A stretch of DNA of 64,000 nt from Scilla litardierei (taxonomy: Eukaryota; Streptophyta; Magnoliopsida; Asparagales; Asparagaceae), in the NCBI GenBank assembly GCA_030789695.1, contig CM061141.1:194753689-194817688 (forward strand). The letters are read 5' to 3'. The notes beneath the pieces are model-generated. The model saw only the letters and a list, made by a program, of their open reading frames with translations, searched no databases and was not told the origin of the DNA. Numbering within the stretch: the stretch's first letter is position 1; each line of letters begins with the position of its first letter. Position numbers and translations under genes: made by a program. Shown piece by piece: positions 1-64,000 of the stretch.

Positions 1-39
1 CTCCCTGAAAGATATGCACTACTCTCAGTATGATGCTCA
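1..39 (-). pseudogene. Continuation of the gypsy gag frame beyond the nested element
   Basis: Read on the minus strand, the codons ending at 7512 continue in frame into 34-1 once the inserted element and one GCTCA copy are removed. The continuation encodes about a dozen residues without a stop before the window edge. Positions 35-39 are the left GCTCA target duplication. Confidence 0.55.
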
Positions 40-1256
40 TGCTGGGTTTTTGGGACACTTAGGGCACAAAAACTCTAGTCCCGTCCTAAGTCGGACGGAA
101 CATAGACATAAATGCAGCGGAAAAATTTTATGTTAATCTAATTAACATGCAACCCTAAGGAACCAGACCCTGTTAGCCAGGATCTCTGCCAACTTGGTGT
201 GGATCTGACCACCCCAAGAGGGATCTAACTACTGCGAATAATTAAATGAAAACTTAAACACATACCCGGAATCTCAACCCTGGGGCAGGCGAGATGTTCC
301 GCACCATCTTCCGAGCTGCTCCCGTCCCACGCCGAGCCGCTCCTTGAACCGCTCCCCGAACTGCTCCTCGAACCGATCCGCATCCCGAGGCGATCAATCC
401 CATGTCGCCGAGCCAACCACGCGCGGAAGAAAGTTTCACGCGAGTGAAACCTTCGCCTAGATTTCGGATCTGAATCCGAACTCCGTTGCGGCTTTGCTAG
501 AGCCCTCAAGAGTAAGGCAGAAATTTATAGAGAGATAGAGAATATTTATTTTAGCCTAGATCCGTGCGTGCTCCAACATTTACGAGAGCCGCTCAGATCT
601 AGAGCTTGGGACGAGTTTTGAGGAGGAGAGCAGACCCCTATTTATATAGGCGGCTGACTACTCCCCTTTCTCAAAATCCGATGTGGGACTATTAATTTGA
701 GTTAATCAAAATCAAGTTAGTTTGCACTTCACAAAGTGCAAACTTCCGTGAATTTTAACTCACTCACCGTTGAGCTTCATGATTGATACAACCTATCAAT
801 TCGAAGGGTGTTCAACGGTGAACGCGTAGGAAAAAACGGCTCGTCAATCCGAGTCCGTTTGACCCTTCAAACAATTGTCCAAAGATAGCCAAAAGTCATG
901 CTTCTCTTAGAAACGTAGCCGTCAAGAAAATCCCAGGTTTCAAAAACCCTAACCAGAAAATTCGGGCTTGGTGGGCCTCCATTTTCGCAGGTTTCAGCCC
1001 AACAGTTTGGGCTGACTTGTTTTGGCTATAACTTGTGCATTTGGACTCCGTTTTTGACGCGGTTTGAACCTGCGTTTAGAGCGGGACGATCCCGTCATCT
1101 AGGTAACCTTTTCAACGCATTTATTTAATTAAATATAGTCTTAAATAATTTAAGACACATTTAATCTCTTTTGCATCAAATGCAAAATAGTCCATATCTA
1201 AGCTTAAATTATCATTTGCATCAAATACAAATGATCCGAGGGCATATTCCTCTACA
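40..1256 (-). repeat. 3' LTR of the LARD
   Basis: 1217 bp, direct repeat of 6294-7511. On the minus strand it carries a TATA box around 650-640 (CTATATAAATA), placing U3 at about 1256-650 and the transcribed leader below. A 94-codon frame at 509-225 lies in that leader and is nearly the same in the other LTR. It is arginine- and serine-rich and resembles no family I know, so I treat it as chance or as an upstream ORF. Confidence 0.92.
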
Positions 1257-1267
1257 TCTCCCACTTG
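1257..1267 (-). other. Polypurine tract of the LARD
   Basis: The minus strand reads AAGTGGGAGA directly before the 3' LTR, where plus-strand DNA synthesis would be primed. A similar block occurs inside the element near 2400-2420, perhaps an internal duplicate. Confidence 0.7.
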
Positions 1268-4200
1268 CACTCAGGATCATTTATCCCGAATGCAGGAGAT
1301 GATTTTTGCAAACATCTTTTGCAATACTTTATCCCTTGCATCAAATGCAAATTATTCTCCCTAACTAATTTCTACCCATTACTAGACGAAGAATCACACT
1401 CTGTGTGAGACCCTACAGCCTGACCCTTACAACAGGTTGGGCTCGAAGCCCTATACGGCAGTGACCACGAGCAGTGGCTGCCGTCCCTGCTTCAGGAATC
1501 ATCATTATGTGGTTAACTCATTGACATGAGTATTGTCGGGACCACCCTGACTGTTTCCGTGATGAATTCCGCAGTTATAGTCTCTTCGTCTAAACTATGT
1601 CGTGTAGATCAAGTCTAGGGTACGGTTAAACTGTCAACCCCAATAACTTGACTCCGGTTAGTTTCTATCAATCTTTAGTCAAATCATGTTGGACTTGTTC
1701 CAACATACTCTGGCCAGAGTTTTTACCAAAGATCGAACTAACCCTACGACACTAACTCCCATTGACCGGGAGAGACGAATCCTCTCTTGGTCATTACTCT
1801 CCTCATACGCTTCAAGTGTCACCCAATCAAAGACCTTTCGACGCGGCTTGCCTCGAAGCTAGGTCATTTGATCTAAGTGGCACCGTTCACGCACAGGTTC
1901 GTCAAAATGACCTCAAGTCAAAAGACCAACTAGCCTATCATCACTCAGAGTCATCATTGACAGATTGGTCAATATAACCATATGATAACTTTTGTGGATC
2001 GTTCAGTGAACTCATTCTCTAATGAGCACATGTGTCTTGTCAACGACTTCTCCAAGTCAAGCGATCATGAGATCATCGCCACCGCTATACGGTGAAGACT
2101 AAGACACAATGGTCTATCCGATGTTTCGATATCCTAGTCTCGAAACATCTACGACCACGAACCCTTTTTAGACTTATGCTACAGACGGTCAAACATTTCT
2201 CCATGATCGAGATACTCATCTCGATACCTTTTTGACCTTGCATAAAGTCTCAGGACTTTACCTAAGTTAATATCTAATGTTAACTACATTATAACATAAC
2301 TTAGATAAATTTTTTACCAAACAGCTTGTTGTTATTTCGAACAAGATGTTTGTGCTATGCACACATGAAGATAGATAGCCTCGAGGGTATCATCTCTCAA
2401 CATCTCCCACTGCACTCAGGCCCATTTATCTCGGTATCTCATACCGTTTTTACACATAAGTTTTCCCGACTTCATGTGGTAGAGCCTTCATGAGTGGATC
2501 TGCTAAAACCGTCTACATTATAGACTTAAGGGTTTCTATGTTTAGACCAACCATTTGAATCTCATTCAAATAATTCATTTGGTCTTTCAGAATCCATAAT
2601 ATTTTAATTTACTTGGATCTTATCCAATTCATCGTACCTTACGATAATCATTTAAATTAGTTACTGGTCATTTCAAATGGCTCATATTTATTTCTGATAA
2701 AGAATCAAACTCTTTTGATCACTTTGTCAAAATATATGTTCCATCCCTTTGATGCCTCACATGTAATTTACACGCTCCCACTGACCTTGAAAATTATCTG
2801 GTTAATTCATATAAGTTGGTCCGTCTAAATCATATTTAGAAAAAACGAACTTGTAAGTGAATGCTCCAATTTTCATGGTCAACTTAAGCGTTTACATCGA
2901 GTTTGGTCCGAGTAGTTCTGTACATCTGCTGGTGGAAAACGGTTTCATTATAATCCGTTTTATAGGAATTAGTATGGAAAAACCGTTCTCGACCAACATG
3001 ATTGCACTTCCCTATTTTCCTTTTCTACACCAATCTTTCAACTTAAAGATTTACTTGCAGTAAGTGAGGAAACATTTTCCTTGGGCATGTAAACTAAATT
3101 CCAAAATTTATTTATGCACACGGACCTATTCTGGTTGCATCAAGTTTTTAAATCGGAGTTACTTCTCTGAATTTCATCCCGGAAGTTGACTAAGTCATCA
3201 TCAGTTATGATGTCTAACTCGACTCTTCGTCTCACGAGATTCGAGTAATTACACAACTTCCTAATGTTTGATTTAATGAATATCTTATTGATAATGTCCT
3301 TATAGAACATTATCAAAACCTAGGCATTACTATCTGGGACTTAACCCAGAGGAAGGACTTAACTCAGAGTCACTTGTTATGGATCGCACCGAGTCTAACT
3401 AAGTGTGATTCATACCATTTAACACACTGATGTGTTAACAGACTTGACCTGAGAGAAAATCACATTTTCTTTTAATTACACAAGATTTTATGTAGCTAAG
3501 TATTTAACCATTCGATCTAATCGAATCAGTTTAAATACTTTTGTCTTTTCGTTCTTTATTTTTTCAGACTTGTGTTTCATCAAGAACACGTGTCTTAATA
3601 AAATATACGAATAACTTATTTTGGTTGATCTAGACTCGGGTACATCAGTATGTACCAGACTGAGTTCGACAACTCATTTTCCCACTGTCTTACAGATGGG
3701 TTTCGGCCAATTTTATCTAAGAGGATAAGACTCACAAGTGTCCGTAGACTTCATAATACGAGAGGTCAGACCCCTCTTTATGTGACTTGTGAAGCTTAGT
3801 CTCTCGATACGGCCTAGTCTATTTTACCATATAAGTTTGCTACTATCTTGTGTATTTATATATTAACATTTAATATATATATATATAGTTATTACAAATT
3901 ACTTAACACAAAACATTGCTTCCGAAGCAAGGTGACGACATTCGTCCAAAAAATGTGTTAGACGTTTTTGTATAACTATTTATTCTGAAATCGTGACATC
4001 AAAATATATCACATTTTCATTTCCTCCTACTTATGCCTTTACTAATGATAAATTAAACTAACTTTCTCAATTGACTTTCCGGAGTGCCTTCTTCCTTTTC
4101 TAAATCACATTTAGATATTAATTAACCCAACACAAATAGCTATGCAAGCATCTTATGTATCCAAACGCTTGAGCTTTGCAATCTCGAGTTTAGCTCAAGA

Positions 4201-4774
4201 AGTTGCTTGTCTCAAGATCCGGTTGGGATACATAGTCTTGCACCGCTCATGCACTCGTATTCGACTCAAACGGTTTGATCGAATTTTCAAACTTTGCGGA
4301 TCGGAATTGTTTGTCCATACAACCTTGAGGGTAGCTCGACGAGTTGTAGGGAGAAACATACTTCGAATATCCTATATGTTCAAGCTGCCTCATATAGAGA
4401 AGAGTGACATGTAGCTTAATTTATTTGTTGGACCCAGAACTTAATGAAATCATATTTCTTAAGTCTGTTCTTTAGAAGGTCATTTAATGTCAACGAGAAT
4501 ATGGTTTAATTGCATCAATTAGAATTTAACTTGATATTCAATCAATCAACTATTTGACCAGTTAACTTATTCCAATATTATATTTTGATTCCTTTGGTAA
4601 ACATAGTCTTGCCCTAGTTTTTGCATATGTTCAATATTAAATATAGGTAGATTGGCTTTCATCTATCTATATCCTCCCACTATTTTTACGATCGTTTTAA
4701 AGCTTAATAACGAACGATTTAATCGAATTTAAAAATTAGTGAAAGAGGGATCCAATCATCCCGAACCTCACAAC

Positions 4775-5075
4775 CTTGAGGAGACTCACCAAGTTGATTG
4801 GTTCCATGACTGGTAGACTAACTCTTGGTCAATCACATCACATGTGATTCCCTGTCGATTTTTACCCACAGTCACTTATGATCTTGAGGAGACTCAACAA
4901 ATCATAATGACTGGTCTAGTCAGACCCTTGATTTCGTGTCCAGATTTGACTTAAATTGATACTCGAGGAGACCCGACGCATCGATTTGGGTCAAGTCTAG
5001 ACTACATCACATGTATGTTGGAGTTTGTTCCTTAAAGAAAAAACAAGTCAAAGCTTGAGGAGACTCAACAACTAT
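4775..5075. repeat. Four spaced copies of a GAGGAGACTC-type motif
   Basis: Blocks close to CTTGAGGAGACTCAACAA start at 4775, 4883, 4962 and 5054, spaced 79-108 bp. Each is followed by a short diverged segment, so this looks like an old tandem array of about 90 bp in the LARD interior. Confidence 0.6.
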
Positions 5076-5754
5076 AATTGTCTTCTTTGAGTTACCAAGC
5101 TCCAAAATCAAGGAGGGATACGAATTAATCATTAATAAGATTTATAACGCATTGACTAGATATAGTCCAGGGTGTCATACAATCATGATTCGCGACATTG
5201 CGGGCCAGCGGAACACAGCCAGAGAATTGACTAAGCCAGGATCACTGCCCCTTGTACTAGCAAGGGTTGACCCAAAACTCTTAGCCAAGCACATTGACTG
5301 GATCATGGTCCATTGAATGAAGCTTGTCATTTTTGTATGTGTGCCATAGACTAAACAGCTTTTATTAACAACTAATTAATCCTATCAACTAGTTGCATCC
5401 TTAAATTCAAAATTTTAGGATTTGTTTAATAACTTTTATTAAGTCCTTATCAACTATAAGGTTCACGTGCTATCCTAATCATTATTAGGATTTTAATAAA
5501 TTTTATTAACAACGCTAAAAGCGAAGTCCTTTAATGAAAATTAATTATAACAATTAGAATTACAAATTCATTAAAGGGACTACCCTAATCAGGAATTAGG
5601 TCTTGAAGTGTTGTTAATGTTTTATTAAAACACAGCATGTCATTAAAATTCAAGTAATAAATTTTAATCATTATTTAATGGCTAACCTAAAGGGTTGTCT
5701 TGTGTTATCAAATAAGGGACAAGAAGACATAGCCATTAAAAATTTACACTAATT

Positions 5755-6215
5755 TTATCGCATAAAAAGTGTACAACTATTTAACAATTAAATAGACTAA
5801 AGTTTATCGCATAAACAATTTTAGCATGCATACTTAAATTTAACATTTAAATTTAAAAATACGATTTTTAAAACATTTTATTTTATCTCATAAAGTAAAA
5901 GCTTGTTTAAAAAAGCATAACATTTTCATGCTACTTTAAAATATTTATCGCATAAAAATTTTAAACTTTTAAAATCAGTATTTAAAAATATCTTATAAAT
6001 TTAAAACATCATTTAAAAAATTCCATGTTTAAAATTTATCACATAAAATTTTAAACAACATTTTAAACTTATCGCATAAAGTTTTAAAGCTTTAAAACAA
6101 TTTTAAAATTTATCACATAAATTTAAAAATTCCATTTTAAAACTTTCATGCTTAAAATTTATCATATAAAATTTTTAAACAAAACAAAAATTAAATTTAT
6201 CGCATAAATTTAAAG
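5755..6215. repeat. Array of TTTATCGCATAAA boxes
   Basis: At least eight copies of TTTATCGCATAAA or one-base variants (TTTATCACATAAA, TTTATCATATAAA) are spread over about 460 bp of very AT-rich sequence between the primer site and the interior. The box is close to its own reverse complement and is often followed by TTTTAAA. In the sense direction of the element this is the 5' leader, where packaging signals usually lie. Confidence 0.75.
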
Positions 6216-6280
6216 AAAACATTTTTCTGTAAAAGCATTCAAATAATAAATTCGCAGTCATAGATCAGCATACAGAGATG

Positions 6281-6293
6281 GCTCTGATACCAA
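6281..6293 (-). other. Primer binding site of the LARD
   Basis: The minus strand reads TGGTATCAGAGCC within two bases of the LTR end, the classic initiator tRNA-Met primer site of plant LTR elements. Confidence 0.9.
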
Positions 6294-7511
6294 TGCTGGG
6301 TTTTCTGGGACCCTTAGGGCACAAAAACTCTAGTCCCGTCCTAAGTCGGACGGAACATAGACAGAAATGCAGCGGAAAAATTTTATGTTAATCTAATTAA
6401 CATGCAACCCTAAGGAACCAGACCCTGTTAGCCAGGATCTCTGCCAACTTGGTGTGGATCTGACCACCCCAAGAGGGATCTAACTACTGCGAATAATTAA
6501 ATGAAAACTTAAACACATACCCGGAATCTCAACCCTGGGGCAGGCGAGATGTTCTGCACCGTCTTCCGAGCTGCTCCCGTCCCACGCCGAGCCGCTCCTT
6601 GAACCGCTCCCCGAACTGCTCCTCGAACCGCTCCGCATCCCGAGGCGATCAATCCCATGTCGCCGAGCCAACCACGCGCGGAAGAAAGTTTCACGCGAGT
6701 GAAACCTTCGCCTAGATTTCGGATCTGAATCCGAACTCCGTTGCGGCTTTGCTAGAGCCCTCAAGAGTAAGGCAGAAATTTATAGAGAGATAGAGAATAT
6801 TTATTTTAGCCTAGATCCGTGCGTGCTCCAACATTTAGGAGAGCCGCTCAGATCTAGAGCTTGGGACGAGTTTTGAGGAGGAGAGCAGACCCCTATTTAT
6901 ATAGGCGGCTGACTACTCCCCTTTCTCAAAATCCGATGTGGGACTATTAATTTGAGTTAATCAAAATCAAGTTAGTTTGCACTTCACAAAGTGCAAACTT
7001 CCGTGAATTTTAACTCACTCACCGTTGAGCTTCATGATTGATACAACCTATCAATTCGAAGGGTGTTCAACGGTGAACGTGTAGGAAAAAACGGCTCGTC
7101 AATCCGAGTCCGTTTGACCCTTCAAACAATTGTCCAAAGATAGCCAAAAGTCATGCTTCTCTTAGAAACGTAGCCGTCAAGAAAATCCCAGGTTTCAAAA
7201 ACCCTAACCAGAAAATTCGAGCTTGGTGGGCCTCCATTTTCGCAGGTTTCAGCCCAACAGTTTGGGCTGACTTGTTTTGGCTATAACTTGTGCATTTGGA
7301 CTCCGTTTTTGACGCGGTTTGAACCTGCGTTTAGAGCGGGACGATCCCGTCATCTAGGTAACCTTTTCAACGCATTTATTTAATTAAATATAGTCTTAAA
7401 TAATTTAAGACACATTTAATCTCTTTTGCATCAAATGCAAAATAGTCCATATCTAAGCTTAAATTATCATTTGCATCAAATACAAATGATCCGAGGGCAT
7501 ATTCCTCTACA
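6294..7511 (-). repeat. 5' LTR of the LARD
   Basis: 1218 bp, paired with 40-1256. The TATA box is near 6903-6893 on the minus strand. This copy would start the element's RNA, which then runs through the primer site and interior toward lower coordinates. Confidence 0.92.
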
Positions 7512-8313
7512 GCTCAGTCATTGGGGAGAGGGGTAAATGATTTTGGGAAAAAACTGGAGGAGGGAATGGTTCTAGCTCCATGGCGATAATCTCAAAACCC
7601 TTGTCCCTAGTTGTGTCCTCCTCCTGTTCATCCAAAATTGCTAGCTCGTCCTCTCTTTTGCACACACTTCCTGCCATGTAGATATTTTTATTCGTGTCCT
7701 CAACGTGACATGGTTCGCTCGATATACCTGCAATAGAAGATAAACTTGTATTAGATTCTTGAAATTGAGTTTCAAAAGCATTACTTTATTCTAGGCAAGT
7801 GGCAATCAGAGTAAGATTTTCAAAGGATTTCTGAATCTGCCGACTGCGAGCAAGGAAATTCTCTTGGAATTGATGGGAAGTAGCCTCCAGTGTCTGAATA
7901 AGCAAATAAACTTCCTTTTTCAAAGAATGCAAAGGTACGTCTACGCTTTGCTCCCCTTGATCAATGCGTAAAGGCTTCGTTGAATCGCACTTTGAAGTCT
8001 CTTTTATGTTTTTTTCATTCTCTTGTAGAGACTCCATGTATTTCCACGCCTCTGTCGGCGTCATGAATCCCAAAACTTCCTGCAGCTGTGGTCGTAGTCC
8101 ATCTAAGAAGGACTCCATAAGCTCCTCCTTTGTGTACCCATGCTGCGGATAGCTCGATATTATGTCTGTGAACCTCCTCCAGGCCTGAAAGAAAGTTTCA
8201 CAATCAGTCTGGTTAAAATTGACAATCTTGAGCTTCTCCATCCTATGTTTGTGTGCATTAGCGTACTCTGCATCATACAGATTGTTTGTGCAATAGAAAT
8301 TCATATACTCCAT
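7512..8313 (-). pseudogene. gag: gypsy gag remnant with one in-frame stop
   Basis: The frame 8313-7786 gives 175 residues with the Retrotrans_gag signature: the stretch around ETFFQAWRRFTDIISSYP and then ESFLDGLRPQLQEVL resembles the capsid-type domain of plant gypsy Gag. The N-terminal part of the usual domain is missing. The ORF stops at TAA (7786-7788), but the same frame stays open to 7512 and, after the nested element is skipped, through 34-1. The tail is acidic and proline-containing. One in-frame stop with an otherwise open downstream frame suggests recent inactivation, or stop readthrough, which is less likely. Gag would form the virus-like particle; this copy is probably non-functional. 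Confidence 0.7.
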
Positions 8314-8410
8314 TTTTTTACAAAAATAAACAAAAATTTATGTACAGTAAAGTGGAAAGATCTCACCGAAGGTCCTCTAAATGAAATAAACTGTGGTAAC
8401 AAACCATTCT

Positions 8411-8428
8411 CCCCGGCAACGGCGCCAA
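8411..8428 (-). other. Primer binding site of the gypsy element
   Basis: The minus strand reads TGGCGCCGTTGCCGGGG directly inside the LTR end. This is the well-known primer site of many plant Athila/Tat gypsy elements, commonly assigned to tRNA-Asp. It fixes the orientation as minus. Confidence 0.8.
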
Positions 8429-8433
8429 AAACT

Positions 8434-10233
8434 TGGTAGAACCAAAAATGTGATTCTCTCAAGCGAAAGAGTCCGTACAAGTAATATAATCTGTGAGTCC
8501 AGATGTCGAATCCTCGGGAGAAAATCTGTTGCAACCACAAAGCTTAAATAAAATAAAAAGCCAACGTAGAGAAATTAACCACTTTAAATGGTGATGGTGT
8601 GGATTGGTTTGATGGTGAGTTGTGAATACGTGAACGATACGAACAAGGAAAATTCGTGAAAATATTTATGAGAAGTATGCACATGGTATGGGTTCGTTAG
8701 GATCAATGATTCGTATTAATTTGGTTGATTAAATATAACTCAATAAATTCCCCTTTTGGGAGCAATTCATCTGAAAATACCCTTTTGGGGATTAAAGCAC
8801 AAAATTCAATAAGATTGTCACTAAAGTTATAATCTTCTAAAATTAAGATATGAAACTCTCTTTTGGAGAGATCAAAACTCACCCTTGTGGGGCGATCATC
8901 AACTCAATCACGCTCTTTTGGAATATGAAAAGGTTGAATTTTAAGCCAAAGATCACAACTTTACCGACATACAATTTTAGTGCAAAAATACAACCAAACG
9001 AATACAAATCATATCTCCTAACTACGCCATACCATGCACAATAGAAATTTAGCTACTCATACTGAAAATAAACAGAAAATTCATCATATAAATCATGGTT
9101 CTAAGCAATACAATCAAAAAGAGTTCAAAATACGCTAAAGAGTTCAAGAATATCACCAAATACGCTAGCAAATAGACTAAGAAAACCCCTCTTCTTCTTC
9201 CTCAAAGCCTCTGGAATTTCGCCTCAGGTTGCCCTATGTCTTCTCCTTGAAATTCTGCAAAAATCGGCTCCAAAATCGCCCAAATACGCCAAGAATACGG
9301 ACCAAAAACCCTAGAATACCTTATATACATAGATTGCGGGTTTTACTATGCTTAACGGGTCTAAACCGCTTCAATTCGAACTAAACTCGCAATCTCTCAG
9401 TCGGATCGCACCGTAGCCGTTCGATCGGAAGCGGGATTAATTCTGGGCGCGACACGTGGCAATCGGATCCTCTCCGCGCCCGCTTGCTTCATCATCATCC
9501 ACATCCGATGCGGGGTAATCGTACACCGTCCGATCAAATTCTAGTGGCTCAGATAGGGCCACGTATCCCACGCTTCAGCCTTAATCCAATTTCGATTCGA
9601 AATCATTGCGACCGTTGGATCTTAATCCAACGGTCATAACGCGCGCTCTTCGATTCGCCTGCGGCTTGTTGCGCAGCCGTTCGATTGTAATCGAACGCCC
9701 CGTGTTTTGTCGCGTCATCAATTTCCATCGACCGTTGGATATGGGTGGGGAGCGTTGTGATCATGCCACGTGGTACGTAACTGTCCTCTGCTTTGATCCG
9801 TTGGGGATTCCACTGGCCGTTGGATCGAGATCCAACGGCCAGTAGATATCTTCGTCATACGCGATTTGTGTCCGATGGATGGAGATTGGGCGGCATAGAT
9901 TGCGCCACGTGGCGCATATATATAGTGTATTTTCGCTATATTTCCTTCGTATATCTTTAATTAAATGATATTCGGCATTCAATAAATCACAGTAATTAGC
10001 ACAGATCTCAGAAAAATACAAATAAATAGTCGTTGGAATCGTGAGATCGAGACCAAGCCATGAAAAATATAAAAAGGCAGAAATACTTACTAAAATTCAT
10101 ACTTTGTGTACAAATCAAGTGATATCTCTAATAAATGATGGTATACAATATACGAACGTATTAGAGACCAATTAAACATCATTTACACACAAAATATGGC
10201 TAAATGGAGGGTTAAATATGCAATATTCACTCA
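8434..10233 (-). repeat. 5' LTR of the Athila/Tat-like element
   Basis: About 1.8 kb that, on the minus strand, begins TGAGTGAATATTGCA and ends in CA just before the primer site. A TATA-like run at 9917-9924 lies next to a perfect 16-bp palindrome with a CACGTG core (9901-9916). The upper LTR carries several inverted CCGTTGGAT/ATCCAACGG hairpins (9610-9635, 9812-9843) and more ACGT-core motifs (9454-9460, 9559-9566, 9765-9773). The second LTR is off-window, so the ends rest on the TG..CA form and the primer site. It contains no protein gene. Confidence 0.65.
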
Positions 10234-11001
10234 AAATCAGTAGTCCAATGTAGTAGAGGTCGGAATGCTGGATTACACTCTATTGGTGAACTTGACTGAC
10301 ACCTGGCTGGGTCAGTGAATATAGAGCCACGGGTAGCTCCCGTTGGCTTGGGTGTAATGCTAGTCACTTCCCCCTCAGACATTGGGCTTGTCACAAGGCA
10401 CACTTGATTGATTGTCACTCTCTTTTACTCATGTTGTTACTAATGAGGATTGCGTACTCTACTAGTTACCCCGACCTTGTTCGTGTACTAATACCATGCT
10501 TATTCCTGTACGCACTACACTTTCCATGCTTATTGATGTACACACCACACTTGCCACTGCTTTGCACACCACACCTTCCATGATTATTATTGTACACACT
10601 ACACCTGCCATGCTTATTACTGTACACACCACACGTGCCATGCTTATTACTGTACACATTACACCTTGCCATGTTCGTACTTTGCGCACTACACTTCGCC
10701 TGCTCACTTCTTTGCACACTACACTCGTTATGCCATTGTTTGTACACAACGCTTGACGTGCTCATATGTTTCTTATTCTGCCATGCTTTAACTAATATTA
10801 ATTCTATTTTTGTCACTCATAATGCCATGAAATCGTTTTGAAAACCTTGCCGAGGGTCAACTTTCTTAACTCTTTAAACTTGCTGAGCGACACTTGCTGA
10901 CGTATATTTCATTGTCTCTTCTTGTGAAATATACTTCAAGTATTAGACAGGTTTGCAGTGGGGTTTGCTTAGAGACTGAGCAGGTTGATCAGGAGTGCCT
11001 T
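10234..11001 (+). repeat. Left piece of a Del/Tekay-like LTR
   Basis: Non-coding DNA that runs into the element inserted at 11002 and resumes at 20184-20508, which ends in a typical Del/Tekay LTR terminus (GGCGTGACA). Its style resembles the later part of the 2.8-kb LTRs nearby, including repeated CATGC/TGTACAC blocks, but the sequence differs. The true left end is not visible because the Athila-like LTR adjoins at 10233. Confidence 0.45.
10494..10750. repeat. Minisatellite of about 33-36 bp units
   Basis: Seven or so diverged units of the type CCATGCTTATTACTGTACAC followed by CACTACAC. Frames seen here on both strands (repeated Met-Leu-Ile or Cys-Ser-Val patterns) are a by-product of the repeat, not genes. 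Confidence 0.75.
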
Positions 11002-11583
11002 TGTAACGACCACTTTTCGTCGTACGTTGTTCGTGCACGTGCTTTTGGCCGTGCACGTGTTTGCTTTAGACTTTATTTGTTTGTGAACACTTTTGTGTGA
11101 TATGCCGTTGCGAACGTCACTGAGAGTATTAAATAGTGGCACTATATTGGAACGACGTTCTCGAGTCGTTTTTCCACAATTTGATCTTACTCGATGAGAC
11201 GTGACGATTCTCACTCTTGACGGGAGACGTTTCTATTTTTAGTTCTGTCGTCCGACGTCGAAACTGAGATCCGTCTTCTTAGTTAGCTCACATTCGTCGC
11301 CACGATCACAACGATATTTATTTTATAATTTTTGGAGTTTATTTGACCACTTTTATAATTTTTACAAGTTTTATATTATTTTTAATAATTTATTTTTCAA
11401 TTAATTTCGGCCAAATAAAATTTATTTGAGTTTAAAACGTTTTAAAGAATTTTTGAGCCAATTTCCAGCTCATTTGGACCAGGTCAAATCCTAGATTGGG
11501 TTGGAGAAGTTTAAATTCAAATTTCAAATCTTTTTGAACTTCTAATCCTATTAGATTTAGCCCTAGACCAAGTCAACCCACCT

Positions 11584-11597
11584 ATACTATATAAGCA
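11584..11597 (+). promoter_or_regulatory. TATA box in the Del-like LTR
   Basis: ACTATATAAGCAAC lies about 590 bp into the LTR, just before the CpG-dense leader. The same box occurs in the second LTR near 17943-17956 and, reversed, near 62745-62758. Confidence 0.65.
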
Positions 11598-11649
11598 ACA
11601 CCTAGCAAGTCCTATTTTCTAAAGAAATTAGCCCTAGCCCCTTCCAAAC

Positions 11650-12300
11650 TCATTTTGGACGTTGCGACGAATCGTCGCAAAGTTGCGACGTTCAGCCCCC
11701 GTACGACCGAGGAAAACAGCTCCGTTCGCCCGCCCCGACCGAAGCCCCGCTCCGCATCCAACGCCGCCCGCATCGCAGCACAGCGCCCCGCTCGCACCCG
11801 TGTCCGACCGAGAAGAACTCTCGGTCAGACCGATAGCGTGGCCCGCTCACGCTCCCGCCCCGCACCGCAGCTGTCGCCCGCTTCGTCCCCCGCTCCGCTC
11901 CGTGCCCGACCGAAGGCCCCGCCCGCTGTGACCGAGCGCCCGAGCGCTGCAGCGCTGTCTCGCCCGCATCCTAGCGAACGACCGAGGGTCTCTATCGGTC
12001 TGACCGAAGGAAAGCGCCGCACCCGAGCTGCTGCACGCCCCCAACGCTGCAACAGCGCCGCCCAACGTGTCTGACCGAGCCATCTCCCCGCACCGAGGCT
12101 GTACGACCGACGGCCATTCGTCGCAACCCCGCACCCGTCGCAACACTTGCCACCGTGGGCCCCCCAAGTTCTCCAGAGTTATTGTGGGTCCCCCAAAGGC
12201 CCCTAGGACTGCTGTGGGCCCCACCTAGGTGCTTGCTCTTCGAGGATCCGTCGCGTACGACGTCGTCACACGTCGTAGCCCGTCGTCGCACGTGCTAGCT
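11650..12300 (+). other. CpG-dense transcribed leader of the LTR
   Basis: About 650 bp very rich in GACCGA, GCCCCGC and CGTCGCA motifs, unlike the AT-rich sequence around it. It starts with a near-palindrome (TTGCGACGAATCGTCGCAA). It is repeated at 18010-18660 and, diverged, on the minus strand at 62050-62690. It lies downstream of the TATA box, so it would be part of the RNA leader. Confidence 0.75.
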
Positions 12301-13817
12301 TTGGAATTTGGAACCGTCGCCCCGGTTGAAGCCCTGAATTTTCCAGCGAGGAATATATTTTGGAATCAGGACTTGGAGCGCGTTCTATTATTCCAACCCC
12401 CGGTGTCGCTACCCGACGCCGGTGTAGCTTTCGCGTCGTGATGAGGTAACGTTTTGCACCCCTAGGACCCCCAACCCAATTGCATGCTAATAAAGACTAA
12501 AAATCAGTATTTTAAAGTATTTTTAAATGTTTTAGAAGTCACTAATCAAGATTAATAAAACGGATGTAGGCCGGTGGACTTGTGCACGTAGGAATCGTGA
12601 CTTTGGACTCGTTGGACGGTGTTTTCTTGACGTGATAGTTGCAGGCAAGTGAAACTTGCCAACTCTTGTGTAGGGCCATGTTTTTAGGCCACTTACTCGC
12701 TTTTAGCGTAAAAGAGACTAGTCGGTGAAATGATAGCTGACTAGACGCCTACTTGATCTAGTTTGACAACGAAACTAGATCCGTCACCTAAATGATCTAG
12801 CTTGACAACGAAGCTAGATCCAACCATTAAAATTGTCATTCATGCATGCTAAACCGTCACGTTTACTTTTCTTACTTGTACGCTTTACTACTTGCCATGC
12901 CATGTCATCCATGCATTGAATGTTGCATCGTAGCACACGCTACAATACTTGTCCTTGTACTACTCGTCCGGCTAGGTGCACCCCTACGCCATACTTGTTT
13001 ACACACTTCCTGGCTCGTGGTCCAGAAGCGAGCATTCCAAGTTCGGGGGTAAGGCCCTGGCTCGATACACGTGGAGGGGTAGGGATAAACGGTTACTTGA
13101 GCTTAGGAGTGGCCTGATCCGCCCTCTAGCCAAAGGACGGAATCTCTGTGCACGAGGTGCTTACTTTCCTTGTCTTGTACTTGTCTTGTGAATGCCATGC
13201 CATGCTCGTACTTTACTTTACTTTACTTTACCTGTTGCACTCATACTTTAAACTGCCATGTCATCGCATTCATGCTAGAACTGCTAGGTTGTTCACTTTA
13301 CTTTCAGTTTCCTTGCACAAGTCTCTTGTAGACTTGCTGACATGTGCCCCTTGCTCTTTTGGGTGTCACATGTTAGACCTGAGCCAGAGATCGTTGCTGA
13401 GTACGTGATGCGTTGCTGACGCTGAGTCTGAGTCCATGATTGCCAGGAGGATTTTGGTGGACACCGGTGACCATGCTTTGAGTTTTTGTTGAGCTTTATG
13501 TTGTTTTAGGCCTTTTGTTAGTTGTTAGTGCGTAGCACCGTTGTTTTGTACTTTGAACTTTTGTTGGCCATGTTTGGGTCTTTAGACTTTTTCTTTTAGC
13601 CTGGTGGCTTTTCTGCGATGTTGGAAACTTATTTTATGGATATTCTGAGATGTCTCTTTTGTCTCATTTCATTATTATTATCTTTGTTTCGTTCGCGTTG
13701 CAAGGACCTGCAGTTTTAAATTTGATTGACGCTTATCGGACTTAAAGCTTTGCAGCTTCAAGTCTGAGCGGACCTTCTCACGCTTCGCTCCACATTTTTG
13801 GGAAGCGGGGCGTGACA

Positions 13818-13845
13818 GGTTTTGTTGGTGGCCCATGCAGGTCCA
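13818..13845 (+). other. Degenerate primer binding site
   Basis: Directly after the 5' LTR the sequence reads TTTTGTTGGTGGCCCATGC. Related elements have TTTTGGTGGTATCAGAGC here. The alignment suggests a decayed or changed tRNA-Met site. This is inference. Confidence 0.4.
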
Positions 13846-16800
13846 GTCTTGCAATTGCGAATTAACGGAACAACGATAATAACGGAATGTCCATTAAATA
13901 AATTGCAACATCCGAGTCATAAGCCCTGAGTCTAGTCATTTTCTTAGGACACTAGGTGATAAGAAGGCTTAGTTAGACGTCTGTGCTTGCTAGTTAGAGG
14001 CCCTGATTGTAGTTAGACCCCTTCTAGCAATTGATTCAATTGTCGTAGGAGTTACCCTAGTGGTCCTTGTTTACCCCTGACCATATTAGACTTCTAGAAT
14101 CTCCTTTAGACGTTCGCTTTTGGGTTCATCGATTTCGGACCAAGCCGAACGCATTTCTTTACCGTCTAACCTTTAGAAGTCTTAGCGCCTAGTTCCTAAT
14201 CTTTAGTTGGTCGACCGTAGGAGTTTCCGTAGACTTTCCTGATTCATGTCCTAGGCGTATGTATGCTTTGACCACCTGACCAATTTCCTTCCCTCGATTC
14301 ACGAGATCGCCTCATGACGATCGTCATCAATTTTCGACCCTCTCCGTTACAAACCTGAATCTTCTGAGAGTATTCTTCGATTTCCTCTTTCCCATACTAC
14401 TTCGTTGATTTAAATTTTTAAAACGTTTGTCGGAATTTTGAACTCTAGCTTATAATATTTTTCCCAGCCTATGTTTTCGTACTCATGTCGTCTTTTCATA
14501 TATTACTTTTATTCTGAACCGTACTTTTATTTTGCTCAGTTCGATTTATAATTTTCCCTCTTATTTATGCTATTTGAATAATACATCGTGTTTACTTTTA
14601 ATATACTTTTCAAGACACATGGAATTTCAGATTTCAGCAAGTTGGTTTTTGCTCGTTGTTCTCACTATTTCAGATTTTTGCAAAATTACTATTTTCATAA
14701 CCACTTCCTGATTTAGACCCTCCCTGATTTGATTTTAAAGATTTGCTATTCGATCTTGAAAATTCTTATGCTAAGTTACTACTATTTTCTTTCCGCTCAC
14801 CATACACGTTTTAGAAAAATTTCTAAACCAAATTGAATTTCAACTATATTTTTATAACCGTGCCAGACTTGTTGTGCTCATAGATTAAGAACCTTGTGCA
14901 AATCTGTTTCACTTTTTGGCAAACCTCGGTTTTCTAAAAGTAGTTTCAAATTGATTATCTACAATTTTCCATAGCCCAAAGTTTTGAAAGCATTTAACCT
15001 GATTTTAAATTTTTCTGTTGCTTGATTCCATTCCCCGACTTTCAAAAACTTTTGGCAACATTATATTAAAATACTGACGTATAAGAATTTCTAAAACCTC
15101 GTCCTTAATATTCGTGTAAATGACTTTGCTTCCTTTTATAATGATTTTTTTTAAAACCAATAGAACATTTTCTCTTATTTTGAATATTCGACTCAGATTT
15201 ATTTTGAACAACTCGTTTTATCGATCCCCAAACATTTCTTCTCAGACGAGGATTTTAAAGTACAACAGTTTTCAGATTTCACGTATTTTAGCATGTGCTA
15301 CTTACCCTATCTTCTTTTCTATACCCTATGTATGTATCACTACATCTCCACCTCTCTTTTTCCCTCAACCTAAACATCACCATTGAGCCAATGTTTTCCA
15401 TAACCAAGCGGTCTCCCTGTATTCGTCCTATCTGAACTCGTGCTTATCGATCCTTCCCTCGTCACGCTCTCGACCTCTCTTTATTGCTTAGGCTTAAGTG
15501 TCCGTCAATGTCTGTGCCAACCCTTAAGTGTTAGTAGACCCTTGGACCCTTGTGAGGTGTCGTTGGGCACGTACCCAAGTTATGAACGTGAGCTTGAATG
15601 AGTATAATCACATAGTATATTAATGTTTGCCTATTGTGTGATATATACGTACTTAGAGTTATTCGTGATATTATAAAGTTATTTGTGTGTTATTATTTAT
15701 AGATTTTTTTTTTGTGGATAGCTATACTATACTAGGGATGCCTATGTATATGAGAATTAGCGTTGGAATATCTAAGTTGTGTATGTAATTAGAGATACTT
15801 ATAATGGTTGAAATAAAATGATTGGTAAAGCTATGTGTGTGCTAGGCGTGATAATAATAAGTATATGTATAGATAAGTAAGTAGGCCTATTGAGTGATCT
15901 ATATATTATTACGTGTGAGTACGTGCTCGTAGGTAGATATATAAGGTGTTTAGACGTAAGTAGTTATGTTTTGTTGCCTGAGTATATATGTGATATACAT
16001 ATAGTAATAGGGTTATAATTTTGATTGGTATTGTTGCTTTTACGGGATGTTGCATACGTGCATGCCGTGAGGTATACACGACTATTGCACATCTTAATTA
16101 TGTATGTGTGGATGTGTTAGTATACTAATTATAGGTAGTAGGCCATGGTGAGAATATATATGCTACTTATATGTGACTATACGGTGATGTTTGTACTAAG
16201 GAGTATATTATAGTTATACGTGTGCTGATGTCTGTATTATTACTATGGTATATAGATTGATTGAACTATGTAAGTATTACCGGACTAAATATTAAGTGTG
16301 ATTGATCTATGGAATGTATATGGTTGTATTGGTAGACATATATATAAATATTAGGGTGGTATTGGTGTTTGTATGAATGTCGTGTTACGTATATAGAATA
16401 TCCTGATGAGTGTAATGAGTCTCACTCAAGCTTGAGTGGGTATACTCTAAGTATATTGAATGTATGTTTGTAATATAGCGATGTTTGATGTATGTATAGT
16501 GATAGGAGTGTTTGTGCCTGGTTGTGCTACGCACATGATTGTGGGTCGCTACGCCAGTATATAGTTATAGGTGTCGGTCTTGTGGTGTAGTTATTTACTA
16601 AGGACTTGTTATGTGAACGTATGTGTATTAGCTAAAACTAGGTGTGTATGTGTGCTAGTTATACAATGGCATGATTGGTGTATGTAAATGAAATGTTAGC
16701 GTGTTTGGGTGTGCACCATGCACGGGTAAGTATGTGCTTAGTTATAGGTATTGATGACCATGGTATATGTGGCGTGCCGTAAATATAGTTATAGGGCCGT

Positions 16801-17348
16801 ACGTGATGTGAATATATGGTGAACTATTTGCATGTATTGAATGACTATATATTGTGAAATTATAGTAGTGGTGAATGTACATTAGATATAGTGAACTTGA
16901 TTCAATAATGGTATGGTGTGACTATATGTGTTGAGATGCTTGGTATTGGATGAATATTAGAGGGTAGTATACCCTTGATGTTTGTGCATAGGTAGCTACA
17001 TATAGGTAGAGCGATGATTGTAATGGCTAAGCGTGAAACTATCATTATATAAGTATCTGAAATATTGTTTTGTGATTAGGTAGGTAGTAGCTGTTATATA
17101 AGGGATGTATGTTTATAGACCTGATTGAAATACATGTATGGAGTTGACGGACTATAATAGGTATAAGTGTATACGCACGTGAATGTATATATATATATAC
17201 GTGTTGGTAGTAATAATGTTTGACTACCTAGTGCATATATGAGCACTTGTAATGACTGTACTTGGTTTGAAATATAATGTGACTTGATTTGGGGTAGTTA
17301 CTAGAGCGACTAGATGTATTAGAAAGTCCGAGGACGGACTTTATTCTA
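13846..17348 (+). other. Non-coding interior of the Del-like element
   Basis: Two textures. About 13846-15540 is T/C-rich unique-looking DNA. About 15540-17348 is a TA/TG-rich stretch full of short TATATGTG-like words. The longest frames are under 90 codons and show no retroviral motif. The right half reappears reversed at 63356-64000. Confidence 0.75.
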
Positions 17349-17360
17349 AGGTGGGGAGGA
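17349..17360 (+). other. Polypurine tract
   Basis: AGGTGGGGAGGA lies immediately before the 3' LTR and gives the plus orientation. Confidence 0.8.
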
Positions 17361-20183
17361 TGTAACGACCACTTTTCGTCGTACGTTGTTCGTGCACGTG
17401 CTTTTGGCCGTGCACGTGTTTGCTTTAGACTTTATTTGTTTGTGAACACTTTTGTGTGATATGCCGTTGCGAACGTCACTGAGAGTATTAAATAGTGGCA
17501 CTATATTGGAACGACGTTCTCGAGTCGTTTTTCCACAATTTGATCTTACTCGATGAGACGTGACGATTCTCACTCTTGACGGGAGACGTTTCTATTTTTA
17601 GTTCCGTCGTCCGACGTCGAAACTGAGATCCGTCTTCTTAGTTAGCTCACATTCGTCGCCACGATCACAACGATATTTATTTTATAATTTTTGGAGTTTA
17701 TTTGACCACTTTTATAATTTTTACAAGTTTTATATTATTTTTAATAATTTATTTTTCAATTAATTTCGGCCAAATAAAATTTATTTGAGTTTAAAACGTT
17801 TTAAAGAATTTTTGAGCCAATTTCCAGCTCATTTGGACCAGGTCAAATCCTAGATTGGGTTGGAGAAGTTTAAATTCAAATTTCAAATCTTTTTGAACTT
17901 CTAATCCTATTAGATTTAGCCCTAGACCAAGTCAACCCACCTATACTATATAAGCAACACCTAGCAAGTCCTATTTTCCAAAGAAATTATCCCTAGCCCC
18001 TTCCAAACTCATTTTGGACGTTGCGACGAATCGTCGGAACGTTGCGACGTTCAGCCCCCGTACGACAGAGGAAAACAGCTCCGTTCGCCCGCCCCGACCG
18101 AAGCCCCGCTCCGCATCCAACGCCGCCCGCATCGCAGCACAGCGCCCCGCTCGCACCCGTGTCCGACCGAGAAGAACTCTCGGTCAGACCGATAGCGTGG
18201 CCCGCTCACGCTCCCGCCCCGCACCGCAGCTGTCGCCCGCTTCGTCCCCCGCTCCGCTCCGTGCCCGACCGAAGGCCCCGCCCGCTGTGACCGAGCGCCC
18301 GAGCGCTGCAGCGCTGCAACGTTGTCTCGCCCGCATCCTAGCGAACGACCGAGGGTCTCTATCGGTCTGACCGAAGGAAAGCGCCGCACCCGAGCTGCTG
18401 CACGCCCCCAACGCTGCAACAGCGCCGCCCAACGTGTCTGACCGAGCCATCTCCCCGCACCGAGGCTGTACGACCGACGGCCATTCGTCGCAACCCCGCA
18501 CCCGTCGCACCACTTGCCACCGTGGGCCCCCCAAGTTCTCCAGAGTTATTGTGGGTCCCCCAAAGGCCCCTAGGACTGCTGTGGGCCCCACCTAGGTGCT
18601 TGCTCTTCGAGGATCCGTCGCGTACGACGTCGTCGCACGTCGTAGCCCGTCATCGCACGTGCTAGCTTTGGAATCTGGAACCGTCGCCCCGGTTGAAGCC
18701 CTGAATTTTCCAGCGAGGAATATATTTTGGAATCAGGACTTGGAGCGCGTTCTATTATTCCAACCCCCGGTGTCGCTACCCGACGCCGGTGTAGCTTTCG
18801 CGTCGTGATGAGGTAACGTTTTGCACCCCTAGGACCCCCAACCCAATTGCATGCTAATAAAGACTAAAAATCAGTATTTTAAAGTATTTTTAAATGTTTT
18901 AGAAGTCACTAATCAAGATTAATAAAACGGATGTAGGCCGGTGGACTTGTGCACGTAGGAATCGTGACTTTGGACTCGTTGGACGGTGTTTTCTTGACGT
19001 GATAGTTGCAGGCAAGTGAAACTTGCCAACTCTTGTGTAGGGCCATGTTTTTAGGCCACTTACTCGCTTTTAGCGTAAAAGAGACTAGTCGGTGAAATGA
19101 TAGCTGACTAGACGCCTACTTGATCTAGTTTGACAACGAAACTAGATCCGTCACCTAAATGATCTAGCTTGACAACGAAGCTAGATCCAACCATTAAAAT
19201 TGTCATTCATGCATGCTAAACCGTCACGTTTACTTTTCTTACTTGTACGCTTTACTACTTGCCATGCCATGTCATCCATGCATTGAATGTTGCATCGTAG
19301 CACACGCTACAATACTTGTCCTTGTACTACTCGTCCGGCTAGGTGCACCCCTACGCCATACTTGTTTACACACTTCCTGGCTCGTGGTCCAGAAGCGAGC
19401 ATTCCAAGTTCGGGGGTAAGGCCCTGGCTCGATACACGTGGAGGGGTAGGGATAAACGGTTACTTGAGCTTAGGAGTGGCCTGATCCGCCCTCTAGCCAA
19501 AGGACGGAATCTCTGTGCACGAGGTGCTTACTTTCCTGTCTTGTACTTGTCTTGTGAATGCCATGCCATGCTCGTACTTTACTTTACTTTACTTTACCTG
19601 TTGCACTCATACTTTAAACTGCCATGTCATCGCATTCATGCTAGAACTGCTAGGTTGTTCACTTTACTTTCAGTTTCCTTGCACAAGTCTCTTGTAGACT
19701 TGCTGACATGTGCCCCTTGCTCTTTTGGGTGTCACATGTTAGACCTGAGCCAGAGATCGTTGCTGAGTACGTGATGCGTTGCTGACGCTGAGTCTGAGTC
19801 CATGATTGCCAGGAGGATTTTGGTGGACACCGGTGACCATGCTTTGAGTTTTTGTTGAGCTTTATGTTGTTTTAGGCCTTTTGTTAGTTGTTGGTGCGTA
19901 GCACCGTTGTTTTGTACTTTGAACTTTTGTTGGCCATGTTTGGGTCTTTAGACTTTTTCTTTTAGCCTGGTGGCTTTTCTGCGATGTTGGAAACTTATTT
20001 TATGGATATTCTGAGATGTCTCTTTTGTCTCATTTCATTATTATTATCTTTGTTTCGTTCCCGTTGCAAGGACCTGCAGTTTTAAATTTGATTGACGCTT
20101 ATCGGACTTAAAGCTTTGCAGCTTCAAGTCTGAGCGGACCTTCTCACGCTTCGCTCCACATTTTTGGGAAGCAGGGCGTGACA
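17361..20183 (+). repeat. 3' LTR of the Del-like element
   Basis: 2823 bp, direct repeat of 11002-13817. It differs mainly by an extra 8 bp in the CpG block near 18310-18320 and about 13 substitutions. It is followed by the GCCTT duplication. Confidence 0.92.
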
Positions 20184-20508
20184 GCCTTGTTGCCAAGTTT
20201 CCCCGCTGAGAAGCTTTGTACCCTCACAGCATCTTTGTACCTATTACTCATTCAAAATTTGTATGGGCATTAGACCCTCCTTTTTCAATTCATACATTAT
20301 TGTAACTATTCTGAGACTTGAGATTGTAATTAATTAAATTATCTGTGTTGTTTGAGTTGCATGCAAGAACCTGCAAGTGTTATCACAAACGCTTATTGTG
20401 CTTAAACCAAGGAGGAAGAAAAGAAAAAAATACCTCCTTCTTGTTTTAAGCACATGCGGACCCGCTCGCGTCCTCGCTCCCAAGTACAATGGGAAGCAAG
20501 GCGTGACA
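20184..20508 (+). repeat. Right piece of the interrupted Del/Tekay-like LTR
   Basis: Continuation of 10234-11001 after the nested element. It ends GGGAAGCAAGGCGTGACA, a standard right LTR terminus of this lineage, exactly where LINE coding sequence begins at 20509. The LTR element therefore cut a LINE. No coding sequence. Confidence 0.6.
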
Positions 20509-21892
20509 ATTTCTCTCCCAGCACAACGAACTGGTTCAAACTAGGCTCTTGTGCAATTTTAGCAGTTTCAGTCCCCTCCCGGATTAGAGAGTTTAGGGGT
20601 TGTTTCTCTAATCCAACGTTCCCAGGGGTATCCCCCAACATATTTCCGGCGGGGGATAATACCACTACAGGCCTATCAACCTGCATATGAGAGAGATCAG
20701 AAGTTTGGATTGAAGGCCGCTCGAAAGTTGTTACTTTTGATGGACACTGAGCATCAATATGCCCAAAAGAAGCACACCCACCGCATCTCGGTGGCTCGCC
20801 CTCGTATTTAACATCTACATTTATATATAATTGATCATCCAAGTCAACCAACACAGTTCTCAGAAGAGGAGCTTCAGCCGTGACTTCCACCAGACAACGA
20901 GCATATGAGATTTTATCAAGATTTGATGTAGCTTTGTCAAGACATATGGGCGTCTCCACACCACTAGCGATGATGTTCAGAATGTCGAGGGTCCACATTG
21001 AGAGAGGGAGATTGTGAAACTGAACTCAAATAGGAACTGCAGTAAGGATTTCACGTCTGTGTTGGGTAGTTGGTGTCCATGTTTGGAGGACCACCAGCCT
21101 GCCATCAAATAACCAAGGCCCTCCATGGAGAATATTATCCCGATCTACAGCATTCTCAAATCTGAAATAAAAATAACCATTCTCACGAGAGAAAATATGA
21201 AGTCCCCCTTTAATTCTCCATAGGCGCTCTGTCCACGCTTTAATCTGACCAAAAAACGGAACATCGCCTAAAACGTAACCCACTAGAGTATTCTGCCAAC
21301 GAAAAGCACCTGTTTCTACCATTGAAGGTGCAACCCTGACCTTAGCAACACCATCAGATTTGCTGATGGGAGGTATGAGTGTCATCACCAGTGGGTCAGC
21401 ATATTTGCGTCGATTTGCACAAATATCTACGCAAGACTTCTTATTACCAGAAGGGCTAATCAGGATGGTAGATTGGGGCCTGACAGGTTTCCTCTTAAGC
21501 ATATTTGGGAATTTAGAAGATATCGAAATACCTTCTTTAATAAGGGGAACTTGATTCTTAACAATGGATGGCGTAGATCGCTTGGGTTGATTCTGATCGA
21601 GATTCCAATGGTTGATCGGTGATGGCCTGCCAAACTTCTTGAAACCCCCACGACGAACAGGTCCCTGATTAGGCCCACGACGAATGGGATAACCCTCGAA
21701 ATACCCTCGAACGGAAGGGGCTTTCTTCCTCGCATAAGACACACGCATCCAGTCTTCATCTCCATCCGCATTGTGTTCATTCGATGTTGCCTTTCCAGCG
21801 TCCAAAGACTTGTCGATGCCACCTTCACCAGCCACACTAGGGCACGTCGTCGCCTGAGATTTCCCAGCTCCAGAAAAAATGCTCTCTCCCAT
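20509..21892 (-). pseudogene. LINE-A ORF1 (nucleic-acid-binding protein), broken
   Basis: The minus-strand frame starts at ATG 21892 and runs to 20509 with one internal stop, TGA at 21026-21028, at a place where related ORF1s have Trp. After a basic N-terminal region (about residues 60-130) comes the DUF4283-like domain (VGYVLGDVPFF, then RLWRIKGGLHIFSRENGYFY and GGPWLFDGRLVVLQ). A CCHC knuckle follows (CGGCASFGHIDAQC, near 20770-20810). ORF1 proteins of plant L1 LINEs bind the element RNA. The C-terminal end is lost: after 20509 the frame runs into the LTR. ORF2 is not found nearby. The start codon directly abuts a TATATATA run. Confidence 0.85.
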
Positions 21893-21901
21893 ATATATAT
21901 A

Positions 21902-21930
21902 CTAGTCATAACCCGTGCCCGCGGGCACGG
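21902..21930 (-). other. Helitron 3' terminus: palindrome plus CTAG
   Basis: CCGTGCCCGCGGGCACGG (21913-21930) is a perfect palindrome and, read on the minus strand, is followed by GTTATGA and then CTAG. Hairpin, short spacer and CTRR end are the defining marks of Helitron 3' ends. Confidence 0.65.
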
Positions 21931-22021
21931 TTCATTTAAGATTTTCCCCCGCGAAATCTGTTTTCCCCAAAAAATTATTTCCACCGCCAAAATTTTAAAG
22001 AACAGCAAATTAGCGTAAAAA

Positions 22022-22545
22022 TATTTAGTGGCATGGGCGCATTTGGCACGGGCAAATTCGGCACGGACGGAACAACAAATTCGATGCGGGCGCCTTCAAA
22101 TTAGTGTAAAAATATTTAGTGGCATGGGCGCATTCGATGCGGGCAAATTCGGCACGGGCAAATTCGGCACGGACGGAACAACAAATTCGATGCGGGTGCC
22201 TTCAAATTAGCATAAAAATATTTAGTGGCATGGGCGCACTCGGCCTGGGCACCTTCTGCGCGGAACAACAAATTCATCGTGGATGCCTTCGACGCGGAAC
22301 AACAAATGTGGCACGGGCGCCTTCGGCAAATTCGGCGTAGAATAACAAATTCGGCGCATGCGTCTTCGGCGTAGAACAACAAAGTCGGCGCGGGCGCCTT
22401 CGGCGCGGAACAACAAATTAGCATAAAAAAATTCGCCACGGATGCCTTGAACGTGGAACTACAAATTCGGCACAAAACAACAAATTCGGTGCAGGCGTCT
22501 TCGGCGTGGAATAACAAATTAGCGTAAAAAATTTAGCTCGCGCCG
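22022..22545. repeat. Tandem array with ACAACAAATTCGGCG core
   Basis: Three copies of a unit of about 90-105 bp start with TTTAGTGGCATGGGCGCA near 22024, 22115 and 22224. They grade into shorter units built on GGAACAACAAATTCGGCG and GGGCGCCTTCGG. It is GC-rich in an AT-rich setting and lies close to the Helitron 3' end. The 133-codon minus frame here is a by-product of the repeat. Confidence 0.75.
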
Positions 22546-22940
22546 AAAGCGTGGACCAACAAATTCCGTGTGGAACAACGTGCGGGCTACCGAAAAGAGT
22601 TGTTCCCTCCAGATTTATTCCACACCAAATTTAAATTTTAGGTCCATATAAATGTAGTTCCTCAAAATTTTAAATTAACAACTACATTTAAAGTTTTAGA
22701 TTAACAACCATATAAATCTTAGTCAACAACCACATTCAAAAAAATCCCTCAATTATTTGGGTGCGAACAGTTTGCACGTCATTCTGTTCGCAAAACACAC
22801 ACACACACACAACCCCCCCTCTCTCTCCCCACATCCTCATCTTCCTTGTTTCTCATCTTAATCTTAAAGAAAAAAGAGCAGGGTGTGGAATCTTATCTAT
22901 CTCTCATCTCAATTCGCATTATATCTCCTTCTCCGTATCT
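22546..22940. other. AT-rich spacer with (AC)n run
   Basis: Contains an (AC) run at about 22795-22811, a pyrimidine-rich stretch and repeated AACAACCACAT-like words. No gene seen. Confidence 0.5.
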
Positions 22941-23100
22941 TTTCTTTCCTTAGATCATCACCAATCAATTCAATTATTAAGTGATTTCCATGTTGATTTT
23001 GCAAGTTCATTTCATGGTTTTTTCTTTCCTTAGATCATCACCAATCAATTCAATTATTAAGTGATTTCCATGTTGATTTTGCAAGTTCATTTCATGGTTT
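22941..23100. repeat. Perfect 80-bp tandem duplication
   Basis: 22941-23020 and 23021-23100 are identical, starting TTTCTTTCCTTAGATCATCA and ending TTCATGGTTT. The lack of any difference suggests a recent event. It lies in leader-like, pyrimidine-rich DNA of the Helitron. Confidence 0.9.
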
Positions 23101-23598
23101 TTGTCATACAGTCTATTTAATTTTGTTTTCTGTATTAGGGAACCCAATAAATAAATTACTAGATGAAGCACATCAAACAAATGGAGTCAATCAAGGCACC
23201 GAAGATTTATTCACCACCCTTGATACCTACATATGCCACATCATGGTATGCCTAACAAAGCCTCATTTGTCTTTTTTTGCAGTGGCTACAAAATGCAGTT
23301 CCAATTTTCCAAGCTAGAAACTCAAGAAACACCACAAACTCAACATACATATTAATAAGAATGAATTTTATGCATCGATTGATATAAAAGATACATACAA
23401 AACATTTCAAGACATTTCTGGCCTATTCTCAAAACAAAAGAGCATATGAATAGCATGACAAATAAACTGATACTAACCATTAAAAACAGAAAAAGAAAAG
23501 AAAAGACAACATAATCATAAATACACGTCTTCTATACATGATCATCATTCCATATATGATCATAAATACATCCGATTCTGTTGTTGTTGCTTGCCCCT
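23101..23598. other. Spacer, no supported gene
   Basis: A 64-codon plus frame at 23123-23317 contains an exon-like open stretch (23139-23245) bounded by AG and GT. The only pairing acceptor would leave a 37-nt intron, shorter than plants normally splice, and the peptide is unrecognised. Confidence 0.4.
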
Positions 23599-23780
23599 TT
23601 ATCTTCTTTGGAAGTTGAATGTCTTAATAGAAAATGCAAATACCACAGCGAAGATCACAGTGAATCCAACCATCGCAAGAGCAATCCATCCCAAGGAGTC
23701 GTACCTGAACCCAAAGTGGTGCCCACTGAATTCAGACCCAAGATTTCCAAGCAAAACAGACAAATGATGCTTTCATGAAA
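23599..23780 (-). pseudogene. Last-exon fragment of an ABCG (PDR-type) transporter
   Basis: The minus frame ending at TAA 23599-23601 encodes FGFRYDSLGWIALAMVGF, then a hydrophobic segment and the terminal IKTFNFQRR. Plant full-size ABCG/PDR transporters end with a last membrane span and a basic FNFQRR-type tail preceded by an FGF-x-x-D-x-LG segment, which matches well. Only about the final 40 residues are convincing; upstream residues may be intron. No nucleotide-binding domain lies nearby, so this is a carried fragment, not a gene. The nearest PDR relative cannot be named. Confidence 0.6.
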
Positions 23781-24501
23781 TATTTCTTAGTAACATGTGT
23801 GATAAGATCTTTGAAATCAAGAGCAAAAAGATAATGAATTGTAAGAGAAATCAATTTATAGATATCCAGTAGCACCAACATCTTGAGGATTAAGGATGCA
23901 AACAAAAATTAAATTCTGAAACATCACAGTTTTTGATGTTTTGTTTGTTTTCAGAGTATGTAGCTTGAGGCCTAAAATAGTGCAATAGATTAATGAAACT
24001 TATTTTTTCTTCTCTCTCTTGCACTCACTCTATACATATTTCCATTTGCCCCTAAAACAACTGAATACTCATCTAACAGAATGAAACTGCACTACTAATT
24101 CCCATTTACATTCCCCCATGAAATTGCGGAATATTCATTTGACAAAATACAACTGTAGTACAAATTCCAAGCAACCAAGAAAACTTTGGACCAAACAACA
24201 GAAATGACAACTTTTAAGAGCTGTTTTAGAAATGCCACAGAGCTATTTTAGGTTTGACAAAAACACAACACACATAATTTATGTCTTCATTCTTAAGGAA
24301 AGAAAGAATACATAAGCATCATATACAAAGATTGAGGACATGCATTCTGTTTAGCTTCTGTTTACAATTTATAACCACTTGAGATGTAGCATTCAGTTGA
24401 AACTGCGAACTTAACATAAAAATATAGCTGGCATGAAGATTGAGGATGCAAGTAATAATAACTTAACATAGATTTGTTTATATAATCTGTAAAACACTCA
24501 C
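23781..24501. other. AT-rich Helitron interior
   Basis: No recognisable coding or repeat structure. It could hold intron sequence carried along with the flanking exon fragments. Confidence 0.4.
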
Positions 24502-24555
24502 CTCATTATATATTTCAAGATATGAGACACACAGTAGAAACTCTCTTCCCGGAAT
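24502..24555 (-). pseudogene. Kinesin-7 motor-domain exon
   Basis: On the minus strand an 18-codon open segment reads IPGREFLLCVSYLEIYNE. It is preceded by a pyrimidine-rich TTTCTTGGCAG acceptor and followed by a GTGAGT donor. SYLEIYNE is a hallmark of the kinesin motor domain, and the PGREFLL-x-VSYLEIYNE context is that of plant kinesin-7 proteins. The usual Arg after FLL is Cys here. Exact splice borders suggest that genomic DNA, introns included, was carried in. It is an isolated exon, so no functional motor is encoded. Confidence 0.8.
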
Positions 24556-25240
24556 CTGCCAAGAAACCCAAGTATTAAAGTTACGCTCATATAGAAATTA
24601 AGAGCATTTGAAATTTGCACTATAGAACTAACAGGCAACAGCTACAACTTCAGCAGCAGTATCAAATTCATTCTTGTGTTAATAAGTATTTTCTAATTAT
24701 GCAAGTTACATGTGGCATTTAGAAGTTCATTTTTTTCCCATATTGGTGAGATGACAATAGAATCAAGGATCACAAAGCTTGCACTATCAGATTATCTTGG
24801 CAAACAACCTATGTGTCTTTCATGCATCCTGAGGGTATTCCAACAGCTCAACTGAGGGTATTCGTTTTATTTCCATCCACCTTTATTCATAAAACTGTCT
24901 ATTAGCCACTAAAAGCATACCTCTATGAAGTCATGGGCATCAGCTCTCATGGGCATTTTTTTAGACTTCAGGTCATAAAAAAATTTCGTTGCTAGCAGTT
25001 CATTAAAATTACAACTCATGGGCATTTAATGATATTGCAATGAATTGGAACGAAAAATCAATTTTAAACTTCATAGATTGACCCGTGTACCTTGAAGATG
25101 AATTGCAAAGAAAAAAATCAGATTACTTGTCACTTTATTGGGGTCTCAAAACTATTTGATTTTAGCAAAATCTGTATCTTAGTTTCTTTACTCAAAAGAT
25201 AAATTTGTTCACATTGAACAACTTCCTCCTAATTTAGCAT
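24556..25240. other. AT-rich Helitron interior with one further exon-like segment
   Basis: A minus-strand segment 24991-24921 is open, bounded by AG and by a GTATGC donor, and contains KKMPMRADAHDFIE. I do not recognise the family. The rest shows no feature. Confidence 0.3.
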
Positions 25241-28200
25241 TTTGTAATTATTCTAAATGGTCACGGTATGATAATCATATAATCGATATAATGATGAATT
25301 GCATGAAAATTGATGTGGTTCATGAAAATTGATGTGGTTCACTTTGTAGTTTTTCTTGATATCACAAAATATGATTTGGGACACTCTTAAGGGTATGCAG
25401 TGACTATTTGACCTGTGAAAGGCTTTTGAAAATACCAAACAAAATGGAGATGTATATGCCTTTATGCCTTGATTTGTATAGCTGCAATAATTTGATTAGT
25501 ATCTCATACTTGAGATACACATATATGGAATCAAATTTAACACATTAGCTAAATTATGCAAGATTGAGTTCACATAGGATATCCTGCAACAATAACACAT
25601 ATCTTGTATCTCAATTCTCAAGTTCATCATTCAAAATTTAAAATTCATGATTTACAGGATTAGATGAATGATATGCAAAATTCAGTTCATCATTCAAAAA
25701 ATTTAACATTCATGTTCAAAAATTTAACATTCATCATTCAACAATAACACATATCCTGTCTCCAAAATGTTAATTCATCATCATATCCTGTCTCAAAACT
25801 TTTGTTTCAGGATATGTGTTAACACTCTTGAGACAGAATATCAAAATTTAACATTCATCATTCATCATTCAAAAATTTGAGATAGAATATCAAAATTCAG
25901 TTCATCATTCAAAATTTAACATTCATGATTTATAGGAAATCAAGAAAGAAATTTTTGAGATAAATGAAGACAGAAATTTACAGGATATCCTCATGACCAA
26001 TAACAAAAATGAGAATATCCTCAAAAATCAGAAATAACAAAAATTTAAGTAAGGTTACTCAAAATTCATAACAAAAGTGTTAAAAATGAGATATCCTTTG
26101 TCATGAGATACACATAAATGTGTTCCTTATCTCAAAATTTAAAATGAGATACTCAAAATTCAAACTATACTTGAAATTGGAAGTTGGAATTTCAGTATAG
26201 CTTTCAGTATACTTGGAAAACAATTGCAACTTCCAATTGCAACCAAGCTTGGAAAACAATTGAAACCATTCCAAACTATTCCAAAAATTCCAAATTTCAA
26301 TTCAAAAATTGTTTTCAGTCCATTATCAGTACATTTGAATATCAAAAACAATTGACAGGATATTCATTATCACTCCATTGTTTTTTATAATGGATATCAA
26401 AAACAATTGACAGGATATTCATTATCACTCCATTGTTTTTGACAGAATATCAAAAACAATTGACAGGATATCCATTTGAATATCAAAAACAATTTTCAGT
26501 CCATTATCACTCATTTGACTATCAAAAACAATTGAATTTCAATTGCAATTTCAATTCAAAATTATACTGAAATTGTTGAATCCAAAAATGAATATCCTGT
26601 CAAAGTTTGAAATTATACTAATTTTGAATGGACTAATTATGAATAAACTGTCAAAAATTGAATGGACTAATTATGATAATGGACTAAGTACGATGGACTA
26701 ATTATGAATAATGAATATCCATTATCAAAATTTTTGACAGGATAATTTTGAGAATGATGTGATAATGGACTAATTATGAATAAACCAAGCTTGTAAATTC
26801 AATTTGAGTACAAATTTGTAAATTCAATTTGTAAATTCAATTTGTACTCAAATTTGTACTCAAGTTTGTAAATTGAATTTGTACTCAAATTTGTACTCAA
26901 ATTTGTAAATTTGTAAACTCAATTACTGAGTTTGAGTAAAAATTTGTAAATTTGTAAATTGAATTTGTAAATTTACAAAACTCATAGTTTGTAAATTGAA
27001 TTTGTAAATTTACAAAATTTGTACTCAAAAAAATTTGCACTCAAAATTGACTTTGTAAATTGAATTGGTAGATATCTGAGAAATTGAATTCAGTATCTTA
27101 CTTTATGTTATCAAATGAAAATCATGTTTGGGATATCTACAAATTGGATATTTCATAAGTTAATTTGCACTCTCAAGCTCGGTTTTTTGCACTCTCAAGC
27201 TTAGTTGATATCCCAAACAGGATATTAACAAAACTGGTTTATATTAACAATTTCTCAGCATCTAGAGTTCATATTGAGTGATAGTGCAAATTGGATATGA
27301 ATTTTTGATATAAGCAGCTTGAATTTTCCAACTTGAATGGCAGTGTGGAACATTCATTTCATATTAGTTGCTCATTTCAGTTTGCAAAAAAAACATGGAG
27401 AAATCAGTTTGGGATAGCTAATTGATAACCTGATTGGGTTAATAAAAAACTGAATTGAAGTTCACATAAAGTTTAAATTGGGATATCAAGATCAGGATAT
27501 AAGCATCTTGAGTTCACATAAAGTTAAATGAATTCATTTGCTCATTTCAGTTTGCAAAAAAAACATGGAGAAATCAGTTTGGGATATCTACAAATATACT
27601 CCCTAGCATTATCAGGATATAATGTATTCACCCAGTACAAAATCCACAAAGTACACATAGTTCAAACAGTTGATGAACACTGGAATATTGAGTTAATATT
27701 GAGTGATAGTGCAAAATCCTCAACAGTTGATGAACACTAGAATTTTCAAACTAAACCAAACTAAACCTCAAAGTACACATATTTCAAACTAAACCAAACT
27801 GAAATAAGATTGTGCAAACTGAAAAAACATGATTTTCAACAAAGACTCAAAGATTTCAGTACATCAATAATCTCTACACATGACACATTTGCATTCCCCC
27901 TGCAAAATCTCACCTCTGAGGTTTTCAAACTTAATTAAGTCAGATAATCCTATAACTAAAATCATATCAATGTTTTCAAACTTAAGTTGAGAGATATAGA
28001 TGAAATGCTCATTTAGTATTCATTATAATGAGGTGAGAGATATTAAAATTTCACTAAAATATAGCCTTCAATTCATGTTGCATTTCAGTGTCATGCAAAA
28101 ATGATATTTAACAACCAATCTCACCTATCTTTAGCATATCATCAAATACCATATCTTTAGCATATCATCAAATACCATATCTTTAGCATATCTTTAGCAT

Positions 28201-29227
28201 ATCATGGACAATAAAAAAACATGGACAATAAAAAAATTTATTGTATTCTCACCTATCTTTAGCATATCATCAAATACCATATCAACATTGACAAAAATTT
28301 TAAATATTCTCACGGAAATATTATTCAACTTGCAATATAGAAAAAAACCTCATTTTTCAGTTGGTTTAAACAAAGCTGCCTTGAAAAACCCTCATTATTC
28401 AACTTGCAATAAACAGAGAAATGATTCATAACAATAAAAGCAAGCTCATTCTTAAGCAATATAAATGATTCATAACCACCAATTCTCTTATCCAAGCAAC
28501 TTGCTTTTATGGTTATCCATTATATTTGCAATTCATCATGTATAAGCAACTTCAGGTTATCCATTATATTTATGTAAGAATGATCTATTATCCAATTACA
28601 CATAACACCCAATTACACATAAACATAACACCCAATTTATATGTGTAATTACACATAAATTCAGCCCTAAATGAGTGAAGCAAATATTAGAAGCATGTCA
28701 ATTACATATGCAATAACATGGCAATGACAGGATTAGTGGTGTGACAGGATTTTGGAAATTTGCATGAAAGTGTCCTGTTAAAAAATAACCAAAATGAAGC
28801 AAATCAGCAAGCTCTCATCCAAAATTAAAATTTTCATTAACAAATTAAAAAAATCATCAAGCTCTGATCAAGCTCTTATCAGCAAGCTCTTATCATTAAC
28901 AAATTAACAAATTCATATTAAAAAAAATCTTCACAGGACACTGTCATGCAAAAATGAAGAGCTTATCAAAATGATTTGTTTAAAATCCTGGCAATGCATT
29001 GTCATGTGAAATGATTTGGTTTTATCACATTGTTTGAAATCCTGGCAATGGCAATGCATTTCTGAAATGAATTTGCCAAACTATCACATTGTTTGAAATC
29101 ATGGCAATGGCAATGCATTTCTCAATGTTTGAAATCCTGGCAATGGCAAATTCATTGTTTGAAATCATGACAATGCATTGCCAGGAATGCATTGCCCTGT
29201 GAATTTGAAATGAATTTGAAATGAATG
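25241..29227. repeat. AT-rich, locally repetitive Helitron interior
   Basis: Long AT-rich DNA with several local repeat families: AGGATATTCATTATCACTCC units at 26340-26480 (about 54 bp apart), TTTGTAAATTGAATTTGTA units at 26800-27070, a near-identical block of about 50 bp at 27368-27416 and 27537-27586, CATATCTTTAGCATATCATC units at 28125-28290, and GGCAATGGCAATGCATT units at 28990-29200 that resume after the gypsy insertion at 36670. No gene seen. Confidence 0.6.
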
Positions 29228-30277
29228 TGAAACGTCTATTTTGCGGAGGCCCAAAAACATCGGCCCAAAGGCGCAGCCTACTACGCGAAATCATGGGAGG
29301 CCCAAGCCCACCAAACGAAGCCCGAAAGACACGAGCCCAGATACCCGGCTGCCGATCAGAAGCCCATCTGCGTGAGCAGGCCCGCCCGACGAGGCCCCAT
29401 AGAGGACCCCTGAATATCGATCCGACCCGACCCCGATAACGCGCAAGACACTCGCCCACTCCAGCGATAACCGTTCCCCCGATCCCGTTACCACTTAATG
29501 GCCATTATGGGGAGGTGCTGGCATGGCACAGGGAGCGGCGATGGGGAGGCGGATTGAGGGGGCACGATCGGGGACGGACGAGGGACGTGGGTCGTGGGCA
29601 ATCACGACGGGAGGCCTATAAAAGGGCTAGGAGGGCGACTGGACAAGGGACTGCATCTGAGGTAACGAAAACCTAAGGTACTCCATCAACGACCTAGTTC
29701 CCCCATTTCATCTCCTTCCTCCCCCGCCCACGCCGGTAGACGTCGTTCCGATCTCCTCTCAAGTTGAACCGTCTCCGCCGAGCCTCCTCTTTCAGATCAT
29801 TGTCTGACTTAGGCATCGGAGGAGATTTGGCCGGAACCAAGGTCCGGCCCCCCTGACGAGTGCTCTCGTCTGCACAGGAGGACGTCAAATCCACGGGCCG
29901 AGGCTTCCCCTCCGCCCCACGCCAGCCACGCATCAATCAAGACGACCGAGGCTACCCCTCGTCGTCCGACCGACCGAGGCCGAGCACGACCGTTCGAGCC
30001 GAGGCTTCCCCTCCGCTCACAAGGCGTCGAGGCTACCCCTCGTCGTCCGAATGTCCGAGGCCGAGCGTCTCACACCGGGTCGAGGCTTCCCCTCACCCTC
30101 CTCGTGGCCGAGGATCCAGATCCGGCCCAGCCGACGTGCTCCACGTCATCTGCAACTCCGATTCACGCCGCGTTGGCGCAGACCCGACACACCCGAGGGA
30201 CCCAAGTCGGCCCCTTGACCACGTTGACCGGGTAGTCCACGGTCAACGCTTTTGTAGTGAGAAAACACTCTGAAACA
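29228..30277 (+). repeat. 5' LTR of the Tat-like element
   Basis: 1050 bp starting TGAAACGTC and ending GAAACA. It contains a CCTATAAAAGGG TATA box at about 29617-29628 and later a series of CGAGGCTTCCCCTCCG / CGAGGCTACCCCTCGT units. The 137-codon frame here only reflects this repeat. Confidence 0.92.
29616..29630 (+). promoter_or_regulatory. TATA box of the Tat-like LTR
   Basis: GCCTATAAAAGGGCT sits about 390 bp into the LTR. The same box is in the 3' LTR near 36001-36015. Confidence 0.7.
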
Positions 30278-30297
30278 TCTGGCGCCGTCTATGGGAA
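30278..30297 (+). other. Primer binding site of the Tat-like element
   Basis: TCTGGCGCCGTCTATGGGAA directly follows the 5' LTR and matches the TGGCGCCGTCT-x-TGGGG class common in Tat/Retand elements. Confidence 0.8.
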
Positions 30298-31966
30298 CGA
30301 ACTGTCCCACGAAGAAGCAAACCGCACTTGCAATGGCACGCGCCTACAACGGAAAGAGACGCATGCCCCCCATCCCGGAGGAGGGGAACGGTGCACCCAA
30401 CAGCAACCTTGAGGGCGCGCCCGACGGCAATCACCCCGCCCCCTCGGCCGAAGAGACTAGCGGGTCGGAGCTGGCCACGCAGGGGCAGCTCCGCGCCCTG
30501 GCCCAGGAGACCAACGCGAACATCCAGACGTTGGTCACGACGGTACAGCAGCTCATCGGCGCTGCACCAGCCAACGGAGACGTGTTGAGCGACGGCCATC
30601 GTTGGGCGGGGGCCCCCCGCTCCTACGATCCGCTGTGGTTGATGACCATGGGAACCGAAGACCGAACACGGAGCGTCGGTTCACACTGCCCGGCTCCCAT
30701 CAGGCGAGATCACGCGCCTCCTCCCCTTATCATGAGAGGAGCCAGAGGGAAAACGAGTACACTGGGGACGAATCAGTGACCGCTTCATCTCGCCGGCCAC
30801 GATCACCCCACCACATAAGGAGCGATCTGCACCACTCAAGGGACCGATCACGGTGGAGCGGAAGCTCCCGCCGGAGGAGCCGGGAACGCCGGGTCAGCCC
30901 CGCCCCCAGTGTGGCGAGGGCCGTGGAGCCAGCCCAGCCAGCGCCTGTGCCGCCGCCACAACCGAACGAGCCTGAGGTAGGCGGGTGTCGGACCCCCAGA
31001 GGCATTCACGGAGACCGGTGCCCCCTGTCGCGGAGAATAACCGACGCGCGGGTCCCCTCCCGATTCAAGATCCCAACGCTGGGGAAGTACGATGGGATAG
31101 GAGATCCAGGGAACCACGTGATGGATTACGAGGGGGACATGTCATTCCAGGGAGCCGATGATGACCTACTCTGCAGGGGCTTTTATTCGAGCCTCTGGGG
31201 AGCGGCGAGAACTTGGTACCGCAGCCTATCCAGCCGCTCCATTGACAGCTTCGAGGAACTCACCCAACTGTTCTGCAAACAGTTCATGGCAGGGCGACAG
31301 GTAATGCCTGATGTTGAACATCTGTTTAACATAGTGCAGGGCCCGACCGAGCCGCTCTGACAATTTATGCGCCGCTTCAACGCTGAACGGCTGAACGTAA
31401 ACAGCCATCCCGACCTTGTAGTCTAGACGGCCCTAAAGAAAGGGCTGCATCATAGAGGCCTGAAGAAATCTCTGCATAATGATCCCCCGAAAGACCTGCC
31501 TGGGATCATGGCGAGGGCCGATCGCTTCATGCTGACCGAGGAGACCTTGGCCATCGAGGCCGGAAAGGCCAGACGAGGGACCAAGCGCGGCGATAGCGAG
31601 CGTCGCAGCCCCGAAGGGTACCAGACAGAGAAGAGGGCGAGAAACAAGCAGCGGAGAGAGGATACAAGGGACAGCACCCCGGACGCCGTCCTCACTCAAG
31701 TGCAGAAGGAAGAGCGCACTGATCGCCCCCCGCCGAAGGCAAAAAGAGGCAGGAAAAATGGGGAAAATTATTGCAAATACCACAAGGACAACGGTCACGA
31801 CACTGAAGACTGCTGGCACCTAAAGAAGGACATTGAGAAGCTGATGAGCCGAGGGCACGCAAGGAACTTCGCCGATGACCAGGCCCACGGAGAAGGAACA
31901 TCCATGCAGCCGGATAAAGGGAAGAAGGTCAACACCATTCAGGGACCCCTCCGCATCATAGAGTGA
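30291..31966 (+). pseudogene. gag: Tat-type gag with a frameshift and two stops
   Basis: The N-terminal part is open from about 30291 to 30779. The rest is in another frame from about 30602 to 31966, so a frameshift lies around 30640-30700. The main frame then carries two stops, TGA 31358-31360 and TAG 31424-31426. Domains: a Pro/Arg/Ser-rich N-terminal region, the Retrotrans_gag core (PTLGKYDGIGDPGNHV to SFEELTQLFCKQF), a basic linker, and a Cys-His motif CKYHKDNGHDTEDCWHL near 31775-31825, typical of Tat/Ogre gag. It would encode the particle protein but is inactive here. Confidence 0.85.
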
Positions 31967-32200
31967 GCAGGCCAGGCCCCTCCCCCCGGTCGCCGCCTAG
32001 TCAGGAGGAGATTATCTAGGTTCACATCCCTCCGACTAGCCTTATTTCCTTTTTTCCTCCAAATGTACTAGTCCAGTAGGACCTTCAAGAGTATAAATGC
32101 ATTCCTTTTACCTTTTCTTCATCTCCGACGGAATCAAAGTTTCGCTAAGGGTGTATAAGAGTGAAGACCGCCACCTCACCGGGCGAGGAGTCAATCGAAA
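31967..32200 (+). other. Spacer after gag
   Basis: GC-moderate DNA between the gag stop region and the 90-bp array. No frame. In complete Tat elements pol would start here, so the deletion of pol falls at or near this point. Confidence 0.5.
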
Positions 32201-32610
32201 CCGGTCCTAAGCCGAGGAGCTTCGCCCTCGCTGACCGACCCCTTCACCCGTAAGTTTGGGGGCAATTCCCCCAGCTAGCGCAGACGCCGACCGGTCCTAA
32301 GCTGAGGATCTTCGCCCTCGCTGACCGACTCCACCGCTCGTAAGTCTGGGGGCAATTCCCCCAGCCAGCGCAGACGCCGACCGGTCCTAAGCCGAGGAGC
32401 TTCGCCCTCGCTGACCGACTCCACCGCCCGTAAGTCTGGGGGCAATTCCCCCAGCCAGCGCAGACACCGACCGGTCCTAAGCCGAGGAGCTTCACCCTCG
32501 CTGACCGACCCCACTGCTCGTAAGTCTAGGGGCAATCCCCCAGCCAGCGCGGACGTCGACCGGTCCTACTCCGTTGCTCATAAGACTGGGGGCAGCTTCC
32601 CCCAGCCCTC
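32201..32610 (+). repeat. 90-bp tandem array
   Basis: Units start with CCGGTCCTAAGCCGAGGAGC at 32201, 32291, 32381 and 32471, with a decayed fifth at 32560. Each also holds TAAGTCTGGGGGCAATTCCC. The constant 90-bp spacing and high identity suggest recent expansion. It lies between gag and the antisense gene. Confidence 0.9.
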
Positions 32611-33132
32611 AAGAACACCAACCGACTCGTCCACTCAAGGGGCAACCTCCCGGAGAAAGGAGGCGAACGACCATCGTCAGCAGAGGAGCCGAGGTCGCGA
32701 CAACAGAGCAAGATGCGTGGAAGATTCAAGTAAGTCAATTTCATTTCCAACAATTAACCAAGGTACAAAAGTGTGTCTTATTTACAGGAAATCGAAGTGG
32801 AGAAACCTCCTTACAAATAATCCGCTCTCGGCGGACAACAAAATTCGTCACCTACAGAAACTAGGGTAACGCCGACGGAGCAAAACTTGTCGACCAAGAA
32901 CACAAAGTTGCGGGCTTAGGCGATCATCCTTGCAATCAGCAATTGTTCGCTTCGAAGCAGAGAACCGGTAAAGAGGCCAATGGAGATTGCAGGGCCAGGG
33001 ATCCATTTCGAGTAGACCTGCCCAAAGCGAAGCGGATGCTAAAAAATTTGAGGATAAAAACAAGGATGACAGGCCGGGAAGGACGACCTAGGGGGCCCGG
33101 GCTTGGGAGGATGCATCCTCGGGTGCCTCGCC
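32611..33132. other. Non-coding stretch between array and antisense gene
   Basis: Contains a decayed edge of the 90-bp repeat and an AT-richer stretch (32720-32860) that would be the 3' trailer of the antisense transcript. No supported gene. Confidence 0.5.
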
Positions 33133-35243
33133 CTACTCAGAGCGAGGGGGATCGACAGGCGGAGGAGCTTGCCGGACTCGCTCCGCACAATCCCAGTAGG
33201 AGGACTGGACGACTTCGACGATCCGGGGGCCGATAAGGCCTTCATATGTACCGAAGGCTTCCCTGAGGACCTCGAAGATCCTCTCCCCCAGAGTCCCGAC
33301 GACGCCCCTCTCCACCTCCTCCGCAAACCGTGCCACCTGACGCCGATCCGACAATTCCCTCCGAAGCTCCTCCCTCTCCAGGCGGAACGACTCCGCTGCT
33401 TCCTCAGCCGACTGCCGAGCGTCCTCCAACTTTCCCTGGAGGTCACCCACTCGTCCCTCTAGCTCGGCCACCCGGAGCTTGAGTTACCGAGACTCCATCT
33501 GGGCCTCCACCATAGCCACCTTCGCCGCCCTGGCCCGCTCGTGGGCCCTCGCAGAGGACTCCTCCAGCTCCCTCAAATGGACAGCTCGACGCTGCGACTC
33601 AACAGCGAGCGTTGAACCCTGAAAGACAAGCCATGAGCCAAAAAAGAGAGCGAAGGAAAGGAAAGGACAACAGGATAGCTAAACATGTTGAAGGATCCAG
33701 ACCAAGGAGTCTGACACCTTGTCGGCGGGGATCCTCTCGAGGAGACTGCGGTCCCGGGGGAGGACGGAGCCCTCAGCGAACTGCTGAGCCAGGGCTCGGT
33801 CGACAAACACCGAACCCCCGGGGGTGACCTCGAGGGAGGCCGAGCTGCTCGCCAACAGGGCACCGATTCCCGGTAATGGAGACGGAGACGCTACGACGGG
33901 GGTGGTTGTCAGGGCCACCGGAAGATCCCCGGCGGTCGCCGCTGGGGGCACGGAGCACACCGGACTGGAGGGATCCGCACCTTCCTTCCTCCTTTTCCCT
34001 CCATGAGGCTCGGTAGGCTCCGAAGGGGAGCGCTTCTGCCTCGTGCCGTCTCCACCTTTGGGGACAATAGGGGGCACGCCAAGCGCAGGAGGAGCAGCCC
34101 CGGACCCGTCGTTACCCCCCGCCACTTGGGCTGGGGGGACGGATCCGGCCCTTGCGACCTCCCCGGGGAGGAGACTACCAGAAGAAGAGGCGGGAGGTGC
34201 AGCCACCACCTTGCCCACAGCGGGCTCGGCTCGGCGCACCTCCTCCTCAATGGTCCGCTGAGGTGCACTTCCCGAGGTACTACCTCGACTCCGAGCGGCT
34301 CCCCGACGAATCAGCTCATCAACATTGCGGGTGAACTCGCGACCAGCCATTCCTGCAAGGGAAACCGAAATCAGGGTAAGCCACGGGGCAATCCAGGACT
34401 GAAAAAGCGACCTACCCGGAGACCACAAGACGGCCTTCAGGAGTAAGTCGTCCAGCAAAGGCCAGATAGACTTCGCCTCCAAGGGGAGGGCCGACAACAG
34501 CATGACGGCAGCCTGATCAGCCTCAGAGAGGGTTAGCATTGGGCAAGGCCGACCCAACTCCCCCCCCAACCTGTCAAAATCTGGGCATCCTCCAGGAAGA
34601 CCACGAAGACATAATCCGAGCTCCAATTCCCCGACCAGCGGGGTAGCCCGATCAGGCATTCCTTCCCCGCGCGGGCTCAGAGGTGCAACCATGACCCTGA
34701 ACCAACCGTCTGAACCTGATAAAAGTAGAAGAGAAGGGGGAGAGATGGCTCCAGACCGCGAGTGCAGCAGAGCATCACAAAGCCCGTCAGAACCGCAATT
34801 GAACAGGGGGTGAACTGGCAAAGGGGCACCATGAGGTACTCCATGACTTGAATGAAGAAGGGATTGAGCAGGAAATGAAGACCCAGGCAGAACATCTCGA
34901 CGTAGACGCCGACTTCATTGCTCCTCGGAAGACAGATCCACTCGTCGATGAAAGGGACTCGAACATCATACGGGTAACTGAGATACTTTCCCCGGATCTC
35001 CGCAGCCGCTAGAAAAGAACTCCTCGACGGCATTTTAAGGACAACCGGAGGTACATTAAGCCACACGGCAGCTGACACCACATCATCGCCGGCATAGTCT
35101 GGGAAGAGCTTTCCCTTCCCTTTATCTCGGAGGAGACGGCTCCCTGAGGAGGAACCGGATCCCACAGATCGAGGCCCGCCCCGCCTGGACTCAGGAGGAT
35201 CCCTCGCCCCTTGGACAGAGCCACCTATCCCAAGAGCAGCCAT
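33133..35243 (-). pseudogene. Antisense gene of the Tat element (Transposase_28-like protein), broken
   Basis: Starts at ATG 35243 on the minus strand. The N-terminal 188 codons contain RGKYLSYPYDVRVPF, DEWICLPRSNEVGVYVEMF and LCQFTP, matching the 'putative gypsy type transposon' (Transposase_28) family. Near 34710 a one-base change shifts the frame; the continuation runs to 33679 through a Pro/Ala-rich, basic region. Two short introns fit: 34415-34353 (GTAGGT..TTGCAG) and 33684-33619 (GTTTAG..TTTCAG). The last part is a coiled coil (ELEGRVGDLQGKLEDARQ) reached only past TAA 33484-33486. The role is unknown. One frameshift and one stop make this copy a pseudogene. Confidence 0.8.
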
Positions 35244-35614
35244 AATATGAAGATGGGAAAGGAGTTACCTTTTTTCTATTTGGAGAAGACGAGGAAACGA
35301 GGGCGGCAAGAGACTCTGAGTTTGTGGAAAGCCCGGAACAGAGGGAAGAATGAGGAAGAAGTTAGGATCAACGCAGCCAAGGCACTTATATACAAGGCCC
35401 AGGGGGGAATTCGAAATGCCTGACAGGAACTCATGGCAGGCCTCAAAGAGCCGGCGGCATTTCGAAATCGGCGCCAAGGGAAGTCCAATCGATCCGCCTC
35501 ATCATAACCTTCATTTATGACCGCGCCTCGACTGACGCGCCACTCGGAACCCCAGGAGTCACATCGGTCGAGCCGAGCTGGCCAAGGCCGATCGGCCCCA
35601 CTGATGGGGGCAAT
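35244..35614 (-). other. Promoter region of the antisense gene and 3' end of the element
   Basis: Holds the antisense TATA box and upstream DNA, then the purine tract TGATGGGGG (35602-35610) just before the 3' LTR. No separate gene. Confidence 0.6.
35385..35393 (-). promoter_or_regulatory. TATA box for the antisense gene
   Basis: The minus strand reads GTATATAAG about 145 bp upstream of the antisense ATG, inside the element and independent of the LTR. Position and form fit a plant core promoter. Confidence 0.55.
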
Positions 35615-36664
35615 TGATACGTCTATTTTGCGGAGGCCCAACAACATCGGCCCAAAGGCGCAGCCTACTACGCGAAATCATGGGAGGCCCAAGCCCACCA
35701 AACGAAGCCCGAAAGACACGAGCCCAGATACCCGGCTGCCGATCAGAAACCCATCTGCGTGAGCAGGCCGGCCCAACGAGGCCCCATAGAGGACCCCCGA
35801 ATATCTATCCGACCCGACCCCGATAACGCGCAAGACACTCGCCCACTCCAGCGATAACCGTTCCCCCGATCCCGTTACCACTTAATGGCCGTTATGGGGA
35901 GGTGCTGGCATGGTGCAGGGAGCGGCGACGGGGAGGCGGATTGAGGGGGCACGATCGGGGGTGGACGAGGGACGTGGGTCGTGGGCAATCACGACGGGAG
36001 GCCTATAAAAGGGCTAGGAGGGCGACTGGACAAGGGACCGCATCTGAGTTAACGAAAACCTAAGGTACTCCATCAACGACCTAGTTCCCCCATTTCATCT
36101 CCTTCCTCCCCCGCCCGCACCGGTAGACGTCGTTCCGATCTCCTCTCGAGTCGAACCGTCTCCGCCGGGCCTCCTCTTTTAGATCATTGTCTGACTTAGG
36201 CATCGGAGGGGATTTGGCCGGAACCAAGGTCCGGCCCCCCTGACGAGTGCTCTCGTCTGCGCAGGAGGACGTCAGATCCACGGGCCGAGGCTTCCCCTCT
36301 GCCCCACGCCAGCCACGCATCAAGCAAGACGACCGAGGCTACCCCTCGTCGTCCGACCGACCGAGGCCGAGCACGACCGTCCGAGCCGAGGCTTCCCCTC
36401 CGCTCACGAGGCGTCGAGGCTACCCCTCGTCGTCCGACTGTCCGAGGCCGAGCGTCTCACACCGGGTCGAGGCTTCCCCTCAACCTCCTCGTGGCCGAGG
36501 ATCCAGATCCAGCCCAGCCGACGTGCTCCACGTCATCCGCAACTCCGATTCACGCCGCGTCGGCGCAGACCCGACACACCCGAGGAACCCAAGTCGGCCC
36601 CTTGACCACGTTGACCGGGTAGTCCACGGTCAACGCTTTTGTAGTGAGAAAACACTCTGAAACA
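35615..36664 (+). repeat. 3' LTR of the Tat-like element
   Basis: 1050 bp, direct repeat of 29228-30277 with about 34 differences and no length change. It starts TGATACGTC, ends GAAACA and is followed by GAATG. Confidence 0.92.
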
Positions 36665-36669
36665 GAATG

Positions 36670-38108
36670 CATTGTTTGAAATGAACTTGAAATCCTGGCA
36701 ATGGCAATGCATTGTCCTGTGAAAATTTGGCATTTTTATCTAAATGGATTCAAACTCTTACCCAAATGATAATGTGAGACTAAATTTCAAACTCTTACCC
36801 AAAACCAATTGCACAAAATTACACATATTGAACCAATTGCACCAAATCATTTTATTGAATGAAGATCATTTCAGGATAGTCAATTGGTTATTGGTTATTG
36901 ATAAGAGCTTATCAGGAATGAAGCTTATCATGAATTGGATAGTCAATTGGTCAATTGGTTATTGGTTATTGGTTATTGGTTAAAATTTTCATTAAAAAAA
37001 TCATCAAGCTCTGATCAAGCTCTTATTGGTTATTGGTTGTTGAAATAAAATTAACAAATTCACATATGAGATATTGGTTATCGACATTCCTTATATCATT
37101 TTTGATAACCCAATTTTGCAATACATAGAGAAGTGAATTTTGCATATGAAAAAAACAATTTTTTTGGGTCCTGTCAATGAGAATTATAACAACAGAATAA
37201 TTGAATACATAATGCAAATCATTGGCATTCCAAGCAAATTGACATTGATCTCAAATTATCAAAGTATCATTTCAAATGAACTCATGGGCATTCAAATTTT
37301 AAATTTATACAAAGAACCATTTCAAAAACTCAAACCTGAAACATTCAAGCTGAAGCTTGCAATATAAACTTGATGTGAAGAACTCAACACTTTGGTTTTG
37401 CAGGACAAAATTGTGAGTGCGAAATAAATTAAAAGAAAAGATGAGTTCTTGATGTGCTTGCCTTGATCTCCTTGCTCTCCTTGCTGGAGGTAGAAGAGGG
37501 TGCTTGAGCTCTCCCGTGATGAAGCTCAAACAGCTGAACTTGCGTGATGTTGCTGGAAAACCAAGAAGCTCAATCAGCTCTCCCGTTGATGTGAGGTAGA
37601 AGATGGTGCTGGAGGTAGAAGAGGGTGCTGTAGGGGGATGGTGCTGGAGGTAGAAGAGGGTGCTGGAGGAGGGAGAAGATGATGGTGAGGATGGCGAGAA
37701 GGGAGCTCTGATGTTAGCTGCTTGATTTTGGCGCGCAAAGGCAAGAAGGAGAAAGAGAGAAGTTCAAATAGGGATGTTGATCTTTCGGTGATGAAAACAA
37801 TTGATGTGATCAAAATTTGTTTCCCCCTCAATGGTGATGTGATCAAAATTTTTTCCCCCTTCCCTTGGTGATGAAAACAATTGATTTCAAATTTAAACTT
37901 ATTTCAATTTCTCTTATCTCAATTTCTCATACCCCATATACACAAATCTATACAACAATACCCCATATTATACATAACCAATATCTCTTAACCAATATCT
38001 CTTATCCATTATCTCTTAACCAAAATCTCTTATACAACAATACCCCATATACAAATCTAAACATAACCAATTTCTCTTGTCCAAAAACTCTTATCCAATT
38101 TCTCTTGA
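36670..38108 (-). other. Right part of the candidate Helitron
   Basis: AT-rich continuation of 29227, sharing the GGCAATGGCAATGCATT repeats. It has TTGGTTATTGG repeats at 36880-37050 and GAGGTAGAAGAGGGTGCT copies at 37488-37660. From 37900 on, TATCTCTTAACCAA / TTTCTCTTATCC words fill the last 200 bp up to the proposed 5' terminus. The 90-codon Pro/Ser-rich minus frame at 37846-37574 comes from the GGTGCT repeats. No gene supported. Confidence 0.5.

Positions 38109-39455
<1,347 letters not shown>

Positions 39456-39540
<85 letters not shown>
39456..39540. repeat. (TA)n microsatellite
   Basis: 85 bp of AT dinucleotides between the two MITEs. Minus-strand Tyr-Ile repeats in frames here are artefacts. 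Confidence 0.95.
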
Positions 39541-39543
<3 letters not shown>

Positions 39544-39942
39544 GTAAAGTGTTCCTAGGGTGACTCATTAGATTCAATCTAAGGAGTCGCCCCCATTTTC
39601 TCCCATCTCCCACAATTTTTTGGATTTTATTTTTCATAGGATCGTTGGCCACATCATGGATGATCAACATACCAAAAATCAAGTCATTCCAATACTTTAA
39701 AAGCCCATATTTACCCCTTGCAACTTCAACGGTCTGAAGACATGCTGAAAAACCCAAAAAGTTGCAAGGGGTAGATGTGGGCTTTTAAAGTATTGGAATG
39801 AGTTGATTTTTGGTATGTTGATCATCCATGATGTGGCCAACGATCCTATGAAAAATAAAATCCAAAAAAATTGTGGGAGATGGAAGAAAATGGGGGCGAC
39901 TCCTTAGATTTAATCTAAGGAGTCACCCTAGGAACACTTTAC

Positions 39943-39945
<3 letters not shown>
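39541..39945. mobile_element. Foldback MITE 2
   Basis: 405 bp, same family as MITE 1: TGGGTAAAGTGTTCCTAGGG at the left and its complement at the right, again nearly fully self-complementary. The central arms differ from MITE 1, so the two are separate family members rather than one duplicated copy. Confidence 0.85.

Positions 39946-40020
<75 letters not shown>
39946..40020. repeat. (TA)n microsatellite
   Basis: 75 bp of AT dinucleotides ending exactly at the 3' end of LINE-B. Confidence 0.95.
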
Positions 40021-40024
<4 letters not shown>

Positions 40025-40204
40025 AATTAGTGTGCGACCTTTATTAAGGAAAAATTGAGGTTACATAAAATACAATTAACAGGCTAGAGCAGAGAGGGGA
40101 GAGGGCACAAGCGTCGTCACCCCCTACTGCCGGGCCTGCCAATCTAAATTCTATGTATTTACAAAGAAGAAGAAAAAGTTAAAGAAACAATGAGACAATG
40201 TAAA
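40021..40204 (-). other. LINE-B 3' UTR and tail
   Basis: After the ORF2 stop the minus strand contains GACGACGCTTGTGCCCTCTC and, near the end, TTAATAAAGGTCGCACACTA, then TTTTTC and the (TA)n tract. The same layout ends LINE-C, D and F. Confidence 0.75.
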
Positions 40205-43200
40205 TCATCCCGCATCCCGGAATTCCCACTTCTCAAATACTTCTTTGGCTCCCTGGGAATCCGGTTCCAGACCAACAAGACCAGCTCTGACATCCAATGC
40301 AATATCTTCAAATAGATCAAACTTTGTCCGTTTCTGTTTTTCAAAAATTCTTCTATTTCTTTCCTTCCAGATATGCCATATCAGAGCCGATAGAACGGTT
40401 TTAGAAAGAATGCTCAATGGGTCCTTTCCAGAAAAATGAGATAGAAAATGATCTCCCACCGTAGATAGTTGAGGATCAATAGCGGAAGTAACGCCTAACT
40501 TTAGCAGACATCTTTTGAGGAGATACCCTGTGTAGTCACAAGCAAAAAACAAGTGGTCAATATCTTCTGGCAATTCCGCATCACACAAGCCGCAGCACAT
40601 ATTTGAATCAATACCCCAGGCCGCCAAATGGCATTTTGTTAGCAATTTGCCTAGGAACGCACGCAAGCCTGCCAGTGAATGCTTCGGTATATTATGTGAG
40701 AACCAAAGCAGTTTGTAATATTTGAATTTCTCTCTAGGACTTCTAATACCCTTCCATGCCGAATCAAACCTGAAGGTGGATCCCAAGGTCCAGACCCAGC
40801 TATCGTCCCCAGATTCCAAAGTGATGCCATGAAGTTGTGATCGGATTGGTTCAATAGCAACATCATGAATCCATCCTTCCCCGTCCCAATAATCAGAAAC
40901 ACGTTTGCAATTTCCAGCTTCCGGGACCTCAAAAGAATCACTTAGAGGGCCAAAAGGAAGCCAATTATCATACCAGAAGAGAGTGGAAGTACCATCTCGA
41001 ACCTGTCTCCTAATCAAGTGTTTGGTGAACTGTCTGCAAGCAAGCATGAATTTCCAGGTTCCCGACTGGGTAGGAGATCCTTTAGCAGCAAAAAAAGAAG
41101 ATGAATCTTTGTAATGGTGTCTCATATATGTAGCCCAAAGGCCATCTTCAGATAACATACGCCAGGTCAATCTGACCCCTGCCGCATAGCTTAAGTCTGG
41201 AAGCAACCTTAAGCCCACACCCCCCTCATCTTTAGGAGAACATATCTCCTTCCATGCCCATAAATTAGATTTTCCCCAGATGAATTTCTTACAAATAGAG
41301 GTAATGGTGCAAATGATGGATTTAGGAATACGGTAAACCTGAATCCAGAAGAATACCATGCCATATATCACTGTTCTGACCAGTTCAATTCGCCCTAAAA
41401 TTGATAACAAAGAAGAACTCCAGCCCTGCAATCGCTTCCTGCACTTATCAACCAGCCTACCGTACATGGAGGGTTTGGGATATTTAGGGGATAATGGCAA
41501 TCCCAAATAAGTAGTAATGGCACTCCCCATTCTGATACCAAGAAGGTTAGCCAAGTCCGATGGATTGCGAGTCCCTTTGCTAAAAAGCACCGTACTCTTA
41601 TCCATATTAATATCCAAGCCAGTAAATTTGCTAAAATCTTCCAGTAAGAGAATTAAGCCCTCAAAAGAGTGCTTATTAGCACGGCAAAATAGCAGCAGAT
41701 CATCCGCAAAGAGGAGGTGGGAAATAGCTCCAGTCCGCTTCATGGGGTGAATACAACCCAAAGAAATTGATTTTTCAAGAAGCAGAGAAAAAGCCTCCAT
41801 GCAGATAACAAAGAGATAAGGGGAAAGCGGGTCTCCCTGTCTAATGCCCCGATTTCCCCTAAAATAGCCAGTGGGAGAACCATTAATAGTTACCGAGAAA
41901 GTAGGAGTGGAAACACATTCCTGAATCCATAGAATGAATCTCCTACCAAAACCCATTCTGTGAAGAATAAAATATATGAATTGTCGGTTGACACTATCAA
42001 ATGCCTTCCTCAAATCCAACTTCAAACAAGCCCTGGCTCCCATTGGGTTGCTAAAATCCCTGATCTGTTCATGTGCTAGGAGAGCACAATCAGATAGAAG
42101 TCTACCCTTAAGAAAAGCAGACTGGTTTGGGGATATAAGATCATGGATAATAAGCCTTAGTCTATTACAAATAATTTTACTAATCACCTTGTAGACAAAA
42201 TTACAGCAAGTAATGAGCCTGTAATCATTAAGGCTCGAGGCATTAGAATTTTTAGGGACAAGGGTAAGGTTTGTGTGATTAATGGGATGCATAATAGAAG
42301 CAGATCTGAAAAAAGAGTGAATGGCCTCCGAGAAATCGTTACCTACAACACTCCACCCATGTTGGAAGAAGTAACCATTAAAACCATCCGGACCTGGGGA
42401 TTTATCCACCCCAATTTGGAACACCGCCTCCTTAATCTCCTCATTAGATACACACCGCTCCAGCCAAACAGCAGCATCATGAGTTACAACTCTCTTTGGC
42501 ACCAAGTTGGGAAATACATCCCAATAGCTATTTTGATTGTAAAGTTCTTCATAAAACTTAGGAGCCTCACTTCTTATAGTCTCCCAGGAAGTGGTAAGAT
42601 TCCCATTTGCGTCAATAAGATGCCCAAGATTATTGTGGTTCTGCCGGGCTCTCATGGCTGTGTAGAAAAATTTAGAATTTTTATCACGCAGAGAAAGCCA
42701 ATTTTGCCTGCTTTTCTGGCGTAACATTTCTTCCTCAGCATTAATCATAGAAGTCAATTTTTTAGCCAAATCCCTCTCCTGGAGTTGTAACCGGATATTA
42801 TGATGGATGTCAATAGAATTTCGCAGATCATGTAAAGCACCCGTGCATTCCATAATATCACCATTCATATCATGATTCTTAGCCCACAACCGAAGGATAG
42901 GCTTGACGTTTCGGAGCTTGATAAAGAGCCTGTGCATCGGAGAGCCAAAAACCGGATAACTCCAAGAAGATTCCAACAATTGCTGATATCCATTAAACTT
43001 GACCCAAGCATTGAAAAACCGGAATGGTTTAGGGTAGGAAATGCGATTGGGATGAAGTTTTACTAACATCGGACAATGATCACTCGTATTAGAGTCCAAA
43101 AACTCAACAAACGTGTCAGGAAGCAAGTGCAGCCAAGCAGAATTACACATCACCCTATCCAGTCTTGCGGTAATCCGCCCATCACCAATTCGTTGATTAC

Positions 43201-43759
43201 ACCAGGTCAAAGGATTCCCCACACTTTTGACATCAGATAAAGAGCACTTACTAACACAGTTATTAAAATCTTCCAAAACATTAAAGTCACAACTCCTTCC
43301 ACCTCTCTTTTCATTTGAGAATCTTACACAATTGAAATCTCCCGTGACTATCCAAGCAGCACCCTTATGCAAAACCGAATCCGCCTCCAGAAGTTTCCAT
43401 AGTAGATGTCTCTCACTCCGAAGATTAGAACCATAAACACCCGTTATCAAAACTGAAAGACCTCCCGTATTGCTGCAAGTCAAAGTTATATGTTGGCTAG
43501 ATATAGAAATAATAGAAGCCTGCCACACATCTGCCAACCCAATTAGAATCCTCCCTTTAGGCTGAAATTGGAAGTTGTGAAATATTTTCCAACCCTTAGG
43601 GAAACAAGAACGCCATCTCCCAGAGTCGGTTTTCAACTTTGTCTCAACAAGTATAACCATAGTAGGCTTAATATTCTTGAGTCTATCCCATAGGTCCCTC
43701 CTCCTAACAGGGTTATTAAGGCCCCGGGTATTCCAAACAAAGATACTCATGATTAACAT
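40205..43759 (-). CDS. LINE-B ORF2: endonuclease-reverse transcriptase
   Basis: 1184 residues without interruption. The apurinic-type endonuclease occupies about residues 5-235: WNTRGLNN with N10, VETKL with E39, GDFN 140-143, TARLDR, and SDH 226-228. The reverse transcriptase (about 490-760) has KLDLRKAFDSVN, GIRQGDPLSPYLF and FADD at 684-687. A zf-RVT region follows (CGLCDAELPEDIDHLFFAC), then WHIWKERNRRIFE and the terminal KWEFRDAG. One oddity is DYRLITCCN at about 512-520, where the family usually has DYRPI. It would nick target DNA and copy LINE RNA. The ATG overlaps the ORF1 stop (ATGTTAA), suggesting reinitiation. Confidence 0.93.
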   Translation of the reverse strand: MLIMSIFVWNTRGLNNPVRRRDLWDRLKNIKPTMVILVETKLKTDSGRWRSCFPKGWKIFHNFQFQPKGRILIGLADVWQASIISISSQHITLTCSNTGGLSVLITGVYGSNLRSERHLLWKLLEADSVLHKGAAWIVTGDFNCVRFSNEKRGGRSCDFNVLEDFNNCVSKCSLSDVKSVGNPLTWCNQRIGDGRITARLDRVMCNSAWLHLLPDTFVEFLDSNTSDHCPMLVKLHPNRISYPKPFRFFNAWVKFNGYQQLLESSWSYPVFGSPMHRLFIKLRNVKPILRLWAKNHDMNGDIMECTGALHDLRNSIDIHHNIRLQLQERDLAKKLTSMINAEEEMLRQKSRQNWLSLRDKNSKFFYTAMRARQNHNNLGHLIDANGNLTTSWETIRSEAPKFYEELYNQNSYWDVFPNLVPKRVVTHDAAVWLERCVSNEEIKEAVFQIGVDKSPGPDGFNGYFFQHGWSVVGNDFSEAIHSFFRSASIMHPINHTNLTLVPKNSNASSLNDYRLITCCNFVYKVISKIICNRLRLIIHDLISPNQSAFLKGRLLSDCALLAHEQIRDFSNPMGARACLKLDLRKAFDSVNRQFIYFILHRMGFGRRFILWIQECVSTPTFSVTINGSPTGYFRGNRGIRQGDPLSPYLFVICMEAFSLLLEKSISLGCIHPMKRTGAISHLLFADDLLLFCRANKHSFEGLILLLEDFSKFTGLDINMDKSTVLFSKGTRNPSDLANLLGIRMGSAITTYLGLPLSPKYPKPSMYGRLVDKCRKRLQGWSSSLLSILGRIELVRTVIYGMVFFWIQVYRIPKSIICTITSICKKFIWGKSNLWAWKEICSPKDEGGVGLRLLPDLSYAAGVRLTWRMLSEDGLWATYMRHHYKDSSSFFAAKGSPTQSGTWKFMLACRQFTKHLIRRQVRDGTSTLFWYDNWLPFGPLSDSFEVPEAGNCKRVSDYWDGEGWIHDVAIEPIRSQLHGITLESGDDSWVWTLGSTFRFDSAWKGIRSPREKFKYYKLLWFSHNIPKHSLAGLRAFLGKLLTKCHLAAWGIDSNMCCGLCDAELPEDIDHLFFACDYTGYLLKRCLLKLGVTSAIDPQLSTVGDHFLSHFSGKDPLSILSKTVLSALIWHIWKERNRRIFEKQKRTKFDLFEDIALDVRAGLVGLEPDSQGAKEVFEKWEFRDAG

Positions 43760-46142
43760 TGTTGGATAGGCTTTCCCGAAGCCCCTTCTTTAATTCTCAT
43801 ACTCCTCCTAGTACTCCCCCCCATTGGTTCAGGGGTAGCATTCTTCTTGTTTTGATCCCTCTTTATATTAGCCAACCTGTTTATTTCTTTAGATTCATTC
43901 TCCCATTCGGGGTTTAAGATCGTCAAAGGATCAGCAATGGGTATATCATTAGGCGCTTGATCACTGCACAAAGGTTTACCTGTTGCCTGAACAACAGGAT
44001 CAGCCAAGGGGGTAGGTGGGAAAGTATTACCTGGAGGCCTCTCATCGGAGGTAGAGTTAACAATTGCAATTGATCCTCCATCAGTAAGTGCAGGCATCAC
44101 TGGACATCCAACCGAATTCAAAATGTGTTCCCCAAGAACCAAACGCTGAAGGTCAACCCGAAGTGTAGCCTCTGATGCAGTTGCGAGAGAGAGTGGCATA
44201 TCCGCAAGTGGCATATCCGCAAGTGGGCCTCCATCAGCATGGGGCACATCCGCAAGTGGGCCTCCATCCGCAAGTGGCACATCCGGAAGTGGCACATCCG
44301 CAAGTGGCACATCCGTTAGTTGGCCTCCATCAGCATGGGGCACATCCGCAAGTGGGCCTCCATCAGCACGTGGCACATCCGGAAGTGAGGTACCCAAAGG
44401 GAAGGTGGGCGCCTCCTTCTCATTACCACCGGTGAGTGGCAAAGGAATTCCAGCAACATTATTCCCAAAAGAATTTAGAACATGCAAGAGATTATTCATC
44501 GGTTCCATGGGGGGGGACCTCATTATTCTCCAATAATTTCTCAACCGAACTCGAATTTTGGATCGAAGGGGGCTTCTTCTTGTCAGGGCACTGTACATCT
44601 GAATGACCGAAGCAGATGCACTTAGAACACCTAGGGGGCTCTCCTTCAATCTTCACTCCAACCGGTATTTTAGAACCATCTTCAAGCAGAACCATGACTT
44701 CCGTTGGAATAGGCTTATTAGCATCCACATCTATAAGACAGCGGGCATATGATATCCTTTCCAGTTTTGTCGTTTGCCTATCCAAGCAAAGATGCACACC
44801 AATAACAGAGGCAATTATATTAAAAATATCTCTAGTCCACATATCCAGGGGTAGTCCATGTAGCTGAGCCCAAACTGGAACTGCAGATAGGATATCTCTT
44901 TCATGTCGAATCGTAGTGCTCCACCTTTGTAACACCACCAGTCTGCCCTCAAATAGCCAAGGACCACCCTGAAGGATCCTTTCACATTCATGTCCATCCT
45001 CAAATTTGAAGTAGAAAAAGCCGTTCTCTCTACTAAAGATCCTGATCCCCTTCTTTAAATACCATAGCCTATCCACCCAAGCACGAATTTGGTTGTAGTA
45101 CGGAATATCTCCAAGAACATATCCCACCAGAGTGTTACTCCATTGCGCCTGGCCTTTAGATAGCAGAGAGTTGGATACAAGGGCAACCTGGGATCCATCC
45201 TCAATCAACCCCGGCTTCACATAATCCATGGAGAAATCAGATCCGTAGGATCTCCTGTTAGCACACTTATCAGCCCAGGATAATTTAGCTGATTTTGTGT
45301 CAATAGTCAAATCAGTCTTAGGTCGATTGGGCAATTTAGCATACACCTTACGAGCATCCAAATGTGGAGGTTGGCCAGAGGAACGAAAGCTACCTCTTGG
45401 GCCTCCAGATCGAAAATGATTCAATCCTGCTCTTCTCCCTCCTCCCAGGGAAATCCCGGTCCCACTCAATCCATGCTGTGTCTTCTTCCTTGAGACTAAG
45501 GTCCACCCTCCATTATGATCAACAACCCCAGGAAGCGAATTGTCATCAGAGCCAAAGACCACCGATTTGCCCTTCTTCTGCAGATTGACGAGGGACGAGT
45601 TCGAGCCTATACCTCCTGATCCAAAGACGCCGGAACTAGGACCCCCCGCCTTGAACCCTCCACCCGATGAAGATCCAGATCCCCCCCAACGCCGCCACCG
45701 GTGCCTGGTCCAGATCCGCCCGCTCCGCCGGAGGAAGGTCCTCCCCCCGACGTGAATCCGCCACCAGATCCCCCCCCCCAACGCCTCCACCGACGCCTGG
45801 TCCAGAGCCGCCCACGCCGCCGGTGCTAGGTCTTCCCCTTGACGTGATTCCGCCACCAGATCCCCCCGAAACGCCGCCACCGGTGCCTGGTCCAGATCCG
45901 CCCGCTCCGCCGGAGGAAGGTCCTCCCCCCGACGTGAATCCGCCACCAGATCCCCCCCAACGCCTCCACCGACGCCTGGTCTAGAGCCGCCCACGCCGCC
46001 GGTGCTAGGTCTTCCCCTTGACGTGATTCCGCCACCAGTGCCTTGTCAAGATCCGCCCGCGCCGCCGGAGCAAGGTCCTCCTCCCGACGTGATCTCCAGA
46101 TCGACGCCGCCGGGATCCAGAATCACCCCTCCGCAAAACGTG
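43753..46142 (-). pseudogene. LINE-B ORF1: RNA-binding protein, frame-disturbed
   Basis: The main frame (45994-44492) holds a Gly-rich repeat region, a linker, and the DUF4283-like domain (VGYVLGDIPYYNQIRAW, KKGIRIFSRENGFFYFKFED, GGPWLFEGRLVVLQRW). A CCHC knuckle CSKCICFGHSDVQC lies near 44595-44635. The frame stops at 44492 just after a run of eight C (44516-44509 minus). In the next frame an open 250-codon extension with LADVPHADGGP repeats runs to TAA 43753-43755, overlapping the ORF2 start. A one-base change in the C run thus separates the two halves. The N-terminal end (46142-45994) is also shifted by C-run changes in a VNTR. Homopolymer sequencing error is possible. Confidence 0.8.
45700..46110 (-). 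repeat. Coding VNTR in LINE-B ORF1
   Basis: Two alternating units of about 90 bp form a 180-bp period: the CGCTCCGCCGGAGGAAGGTC type at about 45722, 45902 and (variant) 46062, and the CGCCGGTGCTAGGTCTTCCC type at 45815 and 45995. C runs of seven versus nine near 45770-45780 shift the frame between units. Confidence 0.75.
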
Positions 46143-46151
46143 GACATCACG

Positions 46152-46154
<3 letters not shown>

Positions 46155-46223
<69 letters not shown>

Positions 46224-46226
46224 TAT
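46155..46226. repeat. (TA)n microsatellite
   Basis: About 72 bp (one CAT interruption) separating the 5' end of LINE-B from the 3' end of LINE-C, both minus strand. Confidence 0.95.
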
Positions 46227-46405
46227 GAATAGTTAGCTTGTTCATTTTATTGAGAACTATACAAAAGTGTTACATCATAAGATAGGCCTGAGGTTTCAAT
46301 AGAGAGAGGATAGGGCACAAGCGCCGTCACTCTCTACTATTTAAACCTCACCCTATAAAATCTATACAGTAACTACTCAATCATATCAAGATAAATAGAC
46401 GGTAT

Positions 46406-49400
46406 TCAACCGTTGTCTCTGAATTTCCAGTTTGATAGAACCACCCTTTCAGCTTCCGTAGATGGCTCATGGTTCCTAATAAGGATTCTAATATCAGCAA
46501 GAATGTCCTCAAAAAGCTTCGTTGCCTGTCTTTCATCATTTTTAAAGATTCTTCTATTTCTTTCCCTCCAGATATGCCAGACAATAGTTGATAGTACAGA
46601 TTTTGATAGCAAGCTTACCACATCTTTACCCCCATAATGCGCAAGGAAATATGCCCCCACCTCAGCCAAATCAGATACAATATGCGAAGTAATTTTTAGC
46701 ATAAGCAGTGCCCTCTGCAAAATATATCTGGAATAGTCGCATTCAAAAAACAGATGCCCCCTTTTCTCCTCCTTGTTGTCCACACATAGTACACAATTTC
46801 TAGGGGTGTTTAAGCCCCATTTACTTATCAAATCTCTCGTTAGTAATTTACCTTGGAAAGCTCGGAGTAGTGTGAGTGACATTTTTGGAGTGTGGTTGCC
46901 ATGCCATATCAATTTCCGAAAGGGGAAAGCCAAGCCTTGTTTCCGCACAGCATCCCATGCTTGGTGAAACCGGAAGTCACCTCCTGGAGCCCAAAAACCA
47001 CCGGTCGGCCCCTGATTGTAAAGTGCTTTTGGATAAAAACGGCATGTATTGTCTGATGCGGGGATCATTTACCCATCCGCCTGTTGGGCCCCAATATTCA
47101 TGAACCCTCTTCAGCCTTGAATCCTCAGGTACATCGCCTAGTAAATTAAGGGGGCCGCATTGTAACCAATTATCATACCAGAAGAGGGTAGATCTCCCAT
47201 CTCTAACCTGCCGTTTAATTAATTTTTGAGAGGTATTCCTGCAGTTTAGAATTCGTTTCCAAGTGCCAAATTGCAATACATTCTTCTTAGCTGCATAGAA
47301 TTCTTATGTTTTCTCATAGTGCCTCTTCATGTGATCAGCCCATAGACTTCCAGATTTATGGTATCTCCAAGTAAGTCTAATACCTGCTGCAACATTTAGG
47401 TCATCTAGCAGTCTAATGCCAACACCCCCTTCACTTTTTGGTTTGCACATATCTTCACAAGCCCACGCTCTCGATTTTCCCCAGATGAACCTTCGACACA
47501 TGGCATTAATAGACCGTATTATTGTGGCTGGAATATGGAATGCCTGCATCCAGAATACTACCATACCATATATTACTGTTCTGACAAGCTCAATCCGTCC
47601 AGAAATAGATAATAAAGATGACGACCAACCCATCAATCTCTTCTTGCACTTATCGACCAATCTGCTATACATGGGGGCTTTTGGGTATTTAGAAGATAGA
47701 GGTAGTCCCAAGTAGGTGGTAATAGTAGTCGCTAACTTGATACCCAGATAGTTAGCTAAAGGAATCTTATTTTTGGCGCCTTTGCTAAACAAGCCAACAC
47801 TTTTGTCCCAATTCACCTGTAGCCCTGTGTAATTGTGAAATTCTTCCAGAAGATTTTTAAGTCCAGCAAATGACCTCTTATTGGCACGACAAAACACGAG
47901 CAGGTCGTCTGTGAATAACAGGTGAGAAATAGATCCTGCGCGCCGCATTGGTTGGATGTGGCCAATGTTGGTATATTTAGCAATGAGGATAGAGAAAGCC
48001 TCCATAATAATGACAAACAGATAAGGGGAAAGAGGGTCCCCTTGTCGAATACCTCTATTCCCATCAAAATACCCTGAAGGAGACCCGTTTACCATAACAG
48101 CAAATGTTGGAGTAGATATACATTCTCCAATCCAAGCAATGAAAATTTTAGGAAACCCCAACTGGTGCAAGATATAATAAATAAACTCTCGATTTACACT
48201 GTTAAAGGCTTTCCTCAAATCTAATTTTAGGCAAGCCCTTCCTCCCATATGGTTACTAAAGTCTCTAATCTGCTCATGGGCTATAAGGGTGCAGTCAGAC
48301 AGAAGTCTTCCTTTTAAGAAGGCCGCTTGGTTAGGGGAGATTAGCTCATGGATAACAATTTTTAGTCTGTTGCAGATTACTTTGCTGATAATCTTGTAGA
48401 GCACGTTACAACATGCTATGGGTCTGTAATCACACAGGCTAGTAGCAGTGGAATTTTTCGGAACTAGGGTCAGAAATGTGTGATTTATTTGCCGCAATAA
48501 TTGACCGGATCTAAAAAATGATTTAACAGAAGCTAATACCTCATTTCCAAGAAGGGGCCAAAAATGTTGGAAAAAGTATCCATTATATCCATCTGGTCCT
48601 GGGGCTTTGTCTGGTCCGATCTGAAAAACGGCAGCCTTAATCTCCTCTTCAGATACTCTTCTGCCAAGCCAATGCCATGCCTCTTCTGTTAGAATACGTC
48701 TGGGAACAAGAGTTGGGAATTGTTGCATGTAGTGACTCTGGGTATAGAGATTTTCATAGAAGGATGGAGCTTCCGATCTTAAAGCTTCATGAGATCTATT
48801 CCGAGTTCCCTTTGTGTCAATCAGATGGTTCAAATTATTGTGGCTAGCCCTCGCCTTCATTGCAGTATAGAAAAACTTTGTATTTTTGTCACCCAACATC
48901 AACCAATCTTGGCGACTTTTTTGCCTGTACATTTCCTCTTCAAGCCCCATGGCATTTGCAAGTTCAGAAACTAGTTGCTGCTCCTTAATTTGGAGTGTGA
49001 TATTTGAGTGAATTCCTTGGGTATTTCGCACCTTCTCAAGGTCAGAGCGAAGTTTAAAAACGAGTTTTGCTGCTTGGATCGTTGTAGCCCAGGTTCTAAT
49101 GTCAGCCTTTAGGTATTTTAGTTTCTGTGCTAGGCAGTACATGGGAGTACATGCTACAGAGTATTTCGCCCAACATCCTTCCACCTTTTCATTGAACCCA
49201 GCAATCTTTGTCCAATAATTGTAAAATTTAAAAGGGGTTGGGTGGGTGGGTACCTGTTGATGAAGCCGTACAAGCATGCCATAGTGATCACTGGTATTGG
49301 GGTCTTGATAACTATAGTAAGATTCAGGGAGCTCATTTATCCATTCAGCATTGCACAGTATTCTATCCAGCCTGGCTGCGATGCGTCCATCTCCCAAACG

Positions 49401-49960
49401 GTTGTTGCACCAACTCAGCTTCGAACATGTGCTCTTCATTTCTTGTAGTAGGCAGTCATGAACACAATTATTAAAATCCCTGACCATACTTTCCTCTAGA
49501 CGTCGGCCCCCTACCTTGTCTTTAGTGAATAGTACATAGTTAAAATCGCCACCGACCATCCATGCATTCCTACCCACCGCCAAAGCATCCTTTTTTAGAC
49601 TATCCCAGAGATTCTTTCGTTCAGCCACTGTGTTACGTGCATATACACCCGTTATAGCACAGATGAAACCCCCTTTATTCATGCATCTCACTGTAATGTG
49701 CTGATCAGAACTTGAAATCATAGTCGTTGTCCATATCTGAGGGTCAAAACCCATTATAATCCTGCCTCCCATTGATTTTGTGAAATTATCTAGTAAATCC
49801 CAATCCGCATGCAAGATTGGCTTTTTCTCGAATTTAGGGGACTTAAGCTTAGTCTCCAATAGAATCACAACAGATGGCTTAATGAGGCTTAATTTATCAC
49901 GAAGATCTCTTCTCCAATTGGGTTGCTTAACCCCCTTGTGTTCCAGAAAAACACAGTCAT
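46406..49960 (-). pseudogene. LINE-C ORF2, multiply broken
   Basis: Starts at ATG 49960 (MTVFFWNTRGLSNP). A missing base near 49912-49915 shifts the frame at once. From 49868 an 854-codon frame covers most of the endonuclease (LLETKL, GGDFNYV, AARLDRIL, TSDHYG) and the reverse transcriptase (KLDLRKAFNSVN, GIRQGDPLSPYLF). The catalytic box reads FTDD instead of FADD. TAA at 47304-47306 interrupts it; the same frame continues to about 46977, and another frameshift leads to the zf-RVT end (CVLCVDNKEEKRGHLFFEC) up to 46406. At least three lesions exclude activity. Confidence 0.88.
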
Positions 49961-49965
49961 TAGAA

Positions 49966-51939
49966 TTAAACGTGGGGTTTGTTCGTCTGGCTGCTCACAA
50001 GCAACCTGGCACTCTTCCTACTCCCTGCCATTTTTTGTGCTTCCACCTTTTTCTTGTCTGAAGAAGCTTCATAGGAATGTGATACCTGAGCCGCTTCCTC
50101 TTCATCCCATTTGGGATTGTCAATTGCCAGCTCTGCGGGAATTCTGTCTTCTTCGTCTCCTATTTCCTCTTCAATTAGCATAGGCTTGGCCCTGGAGTTT
50201 TTATTTGTGATGTCTTCCTATGCCGAGTCATTCCTTGGTGGGGTTTTAGTAGGTACATCCCTCTGAGTTTTATAATTTTCAGCAATGTTTGTTTCGTCAC
50301 CAGGATTCTTTTGCCTTATATCTTTACTCCGTTCGATCTCTACTTGACCATTGCTGATTATAGTCTGAATGTTCTTGGTCATGGTTGGCATGCAATTATC
50401 TTGGGGTCCCGCTGGTGCAACTAAGCACGTCCCCTCATTATCATTGATAGCTTGTGTTGCCTCCGTCTGAAGAGCATCTGCATTCACCTCATCAACAATA
50501 TTGCATGTCACCTCATCAACAATATTGCATGCCACCTCTACTTCTTTGATAACTCCCTGTGCTTGCACCAAAGTGGGTATCTCATTAGGCATTCCAAATG
50601 GAATTGGGTTCCCTGTTGCATCACACAAGTCTTTATTCACTTGAGTATCAATATTGACAGTATTTTGGATTGAATGGAGCTTCACTGTGTCTGGGCACTG
50701 TTTCTCTGAGTGGCCAAAACAGATACAATTAATACATCAAGGGGGTTCCCCTTCTACCTTCACTCCAATGGTTACTGCCAGCCCATCTTCCGTCTCGATT
50801 GTAACTTCCTTTGGGATTGCTTTCTTCGCACTGACATCTACTAGGCAGCGAGCGTATGTTAGATGTTCCATCTTTGCAGTCAGTTTATCCAAACATAGAG
50901 GCTTACCTATAAGTGAAGCAATAACATTGAGAATCTCCAAGGTCCACATCCCCAAAGGCACCCCATGGAGTTGGATCCACATGGGGACTGAAGAAAGGAT
51001 GTCCCTCTCATGCTTTAGTGTAGGACTCCACCGTTGCAGAACTACCAGTCTGCCATCAAACATCCAGGGCCCGCCATGAAGAATCCTTTCGCATTCACCA
51101 CCATCTTCAAATTTAAAACAGAAAAACCCATTGTCACGAGCGAATATCCGCAGGCCATTTTTAAGGTACCAGAGCCTATCAGTCCATGCTCTTAACTGTC
51201 CATAGTATGGGACATCTCCCAAAACGTACCCCACTAAGGTGTTCTTCCACTGATCATTACCTCTTGCCATGGCCGAGCTTGGCACCCATCCCACCTCAGT
51301 CCCGTCTTCTTTGATACGAGGCGTAATGAAAGACATACCCAACTCTGCATCATATTTCCGCCTATTAGTGCAAACATCTAACCAAGATTGATTTACTCCT
51401 GTAGTTTCAATCTTTAAGTCTACTTTAGGCCTTACAGGCATTCTTTCAAGCAACTTGTGTGCTTCTCTCGGTTTCTCAAATCGACTAAAAGAATGGGGGT
51501 TATTTCCTTTAACTCTCATATTCCTATGCCTGATGTCAAAGTGATCTGCTCTCCTGGTATTACTGAAGCTTCTCCCAGTAGCATTCCCGATGCCCCCCAA
51601 ACCCCTAGCAGGTCCAGCAACGGTCCTTTTCTGAGAAACGACCTTCCATCCATCACTAGAGTCTCGATGTCCATCTTCCCCAACAAATCTTTGAGATCCG
51701 ACATGTGGCGTTGTACCCCCTTCGTGATCAACACGGCATCAGAATTGTCGCAACCCTCAGATCCAGTTCGCCCATCCACGTATCCATCAGGGCTCGTCTT
51801 GTTCGCAGATCCCCCAACAATACCATTAGATCCACGCTCAGTAGAAGAGGAATGGGTATCCCGCTCGTGAGCATCTTTGCTGCCTGAACAACTCGCTCCA
51901 GGATGCCCCCAATCGCCCCTCAGCAAATCGCTCATCGCT

Positions 51940-51940
<1 letters not shown>
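49966..51940 (-). pseudogene. LINE-C ORF1, broken
   Basis: The N-terminal part lies in the frame 51936-51603 (MSDLLRGDWGHPGASCSG). A frameshift near 51660 leads into the DUF4283-like domain (VGYVLGDVPYYGQLRAW, ARDNGFFCFKFED, GGPWMFDGRLVVLQRW). TGA 50737-50739 replaces the Arg codon just before the CCHC knuckle (CINCICFGHSEKQC). Beyond it the same frame runs to TAG 50218-50220 and again to TAA 49966-49968. The ORF2 ATG lies five bases after this last stop. ORF1 would coat the LINE RNA. Confidence 0.85.
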
Positions 51941-51942
<2 letters not shown>

Positions 51943-52025
<83 letters not shown>

Positions 52026-52040
52026 TATATATATATATAT
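51943..52040. repeat. (TA)n-(TC)n-(TA)n compound microsatellite
   Basis: TA dinucleotides (51943-51972), about 50 bp of TC dinucleotides (51973-52022), then TA again (52025-52040). It separates the 5' end of LINE-C from LINE-D. Confidence 0.95.
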
Positions 52041-52049
52041 GCCCACGAG

Positions 52050-52420
52050 CTAATACTGCTCTCTAAGCTATGGTATGGCACATCTGGCGGGAGCGGAATT
52101 GTAGGATTTTCGAGGGTAAAAGCAGAGGAAAAACGGAGATTTTTGAGGTGATTGCTGCGGATATCAGAATTGCTATGGCAGGCCAAGATCCCACTTCCAC
52201 TGCGGAGAAATCTGTATTTGCAAATTGGGAGTTCCGTGATTTGGGCTAGGCCATGATTCTTGATTATTTTAGAATTGTATAGTGTGCTTAGGATGAATAG
52301 TCTCTAATTAAGAGTGACGGCGCTTGTGCCCTCTCCTCTTTTTATTGATTCTTCATGCCTACTTACTATAGTGTTGTAAATTTTCGGACCTTCAATAAAG
52401 ATATACTAACTTTCCAAAAA
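52050..52420 (+). pseudogene. LINE-D: truncated 3' end of a LINE
   Basis: Plus strand. The last about 60 codons of an ORF2 end at TAG 52247-52249: MVWHIWRERNCRIFEGKSR followed by a terminal NWEFRDLG, equivalent to the ends of LINE-B, C and F. An in-frame TAA at 52064-52066 lies just upstream. The 3' UTR has GACGGCGCTTGTGCCCTCTC and CAATAAAGATATACTAAC and ends in six A. It is flanked by a duplication of up to 25 bp (TA repeat plus GCCCACGAG) at 52025-52049 and 52421-52447. Confidence 0.85.
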
Positions 52421-52438
52421 ATATATATATATATATAT
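52421..52438. repeat. (TA)n within the LINE-D target duplication
   Basis: 18 bp of AT dinucleotides directly after the short A tail of LINE-D and before the second GCCCACGAG copy. Confidence 0.85.
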
Positions 52439-52712
52439 GCCCACGAGAGGGTGTCCCAGTGGTAAGTCATTCTGCTCCAAAGCCAAGGGGTGCGGGGTTC
52501 GAGGCCTATGGCCGCCGTGACCTGGTAATTATTGTGGAATTTGTTGTGGAATTATTTACATTGGGGATACATCTCCGCTCTCGGACTTACCCAGGGGCCG
52601 TTGGGGGCACGGCGGTTTCCCCCCAGTTTGCATAGTCTCGGCTGGGCTCTCGCCTTACCCTCCTAAGCCGAAGGCGGTGGGAGGGGGTTGGGGATTTTTC
52701 TGGGTTGTCAAA
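52439..52712 (+). mobile_element. tRNA-derived SINE
   Basis: About 270 bp starting GCCCACGAGAGGGTGTCCCA. An internal RNA polymerase III promoter is visible: box A TGTCCCAGTGGTAAG at 52452-52466 and box B GGGTTCGAGGCC at 52495-52506, with tRNA-like spacing. The body is GC-rich and ends at GTTGTCAAAG followed by a short TA run. The first nine bases also occur at 52041-52049, where LINE-D entered. Family not named. Confidence 0.75.
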
Positions 52713-53693
52713 GAATATATATATAAGAGATTTCACTTTCTCTCTCATTTCTTCTTTAGAGAGAGAAGCTCCCGTTTGCGATTCGAGCGACGTTCATCGA
52801 CGGGCGCTCTTGCGGCTGGCTTGGTGGCCGTTTGAAGTTGGATACGGATCTAGGTCGTCTCTTTTGAGTGTAGATCTCTGGTCTGTGGAGTTCTCTGACG
52901 CTTCCGACGTCATCAGGTGTTCATCAGGCGATCGAGATCTGATCTGAAGTTCTCCGATGTGATTCGAGATTGGTGCTGCTGTGATTTGAGATCGGCTTTG
53001 CGAAGTTCATTATCTTGAGCTTCGTGACTAGCCTGATTCCTTAAGATTGATTCCTGAATATCCTCAGCGAATCTCCATTGGACGGATCGGGATCTCGCTG
53101 TGAGATCTCGATCCGGCGGTAAGCTTCCTCAGATCAATATGTTGCTTATGTTTGAGGTGTTTTAGATATTCGTGATCGCTAATCCTCGCTTTCGGTTCTT
53201 GATCGACGTTTGGAGCTCCTGACCTGATCATCGAAGCGAAGCTGTTGGTGGCTGCTGATCTCCTTCGGATTTTGGGTGGATCTTGCGAATTCAATTTGTT
53301 GGATCAAGATCTTGCTCTAAGATCTTGATCTACGGTGAGTCACTCAAGATCCGTGCCATTTTTGCTACATTCTCCCTTATTTTTGCTTCCAATAACTGCT
53401 GCCTTGTTGTGGACGGTGCTATGGGAAATATGGAGAATGATGATCCAACAAGAGGTTGGAGGGAGGTATCTAAGAGGAATGCTATACAAAGGATCAAAGC
53501 GTGGTTACGCGGCGAATCCTGATATGAAGACGGTGAAGAAACTGGACGCCCGAAAGGTGTTCGAAAGAAGGGCGCTGAGGCCAAAGCTCCCGCTGAAGAT
53601 CAGCACCAATGCTGAGAAGAGATCCTGGTGGGAAGTTTGCTCTAGTAGCAGGAAATTGTCGAGCTCCCTGAGTATGTCTTACATTGCTCCGGA
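52713..53693 (+). pseudogene. LINE-E: 5' region and ORF1 start, truncated
   Basis: About 700 bp of leader precede ATG 53421 (MGNMENDDPTRGWREVSKR). After a frameshift near 53490-53520 the frame continues to 53693 with KKLDARKVFERRALRPKLPL and WWEVCSSSRKLSSSLSMSY, aligning with the LDARKVYAKLPNRPK segment of LINE-B ORF1 just before its DUF4283-like domain. The copy then stops abruptly at copia DNA. The leader contains two long hairpins, each followed by a possible splice donor. Weak homology makes the exact class less sure than for the other LINEs. Confidence 0.7.
53302..53330 (+). promoter_or_regulatory. Perfect hairpin in LINE-E leader
   Basis: GATCAAGATCTT (53302-53313), loop GCTCT, AAGATCTTGATC (53319-53330). 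A similar imperfect hairpin lies at 53084-53115. Each is followed within a few bases by GTGAGT or GTAAG. Confidence 0.6.
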
Positions 53694-55436
53694 GTGTTTG
53701 CTCCCACTCGTCGAGGCATCGGATGTTGGCCTAACAAAGGTGGTAGGCGATTTGGATGAGTGTCCCATCTTATACCCCAAGCCAATGTGGTGTTTGGCCG
53801 GAAGTAAGTCATTTAGGATATTATCCAAATGGCCCTTACCTTTATTGAAATCATTGATACGGCCTAACGTGCACTCATACTTCTCTTTGAGAGAATGCAA
53901 AGAAGCATCCAAAGTGGATACTTGCGATGTGAGTGCATAAACACGTGATTTGAGATTCTTATTCTCAATACTCAAAGTTGAGTTTTGAGACGTCAAATCC
54001 GCTATCACATGTTCATCCGAATTCTCAAAATGAACATGCTCAAGTTGAGATTTGAGGTTCTTCACCTCATTTCTCAACAAACCATTATGAGTAAGCAAAC
54101 TTGCTTTCTCATTGGCGAGAGTCTCAACAATGGTGTCATTGTTGGTGATGGTAGACTTAGGAGAGGTTTGGAGGCTAACAAGTTCATCTTTGGTCTTATT
54201 ATATCTATCTACTAACTTAGTAAATTTAGACCAAATTTCTTGGTTTGCTAACCTCATTTCATCAATAGTAGGTTCTCCGCTTCCATCCTCGCTACCATCC
54301 TCGCTTTCATCCTCGCTATCATCGAATGAGGACTTTCGAACTTTTGCCTCATTAGCCATGAAGCAAAGTTTTGCTTTCTCCACTCTTCCATCATCCGACT
54401 CTCCACTTGAGGAATCCTCTTCGGAGTCGGTGAATGTGCCAACAAGTCCTTTCTTGTACTTTCTCGACTTGTCGTACTTCGATGCTTTCCCCTTCTCCTT
54501 GTGTTTGTAGAGAGGACAATCCGGTTTGATGTGCCCTGGCTTGTTGCATTTATAACACACGGGAGTAGAAGCATTAGTCGAACTAACTTTAGATTTATTC
54601 AAAGATATACCTTCTCGGAGGAATCGATCGAACTTCCTTGCCATACGGGCAATGGATTCCATGTCCAATTCGTCTTCCGATTTTTCATCATCGGTAGATG
54701 GAGCGACCTTGAAGGCAATCGTCTTTTTCTTTGGCTCATCTTGCTTCAAGTACGCTTTCATCTTTTCCTTCATTCGGATCTTACTATCCTTGCGTACCTC
54801 GTAAGACAACAATGTACCCATTAGTTGTACGACGGTATATTTATTCATGTCATTACCTTCCTCGATGGCGAAGGTACGCCTTTGCCAACATGATGGAAGA
54901 CCGTCGATAATCTTCGCAACTTTCTCCTTTTGGGTATAGACCTTCCCAAGAGCTTCCAAGTCGTTTGATATATCCACGAAGCGAGCGTAATATTCCTTCA
55001 TGGTTTCGCCCTGCTCCATATGAAACAACTCAAATTCTTTATTAGCAACGACGAGTTTAGAATCTTTTACCGTACTCGATCCTTCGTGCAATATGAGGAG
55101 TTGGTTCCATATTTGATATGCACTCTTACATGTGCATATCTTGTTGAAGTCCTCGGGCTCCAACGCACAATTCAAGGCATTCATTGCCTTGGCATTTGCT
55201 ACTTCCGCGGCGACCTCCGCGGGAGTCCACTTCGCGTAATCTTCTTCGGAAGGCTCGACATACTCCGTCATGGTGGCTCTCCATAGTGAAGCGCTCCGGA
55301 GGAAAATTTGCATCCGGCATTTCCAATACCCGTAGTTGGTACCGTTGAAGTGTGGCAGCCTGACTGAGGATAGTCCTTCCATAACTGAAGAAGCTCCATC
55401 GCGGTTCTTGAAGACGTTGTAGTCGTTGTTCGTCAT
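53694..55436 (-). CDS. gag: SIRE-like copia Gag, copy 1 (3' truncated)
   Basis: Starts at ATG 55436; about 580 residues, the last few (to the stop at 53679) coming from LINE-E DNA. N-terminal DUF4219-like motif LPHFNGTNYGYWK at 27-39, then the UBN2 copia-gag domain to about 220. A CCHC knuckle CYKCNKPGHIKPDC is at 294-307. Acidic Ser-rich and coiled-coil regions follow (about 330-530), including KNLKSQLEHVHFENSDEHV. The frame is open throughout. It would form particles, but without pol, and its C-terminal tail is missing compared with copy 2. It agrees with copy 2 except for about five residues over the shared part. Confidence 0.88.
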
Positions 55437-55554
55437 AGCTTTGAACTTTGGCTATGTGTAGCTTTGAACTTGGCTATGTGTAGCTTTGAACCTTGGCTAT
55501 GTGTAGCTTTGAACCTTGGCTATGTGTAGCTTTGAACCTTGGCTCTGATACCAA
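55436..55554 (-). repeat. 22-23-bp leader repeats merging with the primer site
   Basis: Five units TAGCTTTGAACCTTGGCTATG (small variants) start at 55436, 55459, 55481, 55504 and 55527. The last runs into the primer site, complement of TTGGTATCAGAGCC (55541-55554). The gag ATG lies in the first unit, so the whole leader is built of this repeat. Confidence 0.85.
55541..55554 (-). other. Primer binding site of the copia element
   Basis: The minus strand reads TTGGTATCAGAGCC beside the LTR end, an initiator tRNA-Met site. Confidence 0.9.
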
Positions 55555-55555
55555 T

Positions 55556-57281
55556 TGTAGTGCCCTAGGAAGCCACTGCACATGTACTAGAGGGGGGGTG
55601 AATAGTACTTTTAAATAATAAGGAGTTTTATTCCTAATTATCGTGCAATTAACAAACAACGATGCGGAATAACTACAATCAAGAAATAATGCAAACGCAA
55701 ACACAATGGTTTAATGGGTTCGGATCCACCCAAGTCTCCCCGACTTGTTCCCGGTGATCCTACGTCCCAACCACCCGGATCCCTTCCGGATACTTGAGTT
55801 AGAAACCCTAACTCAAGATTTCCAATATGAACACTTGCGAAAACCTCACAAGTGCAATCGACCTACAATCGATGACCGTGACTCCCACAACCCGGGATCA
55901 CGCAAAACCTCTCACAACCGAGAGTATACAATTCAAATATAACTGAAATAAAATGCTTACCAACAAAATACATATGCCTTGAGATTTCTTACCAAATTAG
56001 GGCAAAGAGGATTTTGATGGAGGAAGAGTCACCAAACCCTAGCTTCAAGAAGATGACCAGCAATGGAAGCCTAGGGATGAGATGGATGACCTAGAATCAA
56101 GCCCTTGGCTTGGAAGGCTCACAACCAATGAATCTCTCTTGAAGAATAAGAGTGATGGGAGATTCTTGAGAATGGGAGAGCTTGAAGATGAGAGTTGAAA
56201 GCTTCTCTTTGAATCAATAGAACTCTGAAATAGCAGCCTTGGATCCCTTGAAATAACCCCTTCAGGTATTTAAAGGATCAAGGGAAAAGGGAGAGAGAAA
56301 CGTCGCTTTCAAAACTCCAACGGATCTAAATCTGAAGCAGACTAGTCGGTCAAAGAACAACCACTGACCGACTAGTTCATCAACTAGTCGGTCGGTGAAA
56401 CAACATGAACCGACTAAGAGGTGAACAGTGAACAGATGAAGATTTCAGACCTAGATAACTAGTCGGTCCAAGAAGACTTTCTGACCGACTAGTTTCACAA
56501 CTAGTCGGTCGGTCTGTAAACTTAGACCGACTAAGAGTCAAAAACAAATAGTCTGAATACAAATGATTTAGTCGGTCCAAGAACAAATGTTGACCGACTA
56601 GATCAATAACTAGTCGGTCACCAAACGTTCTTAGACCGACTAACGATAAACAGTAGCTTAGGAGAAATTTAGTATGAACAGTAAGTCACAACTAGTCGGT
56701 CAAAGAAGCATCACTGACCGACTAGTTCACAAACTAGTCGGTCGGTGAGTCAACGTTGACCGACTAACTGTAAACAGTAAAGTCCAAGAAATTAAGGAAT
56801 CAAACTAGTCGGTCCACGAAGAGTTGCTGACCAACTAGATCACCATCTAGTCGGTCAGTACATCTTCTTGTACCAACTAACATGCACAAACAAGTCCGAA
56901 TCGAAGCGCGACGCTTCGAGGAAGTTAGAGTGAACTTGTACTAAGATCCTAGAGCTACGATATGAGCGTAATGAAGATAGAAATGTAAGAATTACTCAAG
57001 GCTTAACATTCTATAGATCGAAGCTAAAAGACTATAAAATAAACCTTAGCGATCCGTCTTCAAAGCTTCAATCTTCATTCTTGACTTCAAAGAAGGTACA
57101 AAAGCTTCAACGAAGCTTTAGGAATGCGATCACGCGCTTTGAGAAGTCTTGAGACGTCGCTTTGGATGTTCTCGTGAATTTGGCGACGATCTCCATAACT
57201 GCGCTCACAAATTGTTAGTTCATGATATATTTATGTTTGCTCATCATCCAAAACCAAATCCGGGGAGTCCAATACTCAACA
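55556..57281 (-). repeat. SIRE-like LTR
   Basis: 1726 bp; on the minus strand it starts TGTTGAGTATTGG and ends GGGCACTACA. U3 contains five units of 110-123 bp rich in ACTAGTCGGTC and its complement (56341-56890). A TATA-like TTTAAATA (complement of 56266-56277) lies just downstream of them. A purine tract on one side and a primer site on the other show that the LTR joins two units. No gene. Confidence 0.8.
56341..56890 (-). repeat. Hairpin-forming tandem repeats in the LTR U3
   Basis: Units start near 56341, 56458, 56568, 56691 and 56804. Each has ACTAGTCGGTC, then GACCGACTAGT about 25 bp on, then another ACTAGTCGGTC and a terminal GACCGACTAA. The inverted pairs can form hairpins. They lie upstream of the TATA-like box in the direction of transcription. 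Confidence 0.85.
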
Positions 57282-57297
57282 TTCTCCCCCTTTTTGG
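57282..57297 (-). other. Polypurine tract of the copia element
   Basis: The minus strand reads CAAAAAGGGGGAGAA immediately before the LTR, as in SIRE/Maximus-type elements. Confidence 0.8.
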
Positions 57298-58549
57298 TGA
57301 TGACAAACCAACATAAATAATAATCAAAAATAATGAACTAAATGGAATATACTTACTCCCCCTGCATTGATGACACATTAGTTCCATATGAAATAATAAA
57401 CACATTCATCAAGCAGACGAGGGAAGTAAAAATTCAAATCCAATATTTGAAATTTAGGATTTGAAATCCATTTTTATATCTTAACTCCCCCTGAATCTAA
57501 CATATCAAATTAGATTCAAGGTAAATTTCCATTTAGCACATGCCATTATTATATCTCTCCCCCTTTGGCATAATCCAAAAAGTGCGGGAGGAAGACAATG
57601 ATAATAGATCATGGCCAAATAGTACATGAAACACGGGAGTCGAAGAATACGACCTCGGTCCAATGACACCAAAGTAAAATACCAAAACATATTAAAGGTG
57701 TGCCAAAGAGACTTTAGTCGAAAAACGAAAAATTTAAATCATCAAAATAACAAATGTAAATTCACTTATTGATGAAATGAATTTACTCTCCAATATCAAC
57801 ATTTATAGCTATTTTAGTGCATGGAAAACAATTCTATGTTTTCATACAACTAAAGCTATTGAATCAAAATAAATCGTCGAGCGACGAAATCAATATCAGA
57901 GACATACATAAAATGTGCACAAAGGAATGAACCATCAGAAGAGTGGTGCACATCATAGAATATCAAATGACACAATATCGATCGAAAAAGAGCATAAAGT
58001 AAAAGCACATCAAAACTAAGTGAAGTGTGCGATGAGAAGTGACAAGGTGATAAAAGTAATACGAAAATCATCATAATAACTTTTAAAACATGTCATGCCA
58101 AAAATAGATAAGAATTTCAAAGTATTTGTGGCATTCACAATTCTATCATGCTAGGAGAAACAAAATGATACCAATGTAAAGAAATAGATTTTAACCAAGC
58201 ATGCATTCAACCCTCATGGATACCAAATGTAATATCATACTTACAACATTAAGCTCCCCCTACATTGGTGCATTACCTAAGCACCATCAACTCCGTTTGA
58301 ATGAAAGTCTTCGCAAATCGAGGAGTTGGTAGGGTTGATATCCCACGGTGGATTGAACCTAAAAAACTTCATTTTGGTATCCAAAACCCCTTTTGGATCC
58401 AATGGGTTAGACAACAAATTTGAAATACGAAATTAAAATAATTGTAACCCATGAGTTAATGTAATCAAAATCAATTTTATAAACAAATGCCTTGGTACCC
58501 ATAACATGATCATAAACTCATGGTACCAAGCATTGAAGAGTTAAAGGAA
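57298..58549 (-). other. Short copia interior without pol
   Basis: AT-rich DNA with several CCCCCT-type purine-tract-like words (complement side) near 57357, 57486, 57560 and 58253. No protease, integrase or reverse transcriptase frame. Complete SIRE elements carry more than 4 kb of pol here, so it is deleted. Confidence 0.7.
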
Positions 58550-60512
58550 CTAACCCTTCGGAAACCAAGTCCAAGAGGAACTTGACTTTCCAACATAATC
58601 ATCATTCAAAATAACATCATTAATATAGGATTGCACATAAACATTCATAGCATCATCGCTAGTGTTCTTGGGACCCCAAATAGTGTACATTTTGGGAATC
58701 CTCTTCCTAGTAGTTGCATGCACAAAAGGTTGATTTCTATGTGGTGCATGTGGCCTAGGAGCATGAGATGTGTATGCATGAGGATGATTATGAGAGAGGG
58801 CATTCACATGTGGATTAGATGTGTGAACATAAGCATTATGATATGCATGAGCATGATTACGTGCACGTGGGTGTCTCATATGAGTGTTTGCACGTGCTCG
58901 TGGGTGCGGAGCATAAAAATCATTATAAGCATGCACCGGTGGAGTAGGATGTGTGTTCCTACGTGGCATAGCATGTGAGTACAAAAATGCATGACCCCTC
59001 TTTGGAGGTCTACCCAAAGTGGGTTTCTTTCCAAATGGGGGTGTGTACAAAGTGAAAGCACTATTGGTAGGAGAACTACCAATGGGGTGTTTGCTCCCAC
59101 ACGTCGAGGCATCGGATGTCGGCCTAACAAAGGTGGTAGGCGATTTGGATGAGTCTCCCATCTTATACCCCAAGCCAATGTGGTGTTTGGCCGGAAGTAA
59201 GTCATTTAGGATATTATCCAAATGGCCCTTACCTTTATTGAAATCATTGATACGGCCTAACGTGCACTCATACTTCTCTTTGAGAGAATGCAAAGAAGCA
59301 TCCAAAGTGGATACTTGCGATGTGAGTGCATAAACACGTGATTTGAGATTCTTATTCTCAATACTCAAAGTTGAGTTTTGAGACGTCAAATCCGCTATCA
59401 CATGTTCATCCGAATTCTCAAAATGAACATGCTCAAGTTGAGATTTGAGGTTCTTCACCTCATTTCTCAACAAACCATTATGAGTAAGCAAACTTGCTTT
59501 CTCATTGGCGAGAGTCTCAATAATGGTGTCATTGTTGGTGATGGTAGACTTAGGAGAGGTTTGGAGGCTAACAAGTTCATCTTTGGTCTTATTATATCTA
59601 TCTACTAACTTAGTAAATTTAGACCAAATTTCTTGGTTTGCTAACCTCATTTCATCAATAGTAGGTTCTCCGCTTCCATCCTCGCTACCATCCTCGCTTT
59701 CATCCTCGCTATCATCGAATGAGGACTTTTGAACTTTTGCCTCATTAGCCATGAAGCAAAGTTTTGCTTTCTCCACTCTTCCATCATCCGACTCTCCACT
59801 TGAGGAATCCTCTTCGGAGTCGGTGAATGTGCCAACAAGTCCTTTCTTGTACTTTCTCGACTTGTCGTACTTCGATGCTTTCCCCTTCTCCTTGTGTTTG
59901 TAGAGAGGACAATCCGGTTTGATGTGCCCTGGCTTGTTGCATTTATAACACACGGGAGTAGAAGCATTAGTCGAACTAACTTTAGATTTATTCAAAGATA
60001 TACCTTCTCGGAGGAATCGATCGAACTTCCTTGCCATACGGGCAATGGATTCCATGTCCAATTCGTCTTCCGATTTTTCATCATCGGTAGATGGAGCGAC
60101 CTTGAAGGCAATCGTCTTTTTCTTTGGCTCATCTTGCTTCAAGTACGCTTTCATCTTTTCCTTCATTTGGATCTTACTATCCTTGCGTACCTCGTAAGAC
60201 AACAATGTACCCATTAGTTGTACGACGGTATATTTATTCATGTCATTACCTTCCTCGATGGCGAAGGTACGCCTTTGCCAACATGATGGAAGACCGTCGA
60301 TAATCTTCGCAACTTTCTCCTTTTGGGTATAGACCTTCCCAAGAGCTTCCAAGTCGTTTGATATATCCACGAAGCGAGCGTAATATTCCTTCATGGTTTC
60401 GCCCTGCTCCATATGAAACAACTCAAATTCTTTATTAGCAACGACGAGTTTAGAATCTTTTACCGTACTCGATCCTTCGTGCAATATGAGGAGTTGGTTC
60501 CATATTTGATAT
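58550..60512 (-). pseudogene. gag: SIRE-like copia Gag, copy 2 (5' end cut off)
   Basis: The frame is open from the LTR junction at 60512 to the stop at 58550. It begins within the segment matching residues 108-111 of copy 1 (YQIW) because the Del-like LTR entered there. It keeps the second half of the UBN2 domain, the CCHC knuckle and the coiled coil. Unlike copy 1 it keeps the C-terminal tail, which is very rich in His, Pro, Ala and Asn (HAHAYHNAYVHTSNPHVNA) and ends near IPKMYTIWGPKN. The N-terminal part presumably lies beyond the window, past the inserted element. Confidence 0.85.
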
Positions 60513-63342
60513 TGTCACGCCCCGCTTCCCAAAAATATGGAGGCGAAGCGTGAGAAGGTCCGCTCAGACTTGAAGCTACAAAGCTGCAAGTCCGATAAGC
60601 GTCGATCAAGTTTAAAACTGCAGGTCCTTGCAACGCTAACGAAACAAAGATAATAATAATTAAATGAGACAAAAGAAACATCTCAGAATATCCATAAAAT
60701 AAGTTTCCAACATCGCAGAAAAGCCACCAGGCAAAAGAAAAGACTCTAAAGGCCCAAACATGGCCAACAAAAGTACAGAGTACAAAACAACGGTGCTACG
60801 CGCCAACAACTAACAAAAGGCCTACAACAACATAAAGCTCAACAAAAACTCAAAGCATAGACACCGGTGTCCACCAAAATCCTCCTGGCAATCATGGGCT
60901 CAGACTCAGCGTCAGCAACTATCTCGTCTGCTACAACTATCTCTGGCTCAGGGTCTAACATGTGACACCCAAAGAGAAAGGGCACATGTCAGCAAGTCTG
61001 GAAGACTTGTGCAAGTGAAACTGAAAGTACAAGTAAGAGCAACCTAGCAGTTCTAGCATGATGCAAATGACATGGCAGTTAAAGTATGAGTGCAACAGGT
61101 AAAGTAAAGCGAGGAAAAGTACGAGCATGGCATGAAATTCACAAGACAAGTACAAGACAAGAAAAGTAAGCACCTCGTGCACAGAGTTCACGCCTTACAG
61201 CTAAAGAGGCTGTACGGGCACACTTTTACGCTGAGTGGTCGCTCAACCCTACCCCTCCACGTGTATCGAGCCAGGGCCTTACCCCCGAACTTGGAATGCT
61301 CGCTTCTGGACCACGAGCCAGGAAGTGTGTAAACAAGTATGGCGTAGGGGTGCACCTAGCCGGACAAGTAGTACGAGGACAAGTATTGTAGCGTGTGCTA
61401 TGATGCAACAATCAATGCATGGATGACATGACATGGCAGTTAAAGTAAAGCGTACCGGTAAGGAAAGTAAACGTGACAGTTTTAGCATGCATGAATGACA
61501 AGTTTAATGGTTGGATCTAGCTTCGTTGTCAAGCTAGATCATTTAGGTGACGGATCTAGTTTCGTTGTCAAACTAGATCAAATAGGCGTCTAGCCAGCTA
61601 TCATTTCACTGACTAGTCTCTTTTACGCTAAAAGCAAGGAAGTGGCCTAAAAACATGGCCCTACACAAGAGTTGGCAAGTTTCACTTGCCTGCAACTATC
61701 ACGTCAAGAAAACACCGTCCAACGAGTCCAAAGTCACGATTCCTACGTGCACAAGTCCACCGGCCTACATCCGTTTTATTAATCTTGATTAGTGAATTCT
61801 AAAACATTTAAAATACTTTTAAAATACTGATTTTAGTCTTGATTAGCATGCAATTGGGTTTGGGGGTCCTAGGGGTGCAAAACGTTACCTCAACACGACG
61901 CGAAAGATACACCGGCGTCGGGTAGCGACGCCGGGGGTTGGAATAAAAGATCGCGCTCCAAGTCCAGATTCCAATTAGTTTCCTCGCTGGAAATTTCAGA
62001 GCAATCAACCCGGGCGACGATTCCAGATTCCAAAGCTCGTACGTGCGACGACGGGCTACGACGTGCGACGACGTCGTACGCGACGAATCCTCGAAGAGCG
62101 AGCACCAAGGTGGGGCCCACAGTAGTCCTAGGGACCTTTGGGGGACCCACAATAACTCTGGAGAACTTGGGGGGCCCACGGTGGCAAGCGGTGTGACGGG
62201 TGCGGGGTTGCGACGTATGGCCGTCGGTCGTACACAACCGATGCGGGGAGAACCGTCGGTCGTGCGCTGTGAATGCGGGGGCTGCGACGTTGGGGTGTGC
62301 AGCGGCTGCGGGCGATGCTTGGGTGCGGGGTTTCTCTTCGGTCTGGTCGATGGGGAGCTTCGGTCGTGCGCTTGGATGCGAGCGGGACAGCGTTGCAACG
62401 TTGCAACGCTTGCAACGTCGGTCGCTGCGGGCGTTTCCTTCGGTCGGGCACGGAGCGGAGCGGGGAACGAAGCGGAGCGCTGTGCGGGGGTCGGTGCGGA
62501 GCGGGGCCTCGGTCAGACCGAGAGCTCCTCTCGGTCAAGCGGGGAACGGGCGGGGGTTGGCTGCAGCGGTGCGGAGCGGCGAGAATGCGGGCGAGGCGGC
62601 CGGTCAGAGCGGGCGGATGCGGGGGTTTTCTTCGGTCGTACGGGGTGCTGAACGTCGCAACGTTGCGACGATTCGTCGCAACGTCCAAAATGAGTTTGGA
62701 AGAGGCTAGGGCTAATTTCTTTGAAAAATAGGACTTGCTAGGGGTTGCTTATATAGTATAGGTGGGTTGACTTGGTCTAGGGCTAAATCTAATAGGATTA
62801 GAAGTTCAAAAAGATTTGAAATTTGAATTTAAACTTCTCCAACCCATTCTAGGATTTGACCTGGTCCAAATGAGCTGGAAATTGGCGCAAAAATTCTTTA
62901 AAACGTTTAAAACTCAAATAAATTTTATTTGGCCGAAAATACTTTATAAATTAATTATTAAAAATAATATAAAACTTGTAAAAATTATAAAAGTAATCAA
63001 ATAAACTCCAAAAATTATAAAATAATTATCGTGGTGATCGTGGCGACGAATGTGAGCTAACTAAGAAGACGGATCTCAAATTCGACGTCGGACGACGAAA
63101 CTAAAAATAGAAACGTCTCCCGTCAAGAGTGAGAATCGTCACGTCTCATCGAGTAAGTTTAAATTGTGGAAAAACGACTCAAGAAACGTCGTTCCAAATT
63201 AGTGCCACTATTTAATACTCCCAGAGACGTTCGCAACGGCATATCACCCAAAAGTATTCACAATCAAATAAAGTCTAAAATAAACACGTGCACGACCAAA
63301 AGCACGTGCACGAAAAACATACGACGAAAATTGGTCGTTACA
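60513..63342 (-). repeat. 3' LTR of the Del-like element (minus strand)
   Basis: Homologous to 11002-13817 in reverse. The TATA box is at about 62758-62745 (minus) and the CpG-dense leader at 62690-62050, where GACCGA and CGTCGCA words are partly rearranged. Frames up to 202 codons on either strand in this block are products of base composition. Confidence 0.88.
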
Positions 63343-63355
63343 TCCTCCCCACCTT
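63343..63355 (-). other. Polypurine tract
   Basis: The minus strand reads AAGGTGGGGAGGA before the LTR, the same as at 17348-17360. Confidence 0.8.
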
Positions 63356-64000
63356 AGAATAAAGTCCGTCCTCGGACTTTCTAATATATCTAGTCGCTCT
63401 AATAACTACCCCAATCAAGTCATATAATTCAAACCAAGTATAGTCATTACAAATGCTCATATATGCACTAGGTAGTCAAACATCAACACTACCAACACGT
63501 ATATATATACATTCACGTACGTTATTCATTAATACCTATTATAGTCCGTCAACTTCATGCATGTATTTCAATCAGGTATATAAACATACATCCCTTATAT
63601 AACTGCTACTCGCAAACAATAGTTCAGATACTTATATAGGATAGTCTCACACTTAGCCAATACAATCATTGCTCTACCTATACGTAGCTACCTATGCACA
63701 AACATCAAGGGTATACTACCCTCTAATAATCCCTAGTATTCATCCAACACCAAACACATCAACACATGTAGTCACACCATGCTATAATTAAGTCAAGTTT
63801 CACTATATATATATATATATATATACCACTACTATAGTTTCATAATATATAGCCATTCTAATACATGCAAATAGTTCACCATATGTTCACATCACGTACG
63901 GTCCTATAACTGTATTTACGACACGCCACATATATCATAGTCATCAATACCTATAACTAAGCACATACTTACACGTGCATGGTGCACACCCATACACGCT
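63356..64000 (-). other. Interior of the Del-like element up to the window edge
   Basis: AT-rich, non-coding; reverse-complement homologue of about 16720-17348, including a TA run at 63804-63823. Confidence 0.75.

Follow-up and report, generated by a model that had tools for sequence, protein, structure and literature searches.

Excerpts of the published descriptions point to several systems close to the element analyzed here. Xuan-Feng, a RepHel Helitron of wheat, has a 5' TC, a 3' CTAG and a hairpin 11 nt from its 3' end, and inserts between A and T (PMC13286980). Helitrons of up to 39 kb have been reported in maize (PMC6431247), and in rice the Mothra family, with its mother and sister elements, has non-autonomous members that have lost coding sequence, one reported member being a deletion derivative (PMC4683698). 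TA microsatellites are targeted by MuTAnT, a Mutator-like element with TIRs, and by Micron and TAFT, which its description cites (PMC4486113).

The segment described here lies in a 64-kb window (the whole stretch of Scilla litardierei DNA that was analyzed) and is one shortened, non-autonomous member of a plant Helitron family that is present in great abundance, carrying a scrap of a transporter gene; it is a well-documented case of an already known element type. It occupies positions 21902-38122 on the minus strand (C12:194775590-194791810), with the 5' end on the right at 38122 and the 3' end on the left at 21902, and is interrupted by a gypsy element, without which its size is 8,779 bp (16,221 - 7,442), in agreement with the "about 8.8 kb" given by an earlier sequence-only reading. 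Copies elsewhere in the host genome support its identity as a Helitron, its non-autonomy and the nested gypsy insertion, and so bear out the kind of element that this reading had named. Taken as one joint claim, the family assignment, the borders and the descent from a RepHel element of ~21 kb are highly probable; the two other origins of the internal junction weighed below overlap partly with this claim.

Within what the excerpts describe, the family resembles Xuan-Feng in the 5' TC, the 3' CTAG, the hairpin placed 11 nt before the 3' end and the occurrence of non-autonomous copies beside RepHel-encoding ones, though not letter by letter, and differs from it in that most of the ends examined are located in (TA)n tracts and the putative parent is ~21 kb long (PMC13286980). 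With Mothra it has in common non-autonomy through coding loss and an AT-rich interior rich in tandem repeats, whereas here the relatives that share the ends carry Rep and helicase domains, and the window copy represents a single deletion and not a high-copy subfamily (PMC4683698). Ends flanked by (TA)n are also common to MuTAnT, Micron and TAFT; however, MuTAnT has TIRs, and the family here has Helitron ends and RepHel (PMC4486113). A further parallel is the bypass of the 3' terminator in Helraiser: relatives of subfamily 'a' have an internal CTAT 3' end and, ~580 bp further, a second end with palindrome and CTAG, which is what the Helraiser read-through model predicts, the double end being known here as sequence at other loci and not in the window copy (PMC4778049). 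The internal palindrome is intact in six of the nine copies of subfamily 'a'.

Termini of the element

The 3' terminus (21902-21930, minus strand) is composed of an 18-bp palindrome (21913-21930), a 7-nt spacer and CTAG (21902-21905) followed by T, just as the sequence-only reading had described it, and thus has the hairpin ~10-12 nt ahead of a CTRR end that is characteristic of Helitrons. Eight sites with a hairpin, CTRR and a following T are present in the window, and the site at 21902 alone has a 9-bp stem; when the window was Markov-shuffled 20 times, no site with such a stem appeared. The suggested check for other copies of this end found its last 20 bases at 11,249 places in the host genome (3.68 Gb), the window included, a number that counts exact 20-mer ends whatever follows them (TATATATA or not, T or another base after CTAG); the reversed control gave zero. 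A search with the 3' end had 919 candidates, of which 40 were scored, and listed 42 matches; the full-length ones, 40 including the window, were 94-100% identical and all started at query base 1 or 2. The base after CTAG is T in all ten CTAG-type copies among 20 fetched relatives and in 19 of the 20 distinct CTAG contexts from all loci, and the 23 distinct fetched 3' ends with exact CACGGGTTATGACT comprise 19 with AG followed by T, three with AT followed by A, and one with AG followed by A. The rule for the end thus has exceptions, a minority of the fetched 3' ends reading CTAT in place of CTAG. Judged from the genomic copies, the family does terminate at the end seen at 21902.

The 5' border had been placed at 38108. 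An A followed by TC is present at 38108/38109, yet it is internal, as homology runs past 38108 through TAACATCC in all 18 fetched relatives, eight of which extend to the full family end, TCTATATTATAAAA, in each case with A ahead of TC. The same TC end is found in the relative on C4 described below. The window itself keeps AAACAGGGATGTTA (38109-38122, minus strand) of the true 5' terminus, and its alignment to a complete relative stops at 38122, so that it lacks the final 11 bp (TCTATATTATA) of the full family end. The proposed border is therefore off by 14 bp relative to the part kept in the window and by 25 bp relative to the full family end.

Probable parent type and internal deletion

One relative (C4:199217826-199256702), spanning the contiguous loci L018, L047 and L054-L056, is collinear with the window element at both ends and contains all its blocks in order (window 21892-26158, 98.0% identity; 26153-28062, 97.4%; 27760-29227, 98.4%; 36665-38122, 94.2%). 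It is ~21 kb long, or 38.9 kb with nested elements, and its middle encodes PIF1 (E 1.7e-72) and Helitron_like_N (E 4.9e-18). PF14214 was found in L018 and L047, and PF05970 in L018 and L017; relatives with the window's ends thus encode Rep and Pif1-like helicase at the level of domains, the level set by the broken frames. Because the RepHel region of the C4 relative is spread over several frames, one of its ORFs (L047:803-1516) has no Pfam match, and its copy of the transporter exon contains an in-frame stop, we do not count it as an intact autonomous copy. This relative decides the reading: since both ends of the window element are matched in order in it, with Rep and PIF1 between them, the window copy is very probably an internal-deletion derivative.

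The parent type would be a ~21-kb element with Rep and helicase domains, and the deletion would have taken out its middle, including the whole Rep/helicase region. Positions 21902-26158 are then what is left of its 3' part and 26153-38122 what is left of its 5' part, the two meeting with an overlap of a few bp at 26153-26158. The shortened copy could then move only with Rep/helicase from its relatives; both rolling-circle movement and this supply of enzymes in trans we infer. A search for the junction found 193 candidates, and among the 40 scored the window alone spans it. For this reason a deletion in place, and not during transposition, is favored, and the exact unit seen in the window gives no sign of having moved. 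A family border at 26158 was rejected, because both sides of the junction extend in other copies and belong together in a single larger element. The C4 relative, which carries both parts in order, also led us to drop the idea of a chimera between two unrelated families of Helitrons.

The uniqueness of the junction among the 40 scored candidates agrees also with a different history, in which two Helitrons of the same family stood head-to-tail within a single (TA)n tract until a deletion between them brought the 3' part of one against the 5' part of its neighbor, so that the element was never a single insertion. Helitron ends placed back to back, separated by (TA)n or by a few bases, do occur elsewhere (L015, L029, L032, L046), and the two flanks of the window element are different repeats; however, a single deletion of one parent is enough to account for all four C4 blocks, in their order and orientation as well as their identity, and the fusion requires an extra neighboring copy, which makes it quite unlikely. 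Chimeric captures are established for Helitrons, and together with the few-bp overlap they would fit a chimeric copy made by template switching in rolling-circle replication and inserted already deleted, an unlikely course given that no second copy of the junction was seen among the 40 scored of 193 candidates.

The sequence-only reading, of one Helitron at 21902-38108 that carries two or more unrelated exons and went in between (TA)n and a LINE, was correct in its 3' border, gypsy element and size. As a whole it is highly improbable: all 18 fetched relatives refute its 5' border, the LINE is truncated at 38125 and has relatives that do not match the left flank, and a single exon is supported. 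Internal deletion of one RepHel parent is the reading we prefer; directly supported are the shared termini, the parent order and identity, the deletion junction, the presence of RepHel domains among the relatives, the captured transporter exon, and the gypsy insertion, which has both a TSD and an empty site.

Captured exon and nested retroelement

The host-gene-like fragment that would mark gene capture lies at 23602-23772 on the minus strand (stop codon 23599-23601) and corresponds to the C-terminus (57 codons) of an ABCG transporter of the PDR type. It has 80 genomic matches, the window included, and candidate donor places with 82-89% identity are located on C13, where exon matches cluster at about 39.1-39.5 Mb, and elsewhere. 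A direct protein database search with the exon returned no candidate protein, its Pfam matches to PDR_assoc were weak and below the cut-off (E 0.049 and 0.039), and PDB contained nothing relevant to it or to its 53% relative L057. Just upstream in L057 are pieces of ABC2_membrane, in the same open frame (E 2.1e-5, below the curated cut-off) and in the next frame (E 4.6e-21). The own-genome search and the domain beside this relative support the assignment as a captured exon. Of the two or more unrelated exons claimed, this one stands and the second is unsupported: the claim came without exon coordinates, and the sole candidate found (23141-23239, plus strand) has no Pfam match and contains an in-frame stop codon in all six relatives with the whole stretch (L011, L012, L017, L018, L026, L028), four others (L009, L010, L022, L023) matching its last 44 bases only.

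The nested gypsy element, also proposed from the sequence, was confirmed. This LTR retroelement (29228-36664, plus strand) has gag on the plus strand and a Transposase_28-like ORF on the minus strand (PF03732, E 6.1e-8; PF04195, E 1.2e-7); none of the six ORFs tested matched reverse transcriptase or integrase. As in Ty3/gypsy elements, its 1,050-bp LTRs (29228-30277 and 35615-36664, plus strand; 1,016 positions identical) begin with TG and end with CA, and a 5-bp TSD, GAATG, flanks it at 29223-29227 and 36665-36669. The C4 relative has a single GAATG at the uninterrupted site, which thus represents the empty site, and L049 and L050 likewise lack the gypsy at the equivalent position.

Flanks and (TA)n tracts

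The left flank (20405-21898, minus strand) is a LINE-type ORF1 (DUF4283) in two frames, antisense (PF14111, E 2.3e-7 and 6.2e-16), beside the (TA)n noted earlier at this border, which is present but short (ATATATATATA). LINE-like sequence is likewise found at the right border, but LINE copies elsewhere match it from 38125, not from 38109 as proposed. This right flank (38125-38960, plus strand) is the 3' end of a 5'-truncated LINE with zf-RVT (PF13966, E 2.1e-18; three LINE relatives extend upstream), followed by (TA)n, and the LINE would have been either inserted into, or joined to, the already shortened 5' end. Twin-priming of one LINE as the source of both opposite flanks was rejected, because the three right-hand relatives (one with 6 kb upstream, two with 0.4 kb) gave zero nucleotide matches to window 18000-21910 at E 1e-6.

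Neither the predicted empty site, with (TA)n running directly into the LINE, nor any other clean empty site was found for the window Helitron. The LINE is 5'-truncated at the junction, and its relatives do not match the left flank. A joined-flank query for the C4 relative, whose two flanks are different repeats, also gave no empty site among 40 scored of 1,379 candidates. The insertion-site contexts, namely CTAG then T (10 of 10 copies) and A ahead of TC (8 of 8), accordingly come from occupied sites.

Most of the Helitron ends examined adjoin (TA)n, and this strong association offers a testable point for the wider family. We tentatively suggest that the family may insert selectively into (TA)n, the tracts serving as repeated landing and recombination sites that would give rise to end-to-end pile-ups, to swapped flanks and to chimeras with internal deletions, of which the window copy would be one. 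The structure of subfamily 'a' fits a natural bypass of the 3' terminator that lacks its last base, which is likewise testable. The window copy itself illustrates how a single internal deletion in a RepHel parent of identifiable type may produce a non-autonomous Helitron, into which a retroelement has later inserted.

Termini of the element

The minus-strand 3' end at 21902 consists of a perfect 18-bp palindrome, 7 bases and CTAG, followed by T, exactly as the sequence-only reading had described it. A scan of both strands of the whole window for a perfect hairpin followed by 4-14 nt, CTRR and T returned 8 sites; a 9-bp stem occurs only at 21902, and in none of 20 first-order Markov shuffles of the window. 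In the host genome (3.68 Gb, 7,266 contigs) the terminal 119 bp have at least 42 matches (40 of 919 candidates scored), and the 40 full-length matches, window included, are 94-100% identical and all start at query base 1 or 2. The proposed search for other copies sharing this terminus gave 11,249 exact occurrences of the last 20 bases, GGGCACGGGTTATGACTAGT, versus 0 for the reversed control. The base after CTAG is T in all ten CTAG-type copies among 20 fetched relatives, and the 23 distinct ends with exact CACGGGTTATGACT in the fetched loci read AG|T (19), AT|A (3) or AG|A (1). On these grounds the 3' border at 21902 is a real terminus of the family and a very abundant one, although a few copies deviate at the last base.

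The 5' border had been placed at an A|TC at 38108. A query ending there has at least 43 genome matches (40 of 1,763 candidates scored), and since all 18 relatives fetched with flanks run beyond 38108 with TAACATCC, this A|TC is a chance motif within the true 5' end. The full 5' end, retained in 8 of the 18, reads in element orientation A|TCTATATTATAAAA, followed in most by CAGGGATGTTATC; homology of the window to it extends to 38122, and the last 11 bp, TCTATATTATA, are missing. Nor does the right-flank LINE begin at 38109, as had been claimed: homology to other LINE copies starts at 38125. Because LINE sequence continues upstream of the equivalent point in three relatives (L051-L053), the right-hand LINE is 5'-truncated against the Helitron. 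Beyond it lie two long fold-back elements, 39052-39455 and 39542-39944, whose arms reach 193 bp and are 97% complementary, with (TA)n between and around them, and L051 carries the same kind of element after its LINE tail. Elsewhere in the window, 11002-13818, 17361-20184, 16698-20183 and 60513-64000 are all copies of one long repeat. The first two are 99.2% identical, and 60513-64000 is an inverted match of 16698-20183 (89%). In this inverted pair lie the hairpins at 17310 and 63361, both with an 8-bp stem and similar to a Helitron 3' end.

Internal deletion and parent type

The relatives compared, 20 stretches of 10 kb that come next after the window itself in the list of 3' end matches, fall into several groups. 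Three of them (L011, L017 and L018) match 21902-26158 at 97.5-98% and then diverge. Among 40 scored of 193 candidates for a query across 26158, the junction is spanned by the window alone; 30 other matches cover the right side only and 9 the left side only. A relative on contig C4 (C4:199217826-199256702; contiguous loci L018, L047 and L054-L056) has its 3' CTAG at base 301 and a complete 5' end at base 39177 of the stretch. It matches the window in four blocks standing in the same order: 21892-26158 (98.0%), 26153-28062 (97.4%), 27760-29227 (98.4%) and 36665-38122 (94.2%).

The stretch of the C4 relative that separates its two matched parts encodes Helitron_like_N pieces (E 3.2e-9 and 4.9e-18), a PIF1 helicase (E 1.7e-72) and a Pif1 2B domain (E 1.4e-16), oriented like the Helitron itself; the ORF L047:803-1516 has no Pfam match. 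The PIF1 domain is also present in L017 (E 1e-74) and the 2B domain in L011 (E 2.9e-17); the L011 locus also has a 5'-side match, 23 kb further downstream and equally oriented. In the C4 relative the Rep-helicase (RepHel) coding region is broken across several frames, so that domains, not an intact enzyme, are claimed for it. Of the 38.9 kb of the C4 relative, 17.5 kb belong to two nested LTR elements (5-bp target site duplications GATAA and GTCAC), leaving about 21.4 kb; relative to that, the window copy is without about 12.3 kb of element sequence. Both insertions into the RepHel Helitron (C4:199230178-199239501 and C4:199239879-199248014, within L047, L054 and L055) are LTR retroelements, the first with unusually long LTRs of about 3 kb, 99.0% identical.

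Nested retroelement and captured exon

The gypsy-type element reported inside the Helitron was borne out. Its LTRs, 29228-30277 and 35615-36664, are identical at 1,016 of 1,050 positions without gaps (K2P 0.033), and GAATG flanks it on both sides. In the C4 relative blocks 27760-29227 and 36665-38122 share one GAATG where they join, and this is the empty site of the gypsy; the gypsy is also absent at the corresponding place in L049 and L050, where the sequence is a variable repeat. In the interior, 30461-35264, the plus strand encodes gag and the minus strand holds a Transposase_28-like ORF. No reverse transcriptase or integrase match was found in the six ORFs tested, and the element is possibly non-autonomous.

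The minus-strand fragment 23602-23772 encodes 57 residues ending HFGFRYDSLGWIALAMVGFTVIFAVVFAFSIKTFNFQRR, followed by a stop, and has 80 genome matches (all 98 candidates scored), which include copies within the Helitron family and lower-identity places. The one lower-identity place fetched, L057 (53%), carries an ABC2_membrane domain directly upstream, with E 2.1e-5 (short of the curated cut-off) in the same open frame and E 4.6e-21 in an adjoining one. We read the fragment as the final exon of an ABCG transporter of PDR type; the PDR part of this label is tentative, since the Pfam PDR_assoc match does not reach its cut-off. At least two unrelated exons were originally proposed; this one is supported, and a second captured exon is not supported. 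The PDR-type exon is also present at the L011, L017 and L018 loci, with an in-frame stop in L018, so its capture probably preceded the deletion in the window copy.

Possible read-through ends and (TA)n flanks

Nine of the 20 relatives (L009, L010, L012, L013, L014, L022, L023, L026 and L028) have CTAT instead of CTAG at the inner 3' end, and the 60 bp beyond it are almost identical among them; six keep the 18-bp palindrome unchanged, and in L022, L023 and L026 it is altered. In this subfamily a second palindrome with CTAG is seen about 580 bp downstream of the inner end. Four members of this group (L003, L005, L006 and L007) were compared with L002 and stay similar to it for about 580-607 bp, and an exact pattern located the outer CTAG end in L002, L005, L006 and L007 and gave no match in L003. 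Inner CTAT and outer CTAG ends are the product expected from the terminator-bypass model of Helraiser (PMC4778049). Bypass of the 3' terminator is what the pair looks like; one Helitron nested in another is a possible alternative source of the same two ends.

Of the 18 5' flanks fetched, 13 have a TA run of at least 12 within 80 bp, versus 1.45% of 2,000 random window 80-mers, and 7 of 10 3' flanks have one of at least 8 within 40 bp, versus 1.35% of 2,000 random 40-mers, the copies being best matches, a non-random sample, and the control this window alone. At the four subfamily outer ends, unrelated flanks pass through TATATA to CTAG, L002 differing in having TA and then CA repeats. Ends of different Helitron copies adjoin in L015, L029, L032 and L046 with only (TA)n or a few bases between them, and two 3' ends face each other in L020 and L021. 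A precedent for microsatellites is a helitron-like element from a lepidopteran, located in (GAAA)n tracts (a title in the reference list of PMC4486113); among the titles and abstract beginnings covered, a limited set and weak evidence, none names a Helitron in TA microsatellites.

On its left the C4 relative adjoins part of a repeat that has TTTATAAATATATTTG, and no long tract, at this point in its three other copies. The right flank belongs to a different repeat, of which two copies were read, both with a long (TA)n; where one copy of the left repeat was followed outward, the next 1,450 bp do not include the right-hand repeat. Among 40 scored of 1,379 candidates there was no simple empty site, and joining the two flanks (L018:1-300 and the end of L056; loci L058-L063) restores neither repeat. 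Flanks are mismatched at both loci with both ends known, the window and C4, for which recombination in TA tracts would be our guess.

Apart from its 5' border, the claim of one non-autonomous Helitron is supported; RepHel domains are present in the C4 relative and gone from the window copy. The evidence for the corrected borders, and likewise for the parent type, is solid. The window element, putatively mobile as a unit, is a genuine but ordinary representative of a known kind: a non-autonomous derivative, produced by internal deletion, within a Helitron family that is very abundant.
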